From: Bacteroidales bacterium
GTDB taxonomy: Bacteria; Bacteroidota; Bacteroidia; Bacteroidales; JAIOZK01
NCBI GenBank assembly: GCA_021740625.1
Contig: JAIOZK010000016.1
Coordinates: 1 to 64,000, forward strand
DNA: 64,000 bases
Reading direction: 5' to 3'
Shown here piece by piece: positions 1 to 64,000 of this stretch. Under the pieces are notes generated by a model that saw only the letters and a program-made list of their open reading frames with translations, did no database searches and was not told the DNA's origin. Position numbers and translations under genes: made by a program. Position 1 is the first letter of the stretch. The number at the start of each line of letters is the position of its first letter.

Positions 1-86
1 TTCTCAAGTTTGCGGGAGCGACTCATAGTTAAAAGTTCTTGCTTCTCGTCCAGAGTTAATTGTATTGGTTTTCCTATCCTTGCCAT
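1..86 (-). CDS. IS630-like transposase, N-terminal fragment (runs off window)
   Basis: Reading leftward from the ATG at 84-86, 28 codons are open to the window edge: MARIGKPIQLTLDEK followed by QELLTMSRSRKLE. A short basic start, then an 'L-x-x-E-x-x-x-L' helix and an 'SRS-R-x-L' stretch, resembles the start of the helix-turn-helix domain of IS630/Tc1-mariner-type transposases. The DDE catalytic domain would lie outside the window. The gene abuts a decayed copy of the intergenic repeat found at 200-985, so the element probably inserted into that repeat block; its terminal inverted repeat could not be delimited. Family assignment rests on a short sequence and could be another HTH protein. Confidence 0.5.
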   Translation of the reverse strand, partial: MARIGKPIQLTLDEKQELLTMSRSRKLE

Positions 87-224
87 ATGGCAAAGATAAT
101 AATTATTTAGTTAACCAACTTAGTAATTATAACACTAGCGATTGCACGACCTAACGATGTAGCGATTTTAAGAGCTAATTTGAAAACAATTATCCATTCG
201 GGAGAGTATAGAGCCTGCCTTTTA

Positions 225-256
225 AAGCCTCTGATTAAGTTCAGGGGCTTTTTTTT
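225..256 (+). terminator. Stem-loop with T-tract in repeat copy 1
   Basis: Arms AAGCCTCTGA and TCAGGGGCTT (one G-T wobble) flank a 6-nt loop, followed by a run of eight T. This has the form of an intrinsic terminator for + strand transcription. The same hairpin recurs in the other two repeat copies, so it may be a property of the repeat rather than of one operon. Confidence 0.6.
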
Positions 257-571
257 ATGCCCTGATATTTAAAATAAACTTTCCCCTTACTTCGAATATC
301 GCTCAATCGATCAATCGATCAATCGATACATAAAATATATCATTGGACGATAGAACGGATTGCACGATTTAGCGATGTAACGATTTTAAAGGTTGACTCA
401 AATTTCCAAACACAACTCAGGTGCTTTTTAGTGAATTGCATTTAAATATTCATATCATTTTAAACTACACCTCTTCACATTCCGATTCGCCAGCCGGCGG
501 ATAAGCCCATCAGCGCAGATGGTACTTTCCTAATAAAGATCAGAATGGGAGAGTATAGAGCCTGCCTTTTA

Positions 572-602
572 AAGCCTCTGATTAAGTTCAGGGGCTTTTT
601 TT
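572..602 (+). terminator. Stem-loop with T-tract in repeat copy 2
   Basis: Same 10-bp stem (AAGCCTCTGA/TCAGGGGCTT), 6-nt loop and T-tract as the hairpin at 225-256. No + strand gene is visible just upstream. Confidence 0.55.
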
Positions 603-875
603 ATGTCCTGATATTTAAAATAAACTTTCCCCTTACTTCGAATATCGCTCAATCGATCAATCGATCAATCGATACATAAAATATATCATTGGACGATAGA
701 ACGGATTGCACGATTTAGCGATGTAACGATTTTAAAGGCTTTCTCAAATTTCCGAACACAACCCAGGTGCTTTATAGTGAATTGCATTTAAATATTCATA
801 TCATTCTAAATTACACCTCTTCCCATTCCGATCCGCCAGCCGGCGGATTGAGAGAGCATAGAGCCTGCCTTTTAA

Positions 876-906
876 AAGCCTCTGATTAAGTTCAGGGGCT
901 TTTTTT
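876..906 (+). terminator. Stem-loop with T-tract in repeat copy 3
   Basis: Third instance of the same hairpin, 80 bp beyond the 3' end of the convergent lipoprotein gene (988-2202, minus strand). Confidence 0.55.
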
Positions 907-987
907 ATGTCCTGATATTTGAAATTCTCTCTCCCCTACTTCGAATATCGTGCATTCGCCCAATCGGTCAATCGTTACATCCAATAA

Positions 988-2202
988 CTAATTGTAATTC
1001 ACCTTATGCGTCCCCAAAACATAGCCAATCAGGATGGGCGTATTGCAAACCACGAAATCGCTTCTCCTCAAATGCCATTCGTCATGAATGGAACTGCCGG
1101 CAAACACATACACGGTTCCTGACAGCTTGTCGAATGCAGCTTTCATGCCTTGTACCAGGTTGGAGTTTTTTGCTGCCTCATTACTGCCTTTTGTATGATT
1201 CACATAAAGACCAAGGTTATGGGTATGTGTATCGTAAAAAACTGAAATCCCAAAACCGCCGAATTCGTTGTGAAAATCATCCAGGGCCGCCTCTAACTCA
1301 GGGATACCCGAGAAACCCAGTTTGCTGAACAGGTCCTTAACAGGTGGGCTGTTAATGATTGAGTTTTTAAGTACTTCGTAGGATATGCTCTCCCCTTCTA
1401 AGGATATGGTGAAACCGTATTTTCGCACCCCGCATGCCGACCATTCCAGAGGATAATAAACCGACTGGGTTAACACAGGAAACAGGCTGCCCGGGCCTTC
1501 ATGACCAAAGGCATAATATCCTCCTCCATCCTTATGCAGCCAGCAATCGCTGCTCATGGTCCTGATCACACCATCCGTCAGCGTGCTCAGCACCCAGGAA
1601 CCAATCGAGAAGATCACCTTGCAAATATCATCTTCCCAGTTACCGACTTCCATGATGTTTTTAAAGTCAGGGCCAGAAACAAAACCGTCCTTTAAAGCGT
1701 TCAGTTTTCGTGCTGAAACGATATAGGTATTTTTGACGATATCCGGATAACCTTCGTTGGCATAATAGGTTCCCGTTCCACTCATCAGGCCAAAATCATC
1801 GAGGGACAATTCCATTTTTGAATACTTGAACATTTCATCAACAGGCCGTCCTGCAATGTAATTCCCATTCGGGTGATCATAAACATCCAGTATGATATTT
1901 TTGCCGTTAACGAATCCTGACAAACGGAAAGGGCCTGAATAACCGATCAGCGCTCCCTGCTTATTCTGATAGAGATAAACCTGATCGTTAACCGAAGCAT
2001 AATATTCAAAATCACAGGAAGAATGCCCTTTTACAATGGCAGTGTCAAAATATAACTCACCGGGACTGAGGGTAAATTCCCAGCACCCGGTTACGTCTTC
2101 ATTGTAAATTATAAGCTCGCTGTCTTCTTTGTTTTTATCACATGAAAGACATAGCATAACAAGCACAAGGCTTGTGAAAAACAATAATTGATTCGTTTTC
2201 AT
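988..2202 (-). CDS. Lipoprotein of unknown function
   Basis: A 404-residue protein starts with a typical lipoprotein signal: MKTNQ, a hydrophobic stretch and a lipobox ending LCLSC, with Cys21 as the probable acylated residue. It is therefore likely anchored in the outer or inner membrane, facing the periplasm or surface. The mature part is rich in Gly, Tyr and Asp with alternating short hydrophobic strands, which suggests a beta-rich fold. A central segment (SSDCWLHKDGGGYYAFGHEG) and a C-terminal His-containing segment (IHDEWHLRRSDFVV) are distinctive, but I do not recognise a family. It lies 24 bp downstream of the T9SS-exported protein on the same strand and may share its transcript. Confidence 0.75.
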   Translation of the reverse strand: MKTNQLLFFTSLVLVMLCLSCDKNKEDSELIIYNEDVTGCWEFTLSPGELYFDTAIVKGHSSCDFEYYASVNDQVYLYQNKQGALIGYSGPFRLSGFVNGKNIILDVYDHPNGNYIAGRPVDEMFKYSKMELSLDDFGLMSGTGTYYANEGYPDIVKNTYIVSARKLNALKDGFVSGPDFKNIMEVGNWEDDICKVIFSIGSWVLSTLTDGVIRTMSSDCWLHKDGGGYYAFGHEGPGSLFPVLTQSVYYPLEWSACGVRKYGFTISLEGESISYEVLKNSIINSPPVKDLFSKLGFSGIPELEAALDDFHNEFGGFGISVFYDTHTHNLGLYVNHTKGSNEAAKNSNLVQGMKAAFDKLSGTVYVFAGSSIHDEWHLRRSDFVVCNTPILIGYVLGTHKVNYN

Positions 2203-2226
2203 TAAATTGTTATTTGACTTATGAAT

Positions 2227-4002
2227 TTAGTTTTTTACAAATCTCCGGCAAGTGTAAATATCCCGGGTTCTGAAGGATACAAAGTAAATCCCGGGCGAAA
2301 GGTTCCCGGTGTTTAAAACTACTTCATGCCTCCCCTGCCCTTTGTATTTTTCGACAGCATCAGCGGCCTGTTTTCCCATAAGATCATACAAAGCAATTTC
2401 TACGGTTGAAGCCCGTTCCATTTCAAACTGAACACGCAGCATATCCCGGGCCGGGTTGGGATAAAGTTGAATGGGTTCCCGGTCTGTAACAGCAATATCC
2501 TCATAAGACAAAGGTCCTATCCAGCCCTCAGGTCCCATGTTCTGGGCGTAAATGTCCATTTTGAAGTCATGTTGAGGATCATTGCGATTATCGCACCAGG
2601 CGAGGATCCACTGATCATTCGATTCGCCGGAGATATCATGATAGAAAACCTCTCCATAATTGTTGCTGATAACTGACGGATTGTTCCAGATGGGGTTTGC
2701 ATCCTGATCGATCCGTTTGGCACAGATATAATCCGTAAATATTGTATCATTGCCCAGCATCGAAATAAATTTATGATCATAAAACACAATTGCTTCGTTA
2801 TTCCCCACAGGTTTAACATCTAACAGCAAGTTCGCCGTATCAAGTTCGTTGTAAAACCCGTCGATAACCTTGCCCTGGGTGGTCCATAAACGTTCGCCAT
2901 CCATTGAGAAACGTTGTCCCATCACCGCAACCTCAACATCCGTTCCCGACCTTGGCCGTGATTCGTTCCAGAATACGATCACACCTTCACCATCAGACAA
3001 GGCAAGCACCACCGGATCGGTATGCAGAAACTGCGTCGAATCCGTTACATTGATCCCGTTCTGCGCCCAATGTATGCTTCCATCTGAAGTAACATACTGG
3101 ACATAGCAGGTATAAAATTCACCAAAATCAGGGAAACCCATCCATGAAACGAAGGCCCCTCCTTCTCCATCCGTATCCAGTGAAGGCACAAATGGAAACA
3201 AGGGCATATCATACGCATAATTCAGTTGCACCGGCTCGGGCCAAACAAAATTTCCATCAGGATCAATCTTTTGCATATAAGGGAACATATAATGATAATT
3301 CCCAACTGCATGAGATGTATCCCGATCGGTCTGAACCCAGATGACAAGGGTGCATGAGTCTTCGGTATTGATCATCCGGGGCATCCAACAGTGGGCGCTG
3401 TCATTTTCAATAACCACATCATCCCACAGAAGGGTTCCGTCAGGACCTATCTTTTGAAATTTTGTTTTGATGAATAGATTTGTATCCAAAGGAAAAGCTT
3501 CCCACATAACAACAGCATTGTTTTCCTGATCAATCAATACTTCCGGGCTGTAGTCCTCTTCCGTATTATCGCTTAAAGAAACCCCGTTGCTTCCCCAGAT
3601 AAAATTGCCTTCAGGTGAAATACACCAGGCATAAATATTATCCAGGCCCGTTCTCTGATCCCTGTTCACGATAACAGCATTTCCTGCCTGGTCCATCGCC
3701 AGACCGTAGTCCGTGGTCCAGGAATCGGTCGGATGATTGCTCACCAGCAAACCATCTTCATCCCAAAGCTTATTTCCATGAACATCCAGACGCTGCAGAT
3801 AAACATAAAAATCGTGTGTGCCCGATTCTTCAGAAAACCATGAAATATAACTCCCGCCATCGGGACCGATTACCACTTTTGGCTGTACATAGGAATCACT
3901 ACCCACCATAATGGGCGTGTTTACCGAAGGATCATTGCTCCACTGCGCATTGAGCAACAAAGGGAACAACACAACAATCAAGGTCAAAATTTTTGCATTC
4001 AT
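2227..4002 (-). CDS. Exported protein with T9SS type A C-terminal sorting domain
   Basis: This 591-residue protein has an N-terminal signal peptide (MNAKILTLIVVLFPLLLNAQ) and a C-terminal domain of about 80 residues beginning PIQLYPNPARDMLRVQF and ending SPGIYFVSFRTRDIYTCRRF. That is the classic type IX secretion C-terminal domain: YPNPA, LYDLMGK, SPGIYF, basic end. The body carries repeated 'W-x-[ND]-[ED]-G/D-G' beta-strand units, for example LQRLDVHGNKLWDEDG and MQKIDPDGNFVWPEP, spaced along its length and suggesting a propeller-like surface protein. It is likely exported across the outer membrane and attached to the cell surface. Its ligand or activity is not evident. Confidence 0.85.
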   Translation of the reverse strand: MNAKILTLIVVLFPLLLNAQWSNDPSVNTPIMVGSDSYVQPKVVIGPDGGSYISWFSEESGTHDFYVYLQRLDVHGNKLWDEDGLLVSNHPTDSWTTDYGLAMDQAGNAVIVNRDQRTGLDNIYAWCISPEGNFIWGSNGVSLSDNTEEDYSPEVLIDQENNAVVMWEAFPLDTNLFIKTKFQKIGPDGTLLWDDVVIENDSAHCWMPRMINTEDSCTLVIWVQTDRDTSHAVGNYHYMFPYMQKIDPDGNFVWPEPVQLNYAYDMPLFPFVPSLDTDGEGGAFVSWMGFPDFGEFYTCYVQYVTSDGSIHWAQNGINVTDSTQFLHTDPVVLALSDGEGVIVFWNESRPRSGTDVEVAVMGQRFSMDGERLWTTQGKVIDGFYNELDTANLLLDVKPVGNNEAIVFYDHKFISMLGNDTIFTDYICAKRIDQDANPIWNNPSVISNNYGEVFYHDISGESNDQWILAWCDNRNDPQHDFKMDIYAQNMGPEGWIGPLSYEDIAVTDREPIQLYPNPARDMLRVQFEMERASTVEIALYDLMGKQAADAVEKYKGQGRHEVVLNTGNLSPGIYFVSFRTRDIYTCRRFVKN

Positions 4003-4294
4003 CTTTTATGGTTTTGGTTTATATTTGGCAAAAGATATAAGGGGCTTTTGTGCTTCTGTTTTATCACAGGTAAATTTACGTTGATTATGAACAGAATACA
4101 ACATATTTTTTTCAGTTCTTTTGAACGGATTTCCGCCTGCTCAATATTCATTGACTTTAACCGCTATTTGCTTATTCGATAAAAATGCGGTTTCACAAAG
4201 CGTTTCTGTTGGGATGTGTTATGTTACCGGCTTTCCTAACAGCCAAAAATGCCAACGACTCCGCTGGCGTGCGTTTTGTAACACTTATCAACCC

Positions 4295-4380
4295 GGCTTT
4301 TTTTATGCCCGGATATTTGAAATTCTCTCTCCCCCCTACTTCGAATATCGCTCAATCGGTCAATCGATCAATCGATACAT
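4295..4380. repeat. Partial copy of the intergenic repeat seen at 133-985
   Basis: The sequence from the T-run through 'tacttcgaatatcgctcaat' and the ATCAATCG iteration matches the middle of repeat copies 1-3; copy 3 is closest because both share 'gatatttgaaattctctct'. It occupies most of the 462-bp gap between the divergent T9SS protein and porin genes. The rest of that gap (4003-4294) shows no supportable gene. Confidence 0.7.
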
Positions 4381-4428
4381 CTTTTCCCTCTTTTCAATAC
4401 TTCACTCCCCCGTTTCACGTTTAAATCG

Positions 4429-4436
4429 TAATTTTG
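4429..4436 (+). promoter_or_regulatory. Candidate -7 element for the porin gene
   Basis: TAATTTTG fits the Bacteroidota -7 consensus TAnnTTTG and lies 28 bp before the porin start codon. No clear -33 TTG at 19-21 bp spacing is present, so this is tentative. Confidence 0.35.
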
Positions 4437-4464
4437 GCGCAAGAAAGCTATCTGTTATATTTTC

Positions 4465-6540
4465 ATGAAAAGATACCTGATCATTATCTGTACGATCTTC
4501 TTAACATGCTTTATGGGTCCCGGACTCCTGGCCCAGCAGAACAGCACCCCTCCTGCCCGTCACACCATTCGGGTATTACAGGACACACTGACAGCAAAAC
4601 CCGATACACTTTTACTCCTCCCCGATTCTATCCCAATTCGTCCGGATGCATTTCTTTTTGATTCTATCGCAGAAATAAAGAAGCCAAAACTTTATACCGA
4701 AATTTTCATTCCCGATACTGTAGCCGATTCCACACAGGTATTCTATTACCATTACTCCCTCGACAGCCTTTCCCTCAACAACCTTCACCATATTGATACC
4801 AGTCTGAAAGGCATACAGTATTCATATCCAATCTACGGTCAGGGTAAGTATTTTGCTTCCCTGGGAAATATCGGCCTGCCGGAATATAACATGGTATTCG
4901 ATCCCGACCTGGAACTGGGATTCAAATTCGAGAAACCGGTCTTCAGCAATTATCTTTTCTCCAATGAGAAAACCCGCTATTACAAACTCTGGAAGCCTTA
5001 TACCAGCATCGATTACCTGATGGGTAAAAACAAGCTTCAGGATGTCAGGGTACAACACAGCCAAAATCCTATCAAGAATTTTAATTTTGCCGTTGATTTC
5101 CGCTTTGCATATTCACCGGGCATTTACCTCAGGCAGAAAGCCGATGATAAAAACCTTTCAATCAATGCACAATACCGCACCAGCAATAAAAGATACGGCC
5201 TCATCACCAACTACATACACAACAAGAACATTGTGCAGGAAAGCGGGGGGATCAAATACGACAGCATTTTTATTAACAACGAGGAAGAAGACAGGGTGCT
5301 TTACGAAGTAAACCTGGAACAGGCCGAAAATCAGCTCAAGGAAGCCAGCATTTACCTGAATCAGTATTTCAACATTTCCAAACCGCCAAGGATTGTCCGG
5401 GATACTGCAGGAGATACCCTCAGGTTACAGAAATTCCAACTGGGACGCCTCTCACACACCTTTCTATGGGAAAGAAAAAAATACCGCTATACGGATGAGG
5501 ACTCAACACACACATTTTACGATGCTTTTATGCCATACCAGGATAGTACCTTCATCCACGACACCAATTATTATGTTAGGATGGAAAATGAACTGTCCTG
5601 GTCGAACATTTCCTATGATGCCAAACCGGATGACAAACCCGTTTATCTGAAATTCAGCGTCAAACAACAAAACATACAGGTAGGGAATGATTCGAGCAAA
5701 TCCACATTCAGCCAGCTCATTCCTTCCGGGCAGGTTTCCTTTTTTATCCTGAAAAGCTTTCGGCTGAACACTGCTTATGAGTTTGTAATCGGTGATTACA
5801 ATGGCGGGGATTTCCAGTTGCGGGCCAATATCAACCAGTACATCGGAACAAAATACGATAACAAGGGCCTGATCACCCTGCGGGCACGCTATGCACAGCT
5901 CACCCCGCCCTGGCTGTATAATCACTACCAGGGAGATATTTTTAAATGGGACAACAGTCTGGCCAAACAGGAATACCTGATCTGGCAGGCCGATTATAAC
6001 TACAAGTCCTTGGACCTTGGTGCAAAATACAGCCTGATTAAGAATTTTGCTTACTTCGATTCACTGGCACGCCCCCGGCAATTTGGAGAATCCTTTAGTG
6101 TGATCCAGGCATTTGCCAGCAAAAACTTCCAACTCGGCAAATTTGGATTTGATAACAATGTGATTTTCCAGTTAAGCTCAAAAGATGATATTCTTCCGCT
6201 GCCGAACATCATCGCCCATGTCAATTTCGATTTCAGCCAGAGTCTTTTTAAAAATGCCACAGTGATACAGCCAGGAGTCGAATTATTTTACAACACCGCC
6301 TATAACGGCTATGGCTACATGCCCGTAACACGAAGCTTTTATGTACAGGATGCCGTTCAGACCGGTAATTACATCTATGCCGATGTTTACCTGAAAGCCA
6401 AGATTAAAAGGGTAATGATGTATATCAAATACAGGCATTTCAATGCAGGTATGCTGAGTTATGATTATTTCATGGTGCCCCATTATCCCATGCGGGATGC
6501 AACGGTTAATTTCGGAATCCGCTGGTTGTTTTACGATTAA
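4465..6540 (+). CDS. Putative porin (Porin_10-type outer membrane beta-barrel)
   Basis: This 691-residue protein starts with a signal peptide (MKRYLIIICTIFLTCFMGPG, then LLAQQ). A low-complexity D/P/T-rich linker of about 70 residues follows, then a long region of alternating aromatic and polar strands such as FNFAVDFRFAYSPGIYLRQ and YGLITNYIHNKNIV. The protein ends in aromatic strands (RDATVNFGIRWLFYD). This architecture matches the Bacteroidota 'putative porin' family, which forms outer-membrane barrels. The substrate is not predictable. No SusD-like partner or transporter genes are adjacent, so it is probably monocistronic. Confidence 0.8.
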   Translation: MKRYLIIICTIFLTCFMGPGLLAQQNSTPPARHTIRVLQDTLTAKPDTLLLLPDSIPIRPDAFLFDSIAEIKKPKLYTEIFIPDTVADSTQVFYYHYSLDSLSLNNLHHIDTSLKGIQYSYPIYGQGKYFASLGNIGLPEYNMVFDPDLELGFKFEKPVFSNYLFSNEKTRYYKLWKPYTSIDYLMGKNKLQDVRVQHSQNPIKNFNFAVDFRFAYSPGIYLRQKADDKNLSINAQYRTSNKRYGLITNYIHNKNIVQESGGIKYDSIFINNEEEDRVLYEVNLEQAENQLKEASIYLNQYFNISKPPRIVRDTAGDTLRLQKFQLGRLSHTFLWERKKYRYTDEDSTHTFYDAFMPYQDSTFIHDTNYYVRMENELSWSNISYDAKPDDKPVYLKFSVKQQNIQVGNDSSKSTFSQLIPSGQVSFFILKSFRLNTAYEFVIGDYNGGDFQLRANINQYIGTKYDNKGLITLRARYAQLTPPWLYNHYQGDIFKWDNSLAKQEYLIWQADYNYKSLDLGAKYSLIKNFAYFDSLARPRQFGESFSVIQAFASKNFQLGKFGFDNNVIFQLSSKDDILPLPNIIAHVNFDFSQSLFKNATVIQPGVELFYNTAYNGYGYMPVTRSFYVQDAVQTGNYIYADVYLKAKIKRVMMYIKYRHFNAGMLSYDYFMVPHYPMRDATVNFGIRWLFYD

Positions 6541-6708
6541 TAGTTTTGAGTTTTGAGGTAGACAAAAAGTGATGCAATGCCCTGTTCGATATTTGTTATT
6601 CATTATTCGACATTCGACATTTTTTTGAACAGAATTTCGAATATCGAACACTCAATATCGAATAATGAAGTTTTGCATAATTCAAAATTCAAAACTCATA
6701 ATTACTTA

Positions 6709-6795
6709 GAGTCTGTCCATAGAGTCAACAGGTTAACCATAGCAAGGAGATATCTCATGGCAAATATCCTAATTCGTGACTTTATAGACAGACTC
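6709..6795. mobile_element. 87-bp MITE with 6-bp target-site duplication
   Basis: The ends are imperfect terminal inverted repeats: GAGTCTGTCCATAGAGTCA on the left, and GAGTCTGTCTATAAAGTCA reading inward from the right (17 of 19 identical). Both sides are flanked by the direct repeat TACTTA (6703-6708 and 6796-6801). The interior has no coding capacity, which fits a miniature inverted-repeat element moved by a transposase encoded elsewhere. The right junction sits in the stop codon of the J-domain gene. Confidence 0.8.
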
Positions 6796-7685
6796 TACTT
6801 AATCCCTCTTTCTTTCTTGATCTTATCATACGCATCCTGCACCATCTGGAACTTTTCCTTGGCAGCTTTCTGCACATCTTCGCCCAGGTGGCTCACTTTG
6901 TCGGGATGGTATTTGACGGCCATTTTGCGGTAAGCTTTTTTGACCTCATCATCCGTGGCATCTGGTGTAATTTCTAGTATTTTGTAGGCACTGCTGGTGT
7001 CTTTTATGAACATGGATTTGATGGACTGGAAATCGGCTGAACTCAATCCTAAATAATTCCCAATTTGTTCAATCACCTCTACTTCACGGGGATGGAACTG
7101 TCCGTCGGCTGAACTTATGCCAAATAAAAAATGCAGCAACTGCAGGCGGGATGAATAATCCATGTTGGCCCGGATCTGTCCGCAAACTTCGTAGAGATTA
7201 ATATCCCGCTTCAGGATTTCCCCCAGAACCCGAACCTGTTCGGCAGCCGCCTGTTGCCCAAATTGCCTTTGCAGGAATGATTTCACATAATCAAGTTCGG
7301 ACCTCAAAACCCTTTCATCTGCTTTCATAACTGCAGCCGCCAGTACCAGCAAACTCACACTGAAATCTGCAGGCCTGGTCTGACCAGCATAAGGGCCACT
7401 TTGTTCATAAGCCCCGCTGCTCATGGAGTCATACATGGAGCCGAATACAAATCCAAGGATCCCGCCGATCGGCCCACCAAAGGCCCAGCCAAGTCCGCCA
7501 CCGACCCATTTCCCATACCTGGAGCCACTCCTGCGAACTTTTGGCTGACTGGCCCTATTATTGGCTTGCTCCGCATTTCCACCGTACCCTGACTGCCCAT
7601 AAGGATCCCTGACTTTGGGTTTGTTAAGACGGGTAAAAAAATAGATTATTAAACCAATGATAACGATCGTGATGAGAATATCCAT
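6795..7685 (-). CDS. DjlA-like membrane-anchored TerB/J-domain co-chaperone
   Basis: This 296-residue protein has one N-terminal membrane segment (DILITIVIIGLIIYFFTRL) and a glycine-rich hydrophobic patch (residues ~60-88). A TerB/DjlA-type helical domain follows (~100-215), and a C-terminal J domain (~230-296) carries the HPD tripeptide in KYHPDKVSHLG. Proteins of this layout present the J domain to Hsp70 (DnaK) and stimulate its ATPase; here this would occur at the inner face of the cytoplasmic membrane. The stop codon is TAG, made of TA from a target duplication and G from the adjacent MITE. Removing the element restores TAA, so the protein is unchanged. Confidence 0.85.
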   Translation of the reverse strand: MDILITIVIIGLIIYFFTRLNKPKVRDPYGQSGYGGNAEQANNRASQPKVRRSGSRYGKWVGGGLGWAFGGPIGGILGFVFGSMYDSMSSGAYEQSGPYAGQTRPADFSVSLLVLAAAVMKADERVLRSELDYVKSFLQRQFGQQAAAEQVRVLGEILKRDINLYEVCGQIRANMDYSSRLQLLHFLFGISSADGQFHPREVEVIEQIGNYLGLSSADFQSIKSMFIKDTSSAYKILEITPDATDDEVKKAYRKMAVKYHPDKVSHLGEDVQKAAKEKFQMVQDAYDKIKKERGIK

Positions 7686-7791
7686 ATCTCAGAATTTTGT
7701 CCGCCACAAAAGTAAGCATGATTTTGGAACGGGGATGTTAAGAATGATTAAAAACGGGAAAACGGAAGAAGGGATTGGATAGCGCAGGGTG

Positions 7792-7824
7792 AAACCTGTC
7801 AGGTTTTAAAAACCTGACAGGTTT
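7792..7824. terminator. Perfect 16-bp inverted repeat downstream of the saccharopine cluster
   Basis: Arms AAACCTGTCAGGTTTT (7792-7807) and AAAACCTGACAGGTTT (7809-7824) flank a single base, and each arm also contains the smaller palindrome ACCTG(A/T)CAGGT. It lies 10 bp past the stop of the minus-strand gene at 7835, the position expected of a terminator. Its T-run is short, so it may instead be a REP-like dispersed hairpin. Confidence 0.6.
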
Positions 7825-7834
7825 TACCAACTGC

Positions 7835-9169
7835 CTATTGATTTATATTTTCGCTTTCGGGCAAACCAAACTCCTCCACCATCTTGATATTTTCTTTCCT
7901 TTCAAGCTGATCAAGTACGGGATTATAAATACCGGGGATCACCGGGATATGCACTCCTGTTTCTGTAATTTCACCTTTCAGGATCATTTCAACTGCCATG
8001 GCTGCGGGCAGGGCAACGGTCCTGGCAACGGCAGTATCGGTCGACAGGGTGCCGTAATCCAGCATGGAGGACTTGATAACTTCCTTCTTACCATCCGGAT
8101 AAGAAGCTAGGAAAGTATGTTGCATGACCACCATGTCTTTTTCATCAGGATCCATTTCCATTTTGGCGATCATGATATCGGATGTGATCTCGAAAGCGGT
8201 GTCCTCTCCCCTGCCCATATCTTTCTCGTCAAACAGGCCAAGCCATTCAAGGGCTTCAATTGCATGATCCGTAACCTCTAAATATTCTTCCCTGAGCTGT
8301 TTTTTTAGGTCCCCTCCTGTGTCCAGTCCAGCCTGCATGGCCAGAAACTCAGCATAAGTCTTTCCCGAATAATCTTTCTTCTCATCATCGATCAGGTTGA
8401 GCGCCTTGATGGCATCCAGTGATTCGCACCAGCCCGGGTGACGGAAAGTACCCCTGAACATGGTGCTGCTTTCCGGGATACTGTAAAGGTCGATATAAGG
8501 CATGGAGTCGCGGTTGGGATAGACTTGTAATTCGCCCACCTTGGGAAAGTCGAGCGAAAAAACATCCTTGAAAAGATCTTTGGGGGAAATATATTTCTCC
8601 TCTCCCCGCTTCAGGTAATGTGCATCATTCTTTGAAGCCAGGATCACTCCCTTGGGACTCCAGGAAAATTTGTAATTGAAAGGATTGTCTTTCTTTTCGG
8701 GCAAAGCCCCCGTAATGGAATAAAATTCTTCGATCTTTCCGCCCTTTTCGTGTACATGGTCGATGATGCGCATGGCCGACATATGGTCGATCCCCGGGTC
8801 CAGCCCGATCTCATTCAGAATAATGATGCCTGCATCCCTTGCCTCCTGATCGAGGGCTTTCATTTCCGGTTTCACATAAGAAGTGGTCACCATATTCTTT
8901 TTATGCCTGATGCAATGTTTGGCGACCATCAGGTGGTAAGCATAAGGCAACAGACTGACGGCCAAATCGTGCTCTTCGATTAGCCTGTCCAGTGTTGCTT
9001 TATCATCAACAGTCCAGGCCAGGGCCGTACCGTTTTCATGACCGTCAATCATTTTTTCTGCTTTGGATTTTGTCCGTGTGGCAACGGTTACATGATATCC
9101 TTCTTTTAACAAATACTTTACGATGGGTCTTACCACCATTCCGGCACCCAGGATGAGAATCTTTTTCAT
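7835..9169 (-). CDS. Saccharopine dehydrogenase-family oxidoreductase (second paralogue)
   Basis: This 444-residue protein, counted from the ATG at 9167-9169, opens directly with a Rossmann dinucleotide fold: MKKILILGAGMVVRPIVKYL. The long upstream extension lacks family character, so this start is preferred. A conserved block LLNEIGLDPGIDHMSAMRII is typical of lysine-forming and glutamate-forming saccharopine reductases of the LYS9/AASS C-terminal type. Expected chemistry is NAD(P)-dependent cleavage of saccharopine to glutamate and 2-aminoadipate semialdehyde. It is the third gene of a same-strand cluster with a close paralogue (9260) and an LKR-like protein (10635). The 90-bp gap to its paralogue permits co-transcription. 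Exact substrate is inferred. Confidence 0.8.
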   Translation of the reverse strand: MKKILILGAGMVVRPIVKYLLKEGYHVTVATRTKSKAEKMIDGHENGTALAWTVDDKATLDRLIEEHDLAVSLLPYAYHLMVAKHCIRHKKNMVTTSYVKPEMKALDQEARDAGIIILNEIGLDPGIDHMSAMRIIDHVHEKGGKIEEFYSITGALPEKKDNPFNYKFSWSPKGVILASKNDAHYLKRGEEKYISPKDLFKDVFSLDFPKVGELQVYPNRDSMPYIDLYSIPESSTMFRGTFRHPGWCESLDAIKALNLIDDEKKDYSGKTYAEFLAMQAGLDTGGDLKKQLREEYLEVTDHAIEALEWLGLFDEKDMGRGEDTAFEITSDIMIAKMEMDPDEKDMVVMQHTFLASYPDGKKEVIKSSMLDYGTLSTDTAVARTVALPAAMAVEMILKGEITETGVHIPVIPGIYNPVLDQLERKENIKMVEEFGLPESENINQ

Positions 9170-9259
9170 TTGATCTGATTTAAAAGGTTTATGCCTGACG
9201 AATTTAGGCTTTTTTACGGAATGCAAGAAAGCAAATCAGAAAGGATTTTCAACAATGCC

Positions 9260-10606
9260 TTAGTTTACCACCTCTCCCACCATACTTTCTTCCTCAACGA
9301 AGCGTATGCCATAGCCGGCAAGCTCTTTCATGATCGGCTCGTAAATATCTTTCACAACAGGCAACTGCGCACCCCGAACCTTGATCCGGCCCTGCAACAA
9401 AAGCTTGGCTGCAATGGCCACAGGTATACCCACAGTGATCGACATGGCCGTATGTACAGGATCGTCACCCTTGACTACCATGGTAGATTTGATCTCCTTT
9501 TCCATGTCATCGTATGTATACTCAAATTTATGCTGCATGATGATCATGTCCCTTTCCTCTTTTCCAAGCTTCCATTTTGATTCCACCAGGTGCTGCAGGA
9601 TTTGAGCAGGGGTCGCCCTTTTTAACCCGATGAGTTTCCTTTCGAATATCCCGGTCCATGTAAGTTTTTGCATGATCTCAGATTCCAAATCCTCATGGAT
9701 ATAATCAGCCAGCTTTTGCTCCAGGGGTATATTTTTCCGGTATTCCAGGAAACTGTTGGTAAATTCCCGGTAAGTAAGCCCCTCGCAATCGATAAAATAA
9801 CTGTCATCGGTCATGCCGAGTTGCACAAAAATATTCCAGGCTTTTGAATAACCCGGTCTCCTGATGGTACCACGAAACAAAGTTTTCACATCATCCAGGC
9901 AGTAGATATTTTTGTATTTCAGCGAATCCCGGTTGGGATAGATCTCAAATTTTCCATAATCCAGAATATCCACGGTTTCTGTGCGGCTGAAAAGCTTGTG
10001 ATACGGAATATACTTAAGCTGCCCATTATGCAGAAATTTTGAAACTCCCTGTCCGGCCACAACAACATTTCTTGGATTCCACGTAAATTTATAATTCCAT
10101 GGATTGTTGTCGTGTTCAGGAGCAACAAGGCCTCCAGTCGAAGATTCAAAAGCAGTTATCTTGCCACCGGAATTCCTGATCCTGTCGATCACCTGCATGG
10201 CCGACATATGATCGATGCCGGGATCCACGCCCATTTCATTCAGCAGCAACACATCTTTTTCCAATGCAGCATTGTTCAGATTCCTGATGTCGTCGGAGAT
10301 ATAGGAAGCTGTGATCATGTGCTTGCCTGATTCAATGCACTGCTGTGCCACCAGGTAATGAAACCTGGCCGGAAGCATGGAGATAACAACATCAACTGAG
10401 CTGATGAGCCGGGTACGCAATTCCCTATCAAAAACATCAAAAAACAGGGCCTCTCCCCTGTTGTGTCCTGCAATCTTATTTTTCGCCAGGGCTTTGGATT
10501 GGTCTGCAACAATTACCTTCCAGTCGTTATCTTCTGCGTGATCCAACAAATATTTGATCATGCTCGAGGCCGACAGGCCAGCTCCCAGTACCAGTATTCG
10601 CTTCAT
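9260..10606 (-). CDS. Saccharopine dehydrogenase-family oxidoreductase (first paralogue)
   Basis: This 448-residue protein begins MKRILVLGAGLSASSMIKYL, an N-terminal GxGxxx Rossmann motif. It shares the block LLNEMGVDPGIDHMSAMQVI with the neighbouring gene, as well as the later motif YPNRDSLKYK (YPNRDSMPYI in the paralogue). The two proteins are therefore tandem duplicates that have diverged extensively. Likely role: NAD(P)-dependent saccharopine or related opine oxidoreductase in lysine breakdown. The gene lies 28 bp downstream of the LKR-like gene, consistent with one operon. Whether both copies use the same substrate cannot be told from sequence. Confidence 0.8.
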   Translation of the reverse strand: MKRILVLGAGLSASSMIKYLLDHAEDNDWKVIVADQSKALAKNKIAGHNRGEALFFDVFDRELRTRLISSVDVVISMLPARFHYLVAQQCIESGKHMITASYISDDIRNLNNAALEKDVLLLNEMGVDPGIDHMSAMQVIDRIRNSGGKITAFESSTGGLVAPEHDNNPWNYKFTWNPRNVVVAGQGVSKFLHNGQLKYIPYHKLFSRTETVDILDYGKFEIYPNRDSLKYKNIYCLDDVKTLFRGTIRRPGYSKAWNIFVQLGMTDDSYFIDCEGLTYREFTNSFLEYRKNIPLEQKLADYIHEDLESEIMQKLTWTGIFERKLIGLKRATPAQILQHLVESKWKLGKEERDMIIMQHKFEYTYDDMEKEIKSTMVVKGDDPVHTAMSITVGIPVAIAAKLLLQGRIKVRGAQLPVVKDIYEPIMKELAGYGIRFVEEESMVGEVVN

Positions 10607-10634
10607 AAATTCGTTCGGTCTTCTGTTCGGATTC

Positions 10635-11945
10635 TTATTTCAGGTATTCTTCAATATATTGATAATCGGGGGTAAGTTGGCCCTTGTGCAGGATAACAGC
10701 CATCTTGACCGGTTCCGGCAAGTTCAATATATTGAAGGGCACATTATAATCTGCAGTAGCAATGGACTCCACATATTTGAAAAGGGCATCCCCGAAAGCA
10801 ATAGAAGATTCTCGTGGCAGTTCGCTGGGCAGGATGTCCACAGCCATTACCAGGATTCCGGTGCCTTCATGTCCCATTTTATAATCCCGCTTAAAGGGAT
10901 CATAAACAAATATGGGATCTTCTATTTCAGTTCCCTTGTGTGTACATTCAATGGAGCCATCGGGATCGCAGGTCACATCACCGATCACGGTGAGTTTATG
11001 ATTGCCGTATTTGTACAACTCTTCCAGGTAATCTTTGGTAACGATTCTCGGATAACGATCATCCCAGTACATGCAGTTCATCAATATGGATAAGTGAGGG
11101 ATAAACTGCTCGAATTTGCTCTTGTAATCCTGTGGGTTGTCGTAATAATCCTGTAAATCAAATTCCTTATCTGGATCAAGCGGTTCGGAAAGATCTTCCT
11201 CCTTAAAAACCACTTTGTAGAGAAGATTCTTGGGTAGTTTTCCTTTTTTGTGAATTTGAAGCAGTTCCTCCGGCGAGACTTCTTTCACTGGCAACAAATT
11301 AGCAATTTCCTGGGCTCCGTTGGAAACATTGCCATAACCAGTAATACCAATCACAAAAGGACAGAGTTCTTCGGGAAGGCCATTTTTTGCAATCTCAAAA
11401 CCAACCTCCGAAATCGCTTTTCTGGCATCCTCCAGACTTTCGTATTTATGTGCCTGCTGTATTTTTTCAAAAGGAGTACTGATGCCGAATGTCTTATAGC
11501 GGAGTCCGGCCGACCAGAGGGAGTTGATCATTCCGGCCAGGCCGGCAAAACGGCCAAAGAAAATGAGCCGGCGTCCGAGGGAATCGGCGATCTTTTCATA
11601 ATCGATGAGGTTGCATTTAAGCTTCATCATATTTTTCAACATGGGCATGTTGTAAGATTGCCCTTTGATCACATGTGAAAAAAATACGTAAGTTCTTTCT
11701 TCTTCAAAAAAGTCGAGCGGGATCTCTTTAACTCCCATGATCACCGGAGCATTGAGTTTCTGAACAACACTGGCTCCAGCCTGCGCGAAAGCATCATCCC
11801 TGAATATCCTTTTGGGTGAAGCCTGCACTTCAAATTCCAGATTTTGTGTTTCTATAAGTTTCCGGATATGCTTGGGTGTAAGGGGAACTCGTCGTTCCAT
11901 GGCATATTTGTCTTCGTGCCTGATTCCGATTTTCCTGTTCATCAT
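10635..11945 (-). CDS. Lysine-ketoglutarate reductase-like protein (AlaDh/PNT-type fold)
   Basis: This 436-residue protein starts MMNRKIGIRHEDKYAMERRV followed by PLTPKHIRKL. That is the N-terminal signature of the alanine dehydrogenase/transhydrogenase-like domain also used by LYS1 and by the LKR half of eukaryotic AASS. An internal glycine motif (VIGITGYGNVSNGAQEIANL) marks the nucleotide-binding domain. The C-terminal half contains MNCMYWDDRYPR, resembling the LKR region. Known LKR chemistry condenses lysine and 2-oxoglutarate to saccharopine. Its position as first gene before two saccharopine-dehydrogenase paralogues supports a lysine-degradation operon. ATG codons at 11945 and 11942 are both possible starts. 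Confidence 0.75.
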   Translation of the reverse strand: MMNRKIGIRHEDKYAMERRVPLTPKHIRKLIETQNLEFEVQASPKRIFRDDAFAQAGASVVQKLNAPVIMGVKEIPLDFFEEERTYVFFSHVIKGQSYNMPMLKNMMKLKCNLIDYEKIADSLGRRLIFFGRFAGLAGMINSLWSAGLRYKTFGISTPFEKIQQAHKYESLEDARKAISEVGFEIAKNGLPEELCPFVIGITGYGNVSNGAQEIANLLPVKEVSPEELLQIHKKGKLPKNLLYKVVFKEEDLSEPLDPDKEFDLQDYYDNPQDYKSKFEQFIPHLSILMNCMYWDDRYPRIVTKDYLEELYKYGNHKLTVIGDVTCDPDGSIECTHKGTEIEDPIFVYDPFKRDYKMGHEGTGILVMAVDILPSELPRESSIAFGDALFKYVESIATADYNVPFNILNLPEPVKMAVILHKGQLTPDYQYIEEYLK

Positions 11946-12109
11946 GTAATTTGTTCATTAAAATGCGGGGCGAAATTATAAAATATAAGTCTACACAATG
12001 TTATTTCTTAGCAATAATTCTGTCCGGCTCACCACTTGAATTATTCTATCGTGCAAAAACCATCCACCAGCAACAAATAAAATGAAAAGCTGAATATCTC
12101 CACCCAGAC

Positions 12110-12139
12110 TTGGGATGTCCTTCAAAAATCATAACTTTG
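12110..12139 (+). promoter_or_regulatory. Bacteroidota-type promoter for tRNA-Ser
   Basis: TTG at 12110-12112 and TAACTTTG at 12132-12139 are separated by 19 bp. This matches the Bacteroidota primary sigma consensus (TTG, 19-21 bp, TAnnTTTG). It ends 6 bp before the mature tRNA 5' end. Confidence 0.8.
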
Positions 12140-12145
12140 CACATT

Positions 12146-12236
12146 GGAGAGATGCCGGAGCGGTCGAACGGGGCGGTCTCGAAAACCGTTGTCCGCCAGA
12201 GGCGGACCGAGGGTTCGAATCCCTCTCTCTCCGCCA
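12146..12236 (+). tRNA. tRNA-Ser (anticodon CGA)
   Basis: A 91-nt cloverleaf includes an encoded 3' CCA. Acceptor arm GGAGAGA pairs with TCTCTCC. The anticodon loop is CTCGAAA, giving anticodon CGA for UCG codons. The T-arm has the standard GGGTTCGAATCCC. A long variable arm (GTCCGCC/GGCGGAC) is the class II hallmark of tRNA-Ser. The promoter lies immediately upstream and a strong hairpin immediately downstream, so it is a single-gene transcript. Confidence 0.95.
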
Positions 12237-12237
12237 T

Positions 12238-12286
12238 AGCCCGCCGTAGCCTCGCCTCAGGCGAGGCGAAGGCGGGCTTCATTTTT
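12238..12286 (+). terminator. Nested hairpin terminator after tRNA-Ser
   Basis: Outer arms AGCCCGCC/GGCGGGCT and inner arms GCCTCGCC/GGCGAGGC form a long GC-rich stem, followed within 3 nt by TTTTT. Confidence 0.75.
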
Positions 12287-12523
12287 CATCATGTATCTCT
12301 ATTAAAGCTTGTATCGTCAAGCTTTGGTGGATACCATGCAATGGGATTATTTTTTATTCCGTTTGACATGCACCGGGTATGGCAGGATTAAAGAATAGAA
12401 ATAAAACTGTACACCGAAAACAATTGATCCCGCCTTGATCAGTAAAGCCCTTACTCCTGTCACCTGGGCCAGCTCATACAAAATGACTACTTTTGCATGT
12501 AATTATAAATACCCGGATCACTT

Positions 12524-12958
12524 ATGCAAAAAACAATACTGGCGATCCTGATTGCAATTTTCAGTTGGCATTTGCATGCACAATCCGACCTGGTCTTTTT
12601 CTCCAGTAAAGGAGAAGTCTTTTATGTTTACCTGAATGGAATACAACAAAACAAAGAGCCGGGTTCCATCATCTCTATCCAGAATGTTCCGGCTCCTAAT
12701 TATAAGGTTAAAATCAGGTTCCATTACGAGAAGCAATCCCCACCCATCGAAAAGGAAATTTTCTTTACACCGGGAAAGGAGATCAATTACATCATCAAAC
12801 AAAACAAAGAAGGGAATTTTGTTTTGAGGTTTTACAGTGAAGTTCCCCGCCTGGGTTTCGAGGATACGCTGCTGAACCACCGTATCCTGGATTATACAAA
12901 AACACCCATGAAAGAACGTAGATACAATATTCAATCCGATACAAACAGGAAAAAGTAA
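12524..12958 (+). CDS. Small exported protein resembling the N-terminal domain of DUF4476 proteins
   Basis: This 144-residue protein has a signal peptide (MQKTILAILIAIFSWHLHAQ). It is followed by strands typical of the N-terminal half of DUF4476-containing Bacteroidota proteins: FYVYLNGIQQN, then APNYKVKIRFHYE. The usual C-terminal helical DUF4476 domain is missing; a basic tail ends the protein instead. It is probably periplasmic and its function is unknown. A candidate -7 element TACTTTTG lies at 12488-12495, 28 bp upstream of the start. Confidence 0.65.
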   Translation: MQKTILAILIAIFSWHLHAQSDLVFFSSKGEVFYVYLNGIQQNKEPGSIISIQNVPAPNYKVKIRFHYEKQSPPIEKEIFFTPGKEINYIIKQNKEGNFVLRFYSEVPRLGFEDTLLNHRILDYTKTPMKERRYNIQSDTNRKK

Positions 12959-13075
12959 AGCTTGATGGCGGACTTGGTAGTTGATGCTGGATGCTGGATA
13001 CTTGATGCTGGAAAATCATGTTTATTTCAAGCGTAAGCTTAACCATAATTTCACAAATCCAAGCTGTATTTTTTG

Positions 13076-13083
13076 TATTTTTG
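13076..13083 (+). promoter_or_regulatory. Candidate -7 element for ppdK
   Basis: TATTTTTG matches TAnnTTTG and lies 71 bp before the ppdK start, implying a leader of about 65 nt. No -33 TTG is seen at canonical spacing. The preceding gap (12959-13075) holds short direct repeats of 'gatgctggat' and no gene. Confidence 0.35.
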
Positions 13084-13154
13084 CACCCTCAAAGCACATT
13101 ATTGCTTAACACCTTGAAGCAAAAAGAGATAACACAATATTAAAAAGAAATATT

Positions 13155-15935
13155 ATGGCAAAAGAAAAACATGTATATCTCTTCGGAGATAAGAAGGCAG
13201 AAGGAAGAGCGAATATGAAAAACCTGCTGGGTGGCAAAGGCGCCAACCTGGCTGAGATGAACCTGATCGGGATTCCGGTTCCTCCCGGTTTTACCATTAC
13301 CACAGAGGTAAGTACGGCATACAACGAAAAAGGGAAAGAGAAAACACTCAAAATGATCAAAAAAGAAGTTGAAAACGCTGTACACCAGGTAGAAAAGATC
13401 ATGGGAACCAAATTCGGCAGCAACGAAGATCCCTGCCTCATGTCAGTGCGTTCGGGTGCACGTGCTTCCATGCCGGGCATGATGGATACCATCCTCAACC
13501 TGGGATTGAATGATGATGCCGTGGAAGGACTTACAAAAAAAACCGGCAACGACCGTTTTGCATGGGACTCCTACCGCCGCTTTATCCAGATGTACGGCGA
13601 TGTGGTAATGGGGCTCAAACCAGCATCAAAAGAAGACTCCGATCCGTTTGAGGTAATCATTGAGGATCTCAAAGAAGAAAAAAATGTAGAAAATGACACT
13701 GAGCTTACCACCGATGACCTCAAAGAATTGGTATCACGTTTCAAGAAAGCTGTTAAAGATGAAACCGGACAGGATTTCCCTGAAGATCCTTGGGAACAGT
13801 TATGGGGATCCATTATTGCCGTTTTTGACAGTTGGAACAACGACAGAGCCGTTTATTACAGAAAACTCAACAACATACCACATGAGTGGGGAACAGCCGT
13901 AAACGTACAGGCCATGGTATTCGGCAATATGGGCGACAACTCTGCTACGGGTGTTGCCTTTACCCGGGATGCCGGCACAGGAGAAAACATATTCAACGGT
14001 GAATATCTCGTCAATGCACAGGGAGAAGATGTGGTTGCAGGTACCAGAACCCCCCAGCAAATCACAAAAGAAGGTTCGCTTCGCTGGGCAAAACTGGCCA
14101 ATGTTTCGGAAGAGGAAAGAAAAAACAAATTCCCCTCCCTGGAAGAAGTTATGCCGGAGGTTTACAAAGAACTTTTCAAAACCCAGCAAAAGCTTGAAAA
14201 ACATTATCAGGATATGCAGGACCTGGAGTTCACCATTCAGGATGGCAAGCTCTGGTTGTTACAAACACGTAATGGTAAACGCACAGGGGCAGCCATGGTA
14301 AAGATAGCCATAGATATGCTTGAAGAAGGGCTGATCAATGAAAAAACTGCTGTTATCCGTGTTGAACCCAACAAACTGGATGAGCTTTTACACCCGGTTT
14401 TCGATAAGAAAGCGATTGAAGATGCAAAAGATATCGCCAAAGGACTACCTGCCTCACCCGGCGCCGCAACCGGTCAAATCGTATTCTTTGCCGATGAGGC
14501 AGAAGAATGGAAAAAGCAGGGTAAAGAAGTAATCCTTGTGCGCATTGAAACCTCCCCCGAAGATCTCAAAGGCATGACAGCCGCCAACGGTATCCTTACA
14601 GCAAGAGGTGGTATGACTTCACACGCAGCCGTTGTTGCCCGTGGTATGGGTAAATGCTGTGTATCGGGTGCCGGAAGCATCAAGATCAATTATAAGTCGC
14701 GTACATTGACTGTAGATGGCCAGGAATTAAAGGAAGGTGACTGGATGTCACTCGACGGTTCTACCGGGCGAGTATATGCCGAAAAGATTAAAACCATTGA
14801 ACCCGAACTGGCCGGAAATTTCGGACAACTGATGGAGCTTGCCGATAAATATGCAAAGATGTCTGTCAGGACCAATGCAGACACACCGCATGATTCTGAG
14901 CTGGCCCGGAATTTCGGTGCCAAAGGCATCGGCCTTTGCCGCACCGAGCATATGTTCTTCGAAGGCGACCGCATCAAAGCCATGCGTGAAATGATCCTGG
15001 CCAGCGACGAGGCAGGCAGAAGAAAAGCATTGAACAAACTGCTGCCTATGCAGCGCGAGGATTTCGAAGGTATCTTTGCAGCCATGCATGACTTGCCCGT
15101 CACGGTGCGTCTGCTGGACCCTCCTTTGCATGAGTTCGTGCCCCATGAGGAAGAGAACCAGCAGGAAATGGCCAAGGAACTGGGCGTATCAGTAGAAGAG
15201 ATCAAAAAGACAGTAGATGATCTTTCCGAGTTTAATCCCATGTTGGGACATCGCGGATGCCGCCTCGGGAACACTTACCCCGAAATTACCGAGATGCAGG
15301 CCCGGGCTATCATTGAGGCTGCATTAAATCTTAAAAAGAAAAATATTACAGCCATTCCCGAGATCATGATCCCCCTCACAGGTACACCGGAAGAAATGAA
15401 AATGCAGGAAGAGATCGTCAGAAGCACGGCAGAAGCTGTTTTCGCTGAATACAACGACAAGATCGATTACCTGGTGGGCACCATGATCGAAGTACCACGT
15501 GCTGCACTTGTTGCAGACAGAATTGCCGAATCAGCGGAATTCTTTTCTTTCGGTACCAACGACATGACACAGATGACCTATGGCTATTCACGGGATGATG
15601 CAGGAAAATTCCTGCCCGTTTACATGGATAAGAACATCCTGAAGAACGATCCCTTCCAGGTCCTCGATCGTGAAGGTGTAGGACGGTTGATGGAAATAGG
15701 TGTTGAAAAAGGAAGAAAAGCCAGAAAAGGCCTGAAAGTAGGTATTTGTGGTGAACATGGCGGCGAACCGTCTTCTGTAGAATTCTGCAATAGCCTCAAA
15801 TTTAATTATGTGAGCTGCTCACCCTTCCGGGTGCCGATTGCAAGACTTGCAGCAGCACAGGCAGAGATCAAACGCAAAGAGGCTAAAAAGGAAAAAAAAG
15901 CAGCAAAAAAAGAAAATAAGAAGAATAGAAAATAA
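13155..15935 (+). CDS. ppdK: Pyruvate, phosphate dikinase
   Basis: This 926-residue enzyme interconverts pyruvate + ATP + Pi and PEP + AMP + PPi. The N-terminal ATP-grasp domain opens with LLGGKGANLAEMNLIG and PVPPGFTITTE. The central swivelling domain carries the phospho-accepting histidine (about His490) in GGMTSHAAVVARGMGKCC. The C-terminal TIM-barrel has GLCRTEHMFF, FGTNDMTQMTYG and the active-site GICGEHGGEPSS. It is slightly longer than usual because of a lysine-rich tail of about 25 residues. PEP carboxykinase follows 320 bp downstream on the same strand, so both enzymes of the PEP/pyruvate/oxaloacetate node are adjacent, though separate promoters are likely. Confidence 0.95.
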   Translation: MAKEKHVYLFGDKKAEGRANMKNLLGGKGANLAEMNLIGIPVPPGFTITTEVSTAYNEKGKEKTLKMIKKEVENAVHQVEKIMGTKFGSNEDPCLMSVRSGARASMPGMMDTILNLGLNDDAVEGLTKKTGNDRFAWDSYRRFIQMYGDVVMGLKPASKEDSDPFEVIIEDLKEEKNVENDTELTTDDLKELVSRFKKAVKDETGQDFPEDPWEQLWGSIIAVFDSWNNDRAVYYRKLNNIPHEWGTAVNVQAMVFGNMGDNSATGVAFTRDAGTGENIFNGEYLVNAQGEDVVAGTRTPQQITKEGSLRWAKLANVSEEERKNKFPSLEEVMPEVYKELFKTQQKLEKHYQDMQDLEFTIQDGKLWLLQTRNGKRTGAAMVKIAIDMLEEGLINEKTAVIRVEPNKLDELLHPVFDKKAIEDAKDIAKGLPASPGAATGQIVFFADEAEEWKKQGKEVILVRIETSPEDLKGMTAANGILTARGGMTSHAAVVARGMGKCCVSGAGSIKINYKSRTLTVDGQELKEGDWMSLDGSTGRVYAEKIKTIEPELAGNFGQLMELADKYAKMSVRTNADTPHDSELARNFGAKGIGLCRTEHMFFEGDRIKAMREMILASDEAGRRKALNKLLPMQREDFEGIFAAMHDLPVTVRLLDPPLHEFVPHEEENQQEMAKELGVSVEEIKKTVDDLSEFNPMLGHRGCRLGNTYPEITEMQARAIIEAALNLKKKNITAIPEIMIPLTGTPEEMKMQEEIVRSTAEAVFAEYNDKIDYLVGTMIEVPRAALVADRIAESAEFFSFGTNDMTQMTYGYSRDDAGKFLPVYMDKNILKNDPFQVLDREGVGRLMEIGVEKGRKARKGLKVGICGEHGGEPSSVEFCNSLKFNYVSCSPFRVPIARLAAAQAEIKRKEAKKEKKAAKKENKKNRK

Positions 15936-15946
15936 ACCGAGCTTCA

Positions 15947-16016
15947 AATGAACTGCCCCGCCGCAGAGCAGCGGAGTATCAAAAGGAAAAACTTGTCCGC
16001 TTGCTGGCGGATTAAA
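15947..16016. repeat. REP-like two-hairpin element, copy A
   Basis: A 70-bp unit starts AATGAACTGCCCCGCCGCAG and ends with GTCCGCTTGCTGGCGGATTA. It contains two dyads, CCCCGC...GCGGAG and TCCGC...GCGGA. It is closely similar to the units at 24465-24534 and 41980-42049 and sits 11 bp after ppdK, so it may act as a 3' transcript-end structure. Confidence 0.75.
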
Positions 16017-16021
16017 TTAAA

Positions 16022-16152
16022 GGGGCTGTCCGAAAAGTATCCCAATGGGATTTTGGTCACATCGAGCCAAGTCGGGATGTGCTGATAATCATTGGCTCTC
16101 AGGCTTCGACTTCGCTCATCCTGAGGAAATATCAAACTTTCCGGACAGCTTC
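16022..16152. repeat. MITE-like element or extended terminator with inverted ends
   Basis: The ends GGCTGTCCGAAAAGT (16024-16038) and, reading inward from the right, AGCTGTCCGGAAAGT match at 13 of 15 positions, bounding about 130 bp without coding capacity. A run of eight T follows the right end, so it could also serve as a terminator for ppdK. No convincing target duplication was found. Confidence 0.55.
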
Positions 16153-16254
16153 TTTTTTTTATCTTTACTTGTTGCATAGATGAATCTATATATTTTATAT
16201 TTTTGCCGGATAAGACCACAATCAATCATTTAATATAAAATCTTATACAATCAG

Positions 16255-17898
16255 ATGAATCTAAAAGAGAATCTAGCCAAAACCATCGAAGACCATGCTA
16301 ACATTTTGAATAATATTTCCCGCAAGGAAATGATAGAACATGCAGTAGCCAACAAAGAGGCCATCATTGCCGCGAGCGGAGCACTTGCAACCTGGACACC
16401 CACTGAATCCACCGGACGCAGTCCCAAAGACACGGTAACCGTGAAAAGAGCTTCCAGCGAAAAGAACATCGACTGGTCCTCCCCCAATAACATTCCCATC
16501 GACGAAGAAACTTTCGATATGGCATTCCAGGATGCACTGGATTATCTAAAAAAAGCACAAAAGGTTTATGTTACGGATCGTGTGATTGGTGCAGATTCCA
16601 AATATGCACTGCCAGTGAAAACTGTAACGGATTTTGCATTGACAGCCCTTTTTACCGAAAACATGTTCAGACCGGTACCAGATGATATTGAAAAGAGTGT
16701 TTTTGCCAGCGACGGTTATCAATTGCTTGCCATTCCTTACGAAAAACTCGATCCAAAGAAATATGAAGGCAGACTCAGGAAACTCAGCGATGGAAGCACT
16801 TCCAACATGATCGTGGCCATGGATATGGATCGCAAGCTGGGCGTTATCATTGGTTCTGCCTACATGGGCAGCGTTAAAAAACTCATGTTCACCGTGATGA
16901 ACTACCTGCTACCCCTGGAAGGCATTCTTCCTTTGCATTGTTCAGCCAATGAAGGCCCCAAAGGGGATTGCGCCCTATTACTCGGACTCTCAGGCACAGG
17001 AAAAACTTCTCTTTCCGCAGATCCCAGCAGGGCTTTGCTGGGCGATGATGAACACGGCTGGGGTGAGGATGGAGTTGCTAATTTCGAATATGGCTGCTAT
17101 GCCAAAATGATCGACATTGATCCTGCAAAAGAAACCGATATCTACGATGCCGTAATGCACAAAGACGATTACAGGGAGCATGGTTCCATCGTGGAAAATG
17201 CCATGATCTACCCCAATGGTACTTTTGACTATTTTGACGACCGCTTCACGCCCAATTCAAGATCATCCTACCCGCTTCGATACCTGAAAAACATCAAGGA
17301 AAGCTCAAAATCAGGACACCCCAAAACCATTCTGTTTCTGACGGCAGATGCATATGGTGTTTTACCTCCTGTTTCCAAGCTGAATCCCGACCAGGCCATG
17401 CTCTGGTTCCTGATGGGATATACCAGCAAGCTGGCGGGTACGGAGACAGGCATTACTGCACCAGTAGCCACTTTTTCCCGTTTTTTCGGACAACCTTTCA
17501 TGCCGATCAACCCAGATGTATATGCCGGCATGCTGGGTGAGAAAATGAAAAAACACGGTACCCAGGTGTACCTGATCAATACAGGTTGGAGCGGTGGCGC
17601 TTACGGTGTGGGCAAACGCATCGACATCAACCTGACCCGTAAGATGGTGAATGCCGCACTGAACGGTGAACTGGTGGATGTTGAATACAAATACGATGCA
17701 CTGTTCCATCTGAACGTCCCCACAACTTGCCCGGGCGTACCATCAGAAATGCTGTTTGCTAAAAATACCTGGGATGACAAAGAAGCCTTTGACAAAGCTG
17801 CAAGGAAATTAGCCGGTGAATTCTCAGATGATTTCGATAAATCATATGGAGACAAAAAAATCAAGGAAAGCATTGTGAAGTCCTGTCCGGGAAAATAA
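16255..17898 (+). CDS. pckA: Phosphoenolpyruvate carboxykinase (ATP)
   Basis: This 547-residue enzyme has the normal length for ATP-dependent PEPCK. It carries the kinase-type P-loop GLSGTGKTSLSADPSR, the metal/substrate segment LLGDDEHGWGEDGV, and an N-terminal TGRSPKDTVTVKR substrate-binding motif. A later ARG/Lys-containing RFTPNSRSSYPLRYL is also typical. It interconverts oxaloacetate + ATP and PEP + CO2 + ADP in the cytosol. In fermentative Bacteroidota the family often works in the carboxylating direction; direction here is inference. A candidate -7 TATTTTTG lies at 16198-16205. The nearest TTG is 23 bp upstream of that, slightly outside the usual spacing. Confidence 0.95.
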   Translation: MNLKENLAKTIEDHANILNNISRKEMIEHAVANKEAIIAASGALATWTPTESTGRSPKDTVTVKRASSEKNIDWSSPNNIPIDEETFDMAFQDALDYLKKAQKVYVTDRVIGADSKYALPVKTVTDFALTALFTENMFRPVPDDIEKSVFASDGYQLLAIPYEKLDPKKYEGRLRKLSDGSTSNMIVAMDMDRKLGVIIGSAYMGSVKKLMFTVMNYLLPLEGILPLHCSANEGPKGDCALLLGLSGTGKTSLSADPSRALLGDDEHGWGEDGVANFEYGCYAKMIDIDPAKETDIYDAVMHKDDYREHGSIVENAMIYPNGTFDYFDDRFTPNSRSSYPLRYLKNIKESSKSGHPKTILFLTADAYGVLPPVSKLNPDQAMLWFLMGYTSKLAGTETGITAPVATFSRFFGQPFMPINPDVYAGMLGEKMKKHGTQVYLINTGWSGGAYGVGKRIDINLTRKMVNAALNGELVDVEYKYDALFHLNVPTTCPGVPSEMLFAKNTWDDKEAFDKAARKLAGEFSDDFDKSYGDKKIKESIVKSCPGK

Positions 17899-17973
17899 GA
17901 CCTCCCAAAGTTCAACATATCTTGCAACAATTATTGTTAGCCACGAATGCATGAATGATCCTTGAGCTAAAAC

Positions 17974-18690
17974 TTACTTCTCAATTTTAACCACTATACG
18001 CTCAACGATTTGTTTTGCTGTGGTTAAAGTGCTCAAATCAGTGTATAGTTTTCCGTCTTTTCCAGAATAATGCCCGTGGCCAATTGGGTTCATGAAATAT
18101 TCCTGTTTTTGAGAGTTCCGGTCGATGACAGCCTCATAAATAATAGAAGGCTGGCTGGAGCTTTTGTATTCAGTATCATCCGGGTACTTGGTATTGGTCC
18201 AGTATTCGTTCCAGTCCCAGCTCTGATTGATCTCGAAAAGAATGCGAAAACGATCCGGCAATTTATTTGAAGATTTGCTGATCAGCACAAAGTCCGAAGG
18301 TGGCGTGGGACCTGTAATGGCATCCGCCACAGGCTCTTCCGGAGCGGGCAGGTACAATCCGTCTTTTGCCTTTACCCCTCTTTGATGCGACCAATATGGC
18401 AATGCTGCCGGTCTGCGGATCGTACCGGGTTGCCATTTACCGGAAGAGGCATCACCATGACGGAAAACACTCGTTCCAATGGACTGCGCCACATACAATG
18501 TTTCCATGAAATTACTGTCCATATCCTCTATCCAGATAGCCATCAGGGGGTAATTGTGCTCATCTTCTTCCCGGAATTCCAGCATGACCTCAATTCCTTC
18601 TGCCCCCACATTGGTCCACAGCGTATCCTGTGCCTGCAGGTAAATCCCTGCAAACATTAAAATCCCAAATATTAAATTTCTTTTTTTCAT
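17974..18690 (-). CDS. Exported DUF2271-like protein
   Basis: Counted from the ATG at 18688-18690, this is a 238-residue protein with a clean signal peptide (MKKRNLIFGILMFAGIYLQA). The mature part has EVMLEFREEDEHNYPLMAIW then IEDMDSNFMETLYVAQS, and a later segment FRILFEINQSWDWNEYW. This order resembles DUF2271 proteins, which are periplasmic and beta-rich. It ends 110 bp before the start of the DUF2271 gene's upstream neighbour, a TonB receptor on the same strand, so the two may form an operon. The DUF2271 assignment is from memory of the family pattern; the biochemical role is unknown. Confidence 0.6.
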   Translation of the reverse strand: MKKRNLIFGILMFAGIYLQAQDTLWTNVGAEGIEVMLEFREEDEHNYPLMAIWIEDMDSNFMETLYVAQSIGTSVFRHGDASSGKWQPGTIRRPAALPYWSHQRGVKAKDGLYLPAPEEPVADAITGPTPPSDFVLISKSSNKLPDRFRILFEINQSWDWNEYWTNTKYPDDTEYKSSSQPSIIYEAVIDRNSQKQEYFMNPIGHGHYSGKDGKLYTDLSTLTTAKQIVERIVVKIEK

Positions 18691-18799
18691 TATTATAATT
18701 TTGTTTATTGTCAATCAACCATCTCTGTAATCCATCTTACTGCCGACTGCTTACTGCCGACTGCTCACAGTCACCCCATGACTTACGAAAACTCCAAAT

Positions 18800-21193
18800 C
18801 TAAAACTCCACAATCACCCCAACCGTCGGCAACACCGTCCCCGACTCCGACTGTATTCTTCTCAATTCATACAACTGCTGACTGTAAGGATCATCCGGGT
18901 TGATGATCACCGGGTTGCCGTTCTCATCAAGATTGGTCAGGTTATCCTGTTCATCCGCTTTAAAATTGTAGAGGTTTTGTATGTCGAGATAAAGATTCAA
19001 TGACCATTTATCAAAAAAATACTGTTTATCTACCCGGATATCGAGCTGGTGAAAATTTCCCAGTCGCAAAATGTTGTAGCGATCATAATCCAGATAGGCA
19101 CGTCCCCGTGCATCCCAGGCGGGTCGTTTTTCCGAGGTGGCAATATCATAAGGCGTATAAGGTGTACCGCCCACAAAACGCCATTTGGCGCCCACATCCC
19201 AGTTGCGGGGGAGGCTTTTTAGTACCGTCAGGTTGAGAATATGTTTATTGTCCCAGCGGGACGGGATGAATTCGTCATTCTTATCCTCAAACTCACTTCT
19301 CACAAAAGTGTAGGAAAGAATAATGTTGAAGCCTTTTAAATTCTTATCTCTTGCCAGCACTTCGAAGCCATAAGCCCTGCCGTTGCTTTTTGAAATAACT
19401 TCTTCATCCCCAAAAGTCCCAAAATCACCACCTTTGCTGGCGATAGCCACTGAATCATCAACAGAAAATGGATAATCCCTGTAATATTTGTAGAAGCCCT
19501 CCACCGTAATCCTGGAATTTTCATCCGGTAAAAATTCCAGTCCCGCTACCACATGATCTGATTCTATATATTTCAATCCATTTGCTTTATTCACCAAGAC
19601 ACCATCATTATTTCTGAATCCCAGGGTTGTATACGGAGGTCTCTGATAATAGATCCCGGTATTGAAATTCAAAAACCAGTTCTCGGTTAGCATGTAAGAA
19701 GCCGAAAAACGGGGTGAGAACTGCTCGAACATGTTCGACATTTCTTTTGAATAACTGCTGGCGTCCATTCTGATACCCAGTGATAGTGTCAGTTGATCCT
19801 GGAAAAAGCCCTTGCTCACCTGTCCGAAGGCATTCCAGTTGGCCACTTCCAGGTCGGAATTGTAATTGATCTCCCGCAGGGAATCCCGGATAAACACTTG
19901 CTGATAAGTATCATTGGAATATGTTGCATATTCCAGCCCTGCCCCATAATTGATCCGCCATGAGTTCAGACGGTTTACATGCTCATAGCGTACCTTGTTT
20001 TCGGCCTCTGCCGACTTATAATCAAATGTCTTCATGGAATCGATCTCCACATTGTTCTCGTATTTATAGGAACGGTTGTCGAGGTAGTTACGACTGATTA
20101 CCCAGGTGTCATATCCTTTGTCGCGGAAATGGCGGTAGCGTGCACCAATGGTATAACTCCATTGCTCATTCACAGGCAAATAACCCAGGATGAAGCGTTG
20201 GTCATCGTCGGGATCCTCCAGTCCTGTATTCAATTCGAACTGATCGATGGCACCCAGGCCGATGATGGTGAGTTCGTTCTTTTTATCAAAACGGTGCTTG
20301 TATTTGAATTGTGCATCATTATAGGTGGGCAGGAAAGGCAATCCCAATACATCAAAAAGAAAACCCAGGTAAGACCTCCTGGCAGAGAAGATAAGTCCCG
20401 ATTTTTCAGAGACAGGTCCATTGGCGGTAAGGGCAAGGTCGGAAGCACCTACTGCAGCCTTAAAATTCCAGTTTTCACGGTTGGGCTCGATCTGCTTGAA
20501 TTCAATTACTGAGCTAAGAGCATCGCCGCGGCTTGCTGGAAAAGCTCCGGAATAGAAATCCACTTCCCGAATAAAATCTACATTGATAATTCCAACGGGA
20601 CCACCCGAAGCACCCTGGGTAGAAAAGTGGTTCAGGTTGGGAATCTCGATGTCATCCAGGTAAAAGGTGTTTTCGCTGGCACCGCCTCCCCTAACGATCA
20701 CATCATTGCGAAAAGATACCGTGGAAGATACTCCCGGCAGGGATTGAATAACCTTAGAAATGTCCCGGTTGCCTCCCGGATTTTTTTCGATCTCTGAAAT
20801 ATCCAGCGAACGCATGGAAACAGGACTTTCTTTCATCCTGCGAAATGGAGAAGCCCTGATCTCCACTGTTTCCAGTTGTACGGTCTGTTCTTCCATGGGC
20901 AACTCCAGATACACCGATTTGGCATTGGTCACCAGCACATCCTCGGAAATATATTTTTTATATCCCACGGCTGTGGCAGCCAGGCGCACATAGCCGGGTT
21001 CCAGACCCGTAAAACTAAAATTTCCGTCCAGGTCGGAAGTGCTCCCAACCTGGGTCCCCCAGATCACGATGTTTGCAAATGGTATGGGTTCATTGTTGGA
21101 CGCATCGAAGATACGGCCTTCTATTTTACCCGACTGCGCAAAAATCGACAATGCCAGCCAGGTCATGATTATCAATAATGCTGTCTTTTTCAT
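18800..21193 (-). CDS. TonB-dependent receptor with carboxypeptidase-regulatory-like N-domain
   Basis: This 797-residue protein has a signal peptide (MKKTALLIIMTWLALSIFAQ). A CarboxypepD_reg-like domain follows (~22-105: GKIEGRIFDASNNEPIPFAN...). A plug domain comes next (~125-235), with VIQSLPGVSSTVSFRNDVIV and RGGGASENTFYLDDIEIPN, then a beta-barrel ending in an aromatic strand (TVLPTVGVIVEF). It would be an energised outer-membrane importer. No SusD-like lipoprotein is adjacent, which argues against a classical polysaccharide locus. The DUF2271-like protein downstream may be a partner. Confidence 0.9.
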   Translation of the reverse strand: MKKTALLIIMTWLALSIFAQSGKIEGRIFDASNNEPIPFANIVIWGTQVGSTSDLDGNFSFTGLEPGYVRLAATAVGYKKYISEDVLVTNAKSVYLELPMEEQTVQLETVEIRASPFRRMKESPVSMRSLDISEIEKNPGGNRDISKVIQSLPGVSSTVSFRNDVIVRGGGASENTFYLDDIEIPNLNHFSTQGASGGPVGIINVDFIREVDFYSGAFPASRGDALSSVIEFKQIEPNRENWNFKAAVGASDLALTANGPVSEKSGLIFSARRSYLGFLFDVLGLPFLPTYNDAQFKYKHRFDKKNELTIIGLGAIDQFELNTGLEDPDDDQRFILGYLPVNEQWSYTIGARYRHFRDKGYDTWVISRNYLDNRSYKYENNVEIDSMKTFDYKSAEAENKVRYEHVNRLNSWRINYGAGLEYATYSNDTYQQVFIRDSLREINYNSDLEVANWNAFGQVSKGFFQDQLTLSLGIRMDASSYSKEMSNMFEQFSPRFSASYMLTENWFLNFNTGIYYQRPPYTTLGFRNNDGVLVNKANGLKYIESDHVVAGLEFLPDENSRITVEGFYKYYRDYPFSVDDSVAIASKGGDFGTFGDEEVISKSNGRAYGFEVLARDKNLKGFNIILSYTFVRSEFEDKNDEFIPSRWDNKHILNLTVLKSLPRNWDVGAKWRFVGGTPYTPYDIATSEKRPAWDARGRAYLDYDRYNILRLGNFHQLDIRVDKQYFFDKWSLNLYLDIQNLYNFKADEQDNLTNLDENGNPVIINPDDPYSQQLYELRRIQSESGTVLPTVGVIVEF

Positions 21194-21375
21194 CTTGTGT
21201 AAAGTTATAAATTCCGCAATAATATTCTCATTCCAAAAACAACTTATATAAGATTTTGTTCATTGAAGGAATAGCAGGAATGTCAACCCGGATAATCAAA
21301 CAGTAGTCAGCAAAATGGAATTAAATCAGCACATAATCCCGGGATCATATTTCAGGCACAAAAAATCTTATATTT

Positions 21376-22170
21376 ATGTATATGGTTGGCGGAATATTGA
21401 CACCTATCCGTTTCATACAAATATCCGATTACGAAATTATCGTTTTTGCCCAAACAACTAAGCAAAACAGACTGGCAAAAGCTCACTTCAAAGTCGATAT
21501 TGAGTATCCACATCACTTACTGGTTTATACAATAACACCAACCACACAGGAAGAAGCACTACAAATTTCATCGATTGATCTGCAGATTGTTAATAATACC
21601 ATTGACTCCCTAATCGTGATATTAAGGGAAAATTATGTTGACCCTGAAAAAGGAAAAATTATGGCTGATTCATTGAACCACTACAAATCCGCCGGAAGAT
21701 ATAGTGGAATAACTGATGGATCTGTGTTGTCACTTCGCCTAACGAATGATCTCTGGCCTCTGTGTCATGATAAGCATCTTAGTGTTACCTATGGCAAGAT
21801 ATCCGAAGAAGACAATACACCGGCACCGGCATCAGAAAATGACAGTGCCAACAATTATGGTTTTCATAGTATTAAAGTTCTTGAAAATAATATCGGTTAC
21901 ATAAGAATCGATGAGTTTAATGGGACTGATAAAGGTAAAGAGGCAGCAGCTAAGGCATTTGAGTCAGTTAGTGACTGCGATGCCATAATTTTCGATTTAC
22001 GGTATAACATTGGAGGTTCACCAAAGCTTGTCAATTTACTCTACAGCTATCTGTTTTCTGAACCAACCTATGTAGGCAGCCGGTACGATAGGATCAAAAA
22101 TGATACAATTGATTTCTGGACTCATACTGATATACCAGGCAGACCCATTGGCGCTAACGTAGCTTTTTAA
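21376..22170 (+). pseudogene. S41-family peptidase fragment, truncated before the catalytic serine
   Basis: 264 residues are open. The segment IDSLIVILRENYVDPEKGK to LTNDLWPLCHDKHLSVTYG matches the N-terminal helical domain of S41/IRBP-type peptidases. IGYIRIDEFNGTDKGKEAAA and AIIFDLRYNIGGSPKLVNLL match the start of the protease core. The frame then stops after IPGRPIGANVAF, before the region that should hold the catalytic Ser and Lys. There is no signal peptide, and the N-terminus reads like the tail of a longer protein. This is best read as a decayed or internally deleted gene. A frameshift near 22130-22170 was not proven, since no continuation was recognised downstream. Confidence 0.6.
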
Positions 22171-22229
22171 CAATTTGTAAGAATTGATTTTCGACTGCCC
22201 AATCCATCATTCCATTCATATGCAATAAA

Positions 22230-23009
22230 TTAAACCGATTTTGCCCGAAACCACAAGCGATATACAATGAATACTACGATCAAACCGGATAGCAAATAAA
22301 CTGAATAATCTGATAACGGGACCGGAGATGTTTGCTCTGAGAATTCGTAATTATCCACATACATCTGACTTTCGAGCGGAAGACCTGTTTCATCATAACC
22401 GTATAGGTCGAGCACAGCCAATTGTTTGATACCCGGCTCGGGGCCATATGCTGTTTTACTACTATACTGCCAGGTGTGAATCAAATTACCTTCGATGAAA
22501 ACTTCGGCGATATCATTATCAAGATCGATATCATTTACTATCCTGATCCATTCTCCCTGGGGATATGAGAAGGTTGCAGCTGCGGCATCTTCAAGTCGCA
22601 AAGCGCCCGATGCATCGGTAAAGAAAACACAATCAAATGCCCAGGTTTCGTTTGTTCCGAATTCCATCATGATGTTGTAATAGCCACTTTTCCCTGGCGG
22701 GATAAAAGCGTAAAAACTGATCCTGTACTTACCGCTGGTCCGGTTGCCCAGGTCATTCACAATATCATTGTCAGGAACAATGAGTACCGACTTCGTTGGA
22801 CTGAAGGCCTGATCATCACTAATGACAGCCTGCTCATAAGCATATCCAAACCAGGGCGACCACGCCGGAGATTCCTCTGCCAGGTAATCACCTGTTTGGT
22901 AAGTCTCGAAATTATCCGAATAAATTTGTTGAAAAGTCTGTGAAACTACTGAAACGCAAAATAATAGGATGCCTGCCAGAACTGCGATTTTGAGGTGTAC
23001 TTTTTCCAT
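22230..23009 (-). CDS. Exported protein with VPLSD-type C-terminal membrane anchor
   Basis: A 259-residue protein from the ATG at 23007-23009 has a signal peptide (KIAVLAGILLFCVSVVSQ) directly after the start, so the longer upstream frame is rejected. The mature domain (~25-215) looks like a laminin-G/concanavalin-type jelly roll: FETYQTGDYLAEESPAW, GKYRISFYAFIPPGKSGYY, DIAEVFIEGNLIHTWQY. The C-terminus is tripartite: SPVPLSDYSVY, a hydrophobic segment LLSGLIVVFIVYRLWF, and a basic end RAKSV. The same arrangement ends the protein at 39893-40579. This suggests a dedicated C-terminal sorting or anchoring signal. Ligand unknown. Confidence 0.7.
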   Translation of the reverse strand: MEKVHLKIAVLAGILLFCVSVVSQTFQQIYSDNFETYQTGDYLAEESPAWSPWFGYAYEQAVISDDQAFSPTKSVLIVPDNDIVNDLGNRTSGKYRISFYAFIPPGKSGYYNIMMEFGTNETWAFDCVFFTDASGALRLEDAAAATFSYPQGEWIRIVNDIDLDNDIAEVFIEGNLIHTWQYSSKTAYGPEPGIKQLAVLDLYGYDETGLPLESQMYVDNYEFSEQTSPVPLSDYSVYLLSGLIVVFIVYRLWFRAKSV

Positions 23010-23138
23010 CTTAAATCTGATTTTGTTTGAGAAACAAGAATAAACAAAGGGAGCAACAACCAAAAATAAAAAAATAATTGAATATTTGTATATTTGGTTT
23101 GATTTATCAGGGTAGATCAGGATTTTAATTTTCAACAA

Positions 23139-24377
23139 ATGGAAAAATTTTCTACTGTATATATCAGGGAAAAGAAAACAACACAACAGGTAAAAATCAC
23201 TTCGGACCTGAAACCATTCATTGAAGATGGCATCACGAAAAAATGGCAATCGCTGATAGACACTGCTGCCCGGCTCGCAAAGGTTCCATCCGGCCTGATC
23301 ATGAAACTGAATAAAGACACAATCGAAGTATTCCTAAAAAGCAATACAAAAGGAAATCCTTATAAGGCAGGGGAAAAAGCCAGGCTGATATACGGGCTCT
23401 ACTGTGAAACGGTCATCGGAACACAGCAAAAACTGCTTGTTCCCGATGCGAGGAAGGATGAAGTCTGGAAAGAGAACAATCCTGATGTTGATATTGATAT
23501 GATCGCTTACCTGGGTTACCCGATAAACTGGCCCGATGGAGAAGTATTCGGCACTGTTTGCCTTCTGGATAATAAAGAGAATCAATTTGACAAGGACCGT
23601 GATGATCTGCTCAAACATATCAAACAGCATATTGAAGATGACCTGAAACTAATCATGATGAATCAGGAACTAAGCAAAATGAATCAGGAACTTGAGAAAT
23701 CCAATAAAACAAAATCCAAATTCCTGTCATTAATTTCTCACGATATCAGGGGAAGCATCGGCACCCTGGATGAGTTGCTTAAAATCGTGGTAGCAGAATT
23801 GGATAATTATGACAAAGAATACTTAAAAAAGATACTCCATTCCTTAAGCCAGAATGCCTCAACCTCTTTCGAAACACTGAACAATATGCTGTTATGGGCA
23901 AAGAATGATCTTATACGAATAAAGCCGGATTATCAGTCAGCAGACCTCATTGAAATCATTGACAAAGTATTGCTGTTCTTCAAACAAAGTATTGCGCTGA
24001 AAGGAATAAAAGTCACCAAATCATATTACGCGAAAAAAGCTTTGATTGAAACGGATATTGATATGATTGGTGTTGTATTGCGAAATATTATTTCGAATGC
24101 AATTAAATACAATAATAACAATGGAACGTTGAAAATCTCTATCTCAGTGAAGCAAAATAAACATGATATCATGATTCAGGATACAGGAAAAGGAATGCAT
24201 GAAAGCACTGTAAACAAACTGTTTCAGTATAACAAGTATCCTGCTGAAGATAGCAGAGAGGCAGACAGTTCTGGAATAGGATTGATGCTTACAAAAGAAT
24301 TTGCTGATAAAATCGGAGCTGAACTTATCGTTAAAAGCAAACCGAACAAAGGAACATCTTTTACAATAAGAATTTAA
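23139..24377 (+). CDS. Soluble GAF-domain sensor histidine kinase
   Basis: This 412-residue protein lacks signal peptide and membrane segments. Residues ~35-165 resemble a GAF domain (ARLIYGLYCETVIG, LGYPINWPDGEVFGTVCLLD). A coiled coil follows (~165-192), then a HisKA H-box with His201 in FLSLISHDIRGSIG. The HATPase domain has an N-box NIISNAIKYNNNNG, G1 DTGKGM and G2 SSGIGLMLTKEF. It would autophosphorylate His201 in response to a cytosolic cue. No response regulator is adjacent, so it is an orphan kinase here. A -7 candidate TATATTTG lies at 23089-23096. Confidence 0.9.
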   Translation: MEKFSTVYIREKKTTQQVKITSDLKPFIEDGITKKWQSLIDTAARLAKVPSGLIMKLNKDTIEVFLKSNTKGNPYKAGEKARLIYGLYCETVIGTQQKLLVPDARKDEVWKENNPDVDIDMIAYLGYPINWPDGEVFGTVCLLDNKENQFDKDRDDLLKHIKQHIEDDLKLIMMNQELSKMNQELEKSNKTKSKFLSLISHDIRGSIGTLDELLKIVVAELDNYDKEYLKKILHSLSQNASTSFETLNNMLLWAKNDLIRIKPDYQSADLIEIIDKVLLFFKQSIALKGIKVTKSYYAKKALIETDIDMIGVVLRNIISNAIKYNNNNGTLKISISVKQNKHDIMIQDTGKGMHESTVNKLFQYNKYPAEDSREADSSGIGLMLTKEFADKIGAELIVKSKPNKGTSFTIRI

Positions 24378-24464
24378 GAAAAACACTTTGTTTCCAAATC
24401 AACACCCTGTACATGAATACTTACCACTTCATAAATTAAAAGTGTTATATCAATTTCTATAAAT

Positions 24465-24534
24465 AATGAACTACCCCGCCGCAGAGCAGCGGGGTATCAA
24501 AAGGAAAAACTTGTCCGCCTACTGGCGGATTAAA
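24465..24534. repeat. REP-like two-hairpin element, copy B
   Basis: This is the best-preserved copy. ACCCCGC and GCGGGGT form one perfect stem; GTCCGCC and GGCGGAT form the second (6-bp core TCCGCC/GGCGGA). The unit starts AATGAACTACCCCGCCGCAG. It lies in the convergent gap between the histidine kinase and the photolyase. Confidence 0.8.
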
Positions 24535-24550
24535 ATTTGCTGACTATCAA

Positions 24551-25858
24551 CTACGCTTCATTACTAACGGCCTCCTTATACACCCGCAATGCTCTTTCCC
24601 TGGCGCTTTTATGATCCGTAACAGGATCAGGATATTTGCTGGTTCCCAGCTCCGGAATCCACTTTTTACAATATTTCATTTCAGGATCGAACTTTTCCTG
24701 CTGCGTACCCGGATTGAATATCCTGAAGTATGGCGCAGCATCGCATCCGCTACCGGTCACCCACTGCCAGTTACCCACGTTGGACGACTGTTCAAAATCC
24801 AGCAACTTCATTGCAAAATAGGATTCTCCCCATCGCCAGTCGATGAGCAGGTGTTTGACCAGGAAGCTGGCCGTGATCATGCGGACACGGTTATGCATGA
24901 AACCGGTGGCGTTCAGCTCGCGCATACCCGCATCCACCATGGGAAAGCCGGTCCTGCCATCGCACCAGTCTTTAAAATCCCGGGTGTCGTTTCTCCAGGC
25001 TATAGCGTCATACCTGGGTTTGAAAGCTTTATCAATTGTCTGGGGAAAATGCCAGAGGATCATCATGAAAAATTCACGCCATATGAGCTCTTTCAAATAG
25101 GTGGTACTCAGGTTGCGCACATGGTTTACAAGTTTGCGAATGCTGATGGTCCCAAAGCGTAAATGCACACCCAGGCGCGAAGTAGCTTCCAGCGCTGGAA
25201 TGTTCCTGAATTGTTCATAATTACGGATCAGGTCGTCGAGCACTTCTGATGAGGGAAAACTAAAATCGATTTTCTTAAAGTTGAGCTCATGCAGAGATGG
25301 CATATGCAACTGCCCGGTTTTGAGAAAGTTTTCACCCAGGGCACTGATATTATATCGTGGCAATTCACCCTCATCCAATTTCTCCAGCCATTTCTTGCTA
25401 TAGGGCGTATAAACCATATAAGGTTTACCGTCATCCTTCAAAATCTCCTCCTTTTCAAAGATGACCTGATCTTTGAAGGTTTCAAAGCCAATCCCCTTTT
25501 CTGCAAGGAATGAACCTACTTTTTCGTCCCGGTGCCGGGCATAGGGTTCATAATCTCTGTTGGTAAACACAGTTTCAATATCATATTCCTCAACCAGCTT
25601 TTTGAAAGCCTGCAGGGGTTCATCGTGCATGATCTTTACAGCAGATCCGTGATGATCCAGTACTACGTTCATGCGGTCCAGGAAATGATGGATAAAGGTC
25701 AGACGCTTGTCTTCCTTTTCTTCTAGCTTACCAAGAATGATCTTGTCGAAAATAAAAAGTGGTAAAACCGGTTTATCAGCCTTGAGCGCTTCATGCAGCC
25801 CGTGGTTATCATCCAGCCTTAAATCCCTTCTGAACCAGAAAACATTGATCTTTTTCAT
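24551..25858 (-). CDS. phr: Deoxyribodipyrimidine photolyase (class I CPD photolyase/cryptochrome family)
   Basis: This 435-residue flavoprotein has an N-terminal alpha/beta antenna domain (INVFWFRRDLRLDDNHGLHE). Its FAD-binding helical domain contains LGVHLRFGTISIRKL, LKELIWREFFMMILWHFP, FPMVDAGMRELNATGFMHNR and SNVGNWQWVTGSGCDAAPYF. These are the diagnostic class I photolyase blocks that bind FAD and the pyrimidine dimer. It repairs cyclobutane dimers with blue light. It begins 3 bp upstream of a gap to the DUF1295 gene stop, and an epimerase follows the same strand, so the three genes look like one photobiology-associated operon. Confidence 0.95.
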   Translation of the reverse strand: MKKINVFWFRRDLRLDDNHGLHEALKADKPVLPLFIFDKIILGKLEEKEDKRLTFIHHFLDRMNVVLDHHGSAVKIMHDEPLQAFKKLVEEYDIETVFTNRDYEPYARHRDEKVGSFLAEKGIGFETFKDQVIFEKEEILKDDGKPYMVYTPYSKKWLEKLDEGELPRYNISALGENFLKTGQLHMPSLHELNFKKIDFSFPSSEVLDDLIRNYEQFRNIPALEATSRLGVHLRFGTISIRKLVNHVRNLSTTYLKELIWREFFMMILWHFPQTIDKAFKPRYDAIAWRNDTRDFKDWCDGRTGFPMVDAGMRELNATGFMHNRVRMITASFLVKHLLIDWRWGESYFAMKLLDFEQSSNVGNWQWVTGSGCDAAPYFRIFNPGTQQEKFDPEMKYCKKWIPELGTSKYPDPVTDHKSARERALRVYKEAVSNEA

Positions 25859-25860
25859 AG

Positions 25861-26640
25861 TTAAAATTTTATAAATGGAAAAAATACCGGTGTTCTTTTT
25901 TTATAAGCTTCCCAGTCTTCCCTGCCTTCGTATTTTTTCTCCAGCATGGGTACACCTGAGCCATAGCGTAACAAGAATGTCATAACAAGAGGACTGATGA
26001 CGGCAATCCATCCCAGATTCGCTGGCAGGGCCATAAAAAATATTCCCCACCACAGGACAGCCTCACCAAAGTAATTGGGATGACGGGTATGCTTCCACAA
26101 ACCTTCTTCAATGATCCTGCCCTTGTTCTCAGGTTTTTTCTTGAATTGTGACATCTGGTAATCACCCACCACTTCAAAATAATAGCCGATCAGGAACAAG
26201 GCTATGCCAAGATAATGCAAAAAGCATATCTGTTCCGTCACTCCAGCAAAATTAATAATGATGGGCAGTGAGACGATCAGCATCACCAATCCTTGCAACA
26301 TAAACACCTTAAAAAATGCAATGAGCCAGGCCATTTTTCCCCACTGCTTCCGCCAGTTGGCATAGCGAAAGTCCTCTTCTTTTCCTTTGTTCCTGGCAAA
26401 GATGTGAATACTCAGTCGCAAGCCCCACAGGACTACCGCCAGCAGCATGATCAGTTGCGGCAAACCGTAATTCTCTGTATAGAAAAGCAATACCAGCGAA
26501 ACAATAATAAAGCCGCCTCCCCAGCCGATATCAACGATGGAATTGTCTTTGATAAACTGGGCAATGATATAAAAGACCAGCATGTAAATAAAGATGCTTA
26601 TCGCGCTTACCAGTACAAGTTCTGCAATCATATTTTGCAT
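25861..26640 (-). CDS. DUF1295 integral membrane protein (steroid 5-alpha-reductase-like)
   Basis: This 259-residue protein has about six or seven hydrophobic segments, for example ELVLVSAISIFIYMLVFYII and LIMLLAVVLWGLRLSIHIF. The family motif EEGLWKHTRHPNYFGEAVLW is the signature of DUF1295/ICMT/steroid-reductase-like enzymes. It is immediately followed by phr with only 2 bp between stop and start, implying translational coupling. Members of this family are often found near photolyases and fatty-acyl or lipid-modifying genes in Bacteroidota. Reaction unknown; reduction or methylation of a lipid is the family-level guess. Confidence 0.85.
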   Translation of the reverse strand: MQNMIAELVLVSAISIFIYMLVFYIIAQFIKDNSIVDIGWGGGFIIVSLVLLFYTENYGLPQLIMLLAVVLWGLRLSIHIFARNKGKEEDFRYANWRKQWGKMAWLIAFFKVFMLQGLVMLIVSLPIIINFAGVTEQICFLHYLGIALFLIGYYFEVVGDYQMSQFKKKPENKGRIIEEGLWKHTRHPNYFGEAVLWWGIFFMALPANLGWIAVISPLVMTFLLRYGSGVPMLEKKYEGREDWEAYKKRTPVFFPFIKF

Positions 26641-26727
26641 GTTTTTTTAACCACATATGGAGCTTTAATAGCGCCATGAAGGCATGGGTTCTATGCCCCC
26701 AAAAACCTTGAGGTTAAAAGTTAAACT

Positions 26728-27627
26728 TTATTTCAAAGTAATTTTTAAAGTTTCTTCCAATTCTTTGTATTCAAATTCAAATCCCGCCTGTTGCAACTTT
26801 TCCGGCAAAACTTTCTGGCTGAGCAACAGCATTTCTTTTACCATCCTACCCATCAGCGCCTTAAGCAATGATGCAGGAACATGGAACCAGTCGGGACGAT
26901 GCATTACAGCAGCCAGAATTTTCATAAATTCTTTCTGCCTGACAATACCCGGGCTAACAAGATTAATGGGCCCATTGATCTTATCATTTTCCATTGCAAA
27001 GCGGATGGCCCGCACCTCATCTTTTATGTGTATCCAGGGAAACCACTGCCTGCCATTACCGAAATGTCCTCCGAAAAACAACCTGACCGGTAAAGCGATT
27101 ACGGGAAGTATGCCTTTGCTTTTTCCCAGCACGAGGCTGGTTCTGAGCAAAACCTTCCTGCATGTCAGCCCGGAATTTACCAATATGCCTTCCCAATCTC
27201 TTACTATATCCGGCAGGAATCCTTTTCCGGGTGAGGCTTCTTCCGGCAGAGCCTCCTCCTTTCTGTCACCATAATAACCTACCGCTGATCCCTGCAAAAA
27301 AACATCCGGCGTATGCCCCGATTCCCTGATCAGATCTATAATTTTCTGGCTGAATCCGATCCGGCTTATTTTTATCTTCTCCTTGCGGGATTTCGTCCAT
27401 GGTCTTGCAAGAGTAGCCCCTGACAAATTGATAATGGCATTGGAATCCTGGATGGCTGACAGAACCTCTTCTTTATTGTTCAGGTCAACTTTTTCAGTCC
27501 GGTCGAAAATCTTATTAAGTTTTGCCTTGTTCCTGGAAACAGTGATGATTTCATGCCCTGCCGGCAACAATTCATCCACCAGGTTTTGTCCGATAAATCC
27601 GCTTGCACCAAAGATTAATATTTTCAT
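26728..27627 (-). CDS. TIGR01777-type SDR epimerase (YfcH/SulA-like)
   Basis: This 299-residue protein starts MKILIFGASGFIGQNLVDEL with a short-chain dehydrogenase GxxGxxG motif. NAIINLSGATLARPWTKSRK and FLQGSAVGYYGDRKEE (Tyr of the catalytic pair) match the TIGR01777 NAD-dependent epimerase family. So does the C-terminal DUF1731-like end (VPASLLKALMGRMVKEMLLL then SQKVLPEKLQ). It is the first gene of the minus-strand cluster with DUF1295 and phr. Physiological substrate is not known for the family. Confidence 0.85.
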   Translation of the reverse strand: MKILIFGASGFIGQNLVDELLPAGHEIITVSRNKAKLNKIFDRTEKVDLNNKEEVLSAIQDSNAIINLSGATLARPWTKSRKEKIKISRIGFSQKIIDLIRESGHTPDVFLQGSAVGYYGDRKEEALPEEASPGKGFLPDIVRDWEGILVNSGLTCRKVLLRTSLVLGKSKGILPVIALPVRLFFGGHFGNGRQWFPWIHIKDEVRAIRFAMENDKINGPINLVSPGIVRQKEFMKILAAVMHRPDWFHVPASLLKALMGRMVKEMLLLSQKVLPEKLQQAGFEFEYKELEETLKITLK

Positions 27628-27889
27628 CTCTGCATTTTTGATTAAGCAACAAGGCGGGGGTGCGTTTGTTCAAACTTGGTTTTGTATAAATATACGAAAT
27701 TTTTAGAACAAATGAAAATGAACCATGAACACGAATGAAATTTTAATGCGTTTGCTTCCTGTGAAGATCACTACCTGGAAAGAATACAACTACCACTGAA
27801 CCATGTCAGACCTGTGCACTTGAGGTATTTACGGAGACCTCCAATTTGGAATAACCAATAACCAATAACCAATGACCAATAATACCACC

Positions 27890-29014
27890 CTACTGGTTCA
27901 GCATCACCGGCATGACCAGCATCAGGATTTCCTCCTTATCATTCTCATTTTCAACGGGAAATATGATACCTGCCCGGTTGGGTGCCGACATTTCGATCCT
28001 GATCTCATCCACGCTGAGATTGCTTAACATCTCCTGCATGAAGCGTGAATTGAAACCGATTGCCATATCATCGCCTTCATAGCTGCAGGTAAGCCTTTCA
28101 GTGGCCTCGTTAGAGAAATCCACATCTTCGGCTGAGAGTACCAGTTCCTTGCCTGAGATCTTGAAACGTACCTGGTGTGTCGACTGGTTGGCAAAAATGG
28201 CCACACGCCTGATGGAATTCAGCAGCAAGTGCCTGTCGACAATAAGTTTATTGGGGTTGTTCCCGGGAATTACCGCTTCATAATTGGGATACTTCCCTTC
28301 GATCAGACGGCAAATCATATTCACATTGCTGAAAGAAAAGGCAGCATTTGTCTGGTTGTATTGCAATTGTACCTTGCTGTCGTCTTCCGGCAAAATCTTT
28401 TTCAACTGGTTGATTGGTTTTTTTGGCAGTATGAAAGAACTGGATTCTTCCGCTTTGGCATCTTTCCTCCTGTATCGTACCAGCTTGTGGGCATCGGTTG
28501 CAACGAAAGTGACATCATCAGGGGTTAATTCACAAAAGACCCCCGACATCACCGGGCGCAGCTCATCATTGCCCGTAGCAAAAATGGTTTTGTTAAAGGC
28601 ATTGACCATGAGTGAAGATTCCAGTTCCAGTTTGGTGGTATTTTCCATGGGTGGTGTTTGCGGAAATTCATCACTTTTGTGTCCGGAAAGTTTGTATTTA
28701 CCTTCACCGGCAGATATTTCTACTCCCAGGGTTTCTTCGTTGATGGTGATGGTAACCGGAATATCGGCAAAAGTTCTGAGAGTTTCGATCAATATTTTTG
28801 CCGGTATGGCCACAGAGCCTGGCTCTTCAGCTTTGGAGGGTTCCAGGGTAACCGTCATGGTTGTTTCCAGGTCGGAGGCAGTAACTTTCAAACTTTCGGT
28901 TGATAATTCGAACAGGAAATCATCCAGGATCGGCAGGGTATTGCTCGCATTCAGCACCCCTTCCAGCGCCTGCATATTCTTCAACAGAACCGAACTTGAG
29001 ATAATAAATTTCAT
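27890..29014 (-). CDS. dnaN: DNA polymerase III beta subunit (sliding clamp)
   Basis: This 374-residue protein is of standard length with the three-domain clamp layout. It begins MKFIISSSVLLKNMQALEGV followed by LPILDDFLFELS. Mid-protein it has NDELRPVMSGVFCEL and FVATDAHKLVRYRR. It ends with the hydrophobic-cleft C-terminus EEILMLVMPVMLNQ, typical of DnaN proteins ending in 'MPMRL'. It forms the dimeric ring that tethers polymerase to DNA. Neither dnaA nor recF is adjacent, as is common in Bacteroidota. The gap 27628-27889 upstream holds short direct repeats of 'accaata' and no gene. Confidence 0.95.
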   Translation of the reverse strand: MKFIISSSVLLKNMQALEGVLNASNTLPILDDFLFELSTESLKVTASDLETTMTVTLEPSKAEEPGSVAIPAKILIETLRTFADIPVTITINEETLGVEISAGEGKYKLSGHKSDEFPQTPPMENTTKLELESSLMVNAFNKTIFATGNDELRPVMSGVFCELTPDDVTFVATDAHKLVRYRRKDAKAEESSSFILPKKPINQLKKILPEDDSKVQLQYNQTNAAFSFSNVNMICRLIEGKYPNYEAVIPGNNPNKLIVDRHLLLNSIRRVAIFANQSTHQVRFKISGKELVLSAEDVDFSNEATERLTCSYEGDDMAIGFNSRFMQEMLSNLSVDEIRIEMSAPNRAGIIFPVENENDKEEILMLVMPVMLNQ

Positions 29015-29137
29015 TTTGTTATGTTTTTCAGATCGTTAAACATCATTATTCAGAATGGTAAAGATAGGATAAAATTAAAAACACAAAACTGATTTAAATA
29101 ATTCTTTCTCAACATTTTTTTCACAGGGAAATAGGTC

Positions 29138-29764
29138 TCATTTTCTCTTTTTAAAGGACATCTTTTTTTCTTCTCCCTTCAACAGTCTTTTGATATTGCT
29201 GAAATGTGTAAGAGGAACAAACACCCCCACCGCGATGGAGAGTACAGTTAGCGAAAGATGCTGGGGTGGAAAAAGAAAAATAACCAGGAAAGGGAAACTC
29301 ATGGATGCCAGAATGGAAGAAAGTGAAACGATCCCCGACAAGAGCAGTACCACAACGAAAATCAGCACAACAAACCAAACAGAGACCGGGAACAAAGCGA
29401 TTCCTACACCCAGCAGGGTGGCAACACCCTTGCCGCCCCTGAACCCGATATAAAGCGGGTAAATATGTCCGGCCACAGCCGCTGCTGCAGCCATGATCCT
29501 GACCCAAACCATCGGAATATCCTGGAAAGCTTCTGCAGGAAGGAATCCGGTAAGGAACACAGCCAGCCAGCCTTTGAATACATCGATGATCAGAACCGGC
29601 ACACCCGCTTTCCAGCCAAGTACGCGTATGGTATTGGTGGCACCTGCATTTTTGCTACCCTCGTTTCTGACATCCACCTTAAAAAAGATCCTTCCAATCC
29701 AGACGGAAGTCGGGATCGAACCAAGCAAATATGCAACTACAACCGCAACAATAATATAACCCAT
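29138..29764 (-). CDS. plsY: Acyl-phosphate:glycerol-3-phosphate acyltransferase
   Basis: This 208-residue membrane protein has the PlsY motifs in order: YLLGSIPTSVWIGR (motif 1), GSKNAGATNTIRVLGWKAG (motif 2) and GHIYPLYIGFRGGKGVATLL (motif 3). Five membrane segments are visible. It transfers acyl groups from acyl-phosphate to glycerol-3-phosphate in phospholipid synthesis at the inner membrane. A Lys/Arg-rich tail ends the protein. It lies 24 bp downstream of the 1493-residue exported protein and may be co-transcribed with it. Confidence 0.95.
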   Translation of the reverse strand: MGYIIVAVVVAYLLGSIPTSVWIGRIFFKVDVRNEGSKNAGATNTIRVLGWKAGVPVLIIDVFKGWLAVFLTGFLPAEAFQDIPMVWVRIMAAAAAVAGHIYPLYIGFRGGKGVATLLGVGIALFPVSVWFVVLIFVVVLLLSGIVSLSSILASMSFPFLVIFLFPPQHLSLTVLSIAVGVFVPLTHFSNIKRLLKGEEKKMSFKKRK

Positions 29765-29787
29765 CCCAAATTATTAATTATAAATTA

Positions 29788-32700
29788 TTAATTAAAATAG
29801 TTTTCCATTCTTCTTACAAAATCCACCTGCTTCCGGCGGGTCGAAATTACAAATTCATACGGGGTATCCCGTTCAGGAACATTTACAGTTCTTTCACCTG
29901 GTTCTAGCTCAGAAAGTTTGGTGTTAAATCCCTGGTCGGAAGAAATGGCCTGCATAACATTTCCCCTGTATGAAAAGAAATACCACCTTTCTTCTGAAGG
30001 CTGCAGATAAATATGCATGGCATCCCCGCTTCTTCTTCTTTCGATCTCAATAAAACCATCAATATATTTGCTGATATGCTGGTCCTGTATACTGCCGATA
30101 CCAATCTTTCCCTTTGAGATAAAAGATCCTGAAGAAGCATTCCAGACAAAACGGACATCGCTGATTAGCAATGCATAATTCAATTCATCCGGAAACTTTC
30201 TGATGGTGCCGTAAAGATTTAGCTCCTGTAAGATTTCATCAGCCTGCTCCTTACCCAGTAATTCATTCAAGGTATATTTAAAAATATTGTTGTTGGGATC
30301 CACTCCTTCCCCATCTGATTGTTTCAGCGAATCCCCAAACATTTCAAGAAGATCAGTATTGAACGGAAAGTCCAGCATCATAGATACCCTCAGCCTGGTC
30401 GAATCCGGAATGAGCAGGTACGCTGCCTCCCCGAACGAACGCAAATACAGGGGGTAAAGATCAGTACCAAAATCAATGGTTCCCTGCCCCCGGATCTCGC
30501 ACTGACTGGCCGAAAGGTTGAGGTAAGGGCCATGATCTGTTTTGTTTGTAATCCTGTCGAATGAACCGACCCTGAATTCCCGCAGGTTCTCATTGAACAA
30601 TAATTTACCGGTGCTTGTAATCAGGGGTTGGTCTGCTGCATTGTTTTTGGTGGTCAGAAAAACCGGGTATACCTCATCTTCGAATACCGAATGATACAAG
30701 CCAACATGCAGGGGATTTCCTTTAAGATCCCTTAAGTTTCCCGTTACTGGGAAAACAATATTCCGGGGATCCAGCACCGTATCAAAACGAACCCAGTTTT
30801 CGTCATAATAATAGCAATCCTGGTTGATCCTGAAACCTCCCTCGAATCGGAGATGTTTTCGGGCTGCCTTCATGGAAACATCCCCAATAAAGAGATAGTC
30901 GGGACTTAAAAAGAAGATGCTCCCCTCAGGAACATTCCCGTATGCACGTGTCATACCGTTGCTGTCAGCCTCAATCAAAGACATTTCAATTCGCTGTGGT
31001 GTGTCATTCTTATCGATATAATCGTAGTTTCCTTTTGCAATGTATTTATGCCTGTTAAAAATAGTTGCGGTAGCATCATAAAACGTATGATATTTTGAAG
31101 CTGTATCTGCAATGATATAGGCATCATTCAGACTTTCCACTTTGGCATCCTTGTAAATACGGACTTTTCCGTCGCCAGGAAAAATCCCGGCGTCGGCCAC
31201 CTTGATGATCTTGACCCCTTCGGCCGAAATGATATAATTTTGCATATCATACACTGCTTTCTGGGAAAAGAAAGCCAGGGAATCCTGGTCTTGGCGCGTG
31301 GATATGAATTCAGAACCCGTGAAGTCAAAATCCATGAGGTCAAAAAGATTCAGCTCATCCAGGTATGGTATTTCCTCAGCCATATTGTTGAACATCTCGA
31401 TTTTCTGTTCATCCATGAGCCAGGTCATTTCGTCCATAGAGGATATGTATTGATTGAAAGGAAATTCAACCAGGGAAACATTGCCAAGCGAAATAAAATT
31501 GCCAATACGTTCTTCAAAATCGATGAAGGTTTTGTAATCCTCTGTTGAAATAGCCAATTCTCCTGCATCTGCTGTAAGAAGCCTGAAATCGGAACTGTCG
31601 GCGGAAAGTGAATGATGATAGAAGTCAAACTGCCTGGAAACAATTTCAGCATTTGTAAAATTGAATACCCCTCTGCCCTTCACGCCTTGTGGTGATAGTT
31701 CGATATCGCCTTCCAGCACCGAATTGTTGCTGAACATCTCAAAAGGATTATCGATCATATTCACATACATCAGATTCGTATCTGTCAACCAGTGCAGATC
31801 CGCCATTTCTGTATTTATCGCCGGAAATTCTGTTTTTTCTCTCCTGGGTGCCACCTCAAAAGTAGCAACGCTGGATCCCAGTGAATCCAGGTAAAAATAA
31901 TAAGCGGAGGAAGTGCTTACGGATGTTAGATATTCCAGTTTACCCTCTCCAACCAACCCATGATTGTCAAGTCTGATTTTGTTAAAAAATTGCCCTTTTT
32001 CATCATATACCGGCCATCCTGTTGCAGGTGTCCGGGTCTCAAACCCCAATGAATAATCGGGCATCACCACCAGGGGTTCCTCAATGGGCGGGAAAATACC
32101 GTCGGAAGCAAGGGAGCCGGAGAATTGCAGATCATCCGTTGAGAAGTTATCCAGCTTGCGGATTACAAAAGGATCCAACTGGTAATAAAACCTCTCTTTG
32201 TCGTATACTCCCTTTTGTATAAAGTGGTAATCATAAAATACATAAGAATCATTTTTGCTGTTGAAAATGGGATATTTGGCATTTGATTTCAGGCCTGATT
32301 TATTATTGGCCTTGTCGATCAGCAGATCACCACTGAGCCTGGCGATCACGTTTTTCACCCTGACATAGAGAGGATTCCCCTGTTTATTGATAGAATCACT
32401 TTTTACCATAAAACTCAGGGAGTCGACTGCGGGAAGATTGAGCCGGAAAGTATCATATTCGAAAGAACACTGGTTTGCATAGAAATCAAACAAGCCTGCT
32501 CTTACCAGGCCGGAAAATATAAAATCCCTGTTTTCCTGCATCAGTATTTCCTGATCTTTTGGATAAATATACACGTGCTGTGAGTCACTCAGGAAGATCT
32601 CCCGCACACCATTGATCTTCAGATCAAAGTTGTTCAAAGATAGTTCGGCATTGCTTTGCAGTTTTGTTTTGCTGGCAAAGCGGATCACGTCATAATCTTT

Positions 32701-34269
32701 CAGTCCTGCCTTGGCATCGAGATAGTCATATAGCCTCTGTTTGATGTGCGCCCTGCCATCTTCGATATCAAAAATCAGAAATCCTCTGGCCGCAAGCCGG
32801 TACAGCATCGCCTTGACCTGTTCCGCGGGTTTGTCGAGATATTGAGAAAAAGCATTGATTGTGATGCTTTGTGTACCATAATCACGGGCATAATCTTTCA
32901 CCAGATCAAGGGGATTCACCGGGTCGATGCCCTGTAGTTTATAATAATCATGGTCGGAATAATATCCGGCTGATTCAAAATAGGCATTGCTTTCGGTATT
33001 CAATCCCCGGATGGATTCGAATGAAACTTTGGGTTCAGCGGTATTCCAATACAATGCCTCACAATAGATGTCCACATTGTGGTATGAATCCAAAAAAGGA
33101 CTCTGGGCAAGTCCGCGGCTGGTGCGGTAAAGTGTCAGCATCTTTTCATCATCGGTATATTTCATGTCGAGTCCGGGATGATAAATAGAATCTTGCTGAT
33201 AATAAAGTGAAATGGAAGACCGGCTTGAAACGATCTTGTCCTCCTGTATCTGAAATGCTGTTGACCTTACTTTTGCAATGAGGGTATCGCCTTTGTAATA
33301 ATCCAGCACTGCCGGACTACCTGCAATACCGGTACCATACAATCTGGCACCTTCCATGGAGATACCCCCACGGTAGTCGACATTCCGGAAAACATCATCC
33401 AGTTCGTATTGATTATAAAAAGATGTGAAACGTGGGTAAGATGTGCGGTTGTTGGGGGGACTTGAAAGAACCTTTTCTTCCAGTCTGCCAGGCATGGCCA
33501 TCTGGAAATAGTATTTGTTGAAAAACCGGACTGAGTCCACATGGAAATCCGTTTCACCGATGTTGATCTCATAATCTCCGAGGATCTCGGCATATGTTTT
33601 ATCTGTATCCAGACCAACCCGCCGCCAGTCGATCCTGCCGCCACTGCCATACCACATGAGCTCATTGATATTGAAAGAGCCGCTTGTATTCACTATCACG
33701 CTGCTGTCCTTGCGGGTAGCACATACCAGTTCAGCCTTCCGGATCTTCAGGGCAGGAATGGAATCGAAAACGAATTCCATTTCACCCTTTTTATACTTCC
33801 AAACAACACTTCTCGTATCGTGCAGAATCTGCTCACGAAACAGTTTTACCGAAAATTCTATATAGTCATCGTAATCCTGCGTTGACTTCATCATGATCAT
33901 GGGCTCCAGGCTCCTCAGCCAGGCAATTACACTTTTATCTTTGAATGTGGTGTGGGCAATTTCATTCAATGCAATCAGGAAGTTGAGAAAATCAGGGAAC
34001 ACCCTGATATCTTGCTGCATCATCATGTTGCTGGTAAAGATCACTTCGTCTTTAATTTCAGGATCGAACCTTTCGGAAAGCCATTTGGGACCAAATTCTT
34101 CCAGCAGCAATTCGGATTTATTTTCATAGTAATCACTGCGGGTGGCAAGCAACAGCTCGGTAACTTCCTGAAGATAAGCCTCACGGGTATTTGAAAACAC
34201 GACAGTTTCCTGGGGGTAAAGCCGGAACAATGCAAATGTCAATATTAAAGTGAGTAGAAGTTTCCTCAT
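29788..34269 (-). CDS. Very large exported protein of unknown function
   Basis: 1493 residues from the ATG at 34267-34269, chosen because a signal peptide (MRKLLLTLILTFALFRLYPQ) begins there. The N-terminal third is mixed helix and strand, with a winged-helix-like stretch around residues 470-540 (LDKPAEQVKAMLYRLAARGF). The rest is dominated by repeated short beta strands with Y/F-D/N pairs, such as GEGKLEYLTSVSTSSAYYFY, ARKHLRFEGGFRINQDC and GKLLFNENLREFRVGSFD. There is no T9SS C-terminal domain and no lipobox. The layout is reminiscent of long periplasm-spanning or envelope-remodelling proteins, but I do not recognise a family. It is flanked by prmA, tpiA and plsY, and its gap to prmA is 53 bp. 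Confidence 0.75.
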   Translation of the reverse strand: MRKLLLTLILTFALFRLYPQETVVFSNTREAYLQEVTELLLATRSDYYENKSELLLEEFGPKWLSERFDPEIKDEVIFTSNMMMQQDIRVFPDFLNFLIALNEIAHTTFKDKSVIAWLRSLEPMIMMKSTQDYDDYIEFSVKLFREQILHDTRSVVWKYKKGEMEFVFDSIPALKIRKAELVCATRKDSSVIVNTSGSFNINELMWYGSGGRIDWRRVGLDTDKTYAEILGDYEINIGETDFHVDSVRFFNKYYFQMAMPGRLEEKVLSSPPNNRTSYPRFTSFYNQYELDDVFRNVDYRGGISMEGARLYGTGIAGSPAVLDYYKGDTLIAKVRSTAFQIQEDKIVSSRSSISLYYQQDSIYHPGLDMKYTDDEKMLTLYRTSRGLAQSPFLDSYHNVDIYCEALYWNTAEPKVSFESIRGLNTESNAYFESAGYYSDHDYYKLQGIDPVNPLDLVKDYARDYGTQSITINAFSQYLDKPAEQVKAMLYRLAARGFLIFDIEDGRAHIKQRLYDYLDAKAGLKDYDVIRFASKTKLQSNAELSLNNFDLKINGVREIFLSDSQHVYIYPKDQEILMQENRDFIFSGLVRAGLFDFYANQCSFEYDTFRLNLPAVDSLSFMVKSDSINKQGNPLYVRVKNVIARLSGDLLIDKANNKSGLKSNAKYPIFNSKNDSYVFYDYHFIQKGVYDKERFYYQLDPFVIRKLDNFSTDDLQFSGSLASDGIFPPIEEPLVVMPDYSLGFETRTPATGWPVYDEKGQFFNKIRLDNHGLVGEGKLEYLTSVSTSSAYYFYLDSLGSSVATFEVAPRREKTEFPAINTEMADLHWLTDTNLMYVNMIDNPFEMFSNNSVLEGDIELSPQGVKGRGVFNFTNAEIVSRQFDFYHHSLSADSSDFRLLTADAGELAISTEDYKTFIDFEERIGNFISLGNVSLVEFPFNQYISSMDEMTWLMDEQKIEMFNNMAEEIPYLDELNLFDLMDFDFTGSEFISTRQDQDSLAFFSQKAVYDMQNYIISAEGVKIIKVADAGIFPGDGKVRIYKDAKVESLNDAYIIADTASKYHTFYDATATIFNRHKYIAKGNYDYIDKNDTPQRIEMSLIEADSNGMTRAYGNVPEGSIFFLSPDYLFIGDVSMKAARKHLRFEGGFRINQDCYYYDENWVRFDTVLDPRNIVFPVTGNLRDLKGNPLHVGLYHSVFEDEVYPVFLTTKNNAADQPLITSTGKLLFNENLREFRVGSFDRITNKTDHGPYLNLSASQCEIRGQGTIDFGTDLYPLYLRSFGEAAYLLIPDSTRLRVSMMLDFPFNTDLLEMFGDSLKQSDGEGVDPNNNIFKYTLNELLGKEQADEILQELNLYGTIRKFPDELNYALLISDVRFVWNASSGSFISKGKIGIGSIQDQHISKYIDGFIEIERRRSGDAMHIYLQPSEERWYFFSYRGNVMQAISSDQGFNTKLSELEPGERTVNVPERDTPYEFVISTRRKQVDFVRRMENYFN

Positions 34270-34322
34270 CTCAGGACCTGAAAGCTTTTTGATTATTAGA
34301 AAACAGATTTTTCCAGCTTTTA

Positions 34323-35147
34323 TTATTTGCGAAAAGCTTCTGCAACCCACTCATCTTTTTTTAATTTCTGGATTCCATGCAAACCCGATTTATTGCAAAT
34401 ACTTTCAATGGCTTCCGCATCATGCTCCAGGAATCCGCTTAGCAGTATATGACCATTTTTCTTCAAATGCCTGGTATAGGTTGGGATATCTTCCAACAGT
34501 ACATTCCGGTTGATATTGGCCAGGATCATATCAAATCCAGGATTGGGGATCTTTTCTTTTCCTCCCTCGACCACTTCAACATCGCCAACCCGGTTGAGTT
34601 TGAGGTTATGCAGTGTATTGTGATAAGCCCAGCGATTGTTGTCGATGGCCCAGGCTTTTGTTGCTTTCCGGATCATGGCAAAGATGGCCAGTATGCCGGT
34701 ACCGCAGCCCATGTCCAGCACAAGCTTATTATTAAGATTGAGATTGAGCATCAATTCTATCATCAGGGCAGTGGTGGCATGATGTGCCGTACCAAATGAC
34801 ATCTGGGGTTCTATGATTATTTCATATTGGTAATCGCCACTCTTATCGTGAAACGGGGCTATGACCCTGCAACGGTCGGCGATGATAACAGGCTCGAAAT
34901 TTTGTTCCCACAATTTGTTCCAGTTTCTCTCTGAGATAAGCCCCGTGTTATAATGGAGAGCCGGGAATATTTCCCCGGGCAGGCTCTTTGTCAACAACTC
35001 AGCATCGAACGCTGATTCAGGAATGAAGGCAAAGAGATGATCGTCGGTTTCCTGAAAGCTTTCATATCCCAGCTCCGAAAGCAATGCGATCAATATGTCC
35101 CGCTTTTCCTGCTCCTGTTCCGGAAAAGAAATTTGCAAATAATCCAT
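34323..35147 (-). CDS. prmA: Ribosomal protein L11 methyltransferase
   Basis: This 274-residue protein has an N-terminal recognition domain (MDYLQISFPEQEQEKRDILI) and a C-terminal SAM-dependent methyltransferase domain. Its motif I is VLDMGCGTGILAIFA, and motif IV-like MILANINRNVLLEDI is characteristic of PrmA. It methylates ribosomal protein L11 on lysine and N-terminal amino groups. It begins 10 bp downstream of tpiA on the same strand, so it is probably an operon member. Confidence 0.92.
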   Translation of the reverse strand: MDYLQISFPEQEQEKRDILIALLSELGYESFQETDDHLFAFIPESAFDAELLTKSLPGEIFPALHYNTGLISERNWNKLWEQNFEPVIIADRCRVIAPFHDKSGDYQYEIIIEPQMSFGTAHHATTALMIELMLNLNLNNKLVLDMGCGTGILAIFAMIRKATKAWAIDNNRWAYHNTLHNLKLNRVGDVEVVEGGKEKIPNPGFDMILANINRNVLLEDIPTYTRHLKKNGHILLSGFLEHDAEAIESICNKSGLHGIQKLKKDEWVAEAFRK

Positions 35148-35157
35148 GGGGTGTCTT

Positions 35158-35922
35158 TTACGCAGGGATTCCCCTGATAACTTTTAAAAACTCTTCGGCG
35201 TTCAGGGATGCACCTCCGATTAGTCCCCCATCCACATCAGGATTTTTGAAAAGGCTTTTTGCATTTTTAGCATTGCAACTGCCTCCATACAATATGCTGA
35301 TGTTTTCAGAAATATCTTTTCCGTACTTTCCTTCTATGATTTTGCGGATGAACGCATGCATTTCCTGTGCCTGTTCAGGTGTTGCATTTTTTCCTGTACC
35401 AATGGCCCAGACGGGTTCATAAGCAATGACCATCCTGGAGAAATCATCGGGTTCCAGTTCGAAAAGCGCCTTGCTGATCTGCCTTTCCACTACTTTTTCC
35501 TGCTGTCCCTTTTCTCTTTTTTCAAGATCTTCGCCACAACAAAAGATCGGTGTAATACCGGCATTCAGCAATTGCTTGACCTTTTCTGCAAGGGCTTTTG
35601 ATTTTTCCCTAAAATATTTTCTTCTTTCGGAATGTCCGACAATACAATAGTTTACCTCCATGGATGCCAGCATAGGAGCTGATATTTCTCCCGTATATGC
35701 ACCGTAATCATGATCACTTACATTTTGTGCACCGACTTTAAGTGGCGAGCCCTGTGCCAGGTCTGTTGCCATTTCCAGGTAAGGAAAAGGCGGTATCACG
35801 ATCACCTCCGTATGCTTTATTTCATGTTCTTCCATCAGGTCTTTTACTTCCGCCACCAGCTCTTCTGCCTGTTGAAAAGTTTTGTTCATCTTCCAGTTTC
35901 CGGCTACAATATTCTTTCTCAT
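35158..35922 (-). CDS. tpiA: Triosephosphate isomerase
   Basis: This 254-residue TIM barrel has all active-site blocks: NWKMNKTF (Lys), YCIVGHSERRKYF (His), VIAYEPVWAIGTGKNAT (Glu) and the phosphate-binding SILYGGSCNAKNAKS plus DGGLIGGASL. It interconverts dihydroxyacetone phosphate and glyceraldehyde 3-phosphate. It lies in a tight minus-strand run DUF1599-DoxX-permease-tpiA-prmA with gaps of 10-16 bp. Confidence 0.97.
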   Translation of the reverse strand: MRKNIVAGNWKMNKTFQQAEELVAEVKDLMEEHEIKHTEVIVIPPFPYLEMATDLAQGSPLKVGAQNVSDHDYGAYTGEISAPMLASMEVNYCIVGHSERRKYFREKSKALAEKVKQLLNAGITPIFCCGEDLEKREKGQQEKVVERQISKALFELEPDDFSRMVIAYEPVWAIGTGKNATPEQAQEMHAFIRKIIEGKYGKDISENISILYGGSCNAKNAKSLFKNPDVDGGLIGGASLNAEEFLKVIRGIPA

Positions 35923-35933
35923 AAGCTTTTAAT

Positions 35934-37013
35934 TTATTGAACTCTCACGCGTGGATCTAAAAATCCGTAAACAATATCTACAAAAATATTAATTATCACT
36001 AAGATAACAGAAATAAACAGAACAGCACCCATCAAAACAGGGAAATCATAAAGCTCAAGGGCATCAACAATTACCACACCCACACCTTTCCAGTCGAATA
36101 TAAACTCCACGAATACGGCCCCAGCCATGAGGGAGGCAAACCATCCGGAAATTGCTGTGATCACAGGATTTAATGCATTTTTCAGTGCATGACGGATTAC
36201 CACACGGGTATTGCTCAGACCCTTCGCCCGGGCAGTACGAATGTAATCCTGCGACAAAACATCCAGCAGGGAATTCTTGGTCAACTCCACAACAATGGCG
36301 AGTGGACGTATTCCAAGGGTGATCGCCGGGAGGATCAGGTTTTTCAGATCGAGATATTCTCCCTGACCGAAATCATCCACCGAGTAAAGGCTACCGGTCA
36401 TATTCAGGCCTGTAAATTCAGCCAGCACGAAAGCAAAGATCCAGGCGTTCAGGATGGCGGCAAAAAAAGATGGCAGCGACATCCCCAGTACAGAAAAAAC
36501 AAGGGCCAGCTTGTCGAGGACTTTGTTTCTTTTGATGGCCAGGATGATACCGATGAAAACTCCCAGTATCAGGGCAAACAAAATGGATACCGTTGCCAGC
36601 AATATGGTTTTGGGAAATGCTTCCACCAGGATATCTGAAACTTCCCGCTTGCTCTGATAAGAACGCCGGAGATAAGGCTTTTTCAGGATGATGCTTGCAT
36701 TGTCAGATAAGCCAATTAAACTTGTGTAGGGGGCATATTTTTCATCATTAAGATACCAGGAACTTTCCGGGTCATTTGTATGATAAGATACAGGCGAGAG
36801 ATCATTGATAAAGTTTACATACTGAATATAAAGTGCTTGATCCAAACCCAGATCTTTGCGAATATTTTCCACGCTGGAAACATCCGCCCGTTGTCCAAGC
36901 ATCATCCTGGCAGGATCGCCCGGCAGTATGTTGAACAAAAAGAAAACGACTGTGATCACACCCAGCAATACCAGGAATCCGTACCAAAGCCGCCTGATGA
37001 TGAAACGAAGCAT
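35934..37013 (-). CDS. ABC transporter permease, DppB/OppB type
   Basis: This 359-residue protein begins MLRFIIRRLWYGFLVLLGVI and has the DppB-like start FFLFNILPGDPARMMLGQ. Six membrane segments are visible. An EAA-type coupling loop (DYIRTARAKGLSNTRVVIRH) precedes the last helices, as expected for binding to an ABC ATPase. Such permeases import di/oligopeptides or nickel, usually with a DppC partner, two ATPases and a binding protein. None of these is adjacent; the gene sits between tpiA (11 bp) and DoxX (12 bp). A large periplasmic insertion (~70-130) is present. Confidence 0.85.
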   Translation of the reverse strand: MLRFIIRRLWYGFLVLLGVITVVFFLFNILPGDPARMMLGQRADVSSVENIRKDLGLDQALYIQYVNFINDLSPVSYHTNDPESSWYLNDEKYAPYTSLIGLSDNASIILKKPYLRRSYQSKREVSDILVEAFPKTILLATVSILFALILGVFIGIILAIKRNKVLDKLALVFSVLGMSLPSFFAAILNAWIFAFVLAEFTGLNMTGSLYSVDDFGQGEYLDLKNLILPAITLGIRPLAIVVELTKNSLLDVLSQDYIRTARAKGLSNTRVVIRHALKNALNPVITAISGWFASLMAGAVFVEFIFDWKGVGVVIVDALELYDFPVLMGAVLFISVILVIINIFVDIVYGFLDPRVRVQ

Positions 37014-37025
37014 TTTGTCTTTTGC

Positions 37026-38132
37026 TTAATGTTCAATGTGTTCAGCAAAGATATCACCATATTCCGGAAAATCATTGTAATGCCATTTGTCCAGTACAAT
37101 TCCGTCTTTGAGCAAAATCAGTCCGGGATTTGAGCGTATGATTGTTTTCAGGATGATATCATCTGCATAGTAAAAATCATATTCAACATTATGTTTTTCC
37201 CTGAATTTATCAACCTTTGCAGGAATACTGCTCGTAAGCGCAATCATATCATGTCCTTCCCGTTCGACATCCTGGTAAAGACCGTTCAGTTTTTTGAAAG
37301 ATGTTGTATCGGTCTTATCCAAATCGTATGCTACCACCAGGAACTGATAATAGGGGTTTTTAATGAAATCCCTGGTAAAATCTTCACCATCCCTGTTTTC
37401 GATTTTCAATTCCGCTGTGTTCTCCCCTTTTTCTTCAAAGCGCTGGGAAACGAATTCCCAGTTTTCCAGCCATACCGAATCATTCCAGGGATAATTGGGT
37501 GACAGGTATTCTTTCGTTTCCCCGGTGTTGATGTTGCGGTATGTAAGATAAACATCCGGTTCTTCTGTATGCTCATTTTTCACAGACTGGCCAACTTCCC
37601 ATGATCTGAAATCAAGGACCGGCAAATGATTCAGGTTGTAAACGGAAAACCAGACAAACCCGCCTGCAGCCAGCAAAATAAGAACCATCTGTGTTGAGGA
37701 TGCCCAGGGGCTTGCTTCTTTTTTGCGGGTAAAGAAGATGATCGACACAAAAACGATCAGCACAAGATTTTTGTAAAATGTTTCCCAGTTGGTGAGTTTG
37801 ATGGCATCTCCAAAGCAACCACAATCTGGGACGGGATTGTAGAGGGCATCGTAAAATGTTAAACCCGTGAAAAATATCATTAGCAGAAACAAAATCCAGG
37901 AAAGGAATTTTAGCCTTGTGTTGAAAACCAGGGCAAATCCCAATACAAACTCAAGGGCGGAAAGGGAAACGGAAAGAAACAGTGCCAGCGGGATGGCCCA
38001 TTCCATTCCGTATGCAACAAAGTAATCTTCAATGCGGTAGGCGGTTCCCAGCGGATCAACGCCTTTTACTATACCAGAAAACATAAAAACGATCCCAACC
38101 AGCCACCTGCTGACAACACGCAACAACTTCAT
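37026..38132 (-). CDS. DoxX/MauE-like membrane protein with C-terminal thioredoxin-like domain (BT_3928 type)
   Basis: This 368-residue protein has four N-terminal membrane helices of DoxX/MauE type (VSRWLVGIVFMFSGIVKGVD). A cysteine motif PDCGCFGDAIKLTNWETFYK is typical of MauE-like redox membrane proteins. The C-terminal half (~200-368) looks thioredoxin-like, with a final NPGLILLKDGIVLDKWHYND. Proteins of this type are predicted to handle disulphide or oxidative chemistry at the membrane. The gene follows DUF1599 by 16 bp and precedes the permease by 12 bp. This is a conserved Bacteroidota family without an assigned reaction. Confidence 0.8.
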   Translation of the reverse strand: MKLLRVVSRWLVGIVFMFSGIVKGVDPLGTAYRIEDYFVAYGMEWAIPLALFLSVSLSALEFVLGFALVFNTRLKFLSWILFLLMIFFTGLTFYDALYNPVPDCGCFGDAIKLTNWETFYKNLVLIVFVSIIFFTRKKEASPWASSTQMVLILLAAGGFVWFSVYNLNHLPVLDFRSWEVGQSVKNEHTEEPDVYLTYRNINTGETKEYLSPNYPWNDSVWLENWEFVSQRFEEKGENTAELKIENRDGEDFTRDFIKNPYYQFLVVAYDLDKTDTTSFKKLNGLYQDVEREGHDMIALTSSIPAKVDKFREKHNVEYDFYYADDIILKTIIRSNPGLILLKDGIVLDKWHYNDFPEYGDIFAEHIEH

Positions 38133-38148
38133 AAAAAATCTTCCTATT

Positions 38149-38715
38149 TTACTTCGTTTCCAATATTTTTATCAACGCAAAAACAGCGTAATTGATTATA
38201 TCATAAAAGTTGGCATCCACCCCTTCCGAGACAACCGTTTCACCTTTATTATCTTCAATTTGTTTGATCCTGAACAATTTCATCAGAATGATATCCGTAA
38301 GGGAACTGATGCGCATATTTCTCCAGGCCTCACCATAATCATGGTTCTTATCCTGCATCAGGCTTTTTGCCTTCATTGCATAATGCCCGTACTTTTCTTC
38401 CACCTGTTCGGCCGGCATTTCCAGTTCATCAAAGGTATCGGGCAAAATGATCTTGTCGCCCAGTTCGAGTTGTATCAATGCAATGATAGAATAATTAACA
38501 ATTCCAATAAACTCCGGTTCAATGCCCTCTTCAATTTTTTGCGATCCCTTGCTGTCAATACTTCTGATCCGGTTTGCCTTGATGTAGATTTGATCCGTCA
38601 GGGAGCTGGCCCGCAACACCCGCCAGGCTGTTCCGTAATCTTTCATTTTATTCAGGAACAGATTCTTACAGTTTTCGATCACTTCATCATATTGCCCGGA
38701 AGTTATGTTTTCCAT
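38149..38715 (-). CDS. DUF1599-family protein (internally duplicated)
   Basis: A 188-residue cytosolic protein contains two similar halves. The first has KNLFLNKMKDYGTAWRVL and SSLTDQIYIKANRIRSI; the second has KSLMQDKNHDYGEAWRNM and SSLTDIILMKLFRIKQI. Each half ends with a related helix (IGIVNYSIIALIQLE, YDIINYAVFALIKIL). This duplicated DYG-x-A-W arrangement is the DUF1599 signature, linked in some annotations to nucleotide-modification-associated proteins. It is the first gene of the minus-strand run to prmA and is divergent from folP across 36 bp. Function is unknown. Confidence 0.85.
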   Translation of the reverse strand: MENITSGQYDEVIENCKNLFLNKMKDYGTAWRVLRASSLTDQIYIKANRIRSIDSKGSQKIEEGIEPEFIGIVNYSIIALIQLELGDKIILPDTFDELEMPAEQVEEKYGHYAMKAKSLMQDKNHDYGEAWRNMRISSLTDIILMKLFRIKQIEDNKGETVVSEGVDANFYDIINYAVFALIKILETK

Positions 38716-38751
38716 AGAATGTCTATTTTCGCAAAAACTTTGGATTTAAAA

Positions 38752-39615
38752 ATGACGCGTAAAGGTACATCTTTTTCAGAAAAGCAGTTGCTGGAATGCG
38801 GCGGGAAAAAACTGGATTTATCAACACCTGCAGTGATGGGGGTATTGAATATCACCCCCGATTCTTTTTATGACGGGGGCAAAAACACAGACTTTAAAAC
38901 CATTGAAAACTCCCTTGAAGAAATGATTCGCGAAGGCGCTTCAATTATCGACATTGGTGGTACTTCAACACGCCCAGGTGCGCCGGAGGTGAGTAAGAAA
39001 TTGGAATGGGAACGGATCGAACCTGTATTGCGTTTTGTCCTGAAGACTTACCCCGAAATGATCGTGTCCATTGATACATACCGGTCGCAAGTTGCTGAAA
39101 AAGCCATGGAAGCAGGCGTCCACATTATTAATGATATATCAGGAGGAACTTTTGATGAGCAGATGATACCACTTATATCCCAAAGCAATTGTGCCTTTGT
39201 AATCATGCATATTCAGGGTACGCCCCGGAATATGCAGAAAAACCCGGCTTACTCCAATGTGACAAAAGAGATCGGCAATTTTTTCCAGCAGCAGATCAAT
39301 CAATTCAAAAAGCATGGTTTTGATAACCTAATCCTGGACCCGGGTTTTGGATTTGGAAAAACTGTGGAGCATAATTTTTCCCTGCTGAAAAACCTGGGAA
39401 TATACCGGGAATTCGATTTTCCGTTGCTTGCTGGGTTATCACGCAAGTCCATGATCAATAAAATCCTGGGGACACAACCCGCCTCAGCCCTCAACGGAAC
39501 CACCACAGTCAATACAATAGCATTGCTGAATGGAGCCAATATTTTAAGGGTGCATGATGTGAAAGAAGCAGTGGAAGCGGTAAAGATCGTGGAAAAGCTG
39601 AAGAAGGTGGATTAA
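38752..39615 (+). CDS. folP: Dihydropteroate synthase
   Basis: A 287-residue TIM-barrel enzyme condenses 6-hydroxymethyl-dihydropterin pyrophosphate with p-aminobenzoate in folate synthesis. Signature blocks are AVMGVLNITPDSFYDGGKN, ASIIDIGGTSTRPGAPEVS and LILDPGFGFGKTVEHNFSLL. ATG 38752 is preferred over ATG 38719 because a -7-like TATTTTCG (38723-38730) would place the transcript start between them, and it gives the usual length. It is divergent from DUF1599. Confidence 0.93.
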   Translation: MTRKGTSFSEKQLLECGGKKLDLSTPAVMGVLNITPDSFYDGGKNTDFKTIENSLEEMIREGASIIDIGGTSTRPGAPEVSKKLEWERIEPVLRFVLKTYPEMIVSIDTYRSQVAEKAMEAGVHIINDISGGTFDEQMIPLISQSNCAFVIMHIQGTPRNMQKNPAYSNVTKEIGNFFQQQINQFKKHGFDNLILDPGFGFGKTVEHNFSLLKNLGIYREFDFPLLAGLSRKSMINKILGTQPASALNGTTTVNTIALLNGANILRVHDVKEAVEAVKIVEKLKKVD

Positions 39616-39892
39616 CCACAAATTACAGGTTTCGGATTAAAGGTTTACACATTCAATCAATAACATAAATTCGTGTATGTCATCCTAACAGGATTTTGGA
39701 ATTACTACCAAAATATCAAACTTAACGGTTTTGTAAGCCAGACAAGAAAAGCGGGCAAGAAAAAAATAAATAAACGCACCAAATCGCGTATCGATGATAA
39801 TTAAAAACCCGGAGTTTTGAATTAATGAGCTGAAGAAAAGATATTATTGCACTTTTTAGACAGCTTCCTTAAAATAAATTGTTTTTTAAGCG

Positions 39893-40579
39893 CTAAATGG
39901 GTTTTTTCCTGAAACCGAAAGCTATTAAAACCAGGATCATGAAAATACCGCTGTAAATTGCCCAATCGGAAAGGGGCACTTCAGCGGCAGGTCCCAGGCA
40001 AAATGCTAAATCATAATCCTGGGTATATCCCAAGCCATACATATAACAAGAATTGTCTCCATCTGCCGAGGATATCCAGGTATGATGAAAAGAATCGTCG
40101 GGGTAATCAGCAATTCCAACCCAGTCGCCTGCTGTAACTGAAACGGTTGTTGGAAATACATAGTGATATTCAATGACGGAAAAACCACTCATACTTTCTC
40201 CTGTATTGGTTCCCGATAAAGGAACAGACAAAAAACTTGCAAAGGTGGTTCCGGGTATACCCCCGGCGTCGTGCTTAAAAATGATATCGACAGTCAGGGG
40301 ATCATGAACAGTTATTTCCTTCATCCAGAAAGTAATACTTGCAACCGGACCAAAGGGTGTGCTTTCAATTTTGTCAAAAGGAATTATCCCGTCTTTTGTC
40401 CCGAGGTCAGCAGAACCATCCGGTAAATGGGAATAATTTGAATTTGATGGGCAGCTTAAATCAGTGACATCGCGGGTGGAACCGTTTTGTTCTGTTATTA
40501 CAGAAATTGATTGGAAATTTTGTGCAGATACAATGGCAATACAGTAACATGCGATCAATAATAAAATTATTTTTTTCAT
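39893..40579 (-). CDS. Exported protein with VPLSD-type C-terminal membrane anchor
   Basis: This 228-residue protein has a signal peptide (MKKIILLLIACYCIAIVSAQ). Its beta-rich mature region contains ITFWMKEITVHDPLTVDIIF and SVTAGDWVGIADYPDDSFHH. The C-terminus is EVPLSDWAIYSG, then a hydrophobic segment IFMILVLIAFGF, then RKKPI. That ending has the same order as in the protein at 22230-23009. The gene is inserted, in opposite orientation, between folP and cdaA, genes that I recall as neighbours in Bacteroides. The surrounding gaps (39616-39892 and 40580-40763) contain nothing recognisable. Function unknown. Confidence 0.7.
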   Translation of the reverse strand: MKKIILLLIACYCIAIVSAQNFQSISVITEQNGSTRDVTDLSCPSNSNYSHLPDGSADLGTKDGIIPFDKIESTPFGPVASITFWMKEITVHDPLTVDIIFKHDAGGIPGTTFASFLSVPLSGTNTGESMSGFSVIEYHYVFPTTVSVTAGDWVGIADYPDDSFHHTWISSADGDNSCYMYGLGYTQDYDLAFCLGPAAEVPLSDWAIYSGIFMILVLIAFGFRKKPI

Positions 40580-40763
40580 AACTATTTGATTTGGTTAACA
40601 AATAATGATGAAAGCAAAAGTAAATCATTTTTATATGGATTGTCAAATAAATAATGCTGGCTGGTTTTTATCCGGGCAAGAAAAAATACCAAAGCATTAA
40701 TATTAAACCGGCTACCATCTTACTTCCTGCTTACTGTATCCGTTACTTTTTCAAATATTTCCC

Positions 40764-40771
40764 TATTTTTG
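40764..40771 (+). promoter_or_regulatory. Candidate -7 element for cdaA
   Basis: TATTTTTG matches TAnnTTTG and lies 18 bp upstream of the proposed TTG start at 40789. If real, it excludes the far-upstream ATG at 40654. Confidence 0.35.
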
Positions 40772-40788
40772 TATATTATAGTAAAACT

Positions 40789-41622
40789 TTGCAGGAATTA
40801 CTCATCACCGGTTTCATTGGGCTTCGGCTGCTGGACATAATCGATATCCTGCTGGTAGCCTTGCTTTTGTATGAACTTTATAACCTCCTTCGCGGAACTG
40901 TTGCTATCAACATATTCATCGGCATTCTGGCCATCTTCCTGGTATGGAAAGTGGTTTCGGCCCTGGAAATGAAATTGCTCAGCGAGATTCTGGGAGGTTT
41001 TATCAGTGTGGGTTTCATTGCATTGATCGTGATCTTTCAACCTGAGATACGCAGGTTTCTTTTTGCCCTCGGCACACCCGCATTCATCAATAAAAAAGGA
41101 AGGGGTTTCTTTTTCTGGCGTTTCAGCCTGGAAGAAGAGAACAAACTGGATATTGACAACATCATCGTAGCCTGCCAGCGGATGGCCGATGCTCGCGAAG
41201 GTGCTTTGATCGTTCTCTCCCACCAGCACGACCTGAAACAATTCATAGAAACGGGTGAAAAGCTGAATGCTGTCGTATCCAGCCGTTTGTTAGAAAACAT
41301 CTTTTATAAAAACAGTCCCCTGCATGATGGTGCTGTGATCATCTCCGACAATAAAATCGTAGCTGCAGGCTGTATACTCCCGGTATCCAACAATACCAAC
41401 ATTCCCAAACGCCTGGGTTTGCGACACAGGGCAGCTCTTGGTCTCAGCGAACAAACTGATGCCATTGCAATTGTTGTTTCAGAGCAAACCGGTAGTATCT
41501 CCTATTGCAAACTTGGAGAGATCAACACCCGGATCAAACCAGCCAACCTCAAAGAATTTCTGGAAGAGGAATTTGCAAGCTCCGGCAAGACAGAAAAACA
41601 AAAAGAAGATCAGGATTCATAA
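40789..41622 (+). CDS. cdaA: Diadenylate cyclase (CdaA/DisA_N family)
   Basis: This 277-residue protein makes cyclic di-AMP from two ATP. Three N-terminal membrane helices (LLDIIDILLVALLLYELYNL onward) precede the cyclase domain. Its catalytic motifs are intact: SPLHDGAVIIS (DGA) and RLGLRHRAALGLSE (RHR). The usual CdaA length fits a TTG start at 40789. The in-frame ATG at 40654 would add 45 residues that look like untranslated sequence (MLAGFYPGKKKYQSI...). Translation from TTG is inference. The 3' end overlaps the convergent Dabb gene by 13 bp. Confidence 0.88.
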   Translation: MQELLITGFIGLRLLDIIDILLVALLLYELYNLLRGTVAINIFIGILAIFLVWKVVSALEMKLLSEILGGFISVGFIALIVIFQPEIRRFLFALGTPAFINKKGRGFFFWRFSLEEENKLDIDNIIVACQRMADAREGALIVLSHQHDLKQFIETGEKLNAVVSSRLLENIFYKNSPLHDGAVIISDNKIVAAGCILPVSNNTNIPKRLGLRHRAALGLSEQTDAIAIVVSEQTGSISYCKLGEINTRIKPANLKEFLEEEFASSGKTEKQKEDQDS

Positions 41623-41912
41623 TCCACAACGGCCGTTTTATCCATGATCTGTTTCAGGAAGTCTAATACTTTTACATGTTCGGGATGTACACGGTAATTA
41701 TCAAGTCCCTCTTTCGACTCAAACTCCGAAATAAGCACAACATCATAGGCAGAAGGCTTTTCATTGAAATTCAATCCAACCTCCATGGCTTTCAGGTCCG
41801 GAACAAGCTCAACAAGATCTTCCAGCATTGTTTTGAACTTCCCTGCATTATCTAGTTTTTCCTGTGTTGAAGAAAACTCCTTCAGCTTAACCATTACGAT
41901 GTGTTTGATCAT
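41610..41912 (-). CDS. Dabb (stress-responsive alpha/beta-barrel) protein
   Basis: This 100-residue protein from the ATG at 41910-41912 begins MIKHIVMVKLKEFSSTQEKL, the standard start of Dabb domains (IKHIVMxKxK). The later segment PSAYDVVLISEFESKEGLDN and HPEHVKVLDFLKQIM complete the small dimeric barrel. The family binds diverse small molecules; the substrate here is unknown. It converges on cdaA with overlapping 3' ends. Confidence 0.88.
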   Translation of the reverse strand: MIKHIVMVKLKEFSSTQEKLDNAGKFKTMLEDLVELVPDLKAMEVGLNFNEKPSAYDVVLISEFESKEGLDNYRVHPEHVKVLDFLKQIMDKTAVVDYES

Positions 41913-41979
41913 TTCGCCTGGATTTTTTGTTCTTTTACAAAGATAATGAAAAGAGAGAATCAAATATCAGGCTTCTAAT

Positions 41980-42049
41980 AATGAATTACCCCGCCGCAGA
42001 GCAACGAGGTATCAAAAGAAAAAACTTGTCCGCCTACTGGCGGATTAAA
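41980..42049. repeat. REP-like two-hairpin element, copy C
   Basis: Starts AATGAATTACCCCGCCGCAG and ends GTCCGCCTACTGGCGGATTA. The first stem is weakened by base changes (GCAACGAGGT); the second stem is intact. Its end overlaps the stop codon region of the Rrf2 gene. Confidence 0.75.
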
Positions 42050-42446
42050 GATACTGATCCAAGGTCTGCGATTCCAGGTACGTCCTGTAATCCTCAGTCA
42101 TCTTTTTGGTAATATTATTCATGATGCACTTGTCGAAAGGGCAAATGGGCTTGTCCATGGGACATTCATGAATTTCTATTTTTCCTTCGATGGCTTCATA
42201 GATCTCCAGGAAAGTAATATCCTTGGGGGATTTTTTCAGGGTAAAACCACCGGTCGGACCACGGTGTGACTCAATAAATCCTTCTTTAACCAGGCGCTGA
42301 AAAACTTTAGCGACATGATGTTTCGAGCTGCTTGTTGCCTCAGCGATCTTGACAACATTGATCATTTTCTTCTGCGATTTTGCAACGAGTATCATACCAT
42401 GCAATGCAATGGAGGCAGCTTCTGAGAGCGTTACTATTTTTGACAT
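42045..42446 (-). CDS. Rrf2-family transcriptional regulator with Cys triad
   Basis: This 133-residue protein has an N-terminal winged helix (SEAASIALHGMILVAKSQKK, HHVAKVFQRLVKEGFIESHR, then GPTGGFTLKK) typical of Rrf2/IscR/NsrR. Three cysteines follow in HECPMDKPICPFDKCIM (spacing C-x6-C-x4-C). In this family such a triad commonly ligates a [2Fe-2S] or [4Fe-4S] cluster sensing redox, iron or nitric oxide. It is divergently transcribed from the putative manganese transporter across 127 bp, so it may regulate that gene. The gene is complete and of usual length. Confidence 0.85.
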   Translation of the reverse strand: MSKIVTLSEAASIALHGMILVAKSQKKMINVVKIAEATSSSKHHVAKVFQRLVKEGFIESHRGPTGGFTLKKSPKDITFLEIYEAIEGKIEIHECPMDKPICPFDKCIMNNITKKMTEDYRTYLESQTLDQYL

Positions 42447-42458
42447 TGATTCAGTTAA

Positions 42459-42472
42459 GGTATTTAATTACC
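42459..42472. promoter_or_regulatory. Possible operator in the rrf2-transporter intergenic region
   Basis: GGTATTTAATTACC is an imperfect 14-bp dyad (outer GGTA/TACC perfect). It lies between the rrf2 start and a minus-strand -7 candidate (TACATTTG, reverse complement of 42473-42480), a position suited to autoregulation. Similarity to known Rrf2 operators was not tested. Confidence 0.3.
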
Positions 42473-42573
42473 CAAATGTATACTTCTTTTTCACAACTAA
42501 AAAAGAAAAGCTGCCAAAAATTCTCAAATTCTGTCTATTTTTACCCGTTCAAAATAAATGCTGTTTTTCTTAT

Positions 42574-43659
42574 ATGTTCATAGGCATCATCAAACAAACG
42601 ATCATGATCACCAGCTTTGTGCTGGCCATGATGCTCATCATCGAGTACATCAATGTGCAGACGCGGGGTAGGTGGATACAGCCATTCAAACGTAAAGGCT
42701 GGCTGCAAATACTTTCAGCAGCGTTGCTGGGCCTGATCCCGGGTTGCCTGGGTACATACACTGCTGTTTCTCTTTATGCACACAAGATATTTGGTTTTGC
42801 CGGCCTGGTTACAGCCATGATTGCAACATCCGGAGATGAAGCCTTTTTTATGTTGTCGGTCATTCCACAGAATGCACTCCTGCTGTTTGCGATCATCTTT
42901 GGGGTCGCAATCCTGAGTGGCAGCCTGATTTACGCTTTTATGCGAAACAGGACATTGATGAACCTCCCGGAAAACCACCTGCAGGTCCACGAAGAACACG
43001 AGAACTGTGTTTGCTTTGCTCCCAAAGAAATCGGAAAGCAGTTAAAAAACATTAGTTTTCAAAGAGCCATCATCATTGCCGGGCTGATTCTGTTTATTTT
43101 CGGCCTGCTGATCGGTGAATTCGGACATGCACATGAATTCGACAAACTCCTGCATCCTCATGAACATCATCATGATCATGTACATGAAGGATCCATATGG
43201 AACTGGATCAGCATCTCTTTCCTGATCGTGTCCCTCCTTTCCCTGTTTATCATCATTACGGTAAACGACCATTTCCTGGAAGCGCATCTCTGGAACCACA
43301 TCATCAAGAAGCACTTTTTGAAGATTTTTCTCTGGACACTGGCAGCCCTCACTGTTCTGCATTTTATCAATGAATACATCGATGTGCGGGAGTGGGCGCG
43401 TGCCAATTTTTATATCATGTTGCTGATCGCGGTCCTGGTGGGCATCATCCCGCAATCGGGCCCGCACTTTATTTTTGTGCTGATGTTTGCCGAAGGGAGC
43501 ATCCCTTTTAGCATCCTGCTGGCCAATTCAATTGTTCAGGATGGACATGGATCCATTCCCTTGCTGGCAGAATCAGGCAAAAGCTTCATCCTGGTAAAAC
43601 TTGTAAATATTTTGATTGGCCTTTTATTCGGCATTTTTATTCACTTGCTTGGATGGTGA
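42574..43659 (+). CDS. Putative manganese (formerly 'arsenic efflux') transporter
   Basis: This 361-residue membrane protein has roughly ten hydrophobic segments. It begins MFIGIIKQTIMITSFVLAMM and LIIEYINVQTRGRW, followed by LLGLIPGCLGTYTAV and TAMIATSGDEAFFMLSVIP. This pattern is that of the 'putative manganese transporter, 11 TMS' family. A histidine-rich cytosolic or periplasmic loop (HAHEFDKLLHPHEHHHDH) could bind metal. A second inverted-repeat half has LVGIIPQSGPHFIFVLMFAE. The ATG at 42574 is chosen because the frame further upstream reads through the rrf2 gene region. It shares a divergent intergenic region with rrf2. Confidence 0.8.
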   Translation: MFIGIIKQTIMITSFVLAMMLIIEYINVQTRGRWIQPFKRKGWLQILSAALLGLIPGCLGTYTAVSLYAHKIFGFAGLVTAMIATSGDEAFFMLSVIPQNALLLFAIIFGVAILSGSLIYAFMRNRTLMNLPENHLQVHEEHENCVCFAPKEIGKQLKNISFQRAIIIAGLILFIFGLLIGEFGHAHEFDKLLHPHEHHHDHVHEGSIWNWISISFLIVSLLSLFIIITVNDHFLEAHLWNHIIKKHFLKIFLWTLAALTVLHFINEYIDVREWARANFYIMLLIAVLVGIIPQSGPHFIFVLMFAEGSIPFSILLANSIVQDGHGSIPLLAESGKSFILVKLVNILIGLLFGIFIHLLGW

Positions 43660-43680
43660 AGGCATTAAGTCTTATATTTG
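43649..43680 (+). promoter_or_regulatory. Promoter for universal stress protein gene
   Basis: TTG at 43649-43651 and TATATTTG at 43673-43680 are 21 bp apart, matching the Bacteroidota consensus. The usp start codon is 20 bp downstream. The -33 lies inside the end of the transporter gene. Confidence 0.7.
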
Positions 43681-43700
43681 TTTAACAAATTTATTCGAAA

Positions 43701-44576
43701 ATGAAAAAGATACTTGTACCCATAGACTTCAGTGAGAACACTGATCGTACTTGTCAGTACGCTCTCGAAATTGCAAAAAAATACAGTTCCGAGATTCGGC
43801 TGTTCCATTCGTATTTCGATCAGATCATCGTATCCGACAGCAGTTTTCCAACAGGGGTTGATACAGACACCATGCTCAATGAACAATTGCTGCGGGATAT
43901 TGAACAAAGAGCCCGTGAGGACATCGTAAACCTGCAATCGAAACTGATAGAACAACTGAAAAAGGAGAACATTCACAGTGTGAAAATTGTCTATACCTTA
44001 AAAGGTGGTGATCCTGAAAGCGAGATCATCGACGAATGCAGTGAATACAAACCCGACCTCATTATCATGGGTTCCAGCGGGCGCGGGCGAAAAAGCATCC
44101 TCACCGGTAGTGTTTCCAAGAAGATCATGAACAATGCAAATCTTCCTGTACTGGCAATTCCCCAGGATTATACTTTTAAGGGAATCAGGAATGTCCTGTA
44201 TATGACAGATTTCGGCGGACCCGACCAGGATTTGCTGAATAAGCTGATGAAGCTGCTGCAGGATTTTGATATACAGATACACTGCCTGCATATGAACATT
44301 CACGATGACAAACGAGAGGAAAATGAAAAGAAAATGAATGCAATCAAAGAATGTTTCTCAGAAGAGGTTAAGTCGGGTACACTCAGTTGCAACCTGGTCG
44401 ACAGCAAAGACATTGGCGAGGATATCGAAAAATATGTAAAGGAAAATAACATCGATCTGATCGCTTTTCTATCACACAAGCGTAATATTTTCAAAAGACT
44501 GTTTACCAGCAAGGTCACGAAAAAAGACCTTTTCCAGGCTGATATCCCTTTACTGGCCTTTCATACAGAAGGCTAA
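43701..44576 (+). CDS. Tandem universal stress protein (UspA family)
   Basis: This 291-residue cytosolic protein has two Usp domains. Domain 1 (~1-150) starts MKKILVPIDFSENTDRTCQY and keeps the ATP-binding G-x2-G-x9-GS motif in IIMGSSGRGRKSILTGSVSK. Domain 2 (~155-291) starts IRNVLYMTDFGG and has FLSHKRNIFKRLFTSKVTKK in place of the motif, so it probably does not bind ATP. Such tandem Usps support survival under starvation or stress. It has its own promoter just upstream. Confidence 0.9.
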   Translation: MKKILVPIDFSENTDRTCQYALEIAKKYSSEIRLFHSYFDQIIVSDSSFPTGVDTDTMLNEQLLRDIEQRAREDIVNLQSKLIEQLKKENIHSVKIVYTLKGGDPESEIIDECSEYKPDLIIMGSSGRGRKSILTGSVSKKIMNNANLPVLAIPQDYTFKGIRNVLYMTDFGGPDQDLLNKLMKLLQDFDIQIHCLHMNIHDDKREENEKKMNAIKECFSEEVKSGTLSCNLVDSKDIGEDIEKYVKENNIDLIAFLSHKRNIFKRLFTSKVTKKDLFQADIPLLAFHTEG

Positions 44577-44635
44577 GGGACAAAATAAATAAGGAATTCA
44601 ACGTTTGCTAAAGTAGCCATAGATCGGAAGCAGAA

Positions 44636-46606
44636 ATGAAACTGTCCATCGTAGTTGTCAATTACAATGTTAAATACTTTCTGGAACAATGCCTGAACAG
44701 CGTCAAAAAGGCAATTCGGAATATTGACGCAGAGGTCATTGTGGTGGACAACAACTCTGTAGACGGCAGTGTAAAAATGCTCGCGGAAAAATTTCCTGAG
44801 GTCAGGTTGTTGGCCAACAATCAAAACACCGGCTTTTCCCGGGCCAACAACCAGGCGATCCGGCAAGCTTCCGGTGAATATATTTTGCTGCTGAACCCCG
44901 ATACGGTTGTGGAAGATGATACCTTTGAAAAATGTCTTGCCTTCATGGATGATCACCCGGATGCCGGCGGACTGGGCGTTAAAATGATCGATGGAAAAGG
45001 GAACTTTCTTCCGGAATCAAAAAGAGGGTTCCCCTCTCCTGCCACGGCCTTTTACAAGATATTCGGACTATCAAAGCTTTTTCCGCATTCAAAAACCTTC
45101 AGCAAATATCACCTGGGCTACCTCGATAAAGATGAAATTCACGAGGTGGATGTGCTGGCCGGAGCATTTATGATGCTGCGCAAAAGTATTCTGGATAAGA
45201 TCGGCTTGCTCGACGAAGCATTTTTCATGTATGGCGAAGACATCGATCTTTCCTATCGCATCATGAAAGCAGGGTATAAGAATTATTATTTCCCCGAAAC
45301 CAGGATCATACATTATAAAGGTGAGAGCACGAAGAAAAGTTCGGTGAACTACGTTTTCATCTTTTACAATGCCATGGTGATCTTTGCCAAAAAACATTTC
45401 TCCAGGAAAAATGCCCGTACATACACATTCCTGATCAACATGGCGATATGGTTCCGGGCCTCTATTGCTGTTATGAACAGGTTCTTTAAGCGCGCTTTTT
45501 TACCCATACTGGACTTCATCATCATTTTTATCGGTATTTTCCTGATCAAAAACTACTGGGAACATGAAGTGATCTTTCCGGATGGCGGTCATTATCCCAA
45601 CATTTTCAATTTTGTTGTATTGCCTGCCTACATCCTTACATGGATATTTTCAACTTATATTTCGGGAGGTTATGAAAAGCCCGTCAAACTTTTCAAAGTC
45701 ATCCAGGGAATGAGCATTGGCACCATCATCATCCTGGTCTTTTACGCCCTCTTTCCCGAAACCTGGCGATTTTCCAGGGCAATTATTTTGCTGGGCGCTG
45801 CCTGGGGGCTCATCTCCATGCTCGGGATCAGGCTGTTGTTAAGTGGATTGAAACTTAAGGGCTACAGGATCGGTGAACGTACGAACAAACGATTTCTGAT
45901 CGTGGGTAAAAAAGATGAAGCGCAGCGTGTATCGCAACTATTACAAAAAACCAGGCTCACACCCGGATTCATCGGGCTGGTTCATCCTTCCCTGCAGGAA
46001 AACAAAAACAATGGCTTCATTGGAAATATCAACCAGATCAAGGATATCATCACCATCTACAAAATTGATGAAGTGATCTTTTGCTCCAAAGATGTTCCTC
46101 CGCAAAAGATCATCGATAAAATGGCCGAGCTTCAAAACTACCAGGTCGATTACAAGATTGCTCCCGAAGACAGTCTTAGCATCATCGGGAGTAACTCTAT
46201 CAATACTTCCGGTGATCTTTACATCATCGAGATCAATTCCATCGATAAACCCGAAAACCGACGCAACAAAAGATTGTTTGACATGATTGTTTCGCTGACT
46301 TTCATTCCACTCTTGCCACTGTTTGTTTTTGTGGTTAAAAAACCTGCCGGCTTTGTCCGGAATGTTTTCAGCGTGATCTTTGGCGCGCGATCCTGGGTAG
46401 GTTTTTACCCTATGCAAACCGATGCGAATCCAAGGTTACCCGAGATCAAAAAAGGCATCTTGCATCCTGCAGATGTTTTTAACCGGAAAGAGATCAACCA
46501 GGAAACCTATCAGAAACTCAATCTCATTTACGCTCGTGATTATAAAGTCTGGACCGACCTGAATATTATATGGAGGGGATACCAGGAGCTGGGGAGGAAG
46601 GTTTAG
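44636..46606 (+). CDS. GT2 glycosyltransferase fused to a membrane/CoA-binding-like, degenerate sugar-phosphotransferase region
   Basis: This is a 656-residue fusion. Residues 1-~250 are a GT2 domain (MKLSIVVVNYNVKYFLEQCL, IVVDNNSVDGSVKML, and the DxD-like LLNPDTVVEDD), similar to rhamnosyltransferase-like enzymes. Residues ~280-400 contain several membrane helices. Residues ~410-560 resemble the nucleotide-binding domain of WbaP-type polyprenyl glycosylphosphotransferases (KRFLIVGKKDEAQRVSQLL). The C-terminus (RRNKRLFDMIVSLTFIPLLP, SWVGFYPM) looks like a shortened sugar-transferase core lacking the full catalytic region. It likely acts in cell-surface glycan assembly. No other glycan genes are adjacent. 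Confidence 0.8.
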   Translation: MKLSIVVVNYNVKYFLEQCLNSVKKAIRNIDAEVIVVDNNSVDGSVKMLAEKFPEVRLLANNQNTGFSRANNQAIRQASGEYILLLNPDTVVEDDTFEKCLAFMDDHPDAGGLGVKMIDGKGNFLPESKRGFPSPATAFYKIFGLSKLFPHSKTFSKYHLGYLDKDEIHEVDVLAGAFMMLRKSILDKIGLLDEAFFMYGEDIDLSYRIMKAGYKNYYFPETRIIHYKGESTKKSSVNYVFIFYNAMVIFAKKHFSRKNARTYTFLINMAIWFRASIAVMNRFFKRAFLPILDFIIIFIGIFLIKNYWEHEVIFPDGGHYPNIFNFVVLPAYILTWIFSTYISGGYEKPVKLFKVIQGMSIGTIIILVFYALFPETWRFSRAIILLGAAWGLISMLGIRLLLSGLKLKGYRIGERTNKRFLIVGKKDEAQRVSQLLQKTRLTPGFIGLVHPSLQENKNNGFIGNINQIKDIITIYKIDEVIFCSKDVPPQKIIDKMAELQNYQVDYKIAPEDSLSIIGSNSINTSGDLYIIEINSIDKPENRRNKRLFDMIVSLTFIPLLPLFVFVVKKPAGFVRNVFSVIFGARSWVGFYPMQTDANPRLPEIKKGILHPADVFNRKEINQETYQKLNLIYARDYKVWTDLNIIWRGYQELGRKV

Positions 46607-47035
46607 GGGTTTTGGGGTTTGCATCTTTTAGCCTTTTTACTTTTTACTTTTACTTCCAGAATGAACTACCCCAAGACAAGCCTGCTGGGTATCGAGATTA
46701 AATATTCGCTTGATTCGCACCACGGGGCGGAGAACCTGATTGCCGTCAGGTGAGTTATACCCCAGAGATTCCTTGACAGCACCTCCAATGAGCAGCTTCA
46801 GCACTCGCGAAAGCCCGGAATCCCTGCCTCGCCGGTAGACAAGGAGTTCGACTTTGTTTTTTTAGTTTGCTCACACTCCTGAAAACAACAGTCTCATTGA
46901 ATTAATTCCTGCAATAAAATAAAAACCGATGATCTTTTGGCCTTCCAAAAAGAAAGCATACCTTTATCATTACTAACAAAACTAAATTGATTCTAGCTCT
47001 TATTGCTCACATGATTTATCAATAAATTTATCAAG
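46607..47035. other. Intergenic region with degenerate REP-like sequence upstream of the CRISPR locus
   Basis: No supportable gene. At 46660-46701 the start AATGAACTACCCC and later GGGTATCGAGATTAA recall the REP-like element, but its centre is different. A small hairpin ACCTGA-TTGCCG-TCAGGT lies at 46734-46751. The last 150 bp before cas6 become AT-rich and should contain its promoter, though no clear TTG/TAnnTTTG pair was found. Confidence 0.5.
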
Positions 47036-47737
47036 ATGAACCGTATTAAAGTCTTAAACATTGAGTTTGAAAACGACATTTTTGCCTATGAACTGCCTGC
47101 ATTCAGAGGAGCAATCGCTGAATCTGCGGGTAAGGATCATGTGTTATTTCACAATCATCAAAACAACAAATATTTATATCAATATCCATTAATACAATAT
47201 AAGCGCATTGGTAAAAAGCCGGCAATAATTTGCATTGAAGATGGTATTGATGAGATACATCATTTTTTTAGCAACAAACAAGAAGGACTGATTCTGGGAG
47301 AACGACACTATGAATTAAAAATCGCAAAATTGCATATGAACCAGTTTGTTATGCAGGTTTGGGATAAGAGTTTTCATTATAACTTATGGAATTGGCTTGC
47401 ATTAAACCAGAAAAACTATTCAGAGTATAAAAACATTGAGTCTGAATTTGGAAAAATAGAATTTCTGGAAAAGATCTTAACCGGAAACATTTTATCCTTT
47501 GCCAAAGGCATTGGCTGGCAACTGGATAAAGAACTGAAAGTACGTATTAAAGAGATAAAACAAAAAAAAATCATAACTGTTAAAAACACAAAAAGGGAAG
47601 CATTATCGCTGGTCTTTACAAGCAATGCATTTTTACCCAACTATATTGGTCTGGGCAAAAATGCGAGCTTGGGATTTGGGATGGTAAAAGAAATAACCTA
47701 TGGAAAAAAATCAAATCATGGAGAACGACAATTATAA
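47036..47737 (+). CDS. cas6: CRISPR repeat-processing endoribonuclease Cas6
   Basis: This 233-residue protein of tandem ferredoxin-like RAMP type ends with the glycine-rich loop GLGKNASLGFGMVKEI (residues ~205-220), a hallmark of Cas6. Cas6 cuts the precursor crRNA within each repeat, leaving an 8-nt 5' handle. Candidate catalytic histidines lie in KDHVLFHNHQNNK, but which is used cannot be told. It is the first gene of the locus, and its 3' end overlaps the cas10 start by 20 bp, implying translational coupling. Confidence 0.88.
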   Translation: MNRIKVLNIEFENDIFAYELPAFRGAIAESAGKDHVLFHNHQNNKYLYQYPLIQYKRIGKKPAIICIEDGIDEIHHFFSNKQEGLILGERHYELKIAKLHMNQFVMQVWDKSFHYNLWNWLALNQKNYSEYKNIESEFGKIEFLEKILTGNILSFAKGIGWQLDKELKVRIKEIKQKKIITVKNTKREALSLVFTSNAFLPNYIGLGKNASLGFGMVKEITYGKKSNHGERQL

Positions 47738-50318
47738 AACCAACAGGCAAAAAATATACCTTGCAGCTTTGTTACATGATATTGGGAAGTTTTATCAACG
47801 TGCTGATGATAAAAATGCAAAAGAATCAAAGTTGCTTTCTGAGCAAACCAAAAAACTTGAGTCTATATATTGCCCCAAAAACAAAGGTTATTATTCACAT
47901 AAACATGTATTGTGGACAGCACAGTTTTTTGAGGATTTTGAAAAGCAATTCCGCGCCTTAACCAATAATGATGATAAAGAAACTTCTGTTTTTAAACTTG
48001 CCACATCACATCACAATCCCGATGAAAACGCTTTACCTGAACTAATCATTCAACGTGCGGATTGGTATTCATCGGGAGTAGACAGAAGCTCCGATGAGTA
48101 TAGCATCCAGGACGGCCTTAAAGAAAATGACCGCGAAGCTTTCAAGAAAAAAAGACTGTTGTCGGTTTTTGAAGGTTTGGCAAACAACAAACAGGATTTT
48201 GAATATGCACTGCCTGTTGAGGCACTCAGCTTGAAAACAGATTTTTTTCCAAAAAGAATTAATGAATTTACTTCGGTTCCCGATTATAAAAGCCTATGGG
48301 AAAGATTTATTAAAGATTTCAAAATCATCCAGACTGTTAACTACAGAGTCTTTGCTGAAACCACTCTAAACCTGCTTAAGAAATATACCGTTAACATTCC
48401 GAGCAGTACAATGCACCTGCCGGATGTTTCACTTTATGATCATTTAAAAACATCAGCCGGTTTTGCAGTCTGTCTGCTGGATTACCTTGAACAAGAGGAT
48501 GTGCAGAATAAAAGTCTGGCAGGTATAAAAAATAAAAATCCTTTTATACTGATCGGCGGAGACTTATCCGGGATTCAGGACTTTATCTATGATGTGATCT
48601 CGAAAAACGCTGCAAAAAATCTAAAGGGCAGGTCTTTTTATATTCAACTCTTAACTGAAAGCATTACTCATAAAATCCTTCATGAACTAAAACTCTTTAA
48701 AGCAAATCTGATATATGATGCGGGAGGTAATTTCTATATTCTCGCCCCTAATACTGAGGAGGTGAAAACAAAGCTTTCCTCGCTTAAAGAAGATTTTATA
48801 AATATGATTTTTAATGCTCATGGCAGTTCAATCTATCTGGCCATCGACCACATAGCTTTTGGGGAGCAGGAAATTCTAAAGGGGGGTGTAGCAACTGTAT
48901 GGGAGAAACTTCAGTACAAGCTTGATATTTCAAAGAACCAAAAGTATAAGTCAAAGATTGCCGATGATTTCAATTCTTTCTTCTCACCTGCTGAAATTGG
49001 CGGAAAGCAAATCCGGGACGTAATAACGGGCGAAGAAATTTCAGATAGTGAAATTCAGGAAAATGAAGTCAAATATCTGGACACTGATAATAAAGACCCT
49101 ATAAAGCTTGCAACTTTCAAACAAATAGAATTAGGCAAGCAACTACGGCAATCAGACTTCAGGGTGAAATCCAATGAACCACTCAATTACTGGAGCGGAG
49201 AGCACGAACACAACCCTGCCGGACTTGGCGTTTATTATTATTTTCTTTCAAAGAGTGGGCTTGAGAAGTATGCATCTGAACTAAAATCTTCGGCTGACAA
49301 TGTCGAGCTCATTTCGATCAATGATTCTCTTTCAGAAACAGAGGGCGAGATCGAATTCATCCATAGCCTAAAAGGCCTGAACAATATTTACAGCTTTGAT
49401 TTTTATGGTGGCAACAAATTTCCGTCATATGAAGAAACTGAAGTGGATGAGGATGGAGTTGAACACCTGACCGGTGAGCCTAAAACCTTTGATAAACTAT
49501 GTGGAAATGAAGGATTCAGAAGACTGGGTGTTCTCAGAATGGATGTTGATAACCTGGGAGACCTCTTTGCAAAAGGCTTCAAAAACAGGCATAGAACCTT
49601 TTCCCGTTTGTTGGCACTCAGCCGTAACCTGGATTACTTTTTTAAAGGTTACCTGAATACAATATGGAAACAGGAAAAGTATAAAAATGAAAGCATTATC
49701 CTGTATTCCGGTGGCGACGATTTGTTTATTGTCGGAAGATGGAACAAACTAATTGATATGGCTAAGGAAATCAAGCAGAATTTTGCTGCATTTACTTGCC
49801 ATAACAGCAAGCTGAGCATTTCAGGAGGGATGGCAATTGTTGGCCCCAAATATCCAATCTTAAAAGGAGCTGATCAGGCAGCAGAAGCTGAACACCAGGC
49901 GAAACAATATGAAAATAATGATGCAAATAAAAATGCATTTTACTTTTTCAACAATGCCTTCAACTGGGAAATCGAATATCATGCGCTGGAAGAGCTGAAA
50001 AATCTAATTGTAAAATACACCAATGAAGAAACCGGTCTGCCGGGCGCTTTCATTGGAAACGTTCAAAAGTTTGCAGCGAACCGTCAGTTGCAAATCAATA
50101 AGCAAAGAAATGAAAGCTGGCAATGGCAAATGGCATATTCACTTTCGAGAATGGCTAAAAGGATAAAGAGTGACGAGATTAAGCAATTTGTAAACCGTAT
50201 TAAAAATGATGTGTTCGCCAACTACTGGGAAGGGAAATCGCATCATTTTAAATATGAAACAATTGAAATATTGAATGTGGCTGCAAGATGGGCTGAATTT
50301 GAAATTCGAACTAAATGA
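47718..50318 (+). CDS. cas10: Type III-A effector subunit Cas10/Csm1 with HD nuclease and GGDD cyclase
   Basis: This 866-residue large subunit starts from the second ATG, which places the HD motif (LLHDIGKFYQRAD, His20-Asp21) near the N-terminus as usual; ATG 47700 is an alternative. More metal-ligand-like residues follow in ATSHHNPDENALPELIIQRA. A first Palm domain lacks the motif. A zinc-ribbon region is not obvious. The second Palm carries GGDD at 665-668 (ILYSGGDDLFIVG). On target-RNA binding, the HD domain cuts ssDNA and the GGDD domain makes cyclic oligoadenylates. Both sites look intact. Confidence 0.95.
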   Translation: MENDNYKTNRQKIYLAALLHDIGKFYQRADDKNAKESKLLSEQTKKLESIYCPKNKGYYSHKHVLWTAQFFEDFEKQFRALTNNDDKETSVFKLATSHHNPDENALPELIIQRADWYSSGVDRSSDEYSIQDGLKENDREAFKKKRLLSVFEGLANNKQDFEYALPVEALSLKTDFFPKRINEFTSVPDYKSLWERFIKDFKIIQTVNYRVFAETTLNLLKKYTVNIPSSTMHLPDVSLYDHLKTSAGFAVCLLDYLEQEDVQNKSLAGIKNKNPFILIGGDLSGIQDFIYDVISKNAAKNLKGRSFYIQLLTESITHKILHELKLFKANLIYDAGGNFYILAPNTEEVKTKLSSLKEDFINMIFNAHGSSIYLAIDHIAFGEQEILKGGVATVWEKLQYKLDISKNQKYKSKIADDFNSFFSPAEIGGKQIRDVITGEEISDSEIQENEVKYLDTDNKDPIKLATFKQIELGKQLRQSDFRVKSNEPLNYWSGEHEHNPAGLGVYYYFLSKSGLEKYASELKSSADNVELISINDSLSETEGEIEFIHSLKGLNNIYSFDFYGGNKFPSYEETEVDEDGVEHLTGEPKTFDKLCGNEGFRRLGVLRMDVDNLGDLFAKGFKNRHRTFSRLLALSRNLDYFFKGYLNTIWKQEKYKNESIILYSGGDDLFIVGRWNKLIDMAKEIKQNFAAFTCHNSKLSISGGMAIVGPKYPILKGADQAAEAEHQAKQYENNDANKNAFYFFNNAFNWEIEYHALEELKNLIVKYTNEETGLPGAFIGNVQKFAANRQLQINKQRNESWQWQMAYSLSRMAKRIKSDEIKQFVNRIKNDVFANYWEGKSHHFKYETIEILNVAARWAEFEIRTK

Positions 50319-50348
50319 TAATCAAGATATAAATCAAATATATAAATC

Positions 50349-50762
50349 ATGACAAACGGAAACATAAAATTTCAGAAAGGTAGAAAACACGGCCCTCCTG
50401 AAAACTGGGCGGCAAAGTTTGATACCAGTTGGATCACCGACAAAATCACAAAAGACACAGTTAAATTTTGTGATGAGTTTGGTGGACACCTTAAGCGACA
50501 ATACTTAACTACATCTCAGATCAGAAATGTATATGGAGAACTTAAGCGCATACAAATGAGAGGCTTTGAAAATGAAAAAACATCTTTTATCCTTTTGAAA
50601 CCTAAAATGGCATATTCAGTAGCCAGGGACAGGAAACTTGAAGACCTGAAAAGGGTTTTCGACAAAGCATATGATTCAGTTGAAAAGGCTGAGCATTTCG
50701 AAAATTTAATGGACTTTATGGAAGCATTATTGGCTTTTCATAAATCACATGGTGGTAAATAA
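50349..50762 (+). CDS. csm2: Type III-A small subunit Csm2
   Basis: A 137-residue, helix-rich, basic protein has LTTSQIRNVYGELKRIQMRG and SFILLKPKMAYSVARD, both characteristic of Csm2. Csm2 forms the inner filament of the Csm complex along the crRNA-target duplex. Its identity separates this locus (III-A) from III-B. It lies 30 bp after cas10 and 17 bp before csm3. Confidence 0.92.
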   Translation: MTNGNIKFQKGRKHGPPENWAAKFDTSWITDKITKDTVKFCDEFGGHLKRQYLTTSQIRNVYGELKRIQMRGFENEKTSFILLKPKMAYSVARDRKLEDLKRVFDKAYDSVEKAEHFENLMDFMEALLAFHKSHGGK

Positions 50763-50779
50763 TACAAAAACGATATATC

Positions 50780-51490
50780 ATGGAACAGTTAGTAAAAAAG
50801 ATATTCATAGAAGGAGAAATAAAACTTCTTACCGGTACTCATATCGGAGGAACCAATTCAGCAATGGGAATTGGAGGGCCCGATTCTACTGTAGTTAGAA
50901 ATCCCATTGATAACAAACCTTATATACCCGGAAGCTCCCTCAAAGGAAAAATGCGCGCTCTTATTGAAATATCGGACGGAACCATTGGGAGCTCAGGTAT
51001 GAAAGATATTAAAAATGTAGCTTCGGATGATCCCGATTCCAATTCGGGAAAATTGTTTGGCACTGCTACCAATGATTTGAAACAGCGTCCTTCAAAACTG
51101 ATCGTGCGGGATGCAGAAATACTTTCTGACGATAAGGATTTTGTAAATACTGATCTTCCTTATACCGAAAGCAAAACCGAGGTTGTTATCGATCGTATCA
51201 CTGCCAAAGCAAATCCCAGACAAATTGAGCGTGTTCCGGCCGGTGCCAGGTTTAAGCTGAATATGGTACTGAATGTGTTTAATTCCGATCAAAAAGAAGA
51301 ACAGCTTAATACTCTTTTCAGAGGTTTTAAACTGCTGGAGAACGATTATCTGGGAGGTAACGGCTCCAGGGGCTACGGACAGGTTAAGTTTCAGATAGAC
51401 AAGGTTACCGAAAAGGAAATAAGCAAACTTATTGATAAAGATGATCAGGGTTTAGACCTGACCGATGAATGGAAATCCAAGCTTGATTGA
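50780..51490 (+). CDS. csm3: Type III-A backbone RAMP and target-RNA nuclease Csm3
   Basis: This 236-residue Cas7-family RAMP has LLTGTHIGGTNSAMGIGGPD with the conserved catalytic Asp35. The glycine-rich IPGSSLKGKMRALIE follows, then a C-terminal NDYLGGNGSRGYGQVKF. Csm3 repeats along the crRNA and cuts target RNA every 6 nt, shutting off cOA signalling. The Asp is present, so slicing should work. The stop codon is 2 bp before the csm4 ATG. Confidence 0.93.
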   Translation: MEQLVKKIFIEGEIKLLTGTHIGGTNSAMGIGGPDSTVVRNPIDNKPYIPGSSLKGKMRALIEISDGTIGSSGMKDIKNVASDDPDSNSGKLFGTATNDLKQRPSKLIVRDAEILSDDKDFVNTDLPYTESKTEVVIDRITAKANPRQIERVPAGARFKLNMVLNVFNSDQKEEQLNTLFRGFKLLENDYLGGNGSRGYGQVKFQIDKVTEKEISKLIDKDDQGLDLTDEWKSKLD

Positions 51491-51492
51491 TT

Positions 51493-52500
51493 ATGGCTGC
51501 AAAAAGTTTTGATATAGTAAAGCTGTCCTTTACATCTCCTTTACATTTGAGTCGGGGCAAAACAGATTATTACGACCGATCGGAAACTGTTTTGCATTCC
51601 GATACCATCAAATCTGTGATATTTATTGGTGCAAAGCAGTTGTATAGAGAAATAATCAACAGGGATTTTCTGGAGTCTTTTCTCATAAGTTCGGCTTATT
51701 TTTTTAACAGAGATGAATATTTTTTACCAAAACCATTGGTAAATTTCAATATTAATATCCAGAATATAGAAGAGGGACCGGCTAAATATAAAAGGATTAA
51801 AAGATTGAAATATCTGAGCAAGGCCTATTTTGAAAAAGTTATGAATGATGTTGATATTGGAATTGAAAATGACCAGTTTTCTTCCAATGGAAGTTTGTTA
51901 AGCATACATAGAAATCCTGAAACGTTTTACAGCTCTGTTTTACAACAAAGAGTCGCAAAGCCTTCGGGTGAAGGCGAACAACCCCGTCCCTATTATGTGG
52001 ATCGTTTGTTTTTCAAGAAGGATGCAGGCATGTACTTTCTGGTGGAGACGGAAAATAACGACACAAAGCAGATGATTAAAAATGGACTTAAGCTAATGGA
52101 AAGCGAAGGTTTGGGGACTGATCGAAATGTCGGAAACGGTCAATTCCAGATGGAATATATCGATAAGGGATTTGAAGTTGAGCTTCCTGAAAAAGCTGAT
52201 GCTTCAACCCTATTGTCACTTTATCTTCCAAAACAGGAAGAGATCAAAGAAAGTACACTCAACAAAAGCAGCTATCAATTGCTTAAAAGGGGTGGATATA
52301 TCAGTAACGCGGAAGACTTACAGTTTGTGACTTTCAGGAAAAAGTCAATCTACATGTTTGCCGAGGGTTCTGTTATTGGAACAAAAAACATAAAAGGCAA
52401 TATTGCGGATCTTAAGCCTGAAACAGTCCAGGGTTTAAACCACCCGGTTTATCGCGACGGACAGGCGTTGGCCATCCCGATAAGGTTACCCGGTGCATAA
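51493..52500 (+). CDS. csm4: Type III-A Cas5-like subunit Csm4
   Basis: A 335-residue RAMP starts at the ATG at 51493 (a TTG 6 bp earlier overlaps the csm3 stop). It opens KSFDIVKLSFTSPLHLSRGK, typical of Csm4. A central ESEGLGTDRNVGNGQFQMEY is the glycine-rich loop that caps the crRNA 5' handle and contacts Cas10. It ends HPVYRDGQALAIPIRLPGA. The family usually has about 300 residues, so length is normal. Confidence 0.9.
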   Translation: MAAKSFDIVKLSFTSPLHLSRGKTDYYDRSETVLHSDTIKSVIFIGAKQLYREIINRDFLESFLISSAYFFNRDEYFLPKPLVNFNINIQNIEEGPAKYKRIKRLKYLSKAYFEKVMNDVDIGIENDQFSSNGSLLSIHRNPETFYSSVLQQRVAKPSGEGEQPRPYYVDRLFFKKDAGMYFLVETENNDTKQMIKNGLKLMESEGLGTDRNVGNGQFQMEYIDKGFEVELPEKADASTLLSLYLPKQEEIKESTLNKSSYQLLKRGGYISNAEDLQFVTFRKKSIYMFAEGSVIGTKNIKGNIADLKPETVQGLNHPVYRDGQALAIPIRLPGA

Positions 52501-52538
52501 TGAAAATCTGAATTGATCAAATTAAAAACGACAAACTC

Positions 52539-53684
52539 ATGGCGAATGTTAAAGCATTATTATTGTCACCTGTTCATATCGGAAGTGGAATTGAGCTGCA
52601 ACAGAATATAGAGTTTCTTATCCACGATCAACGGCTGGCGGTGGTTGATGATAAAAAAGTCCTTGAGGTCATTGGTGAAGATAACATCAGTCAGTGGATA
52701 AGCTATATCAACAAGCGCGAAAACCTGATGGAGTTGTTAAAGCAGAGAAAGCCTGATGTCACAATTTCAGATGTGGCAGACAGAGAAATGGATGTATACG
52801 GAACCAGGCTGATGAACAAAAAAACTTTAAAGGAACAATTGCATAATGGACAGGGATTTCCAATGATACCAGGTTCCTCGATTAAGGGCGCCATCAGGAC
52901 TGCCATAATTACACACCTGGTAAATAAGCATACAAAAACTGTTAAAAACATCATCTCAGAATACAAAAACCTCAATGCTTCAAAAAACCCTGGTTGGAGA
53001 TGGCAATTGAGAGACTTTCAAAAAGTTGAGGAAAGAATCCTTAATATGCTTTTGAGCGGTTCGAACCGCACAGACCCCAATAGAAACGCAATGCGTTTCC
53101 TGCAAGTGACCGATGCCAGCTTTAATTTTAACACCATTGCCAGCAATGTATTATTACTCAATCTTACATGGCGGGGATGGGACTTTAAAGGTGGTTCGGA
53201 TCAACTGGTAGAATTCATTGGGCAAGACAGCGAAAGCAGATTCAGGATTTCAATCAACCATGATCTGCTTGGAAAAAACCATTTGAAAACAGATACTGCT
53301 TTCCTCGAATCCCTGGAAAAGTTGTTTGAGATTATAAACGAACACAATAAAATGTTAATCAATGAGGAAATTAACATGTGGAAAGATGAGGCGGGCTTTC
53401 CCGGGCAGCTTGAAATTTACCTGGATATCCTTAATGAAATAAAACAAACTGCTTTATCTCTTAATAAGAATGAAGCCATATTAAGGCTAGGGGGACATAC
53501 CGGCTGGAATAGTATAAGCGGTGCTTGGGCAAAAAATAACAAAGAATTGTTCGATGATTATGAATGGGAAATTTTGAAAAAATCTCTTAATAAAGGAAGA
53601 AATGTGGATTATTTTCCAAAAACAAGAAAAATTGAAGAAGAAGGCGATGTTTTTGGTTACATCAAACTCAGTTTAGAAAATTGA
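52539..53684 (+). CDS. csm5: Type III-A RAMP subunit Csm5
   Basis: This 381-residue protein starts ANVKALLLSPVHIGSGIELQ. It contains FPMIPGSSIKGAIRTAIITH, the RAMP glycine-rich loop, and a later RLGGHTGWNSISGAW. Csm5 caps the 3' end of the Csm filament and is needed for crRNA 3' maturation. It is the last of the interference genes; the next gene (53809) follows a 124-bp gap with its own operator-like sequence. Confidence 0.9.
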   Translation: MANVKALLLSPVHIGSGIELQQNIEFLIHDQRLAVVDDKKVLEVIGEDNISQWISYINKRENLMELLKQRKPDVTISDVADREMDVYGTRLMNKKTLKEQLHNGQGFPMIPGSSIKGAIRTAIITHLVNKHTKTVKNIISEYKNLNASKNPGWRWQLRDFQKVEERILNMLLSGSNRTDPNRNAMRFLQVTDASFNFNTIASNVLLLNLTWRGWDFKGGSDQLVEFIGQDSESRFRISINHDLLGKNHLKTDTAFLESLEKLFEIINEHNKMLINEEINMWKDEAGFPGQLEIYLDILNEIKQTALSLNKNEAILRLGGHTGWNSISGAWAKNNKELFDDYEWEILKKSLNKGRNVDYFPKTRKIEEEGDVFGYIKLSLEN

Positions 53685-53726
53685 TATTTGTTTTTGCAAA
53701 TGTTTTCTTTGCTATCAATCCTAATA

Positions 53727-53778
53727 ATCACTTTTACAGAAGTGATTTTTAGCATTTTTTTCACTTTTACAAAAGTGA
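53727..53778 (+). promoter_or_regulatory. Pair of dyad-symmetric operator-like sites upstream of the AAA ATPase gene
   Basis: Site 1 (53727-53746) has arms ATCACTT/AAGTGAT around TTACAG. Site 2 (53761-53778) is TCACTTTT-AC-AAAAGTGA, a perfect palindrome. Their centres are 33 bp apart, about three helical turns, so they face the same side of DNA. A weak -7-like TATCTTTA follows at about 53785. The arrangement suggests control separate from the cas operon. Confidence 0.6.
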
Positions 53779-53808
53779 TTTTGCTATCTTTACAAAAAAT
53801 AGCTCAGA

Positions 53809-55002
53809 ATGCAAAGATTATTTGAATTATCAAAAGAACGTCTGAAGAGCACTCCCATGCAGTTTTTTCGCTATCTCATGAGCGAAATTCATTGGGAGGA
53901 TCGTCTCATCGGAATATCAGGCGCAAGGGGATGTGGCAAAACAACATTAATGTTGCAGCACCTAAAGAAAAATATCAAAAACACTGAAAATGCTCTTTAT
54001 GTCAGTCTCGACGATATTTACTTTGCAGAAAACCATTTGGTATACTTTGCAGAAGACTTTGTAAAAAACGGTGGAAAATTCCTCTATTTGGATGAAGTTC
54101 ACAAATATCCCAATTGGAGCCGTGAACTGAAAAACATCTACGACAACCTGCCGGAACTGAAGGTGGTTTTCACCAGCTCCTCGGCTCTTGATATTTACAA
54201 AGGGGAATATGACCTCAGCCGACGGGCACTGGTGTATGAAATGCCCGGACTTTCCTTTAGGGAGTTTATCAACCTGAAATACAAAAAAGAACTTCTCACA
54301 CTAACACTCAACGAAATTTTACAAAACAAACATCAAAAAATCAAGGACGGACTTGGCACCCTTAAACCTCTCGCCCTTTTCAAAGAATATTTGAAGTATG
54401 GCTATTACCCCTTTTTCATCGAATCACAAAAAAATTACTATGTGCGTCTTCATTCAACCATCAACCTGGTTGCGGAAACCGACTTGCCTTCCATTTTTCA
54501 TTTCGACTATCACTCGGTACAAAAAATTAAAAAATTGCTGGCTGTTATTGCCCGGGTTGCTCCCTATAAACCAAACATACAAAAACTTGCTCAGCAAATA
54601 GGTTCCACTCGCGATACCCTGCTTAAATTCCTGTTTTATCTCGAAAAAGCCAGAATTGTAAAATGGCTTGGGAAAGACACTTTTGGGATCAATTATCTGA
54701 ATAAACCTGAAAAGCTGTTTCTCGATAATACCAACCTCATGTATGCCTTAAGTGACGGAAACCCGAATATTGGCAGTATCAGGGAAGTATTCTTTATAAA
54801 CCAACTTGCGGTAAAACATTCAGTTAACTATCCAAGCAAAGCTGACTTTCTGATTGATAAAAAATACCTTTTTGAGGTTGGGGGAAAAAACAAAACCAGC
54901 AAACAAATTGCCGGTCTTGAAAATGCATACATTGCAGCAGATGAAATTGAACACACATTTAAAAATATCATCCCTTTGTGGATGTTTGGGTTTTTGTATT
55001 AA
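53809..55002 (+). CDS. AAA_14/DUF4143-type ATPase inserted in the CRISPR locus
   Basis: This 397-residue protein has Walker A GARGCGKTTLM (Lys44), Walker B KFLYLDEVHKYPNW (Asp95, Glu96) and sensor-like VVFTSSSALDIYKGEYDLSR. An Arg-finger-like SRRALVYEMPGLSFREF follows, typical of AAA_14 ATPases. Its C-terminal half (~300-397) matches the DUF4143 region, including FEVGGKNKTSKQIAGLEN, which often looks like a nuclease-fold remnant. It is common in Bacteroidota as a free-standing gene. Here its own dyad operators suggest an autonomous cargo gene rather than a core Csm component. A link to CRISPR function is possible but unproven. Confidence 0.8.
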   Translation: MQRLFELSKERLKSTPMQFFRYLMSEIHWEDRLIGISGARGCGKTTLMLQHLKKNIKNTENALYVSLDDIYFAENHLVYFAEDFVKNGGKFLYLDEVHKYPNWSRELKNIYDNLPELKVVFTSSSALDIYKGEYDLSRRALVYEMPGLSFREFINLKYKKELLTLTLNEILQNKHQKIKDGLGTLKPLALFKEYLKYGYYPFFIESQKNYYVRLHSTINLVAETDLPSIFHFDYHSVQKIKKLLAVIARVAPYKPNIQKLAQQIGSTRDTLLKFLFYLEKARIVKWLGKDTFGINYLNKPEKLFLDNTNLMYALSDGNPNIGSIREVFFINQLAVKHSVNYPSKADFLIDKKYLFEVGGKNKTSKQIAGLENAYIAADEIEHTFKNIIPLWMFGFLY

Positions 55003-55013
55003 AACATTAAAAC

Positions 55014-56306
55014 ATGAGCAGAAAAGTATTCATTTCAATTTTAGGAACAAGCTATTATGAAGAGACCTGCTATTTCCATCAAAATGAAGAACCAGATGGA
55101 AATAAGGTAAGATATGTGCAGGAAGCAAGTATTCAAAAACTTTGCGTTGACTGGAAAGAAACCGATTGTATTTATATATTTCTTACAGAAAAAGCTCGGG
55201 AAACAAATTGGAAACATCCGGCACAAAAAAATGCCGCCAACGATAAACAAGCATATGATGGCCTGGAAAAAAGGCTGGCTTTGCTTAATCTCGAATGTGT
55301 GATAAAGGATGTTGACATTTTGGATGGAAACACCGAACAGGAAATCTGGGAGATATTTCGAAGTATATATGATGTGCTGGAAGAGGAAGATGAAGTGTAT
55401 TTCGACATCACGCATGCATACCGATATTTGCCTATGCTGCTGATGGTACTAATCAATTATTCTAAGTTTTTAAAAAATATAGAAGTAAAGCAAATAACAT
55501 ACGGCAATTATGAAGCCAGGACAAACAATTATTCACCCATTATCGAATTGTCATCATTTTCTCAACTACAGGATTGGACAAGCGCAGTTCATGAATACAC
55601 ATACTCAGGTGCTAGCGAAAGTCTGATAAAAATTATTAAAACGAATGCAAAAAAATTAAAAGGCAAACAAAAACAACCTCTTGAAAAATTTGCAAATTCA
55701 TTGGGAGATTTTAACAACTCAATCCTAACATTAAGGGGTAATGAGATTTACAAAGGAAATAATGCGAAAAAACTTAGAGAGAATTTAAGTATAGTTAAAG
55801 AAAAAACCGAGATCGCCGCTCTTGATCCTGTATTGAATAAAATTGATGAAAAGATACAGAGGTTTAACAAAACTGATGAATTGGAAAATGGCGAGAAAGC
55901 AGTTGAATGGTGCATTGAGCATAATTTATGGCAACAAGCACTCACCTTAGGCCAGGAGCATATTATAAGTATGCTTTGCTCAATTTATAGGAAAGATTAT
56001 AAGGTTAAGAAAAACCGGGAATTTATTAGTAAATCATTAGGTGTATTGAATATTGAACAAAAAAACAAAAAGGAAAAAAATAAAAAAGAACTTGATTACG
56101 TGCTTAGAGAAAACTATGAAGAATTCTTAAAATTAAAATCCGATAAAATCTTCAACAAAATCAAAAATGATTTTGCTAATTTATCTGGTTATCGGAATAC
56201 ATATAATCATGCTGGTATTATAGGCAACATTAAATCAGGAGAAATAATCAAAAACTTCAAATCATATTATTACAACATCATTGAAATTCTACGGACATGC
56301 TCCTAA
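55014..56306 (+). CDS. csx1: CARF-HEPN ancillary ribonuclease of Csx1/TM1812 type
   Basis: This 430-residue protein starts KVFISILGTSYYEETCYFH. It has IFLTEKARETNWKHPAQKN and then VYFDITHAYRYLPMLLMVL, the pattern of the TM1812/Csx1 CARF domain that binds cyclic oligoadenylate. The C-terminal HEPN domain has the catalytic R-x4-H in GYRNTYNHAGI (Arg394, His399). It would act as a cOA-activated RNase alongside Cas10. No csm6 is present, so it fills that role. The next gene starts inside its stop region, a 10-bp overlap. Confidence 0.88.
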   Translation: MSRKVFISILGTSYYEETCYFHQNEEPDGNKVRYVQEASIQKLCVDWKETDCIYIFLTEKARETNWKHPAQKNAANDKQAYDGLEKRLALLNLECVIKDVDILDGNTEQEIWEIFRSIYDVLEEEDEVYFDITHAYRYLPMLLMVLINYSKFLKNIEVKQITYGNYEARTNNYSPIIELSSFSQLQDWTSAVHEYTYSGASESLIKIIKTNAKKLKGKQKQPLEKFANSLGDFNNSILTLRGNEIYKGNNAKKLRENLSIVKEKTEIAALDPVLNKIDEKIQRFNKTDELENGEKAVEWCIEHNLWQQALTLGQEHIISMLCSIYRKDYKVKKNREFISKSLGVLNIEQKNKKEKNKKELDYVLRENYEEFLKLKSDKIFNKIKNDFANLSGYRNTYNHAGIIGNIKSGEIIKNFKSYYYNIIEILRTCS

Positions 56307-56668
56307 ACCTCTCCAATCACCCCTATCAATACTGGCCCGAAATTCAGCTACAAGCTGCAAAATTAGCTTACGGGAAAATTGTTGATATGAATTTCCCTCC
56401 CATCAACCCCCATGCAGACAAAAACGAGATAAGCTTGCTGGCGGAGCAATATGCAAAAAAATGCTTGGCTCTCTTGAAAGATGAAAAAATAAAAGCCGTC
56501 CACATCATGGGCGAAATGACCTTTTGTTTTAAAGTGGTAAGCCTGCTGCAACAGCAAAACATCACTTGCCTTGCCTCAACAAGCAACAGAAGTGCGACCT
56601 TTATTACTAACAACGAAAAACACGCAAAATTTGATTTTGTGCGTTTTAGGGAATACCCCCGATTGTAA
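56297..56668 (+). CDS. Small CARF-like protein, candidate cyclic-oligoadenylate ring nuclease (Csx20-like)
   Basis: This 123-residue protein starts MLLNLSNHPYQYWPEIQLQA. It has VHIMGEMTFCFKVVSLLQQQ and ends KFDFVRFREYPRL, with alternating strands and helices typical of a single Rossmann-like CARF-type domain. The ATG lies inside the csx1 stop region, so translation is coupled and stoichiometry with the cOA-activated RNase seems likely. From memory, small stand-alone proteins with an N-terminal LLNLSNHP and C-terminal FVRFREY recur in type III loci and were proposed to cleave cOA. That naming is unverified here. Confidence 0.6.
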   Translation: MLLNLSNHPYQYWPEIQLQAAKLAYGKIVDMNFPPINPHADKNEISLLAEQYAKKCLALLKDEKIKAVHIMGEMTFCFKVVSLLQQQNITCLASTSNRSATFITNNEKHAKFDFVRFREYPRL

Positions 56669-56678
56669 AGCGATTGTT

Positions 56679-58085
56679 ATGAACAGCTCAAAATACTTCG
56701 ATATATCATTGAACGATGAACAGCAACAAGCTTTTGAAAAAATAAAACGGTTTTTTCAGAATAACGATCAGCGGGTATTTATTTTAAAAGGACATGCCGG
56801 CACCGGCAAAACCACCCTGGTTAAAGGTCTTATCAAATACCTGAAAGATCAGGAAATAAAAAGTGTATTGCTGGCATCAACCGGAAGGGCTGCCAAAATA
56901 CTGAGAGAAAAAGCTTCGGTTCCTGCCAGTACGGTGCATAAACACATTTACGATTTTGAGAACGACGAGCTGGATGACAAAATAAAAATACGCAAACTTA
57001 GCTTCCGCCTGATAAAAAACCTGGATAAAGATAATGCCGTTTATTTTGTAGATGAAAGCTCAATTATCTCCAACCAGAAAGTAAAAGCAACTTTCCTGAA
57101 TTTCGGCACGGGCATGTTGCTAACGGATCTACTTTATTTTTGCGGCAAGCGCAAGATCGTTTTCGTGGGCGATCCGGCCCAGCTTCCGCCTGTTAATTGT
57201 AAGTTTTCTGCAGCGCTCAATGAGGTATATTTCAACAAAAAGTTCAACATCCGGCCGCAAAGTACAAATCTTACGCAAATCGTACGCTTTAGCCAAAATT
57301 CAGGCATATACCATAATACCAACCATTTCAGAAATTCCATTCAAAGCTCCACTTTTCCAATGCTTTCGGTTAAGGCAAGCAATTTTGGTGATATACAGGT
57401 ACATCATAATCTGCAGGAAATGGTAAGGCATTACGTTGAACGCATCCGGGCCACAGGCGTTGAAAACTGCATTTTCATCAACCTCTCCAACAAGGAAAAC
57501 ACGTACGTAAACAATCTTACCCGAAGCTATTTATACTCCAAAAGAAAAGCAATGCAGTTTAACAAAAACGAATCACTGATGGTGGTACGAAACAATTATC
57601 TGCACGACTTGCTAAATGGCGACCAGGTGTTGGTAAGAAGTGTGTCTCCGAAAACTGAATACAGGGCAGGATTACGATTCCGTGAGGCCGAACTCATGCA
57701 TGTTAGCGAAAGTGGCGGTAATGTGATCAATGCTAAGATCATTGAAAACCTGCTGGGCATGAATACGTCCGACCTGGACCAGGAGCAGGAATACAAATTA
57801 TTTTTAGATTTTGTGATAAGAATGCGCAAAATTGGCCTTAGATCAAAGGACCAGAAATTCAAGGAAATGATGATGGAAGATCCCTATTTAAATGCCCTAA
57901 GGGTAAAATACGGATATGCCATCACCTGCCACAAAGCACAAGGCGGCGAATGGCAGGAGGTGTTCATTCAGTTTGAAAGAAGCATGTTCTTTTTTCCCAA
58001 AGAAAACATTTACCGCTGGGCTTACACGGCCATCAGCCGGAGTACAGAAAAACTGCATTTGCTGGATAATCGTTGCATTTATTAA
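56679..58085 (+). CDS. SF1B helicase (RecD/Pif1-like) within the adaptation module
   Basis: A 468-residue protein, from the ATG at 56679, 10 bp after the preceding stop. Walker A is GHAGTGKTTLVKGL (Lys44) and Walker B NAVYFVDESSIIS. Motif III is FVGDPAQLPPVNC, and LTQIVRFSQNSG corresponds to motif IV. Motifs V-VI are GYAITCHKAQGGEWQEV and YRWAYTAISRSTEKLH. This is an SF1B, 5'-3' type DNA helicase of the RecD2/Dda/Pif1 group, without accessory N-terminal domains. Its placement directly before cas1 (9 bp) suggests a role in generating or processing spacer precursors. Confidence 0.85.
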   Translation: MNSSKYFDISLNDEQQQAFEKIKRFFQNNDQRVFILKGHAGTGKTTLVKGLIKYLKDQEIKSVLLASTGRAAKILREKASVPASTVHKHIYDFENDELDDKIKIRKLSFRLIKNLDKDNAVYFVDESSIISNQKVKATFLNFGTGMLLTDLLYFCGKRKIVFVGDPAQLPPVNCKFSAALNEVYFNKKFNIRPQSTNLTQIVRFSQNSGIYHNTNHFRNSIQSSTFPMLSVKASNFGDIQVHHNLQEMVRHYVERIRATGVENCIFINLSNKENTYVNNLTRSYLYSKRKAMQFNKNESLMVVRNNYLHDLLNGDQVLVRSVSPKTEYRAGLRFREAELMHVSESGGNVINAKIIENLLGMNTSDLDQEQEYKLFLDFVIRMRKIGLRSKDQKFKEMMMEDPYLNALRVKYGYAITCHKAQGGEWQEVFIQFERSMFFFPKENIYRWAYTAISRSTEKLHLLDNRCIY

Positions 58086-58094
58086 TTTATTGTT

Positions 58095-59078
58095 ATGGAC
58101 ATTATTTTAAATACCTACGGCACATCCCTTCAAAAAGAAGGGGAAAATTTCCTTGTGATTCATAAGGATGGCAAACAAAAGATCCATCCAGAGAAAGTAA
58201 AAAGCATCAGTATTAGCAAAGGAGCAAAAATAAGCTCCGATGCTGCCCTGATGGCAATTGATAACGAAATCGACGTATTGTTTATCAACAAAACCGGCAA
58301 ACCGGCAGGCAGGCTGTGGAGTGTGAAATACGGCTCGGTTTCTACCATCAGAAGAAAACAGCTTGATTTTACCTTCTCCAAAGAGGCCATTGACTGGATC
58401 AAGCAAATCCTTGAGAAGAAAATTGACAACCAGGTGGCTTTGCTGCTAACCATTGCTTCCGATGAGGAGAGCGAAAATAAAAAGCTAGAACAGGCTATAA
58501 ACAAGCTCAACGATTATAAAACCAAGATTAGGAGTCTTAAAGGTGAAGTAATAAGCGATGTGGGGGCAAGCATCCGGGGATGGGAAGGCGCATCATCAAG
58601 AATTTATTTTGAAAGAATTTCAGCCATTTTACCCGATGAATATAAATTCCGGATTCGCAGCAAGCACCCGGCGCTGGATATTTTTAACTGCCTGCTAAAC
58701 TATGGTTATGGTGTTTTATACGGAAAAATCGAAGGGGCACTTATCAAAGCAGGAATTGATCCTTACGTGGGCGTTTTTCACCGCGACGATTACAACCGCC
58801 CCGTGCTGGTTTTTGATATTATTGAACTTTACAGGGTTTGGGTGGATTATGTGGTGATAAACCTTTGCACCCAAAAAGTGATTGATGAAGACTGCTACAG
58901 TGTTAAAGAAGATGATTCCTACTGGCTGGAGTCGATGGGGAAACGCATTTTGATTCAATCTCTGAACGATTACCTGGGTGAAATAGTTAACATCGGCGGA
59001 ACCGATCGAAGCCGGTCAGAGCATATCAACCTCAATGCACAAAAACTGGCAACAAAATTTACCAACTTCCCCTCTTAA
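58095..59078 (+). CDS. cas1: CRISPR integrase Cas1
   Basis: A 327-residue integrase has the active-site residues Glu164 (RGWEGASSRIYF), His229 (VGVFHRDDYNRPVLVF) and Asp241/Glu244 (FDIIELYRVW). The N-terminal beta domain begins MDIILNTYGTSLQKEGENFL. With Cas2 it inserts new spacers at the leader end of the array. It sits between the helicase and the PrimPol-like gene, with 9 and 11 bp gaps, so the four genes look co-translated. Confidence 0.96.
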   Translation: MDIILNTYGTSLQKEGENFLVIHKDGKQKIHPEKVKSISISKGAKISSDAALMAIDNEIDVLFINKTGKPAGRLWSVKYGSVSTIRRKQLDFTFSKEAIDWIKQILEKKIDNQVALLLTIASDEESENKKLEQAINKLNDYKTKIRSLKGEVISDVGASIRGWEGASSRIYFERISAILPDEYKFRIRSKHPALDIFNCLLNYGYGVLYGKIEGALIKAGIDPYVGVFHRDDYNRPVLVFDIIELYRVWVDYVVINLCTQKVIDEDCYSVKEDDSYWLESMGKRILIQSLNDYLGEIVNIGGTDRSRSEHINLNAQKLATKFTNFPS

Positions 59079-59089
59079 ATTTTTAAGCA

Positions 59090-60091
59090 ATGATCACTTT
59101 TGGCAGAAATATCACACAAAAAAACGACCCGCTGCAAAAAATTGAACCTGAACGCTTTTACCGGCTCCTGAAAAACCCTCCGGAAGGCTTGCGTTCGCAA
59201 ATAAAACAATTGCGCACGGTTTTGAGTCTTGACCAGGGAAAATACCGCACACTTAAAACAAAGCTGCCCTATGTTTGCTGCGGAATTTTTAACCCGCCTT
59301 ACCGGCTTACAGCAAACTTTGCTTCTGCCTCACATTTTATACTCGACATTGATCATCTGAAAGAAAAAGAACTGGAAGCTGATACACTCAAACAAAAACT
59401 TTCCGAAGATTCACGCGTCCATCTGATTTTTGTTTCACCCGGAAAAGATGGATTAAAAATATTATTCCGCATGGATCGAAAATGTTTTGATCATGCCAAA
59501 TACAGCATCTTCTACAAGGTTTTTGCCCATGCATTTTCAAAACAATATGAACTGCAGCAGGTAATTGACACGCGAACATCTGACGTAACAAGAGCATGTT
59601 TTGTAAGCTACGATCCGGATGCCATTTTCAACCCACTGGCCGACAAAGTCAATATGGAGGCTTTTGTTGACTTCAACAATGAAACCCAGGTAAAGGAAGC
59701 ACAAAATTTAATCAAAGAAGAGAATAAGGAGCAGCCAGGCACACCCGATAACAAACCTGAAATTTCGGGTGATATCTTGCAGGAGATCAAACAGAAGTTA
59801 AATCCAAACTTAAAAAAGAAAGCGGAAAAACAAATTTATGTCCCGGAAGAGTTGAATGCCATCATTGAAAAAGTAAGGCAAAAGCTTGGGGAATACCAAA
59901 TTGAAATCCTCGACATACAAAACATTCACTACGGGAAGAAATTCAAATGCAAACTGCAGGAACACCTGGCTGAGGTTAATGTGTTTTACGGCAGGAAAGG
60001 ATATTCGGTGGTCAAATCACCCAAAAGGGGAACAAATGCAGAATTAAACGATATTGTACACAAGCTGCTTTGTGAATTGTTTTTTAACTGA
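59090..60091 (+). CDS. Primase-polymerase-like protein (BT4734/VirE-N-type, AEP fold) in the adaptation module
   Basis: This 333-residue protein has the archaeo-eukaryotic primase pattern. Motif I is HFILDIDHL (Asp86, Asp88), motif II VSPGKDGLKILFRM (Ser116-Lys123) and motif III VIDTRTSDVTRACFVSYDPD (Asp160/Asp165, Arg168). The N-terminal domain matches BT4734-like/VirE-N proteins of Bacteroidota. A C-terminal ~110-residue domain (IHYGKKFKCKLQEHLAEVNV) is unrecognised. AEP enzymes make primers or fill DNA gaps. Between cas1 and cas2 the likely role is synthesis or completion of spacer DNA; this is inference. The stop overlaps the cas2 start region. Confidence 0.75.
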   Translation: MITFGRNITQKNDPLQKIEPERFYRLLKNPPEGLRSQIKQLRTVLSLDQGKYRTLKTKLPYVCCGIFNPPYRLTANFASASHFILDIDHLKEKELEADTLKQKLSEDSRVHLIFVSPGKDGLKILFRMDRKCFDHAKYSIFYKVFAHAFSKQYELQQVIDTRTSDVTRACFVSYDPDAIFNPLADKVNMEAFVDFNNETQVKEAQNLIKEENKEQPGTPDNKPEISGDILQEIKQKLNPNLKKKAEKQIYVPEELNAIIEKVRQKLGEYQIEILDIQNIHYGKKFKCKLQEHLAEVNVFYGRKGYSVVKSPKRGTNAELNDIVHKLLCELFFN

Positions 60092-60092
60092 T

Positions 60093-60581
60093 ATGACGAA
60101 AAAGAAGAAAAAGGAATTAAGCTTTGTTGAAAAAATGCGTTTGCTGAAAAGAGCAGGTATGGAAAATGCAAAGCAAATAGAAAGCGAAGAAACTACTGCT
60201 AAAGAAAGCAAGATGCTTCCGCTGGAAGAACGCCTGCAGGAAGTACTCGGAATCTATAACAATCAAAAAAAACATCCCAACCGTATGCTGTACTTTATCA
60301 TGTATGATATAGAAAACGACAAGATCAGGACCCGCATATCAAAGTACCTGGAAGACAAAGGTTGCGTGCGTGTACAGAAATCAATTTTCTTTGCACAAAC
60401 CGAAAGGTCACTTTTTAACGAAATCCATGAAACCCTGCGCGAAATACAGGACATGTATCAAAACGATGATAGTTTGTTTTTTGTGCCGGTAAGCACCGAT
60501 CAGATGCGAAGCATGAAAATCGTAGGCCGGAGCGTGGATTTCGACCTGATCATGGACAACAAAAACACCCTGTTCTTTTAA
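60093..60581 (+). CDS. cas2: Cas2 with a charged N-terminal extension
   Basis: A 162-residue protein; its Cas2 fold occupies ~65-162. It begins NRMLYFIMYDIENDKIRTRI (Asp72), continues SKYLEDKGCVRVQKSIFFAQ, and ends SVDFDLIMDNKNTLFF. The first ~64 residues are a Lys/Glu-rich helical extension (MTKKKKKELSFVEKMRLLKR) absent from typical 90-100-residue Cas2. Cas2 dimerises to bridge Cas1 in the integrase. ATG 60093 is used because it directly follows the preceding stop (TGATATG). The extension could recruit the helicase or PrimPol. Confidence 0.9.
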   Translation: MTKKKKKELSFVEKMRLLKRAGMENAKQIESEETTAKESKMLPLEERLQEVLGIYNNQKKHPNRMLYFIMYDIENDKIRTRISKYLEDKGCVRVQKSIFFAQTERSLFNEIHETLREIQDMYQNDDSLFFVPVSTDQMRSMKIVGRSVDFDLIMDNKNTLFF

Positions 60582-60967
60582 TCCCATAGACAACAATAGT
60601 TAGTAAAGGACATTAGACCACAAATGACAAATGACAAATGACAAATGACCAATGACAAATGACAAATTGTCAATTACCAATATCCAACGCTCAATATCCA
60701 ATATCCAACATGTGTCCCATCTAATGGATATTGATTATTGGGTGTTGATTATTGGATATTTAAAAAATCAAAAATAACCAATAACCACCTTGCATGCATC
60801 AATTTATTTTGTTAAGTTTGACAAGTAAAATGCCCTGCGATGTATATGAAAAACTATTTATACCTTTGCACCTTTCAAAAAAAGACCTTTTTATCAAGGC
60901 GAAAACCCCAGGGGAAACAATTAAGAATATTTAACTACCTATCTCATAGAATTTTATAAAAAGAACT
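60582..60967 (+). promoter_or_regulatory. CRISPR leader region
   Basis: This AT-rich, non-coding stretch runs between cas2 and the first repeat. It holds a direct-repeat tract of 'acaaatg' (60620-60668) and a 10-bp inverted pair AATATCCAAT (60693-60702) and ATTGGATATT (60751-60760) that could fold or bend the leader. TACCTTTG (60861-60868) is a -7-type sequence about 100 bp before the first repeat, in the + direction. No -33 TTG sits at the usual spacing, so the exact promoter is uncertain. Confidence 0.6.
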
Positions 60968-61978
60968 ATCAGAGACTAACTTTCCAGTAAAACAAGGATT
61001 AAGACGTTTGTTTTGCTCGAAAGAACGAGCACAGTTTGCCGTCAATCAGAGACTAACTTTCCAGTAAAACAAGGATTAAGACTGTTGCAGTCAACAATGT
61101 CAAATGCATCGTCGATTATCAGAGACTAACTTTCCAGTAAAACAAGGATTAAGACCTGTTTGTGGCCTGTTTAATAGCTCGTTAACTATGTATCAGAGAC
61201 TAACTTTCCAGTAAAACAAGGATTAAGACATTGTTCCGTTTTCGACGACATCTTGCAGTTGATAGGCTATCAGAGACTAACTTTCCAGTAAAACAAGGAT
61301 TAAGACTCCTGTTTTTAATTTGTTTCTGTTTATTGCTTTGTTTATCAGAGACTAACTTTCCAGTAAAACAAGGATTAAGACTATCATAAGAAGTTCCGCC
61401 ATCTTCATTAACTTCTACTATCAGAGACTAACTTTCCAGTAAAACAAGGATTAAGACGATCTGTCCACCACTGACCATTTGCCTGCGACTTGCATCAGAG
61501 ACTAACTTTCCAGTAAAACAAGGATTAAGACAAATACTGGGCTGGTACGTCTGCCATTGGAGTATCTCTATCAGAGACTAACTTTCCAGTAAAACAAGGA
61601 TTAAGACAGTCCATGATCTGTCCACCACTGACCATTTGCCTGCGATCAGAGACTAACTTTCCAGTAAAACAAGGATTAAGACAAAGACTACAGGAAGCTT
61701 TTGTCACATGAACGAAAGTATCAGAGACTAACTTTCCAGTAAAACAAGGATTAAGACCATTCTTAGCTGCTCTGTATAATTCAGCAGCTTTAGTATCAGA
61801 GACTAACTTTCCAGTAAAACAAGGATTAAGACTTTCATAAGTTCTAACAACCTGACCATTTTCGTCAAATCAGAGACTAACTTTCCAGTAAAACAAGGAT
61901 TAAGACAGTTCGATTTCAGTTTTTCCAGCCTGTATTTTTTATCAGAGACTAACTTTCCAGTAAAACAAGGATCAAGAC
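60968..61978 (+). CRISPR. CRISPR array: 14 repeats of 38 nt, 13 spacers of 34-39 nt
   Basis: The repeat begins ATCAGAGACTAACTTTCC and continues AGTAAAACAAGGATTAAGAC. Repeats start at 60968, 61045, 61118, 61192, 61269, 61344, 61420, 61494, 61570, 61645, 61720, 61795, 61869 and 61941. Thirteen are identical; the last has ATCAAGAC in place of ATTAAGAC. A stem CTTTCC/GGA..AAG with a 2-nt bulge is possible. The 3' octamer ATTAAGAC resembles the type III 5' handle ATTGAAAC. This, the degenerate last repeat and the position after cas2 all place the leader on the left and transcription on the + strand. Spacers 7 and 9 share 30 nt. Confidence 0.98.
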
Positions 61979-62010
61979 TTTTAAATTCGTTTCCGGGAAC
62001 CTGCAACGTA

Positions 62011-62106
62011 GTGTTCTTTGTTTTGTGTTTTGTGTTTTCTGTTCTGTGTTTTGTGTTTTGTGTTTTGTGTTCTTTGTTTTGTGTTCTTTGTTTTGGGTTC
62101 TGTGTT
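62011..62106. repeat. Low-complexity GT-rich tract distal to the array
   Basis: About 95 bp of iterated 'tgttttgtgtt' variants lie between the last CRISPR repeat and the next gene. There is no coding potential. It may be a slippage-prone spacer. Confidence 0.7.
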
Positions 62107-62169
62107 GCCTTTTGGCTTCTCCCTTTTGCCTTTTCCTACTTAGAATAAATCCAAATAAAAAATTTTCCG

Positions 62170-62177
62170 TACTTTTG
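62170..62177 (+). promoter_or_regulatory. Candidate -7 element for the E2 gene
   Basis: TACTTTTG matches TAnnTTTG and lies 52 bp before the start codon. No -33 TTG at 19-21 bp spacing was found. Confidence 0.35.
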
Positions 62178-62229
62178 CAACAAATTTGCCGGAAGGCTTG
62201 TTAAGTGGAAACAAAACAAAGATTAGCAA

Positions 62230-63564
62230 ATGGGGAAATTTGAACTCGTGATGCCCAAGATGGGCGAAAGTATTATTGAAGCCACCATCACCAGGTGGAT
62301 GAAAGAAGTGGGAGATACCATCGAAGAAGATGATCCTGTCGTGGAGATAGCGACGGATAAAGTGGATTCGGAAATCCCATCACCGGTTGAGGGTGTTATC
62401 GAAAAGAAGCTCTTCGAAGAAGGCGATGTTGTTGAAATCGGGAAAGTTATTGCCGTGATCAAAACAGAGGGCGAAGATGATGAAGAAAGCACGCCTGAAG
62501 AAGAGCCTGTTGAAAAAGAAGAAACTGATCCCAAACCCGCCGCAAAAAAAGAAACAAGCGTTGAAACATCAGAAATGAGCACGGAGGCCTTCGACCAGGA
62601 TTATTCCAATTCGGAACGCTTTTATTCTCCCCTCGTAAAAAACATTGCCCGCACTGAAAACATCAGCCGCCAGGAACTGGACAATATCCAGGGTAGCGGC
62701 AAAGATGGCCGGGTAACAAAACGGGATGTACTTACATATCTCGAAGACAAGAAAGCCGGAAAAACAAAACAACCTGCCACTGCCACTGCTACTGCCACTT
62801 CCACTCCGGCTGCCACTGCTCCAAAAGTTGAACAACCTGCCGTTACCACCTCAGAAGGTGACGAGGTGATTGAAATGGACCGCATGCGCAAAATGATCGC
62901 CGACCATATGGTGATGTCCAAACAGGTTTCCCCGCATGTTACCTCTTTCATTGATGTGGACGTTACCAATATTGTCAACTGGCGCAACAAAGTCAAAAAA
63001 GATTTCCAACAACGTGAAGGTGAAAAGATCACCTTCACCCCCATTTTTATAGAAGCTGCAGCCAAGGTCCTGAAAGAATATCCCAGGATCAATGCCAGTG
63101 TGGATGGGACAAAGATCATCCATCGCAAGAAGGTGAATATTGGCATGGCCACAGCCCTGCCCAACGGCAACCTGATCGTGCCTGTAATCAAAGATGTGGA
63201 TCAGAAAAACCTGCTGGGACTTTCGAAGAATGTCAACGACCTCGCCAACAGGGCCAGGAACAACAAACTGGAACCGGATGAGATACAGGGAGGCACATTT
63301 ACAGTGACCAATTTTGGAAGTTTCGACAGTCTTACCGGAACCCCTATCATCAGCCAGCCGCAGGTAGCCATCCTGGGTGTGGGTGCCATCCGTAAAAAAC
63401 CGGTTGTCATAGAAACCGAACAGGGTGACGTGATCGGCATCAGGCATATCATGATACTTTCACTGGCATACGACCACAGGGTTGTTGACGGAGCCATGGG
63501 AGGTATGTACCTGAGAAGACTGAAAGAAGTACTTGAAAACTTTGACGCAAACCAGAGCATCTAA
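62230..63564 (+). CDS. 2-oxo acid dehydrogenase E2 (dihydrolipoamide acyltransferase)
   Basis: A 444-residue E2 has one lipoyl domain (1-~78) with the lipoylated Lys44 in EIATDKVDSEIPSP. An E3-binding domain follows (~133-172; YSPLVKNIARTENISRQELD), and an Ala/Thr linker. The acyltransferase domain has the catalytic SLAYDHRVVDGAMGGMYL. It transfers acyl groups to CoA in a pyruvate, 2-oxoglutarate or branched-chain complex; the E2 alone does not say which. E1 and E3 genes are not in this window. The linker has repeated TATAT/STPAAT motifs. Confidence 0.9.
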   Translation: MGKFELVMPKMGESIIEATITRWMKEVGDTIEEDDPVVEIATDKVDSEIPSPVEGVIEKKLFEEGDVVEIGKVIAVIKTEGEDDEESTPEEEPVEKEETDPKPAAKKETSVETSEMSTEAFDQDYSNSERFYSPLVKNIARTENISRQELDNIQGSGKDGRVTKRDVLTYLEDKKAGKTKQPATATATATSTPAATAPKVEQPAVTTSEGDEVIEMDRMRKMIADHMVMSKQVSPHVTSFIDVDVTNIVNWRNKVKKDFQQREGEKITFTPIFIEAAAKVLKEYPRINASVDGTKIIHRKKVNIGMATALPNGNLIVPVIKDVDQKNLLGLSKNVNDLANRARNNKLEPDEIQGGTFTVTNFGSFDSLTGTPIISQPQVAILGVGAIRKKPVVIETEQGDVIGIRHIMILSLAYDHRVVDGAMGGMYLRRLKEVLENFDANQSI

Positions 63565-63575
63565 ATTCTTATGCC

Positions 63576-63583
63576 TACTTTTG
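63576..63583 (+). promoter_or_regulatory. Candidate -7 element for the exonuclease gene
   Basis: TACTTTTG fits TAnnTTTG and lies 28 bp before the ATG at 63612; no canonical -33 is apparent. Confidence 0.3.
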
Positions 63584-63611
63584 CAGCAAAGAAATCCCGA
63601 ATTTATTGATT

Positions 63612-64000
63612 ATGGAATTAAATCTTACGAAACCCATCGCTTTCTTCGATCTGGAAACAACAGGACTGAATGTTGGATCGGACAGGATTGTTGAAATAAG
63701 CATATTGAAGGTGCTTCCGGACGGAACATCAAAAATTAAGACATACAGGGTAAATCCTACCATTCCGATATCGGCCGAATCCACTTCCATTCACGGGATC
63801 ACCAATGCCGACGTAAAAAATGAGCCTACTTTTAAAGATCTTGCGCCTGAAATAAACACTTTCCTGGAGGATTGCGATCTGGCAGGTTACAATTCCAACA
63901 AGTTCGACCTGCCCATGCTAATCGAGGAGTTCCTGCGAGCCGGCATTGAATTCGACCTGCGGAACCGCCGTTTTGTGGATGTGCAAAACATTTTTCACAA
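63612..64000 (+). CDS. DnaQ-like 3'-5' exonuclease, N-terminal part (runs off window)
   Basis: 130 residues are visible. Motif ExoI is AFFDLETTGLNVGSDRIVEI (Asp and Glu of the DEDD active site), and an ExoII region NSNKFDLPMLIEEFLRAG carries the second Asp. SIHGITNADV is also typical of the polymerase III epsilon-like family. It would remove nucleotides from 3' ends of DNA or RNA. The C-terminal ExoIII motif lies beyond the window, so domain composition is unknown. Confidence 0.88.
   Translation, partial: MELNLTKPIAFFDLETTGLNVGSDRIVEISILKVLPDGTSKIKTYRVNPTIPISAESTSIHGITNADVKNEPTFKDLAPEINTFLEDCDLAGYNSNKFDLPMLIEEFLRAGIEFDLRNRRFVDVQNIFH

Follow-up and report, generated by a model that had tools for sequence, protein, structure and literature searches.

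Results

The operon and its host locus

We analysed a window of 64,000 nucleotides from a Bacteroidales bacterium (contig JAIOZK010000016.1, positions 1 to 64,000), in which all of the features described here lie on the plus strand. Four genes follow one another closely. The first (56679..58085) encodes a RecD/Pif1-like SF1 helicase of 468 aa (AAA_30, 1.6e-23; UvrD_C_2, 9.1e-13), the second (58095..59078) a Cas1 of 327 aa (Pfam Cas_Cas1, 2.7e-67, 227.4 bits; TIGR00287, 243.7 bits against a cut-off of 71.7), the third (59090..60091) a CRISPR-associated primase-polymerase class B, CAPP_B, of 333 aa (NF040562, 2.7e-120; PADLOC PrimPol, 6.4e-26) and the fourth (60093..60581) a Cas2 of 162 aa (CRISPR_Cas2, 3e-14, 53.4 bits). 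The CRISPR_Cas2 match lies on the Cas2 body and is preceded by an N-terminal extension of ~64 residues (60093..60284), with helices predicted at residues 11–20 and 44–60. A CRISPR array follows (60968..61978), with 14 repeats of 38 nt by the present count and 13 spacers of 34–39 nt.

Upstream of the four genes lie a Cas6b-like cas6 (47036..47737; Cas6b_C, 1.2e-35), cas10/csm1 with an HD domain (47700..50318; TIGR02578, 609.9 bits), csm2 (50349..50762; TIGR01870, 63.8 bits, cut-off 30.6), csm3 (50780..51490; PADLOC Csm3, 225 bits), csm4 (51487..52500; PADLOC Csm4, 146 bits), csm5 (52539..53684; PADLOC Csm5, 111 bits), csx1 for a CARF-HEPN protein (55014..56306; PADLOC CARF_HEPN_CSX20, 347 bits) and csx20 (56297..56668; PADLOC Csx20, 124 bits). 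The presence of cas10/csm1 together with csm2–csm5 identifies a type III-A system. A first-pass annotation had already recognised a type III-A adaptation operon that includes a primase-polymerase of AEP type and a RecD/Pif1-like helicase of SF1, in the order helicase, cas1, PrimPol, cas2 with gaps of 9, 11 and 1 bp; this assignment is correct, and the gene calls, order and gaps are exact.

The CAPP_B enzyme

The NCBI equivalog model for CAPP_B, NF040562, matches the third protein at 401.6 bits (cut-off 200) over residues 2–330, and the BT4734-like_N profile for the VirE_N/BT4734-like AEP domain matches at 6.9e-21. The protein has the features of its class: a score above the model cut-off, a VirE_N/BT4734-like AEP domain with a DxD motif and a later Asp, and cas1 and cas2 as neighbours in a type III locus. 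The AEP catalytic domain covers about residues 1–205 (59090..59704). Within it, D86, D88, S116, P117, D160, D165 and R168 are invariant in 18/18 aligned homologues, which bears out the earlier choice of Asp86/Asp88 and Asp160/Asp165-Arg168 as key residues. The Ser-Pro-Gly-Lys block also named there stands in its first half only, since position 118 is G or S and position 119 is variable; the true conserved block reads S116-P117-x-x-D120-G121-L122-K123.

The predicted structure (mean pLDDT 88.7, pTM 0.63) contains an AEP-like domain at residues 1–204, in agreement with the fold expected by the first-pass annotation. Its best VIA-align match is the cyanophage S-2L PrimPol (Z 9.8, 142 residues, rmsd 3.7); the Marinitoga CAPP 7p9j scores Z 6.1, in a range below 8 where a match may mean a common arrangement only. 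Foldseek gave no match at E ≤ 0.001, the best being a LigD polymerase domain at 2.6e-3, and a sequence search of solved structures returned 0 relatives at E ≤ 0.1.

Residues 254–333 (59849..60088) form a TBP-like C-terminal domain, which matches TBP-TOTE at 8.5e-4, below that profile's cut-off. The domain aligns with the N-terminal domain of RnlA at Z 9.0 over 76 residues (VIA-align), and hhalign matches it to the C-termini of the TOTE/PDC-M16A helicases at E 1.1e-7 with a probability of 94. It is homologous to the C-terminal domain of those helicases.

Recurrence of the gene set

In 18 related loci collected by PrimPol sequence alone, cas2 directly follows CAPP_B in 18/18 and cas1 directly precedes it in all 17 whose contig covers that side; neighbours this constant in loci found through a single gene indicate an arrangement beyond chance. 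The helicase is next upstream of cas1 in eight of the 18, as it is in the window, and lies apart from cas1-CAPP-cas2 in L037, L042 and L045. In 6/18 the operon has a TPR protein next to it, from either the PDC-M16B or the TPR-CSD families. The Cas2 extension is alignable in 19/19 rows, and a long-Cas2 model and CAPP_B match the same 3 of 395 genomes, in a search that scored at most nine first-look candidates per genome and may therefore have missed some. Related helicases also adjoin type III loci that lack CAPP_B. In L083 and L090 a related helicase gene lies ~200 bp after cas2. In L080 and L081 the neighbour of a related helicase is a TPR-S1/CSD protein, and the 20 kb read gave no match to the window's cas proteins. 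Cas4 queries gave no match in the CAPP_B loci, which is weak evidence as the queries were limited to divergent Cas4 sequences, whole proteins or domains, from L083, L090, L084 and L085.

The helicase and its relatives

The helicase matches the PADLOC PDC-M16A model at 441.5 bits. The common paralogue matches the PDC-M16A models as well (386 bits), and the helicase's own match is therefore not decisive by itself. The same genome has a 484-aa open frame for such a paralogue at G000:C1:274120-275460, which scores 333.5 bits against the model of the window-type helicase. With RecD2 and the RecD of RecBCD it has an SF1B helicase core in common and gives weak model matches: it scores 117.5 bits against the RecD2 equivalog cut-off of 500, and the match begins at RecD2 position 311 of 713. 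Window-type helicases occur in 14 of 19 CAPP_B genomes (two of the 14 partial) and were not found in the draft or metagenome-assembled genomes of L035, L036, L038, L041 and L048, which argues that the helicase is not strictly required.

The paralogue, matched at about 295–370 bits in 17/19 genomes (once in two pieces), raises the question of whether the operon helicase is a recent copy that landed beside cas1 by chance. Two quick trees, made without bootstrap, reject this origin, and we regard it as highly improbable: 23 sampled paralogue copies fall on one side of a branch with SH-aLRT 100, apart from a clade of 13 rows (SH-aLRT 99) that holds the window helicase and spans genera. Twelve members of this clade come from genomes with CAPP_B and the remaining one, L091, from a genome with a Csm locus, a tie that is weak evidence because 11 of the 13 genomes were picked through CAPP_B. 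The forks bearing on the ancestral form have SH-aLRT values of 82–91, and the outgroup includes one very long branch.

The first-pass annotation had held that occurrence of the helicase and PrimPol genes independently of cas1/cas2 in relatives would refute its proposal. For CAPP_B no such case was seen in the 18 loci surveyed. The helicase family does occur apart, as the common paralogue and in TOTE-like modules; the PDC-M16A search that contributed to this result scored at most two candidates per genome and may have missed some. The 13 members of the helicase's own clade come from genomes with CAPP_B or a Csm locus, with the sampling bias noted above. Co-variation of CAPP with the helicase gave a Mantel r of 0.73 (n 12); in the same nine genomes r was 0.75 with the operon helicase and 0.70 with the unlinked paralogue. 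The near-equal signal points to shared inheritance, and the idea of a specific co-evolution drawn from identity matrices was dropped.

Discussion

The first-pass annotation regarded this as a non-standard arrangement, a claim that does not hold, and we reject any reading of it as new: the class, its position with cas1 and cas2 and a RecD-like helicase in contact with Cas1 are already described (Zabrady 2021; PMC8211822), and NF040562 exists for the family. In that account CAPP_B enzymes are of VirE_N type, almost confined to Bacteroidetes and mostly in type III systems. DbCAPP, from a Dysgonamonadaceae bacterium, is encoded between cas1 and cas2 with a RecD-like helicase nearby; two-hybrid contacts link DbCas1 with DbCAPP, DbCas1 with DbRecD and DbCAPP with DbCas2, DbCAPP and DbCas1 pull down together, and DbCAPP has DNA primase, polymerase and strand-displacement activity (PMC8211822). 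The window has in common with that operon a VirE_N/BT4734-like AEP enzyme of ~335 aa between cas1 and cas2, a RecD-like helicase close by, a type III setting and a Bacteroidetes host, and we see no difference of substance from the published description. CAPP_A (Marinitoga TPR-AEP, RT-AEP and AEP-helicase fusions) is likewise tied to cas1 and cas2, and TPR and helicase parts recur there in fused form; it differs in AEP class, domain fusions and phyla (PMC8211822). We found no treatment of a CAPP with a RecD-like helicase beyond PMC8211822 in the literature as accessible, including PMC10415136, PMC12669027 (where the RecD-like helicase is that of a type IV variant) and PMC5862659, and a literature search for BT4734 together with Cas1 and a helicase found nothing. 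The operon is thus of a known kind, to which we add the homology to TOTE/PDC-M16 parts and the Cas2 extension; the main text of PMC8211822 does not mention TATA, TBP or an 'N-terminal extension'.

From the gene content, order and families, the AEP-like predicted fold, the catalytic residues and the recurrence of the set observed here, we consider it likely, at roughly 0.78, that helicase-cas1-CAPP_B-cas2 serves a type III-A system as an adaptation module of CAPP_B type and makes or finishes double-stranded spacers for Cas1-Cas2. In such a scheme Cas1-Cas2 would capture and integrate spacers, with CAPP_B docked on Cas1 and, as we infer, probably also on the Cas2 extension. CAPP_B could prime and elongate DNA strands and so turn single-stranded or ragged fragments into double-stranded prespacers; it could also, or instead, complete integration by copying through the strands of a repeat that has just been integrated. 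The helicase, which Cas1 would hold as well, might expose single strands for CAPP_B or open the integration product. The first-pass annotation had proposed a similar copying model, and it agrees with published proposals for CAPPs. One observation sits badly with this explanation: spacers 7 and 9 have 30 nt in common with both ends shifted by 6–7 nt, unlike what copying from one fixed priming site would give. This core had no exact match in viral contigs; in its own genome, with up to 3 mismatches allowed, it was found in the array only, and the array as a whole gave chance-level matches to phages (best E 0.3).

The helicase and CAPP might instead act mainly after integration, opening and copying the duplicated repeat and so repairing the gaps that Cas1-Cas2 leave behind. 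In other CRISPR systems this filling-in is generally credited to host polymerases, which would seem to leave no need for a dedicated primase activity, and we think this division of labour rather unlikely, even though CAPPs show strand displacement in vitro, on half-site substrates and, for MpCAPP, on full post-synaptic ones, and a post-integration role was also proposed by the authors of that work (Zabrady 2021; PMC8211822). It is less probable still that the helicase is an independent anti-invader component of TOTE/PDC-M16 type that merely shares the operon. The relatives beside TPR-S1/CSD proteins in L080 and L081 and the three CAPP_B loci with a detached helicase could be read that way; the Cas1-RecD two-hybrid contact of the Db system (PMC8211822), the adjacency to cas1 in the window and eight other loci and the related helicases shortly after cas2 in L083 and L090 argue against it. 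A spacer-making or spacer-finishing module bears on an unsettled question, the source of type III double-stranded spacers and the enzymes that finish integration (PMC8211822), for which compact, separate genes for helicase, CAPP, Cas1 and Cas2 beside an array form a convenient test set.

The PADLOC candidate PDC-M16, for which we use the Pfam wording TOTE, consists of the helicase PDC-M16A and the TPR-S1/CSD protein PDC-M16B. Three components are homologous to parts of this candidate conflict module: the C-terminal domain of CAPP_B, the helicase and, where a locus has one, the TPR protein. The window has an SF1 helicase of the PDC-M16A family; it differs in that this helicase gave no match to the TBP-TOTE domain, which sits on CAPP_B instead, in that no TPR protein of the PDC-M16B or TPR-CSD kind was found in the genome (models PDLC04477 and PDLC01170 gave 0 matches there at E ≤ 0.001), and in the addition of cas1 and cas2. 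We suggest tentatively, at a little short of even odds, that the CAPP_B operon is a captured module of this type. The helicase, the TBP-like domain that the primase now carries and, in a subset of genomes, the TPR-S1/CSD protein would have been acquired as one set, with the new Cas2 N-terminal extension connecting them to Cas1-Cas2. In other type III systems, sister modules built on this helicase family would have joined cas4-type cas1-cas2 operons independently. Spacer capture would then have come into possession of machinery already able to recognise and process the replication intermediates of invaders. The link yields hypotheses on the binding target of the CAPP_B C-terminal domain, the recurrence of the TPR protein nearby and the Cas2 extension as a docking piece. 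A literature search for TOTE/PDC-M16, with most subscription papers outside it, found nothing, and the TOTE link may be published.

Of the 316 pattern stretches in viral contigs, 301 encode a relative; the 80 that were kept match CAPP_B in part, none past residue 251, at 24–36% identity, which suggests that it is the catalytic domain that these phage proteins have in common with CAPP_B.

Identity of the primase-polymerase

The operon at 56679–60581 is, as good as certainly, an adaptation module built around a class B CRISPR-associated primase-polymerase (CAPP_B). On the plus strand of the window, the type III-A locus reads cas6, cas10/csm1, csm2–csm5, an AAA ATPase, csx1, csx20, helicase, cas1, PrimPol, cas2 and a 14-repeat array, and the gaps of 9, 11 and 1 bp separating the helicase, cas1, PrimPol and cas2 genes were the same on recheck. 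The family search proposed in the first-pass annotation for the product of 59090–60091 bore out the assignment, with 401.6 bits against the NCBI equivalog model ‘CRISPR-associated primase-polymerase type B’ (cut-off 200) and a Pfam BT4734-like_N domain. The previously noted Asp86/Asp88 and Asp160/Asp165–Arg168 are invariant in 18 of 18 CAPP_B proteins, together with T163 and D175, but the block noted as ‘SPGK’ is conserved in a different form, as the equally invariant S116, P117 and D120-G-L-K123.

AlphaFold2, given an alignment of 18 homologues, yields a model (mean pLDDT 88.7, pTM 0.63) with an AEP-like domain at residues 1–204. In VIA-align this domain is closest to a cyanophage PrimPol (Z 9.8, 142 residues, rmsd 3.7), with Z 7.1 for a LigD polymerase domain and Z 6.1 for the Marinitoga CAPP. 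Foldseek alone returned no match at E ≤ 0.001, nor did a search of solved structures with the sequence at E ≤ 0.1, so that the assignment of an AEP fold draws on structural alignment, motifs and family models jointly. A second, weaker match to the CAPP_B model in the same genome (G000:C12:34876-35349, 55.4 bits) lies in a 322-aa ORF with a further ORF after it, and may be a mobile-element primase.

Enzymes of this class have been described before. Zabrady et al. (2021; PMC8211822) apply the name CAPP_B to AEP enzymes of the VirE_N type, which occur chiefly in type III operons and nearly always in Bacteroidetes. They place the gene of the homologue DbCAPP between Cas1 and Cas2, and include a ‘proximal’ putative RecD-like helicase in the operon. 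The window likewise has a VirE_N/BT4734-type CAPP between cas1 and cas2 with a helicase near, and the earlier view that this is not a standard arrangement therefore falls. The same authors report two-hybrid contacts for DbCas1–DbCAPP, DbCas1–DbRecD and DbCAPP–DbCas2, confirmation of the DbCAPP–DbCas1 contact by pull-down, and strand displacement by DbCAPP during synthesis. By analogy with this biochemistry, done by others on a homologue, the window module would serve in adaptation.

Gene order in CAPP_B loci

Three aligned CAPP_B proteins served as the query against contigs of 84,980 species, which yielded 50 stretches by pattern and 18 confirmed loci (L032–L049). A survey for the order helicase–cas1–PrimPol–cas2, suggested in the first-pass annotation, upheld it for the last three genes: cas2 lies directly 3′ of CAPP in 18/18 loci and cas1 5′ of it in all 17 that reach that side, the contig of L038 starting at CAPP. 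Upstream of cas1, the next match is to the helicase in eight of the 18 (L032, L033, L034, L040, L043, L046, L047 and L049) and in the window; in four (L037, L042, L044 and L045) the helicase lies elsewhere within the fetched DNA. A helicase of the window's kind occurs in 14 of the 19 genomes, namely those of the survey and the window's own; twelve are full, at 579–698 bits, and the other two, at L046 (233 bits) and in the genome of L042 (91.5 bits), are partial. In the genome of L039 the helicase is on a different contig. It was not found in the genomes of L035, L036, L038, L041 and L048, where the search gave only paralogues at 295–353 bits; the gap in score is partly by construction, since 10 of the 11 helicases in the model come from the genomes searched. 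Of 395 genomes sampled from the phylum, 46 match the CAPP_B model to some degree and only three exceed its cut-off. Both cas1 and CAPP_B have their frame broken in two in L048 (Prevotella falsenii, 9022–11016), through either decay or sequencing error.

Relatives of the helicase

PDC-M16A, the helicase of a candidate conflict module termed PDC-M16 in PADLOC and TOTE in Pfam, heads the PADLOC models for the window helicase (441.5 bits). One PDC-M16A model matches 231 of 296 genomes at E ≤ 0.001, many weakly; at E < 1e-50 it matches 46 of 70 same-class genomes, as counted from the listing, mostly via a common stand-alone paralogue of ~475–510 aa, and in most other families of the phylum matches are weak or absent. 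Rarer, mostly longer forms bear C-terminal TBP-TOTE domains. We labelled 12 helicases ‘TOTE’ (L080–L090 and L129), of which nine match TBP-TOTE at E ≤ 0.01, eight over the family cut-off and L086 under it; L088, L089 and L090 gave no match.

Twenty helicase regions were fetched: the 12 top-scoring hits besides the window's own (L080–L091, from 11 genomes) and eight others, and CAPP_B had no match in any of them. The eight others (the own-genome paralogue, three further paralogue copies and four more distant forms) had no match to the window cas/csx proteins. A cas or csx gene lies within the fetched DNA of eight of the 12 top regions (L082–L087, L090 and L091); L090 and L091 are adjoining stretches of one contig, and the sole such gene in L086 encodes a Csx1-type protein. 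L082 and L085 each have a helicase/PDC-M16B pair adjoining a csm1–5 operon on the opposite strand. L083 (1–8411) and L090 (6655–11143), loci with csx or csm genes, share the order Cas4-like, cas1, cas2, RecD-like helicase, with weak Cas4 matches (E 4e-5 and 7e-8), and apparently put this helicase family to another use, with no CAPP_B match.

A quick tree built from 48 helicases, supported by SH-aLRT values only and without bootstrap, unites the 12 sequences from CAPP_B genomes with L091 in one group (99) and the 23 paralogues in a separate one (100). Both groups persist when eight outgroup sequences are added; the ‘TOTE’ helicases then branch around both (supports 82–99), except that L088 and L089, which lack a TBP match, sit with the paralogues. 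The genome of L091 has csm and csx genes and gave no match to CAPP_B.

Homology to the parts of TOTE modules

Residues 253–332 of CAPP_B are predicted to form helices, four strands and one helix, and align in the model with the N-terminal domain of RnlA (VIA-align Z 9.0, 76 residues). The C-terminus matches Pfam TBP-TOTE weakly, at 8.5e-4 and below the family cut-off. In profile comparison, CAPP_B C-termini match those of seven TOTE-type helicases at E 1.1e-7 (probability 94), and at E 2.9e-6 to 7.5e-5 in four smaller subsets. All nine controls gave E ≥ 0.19; six of them set the C-termini against Cas2 or one of five slices of the helicase core, and three set the AEP domain against helicase C-termini. 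Thus the TBP-like domain, carried by the helicase in TOTE-like modules, is carried here by the primase.

A TPR protein of the PDC-M16B (Pfam DUF7017, S1CSD-TOTE) or TPR-CSD family adjoins the CAPP_B operon in six of 18 loci. Matches are strong in L044 (398 bits), L049 (349), L047 (279, Algoriphagus kandeliae) and L034 (236, opposite strand), and weaker, to TPR-CSD, in L033 (119) and L038 (71); in L047 and L049 the frame begins inside the final bases of cas2. No protein of these families was found in the window's genome at E ≤ 0.001. This three-way homology, of helicase, CAPP_B C-terminal domain and TPR protein, is the new element, and it suggests the CAPP_B module as a candidate for capture as a set. 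A literature search of partial coverage found no mention of ‘TOTE conflict’ or ‘PDC-M16’.

Cas2 extension and flanking features

The window Cas2 has ~64 additional N-terminal residues, alignable in 19/19 rows (the 5′ ends of several set by hand); R47 is invariant and G22 almost invariant. The full long-Cas2 model, with at most nine candidates scored per genome, matches 3/395 genomes at E ≤ 1e-20, the same three that exceed the CAPP_B cut-off. The extension, a putative docking piece, is predicted to contain two helices, at a confidence between low and fair (mean pLDDT 71.7 over the whole protein).

The ATPase between csm5 and csx1 (53809–55002) is of AAA_14/DUF4143 type (PADLOC PDC-S01, 84 bits). 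Spacers 7 (61458–61493) and 9 (61608–61644) of the array have 30 nt in common in the same orientation, with both ends offset by 6–7 nt, and are two captures from nearly one spot; no protospacer was found for the common core. Short tandem repeats of 7/14-nt period, of ACAAATG and GTGTTTT types, flank the array on both sides (60620–60682 and 61997–62127).
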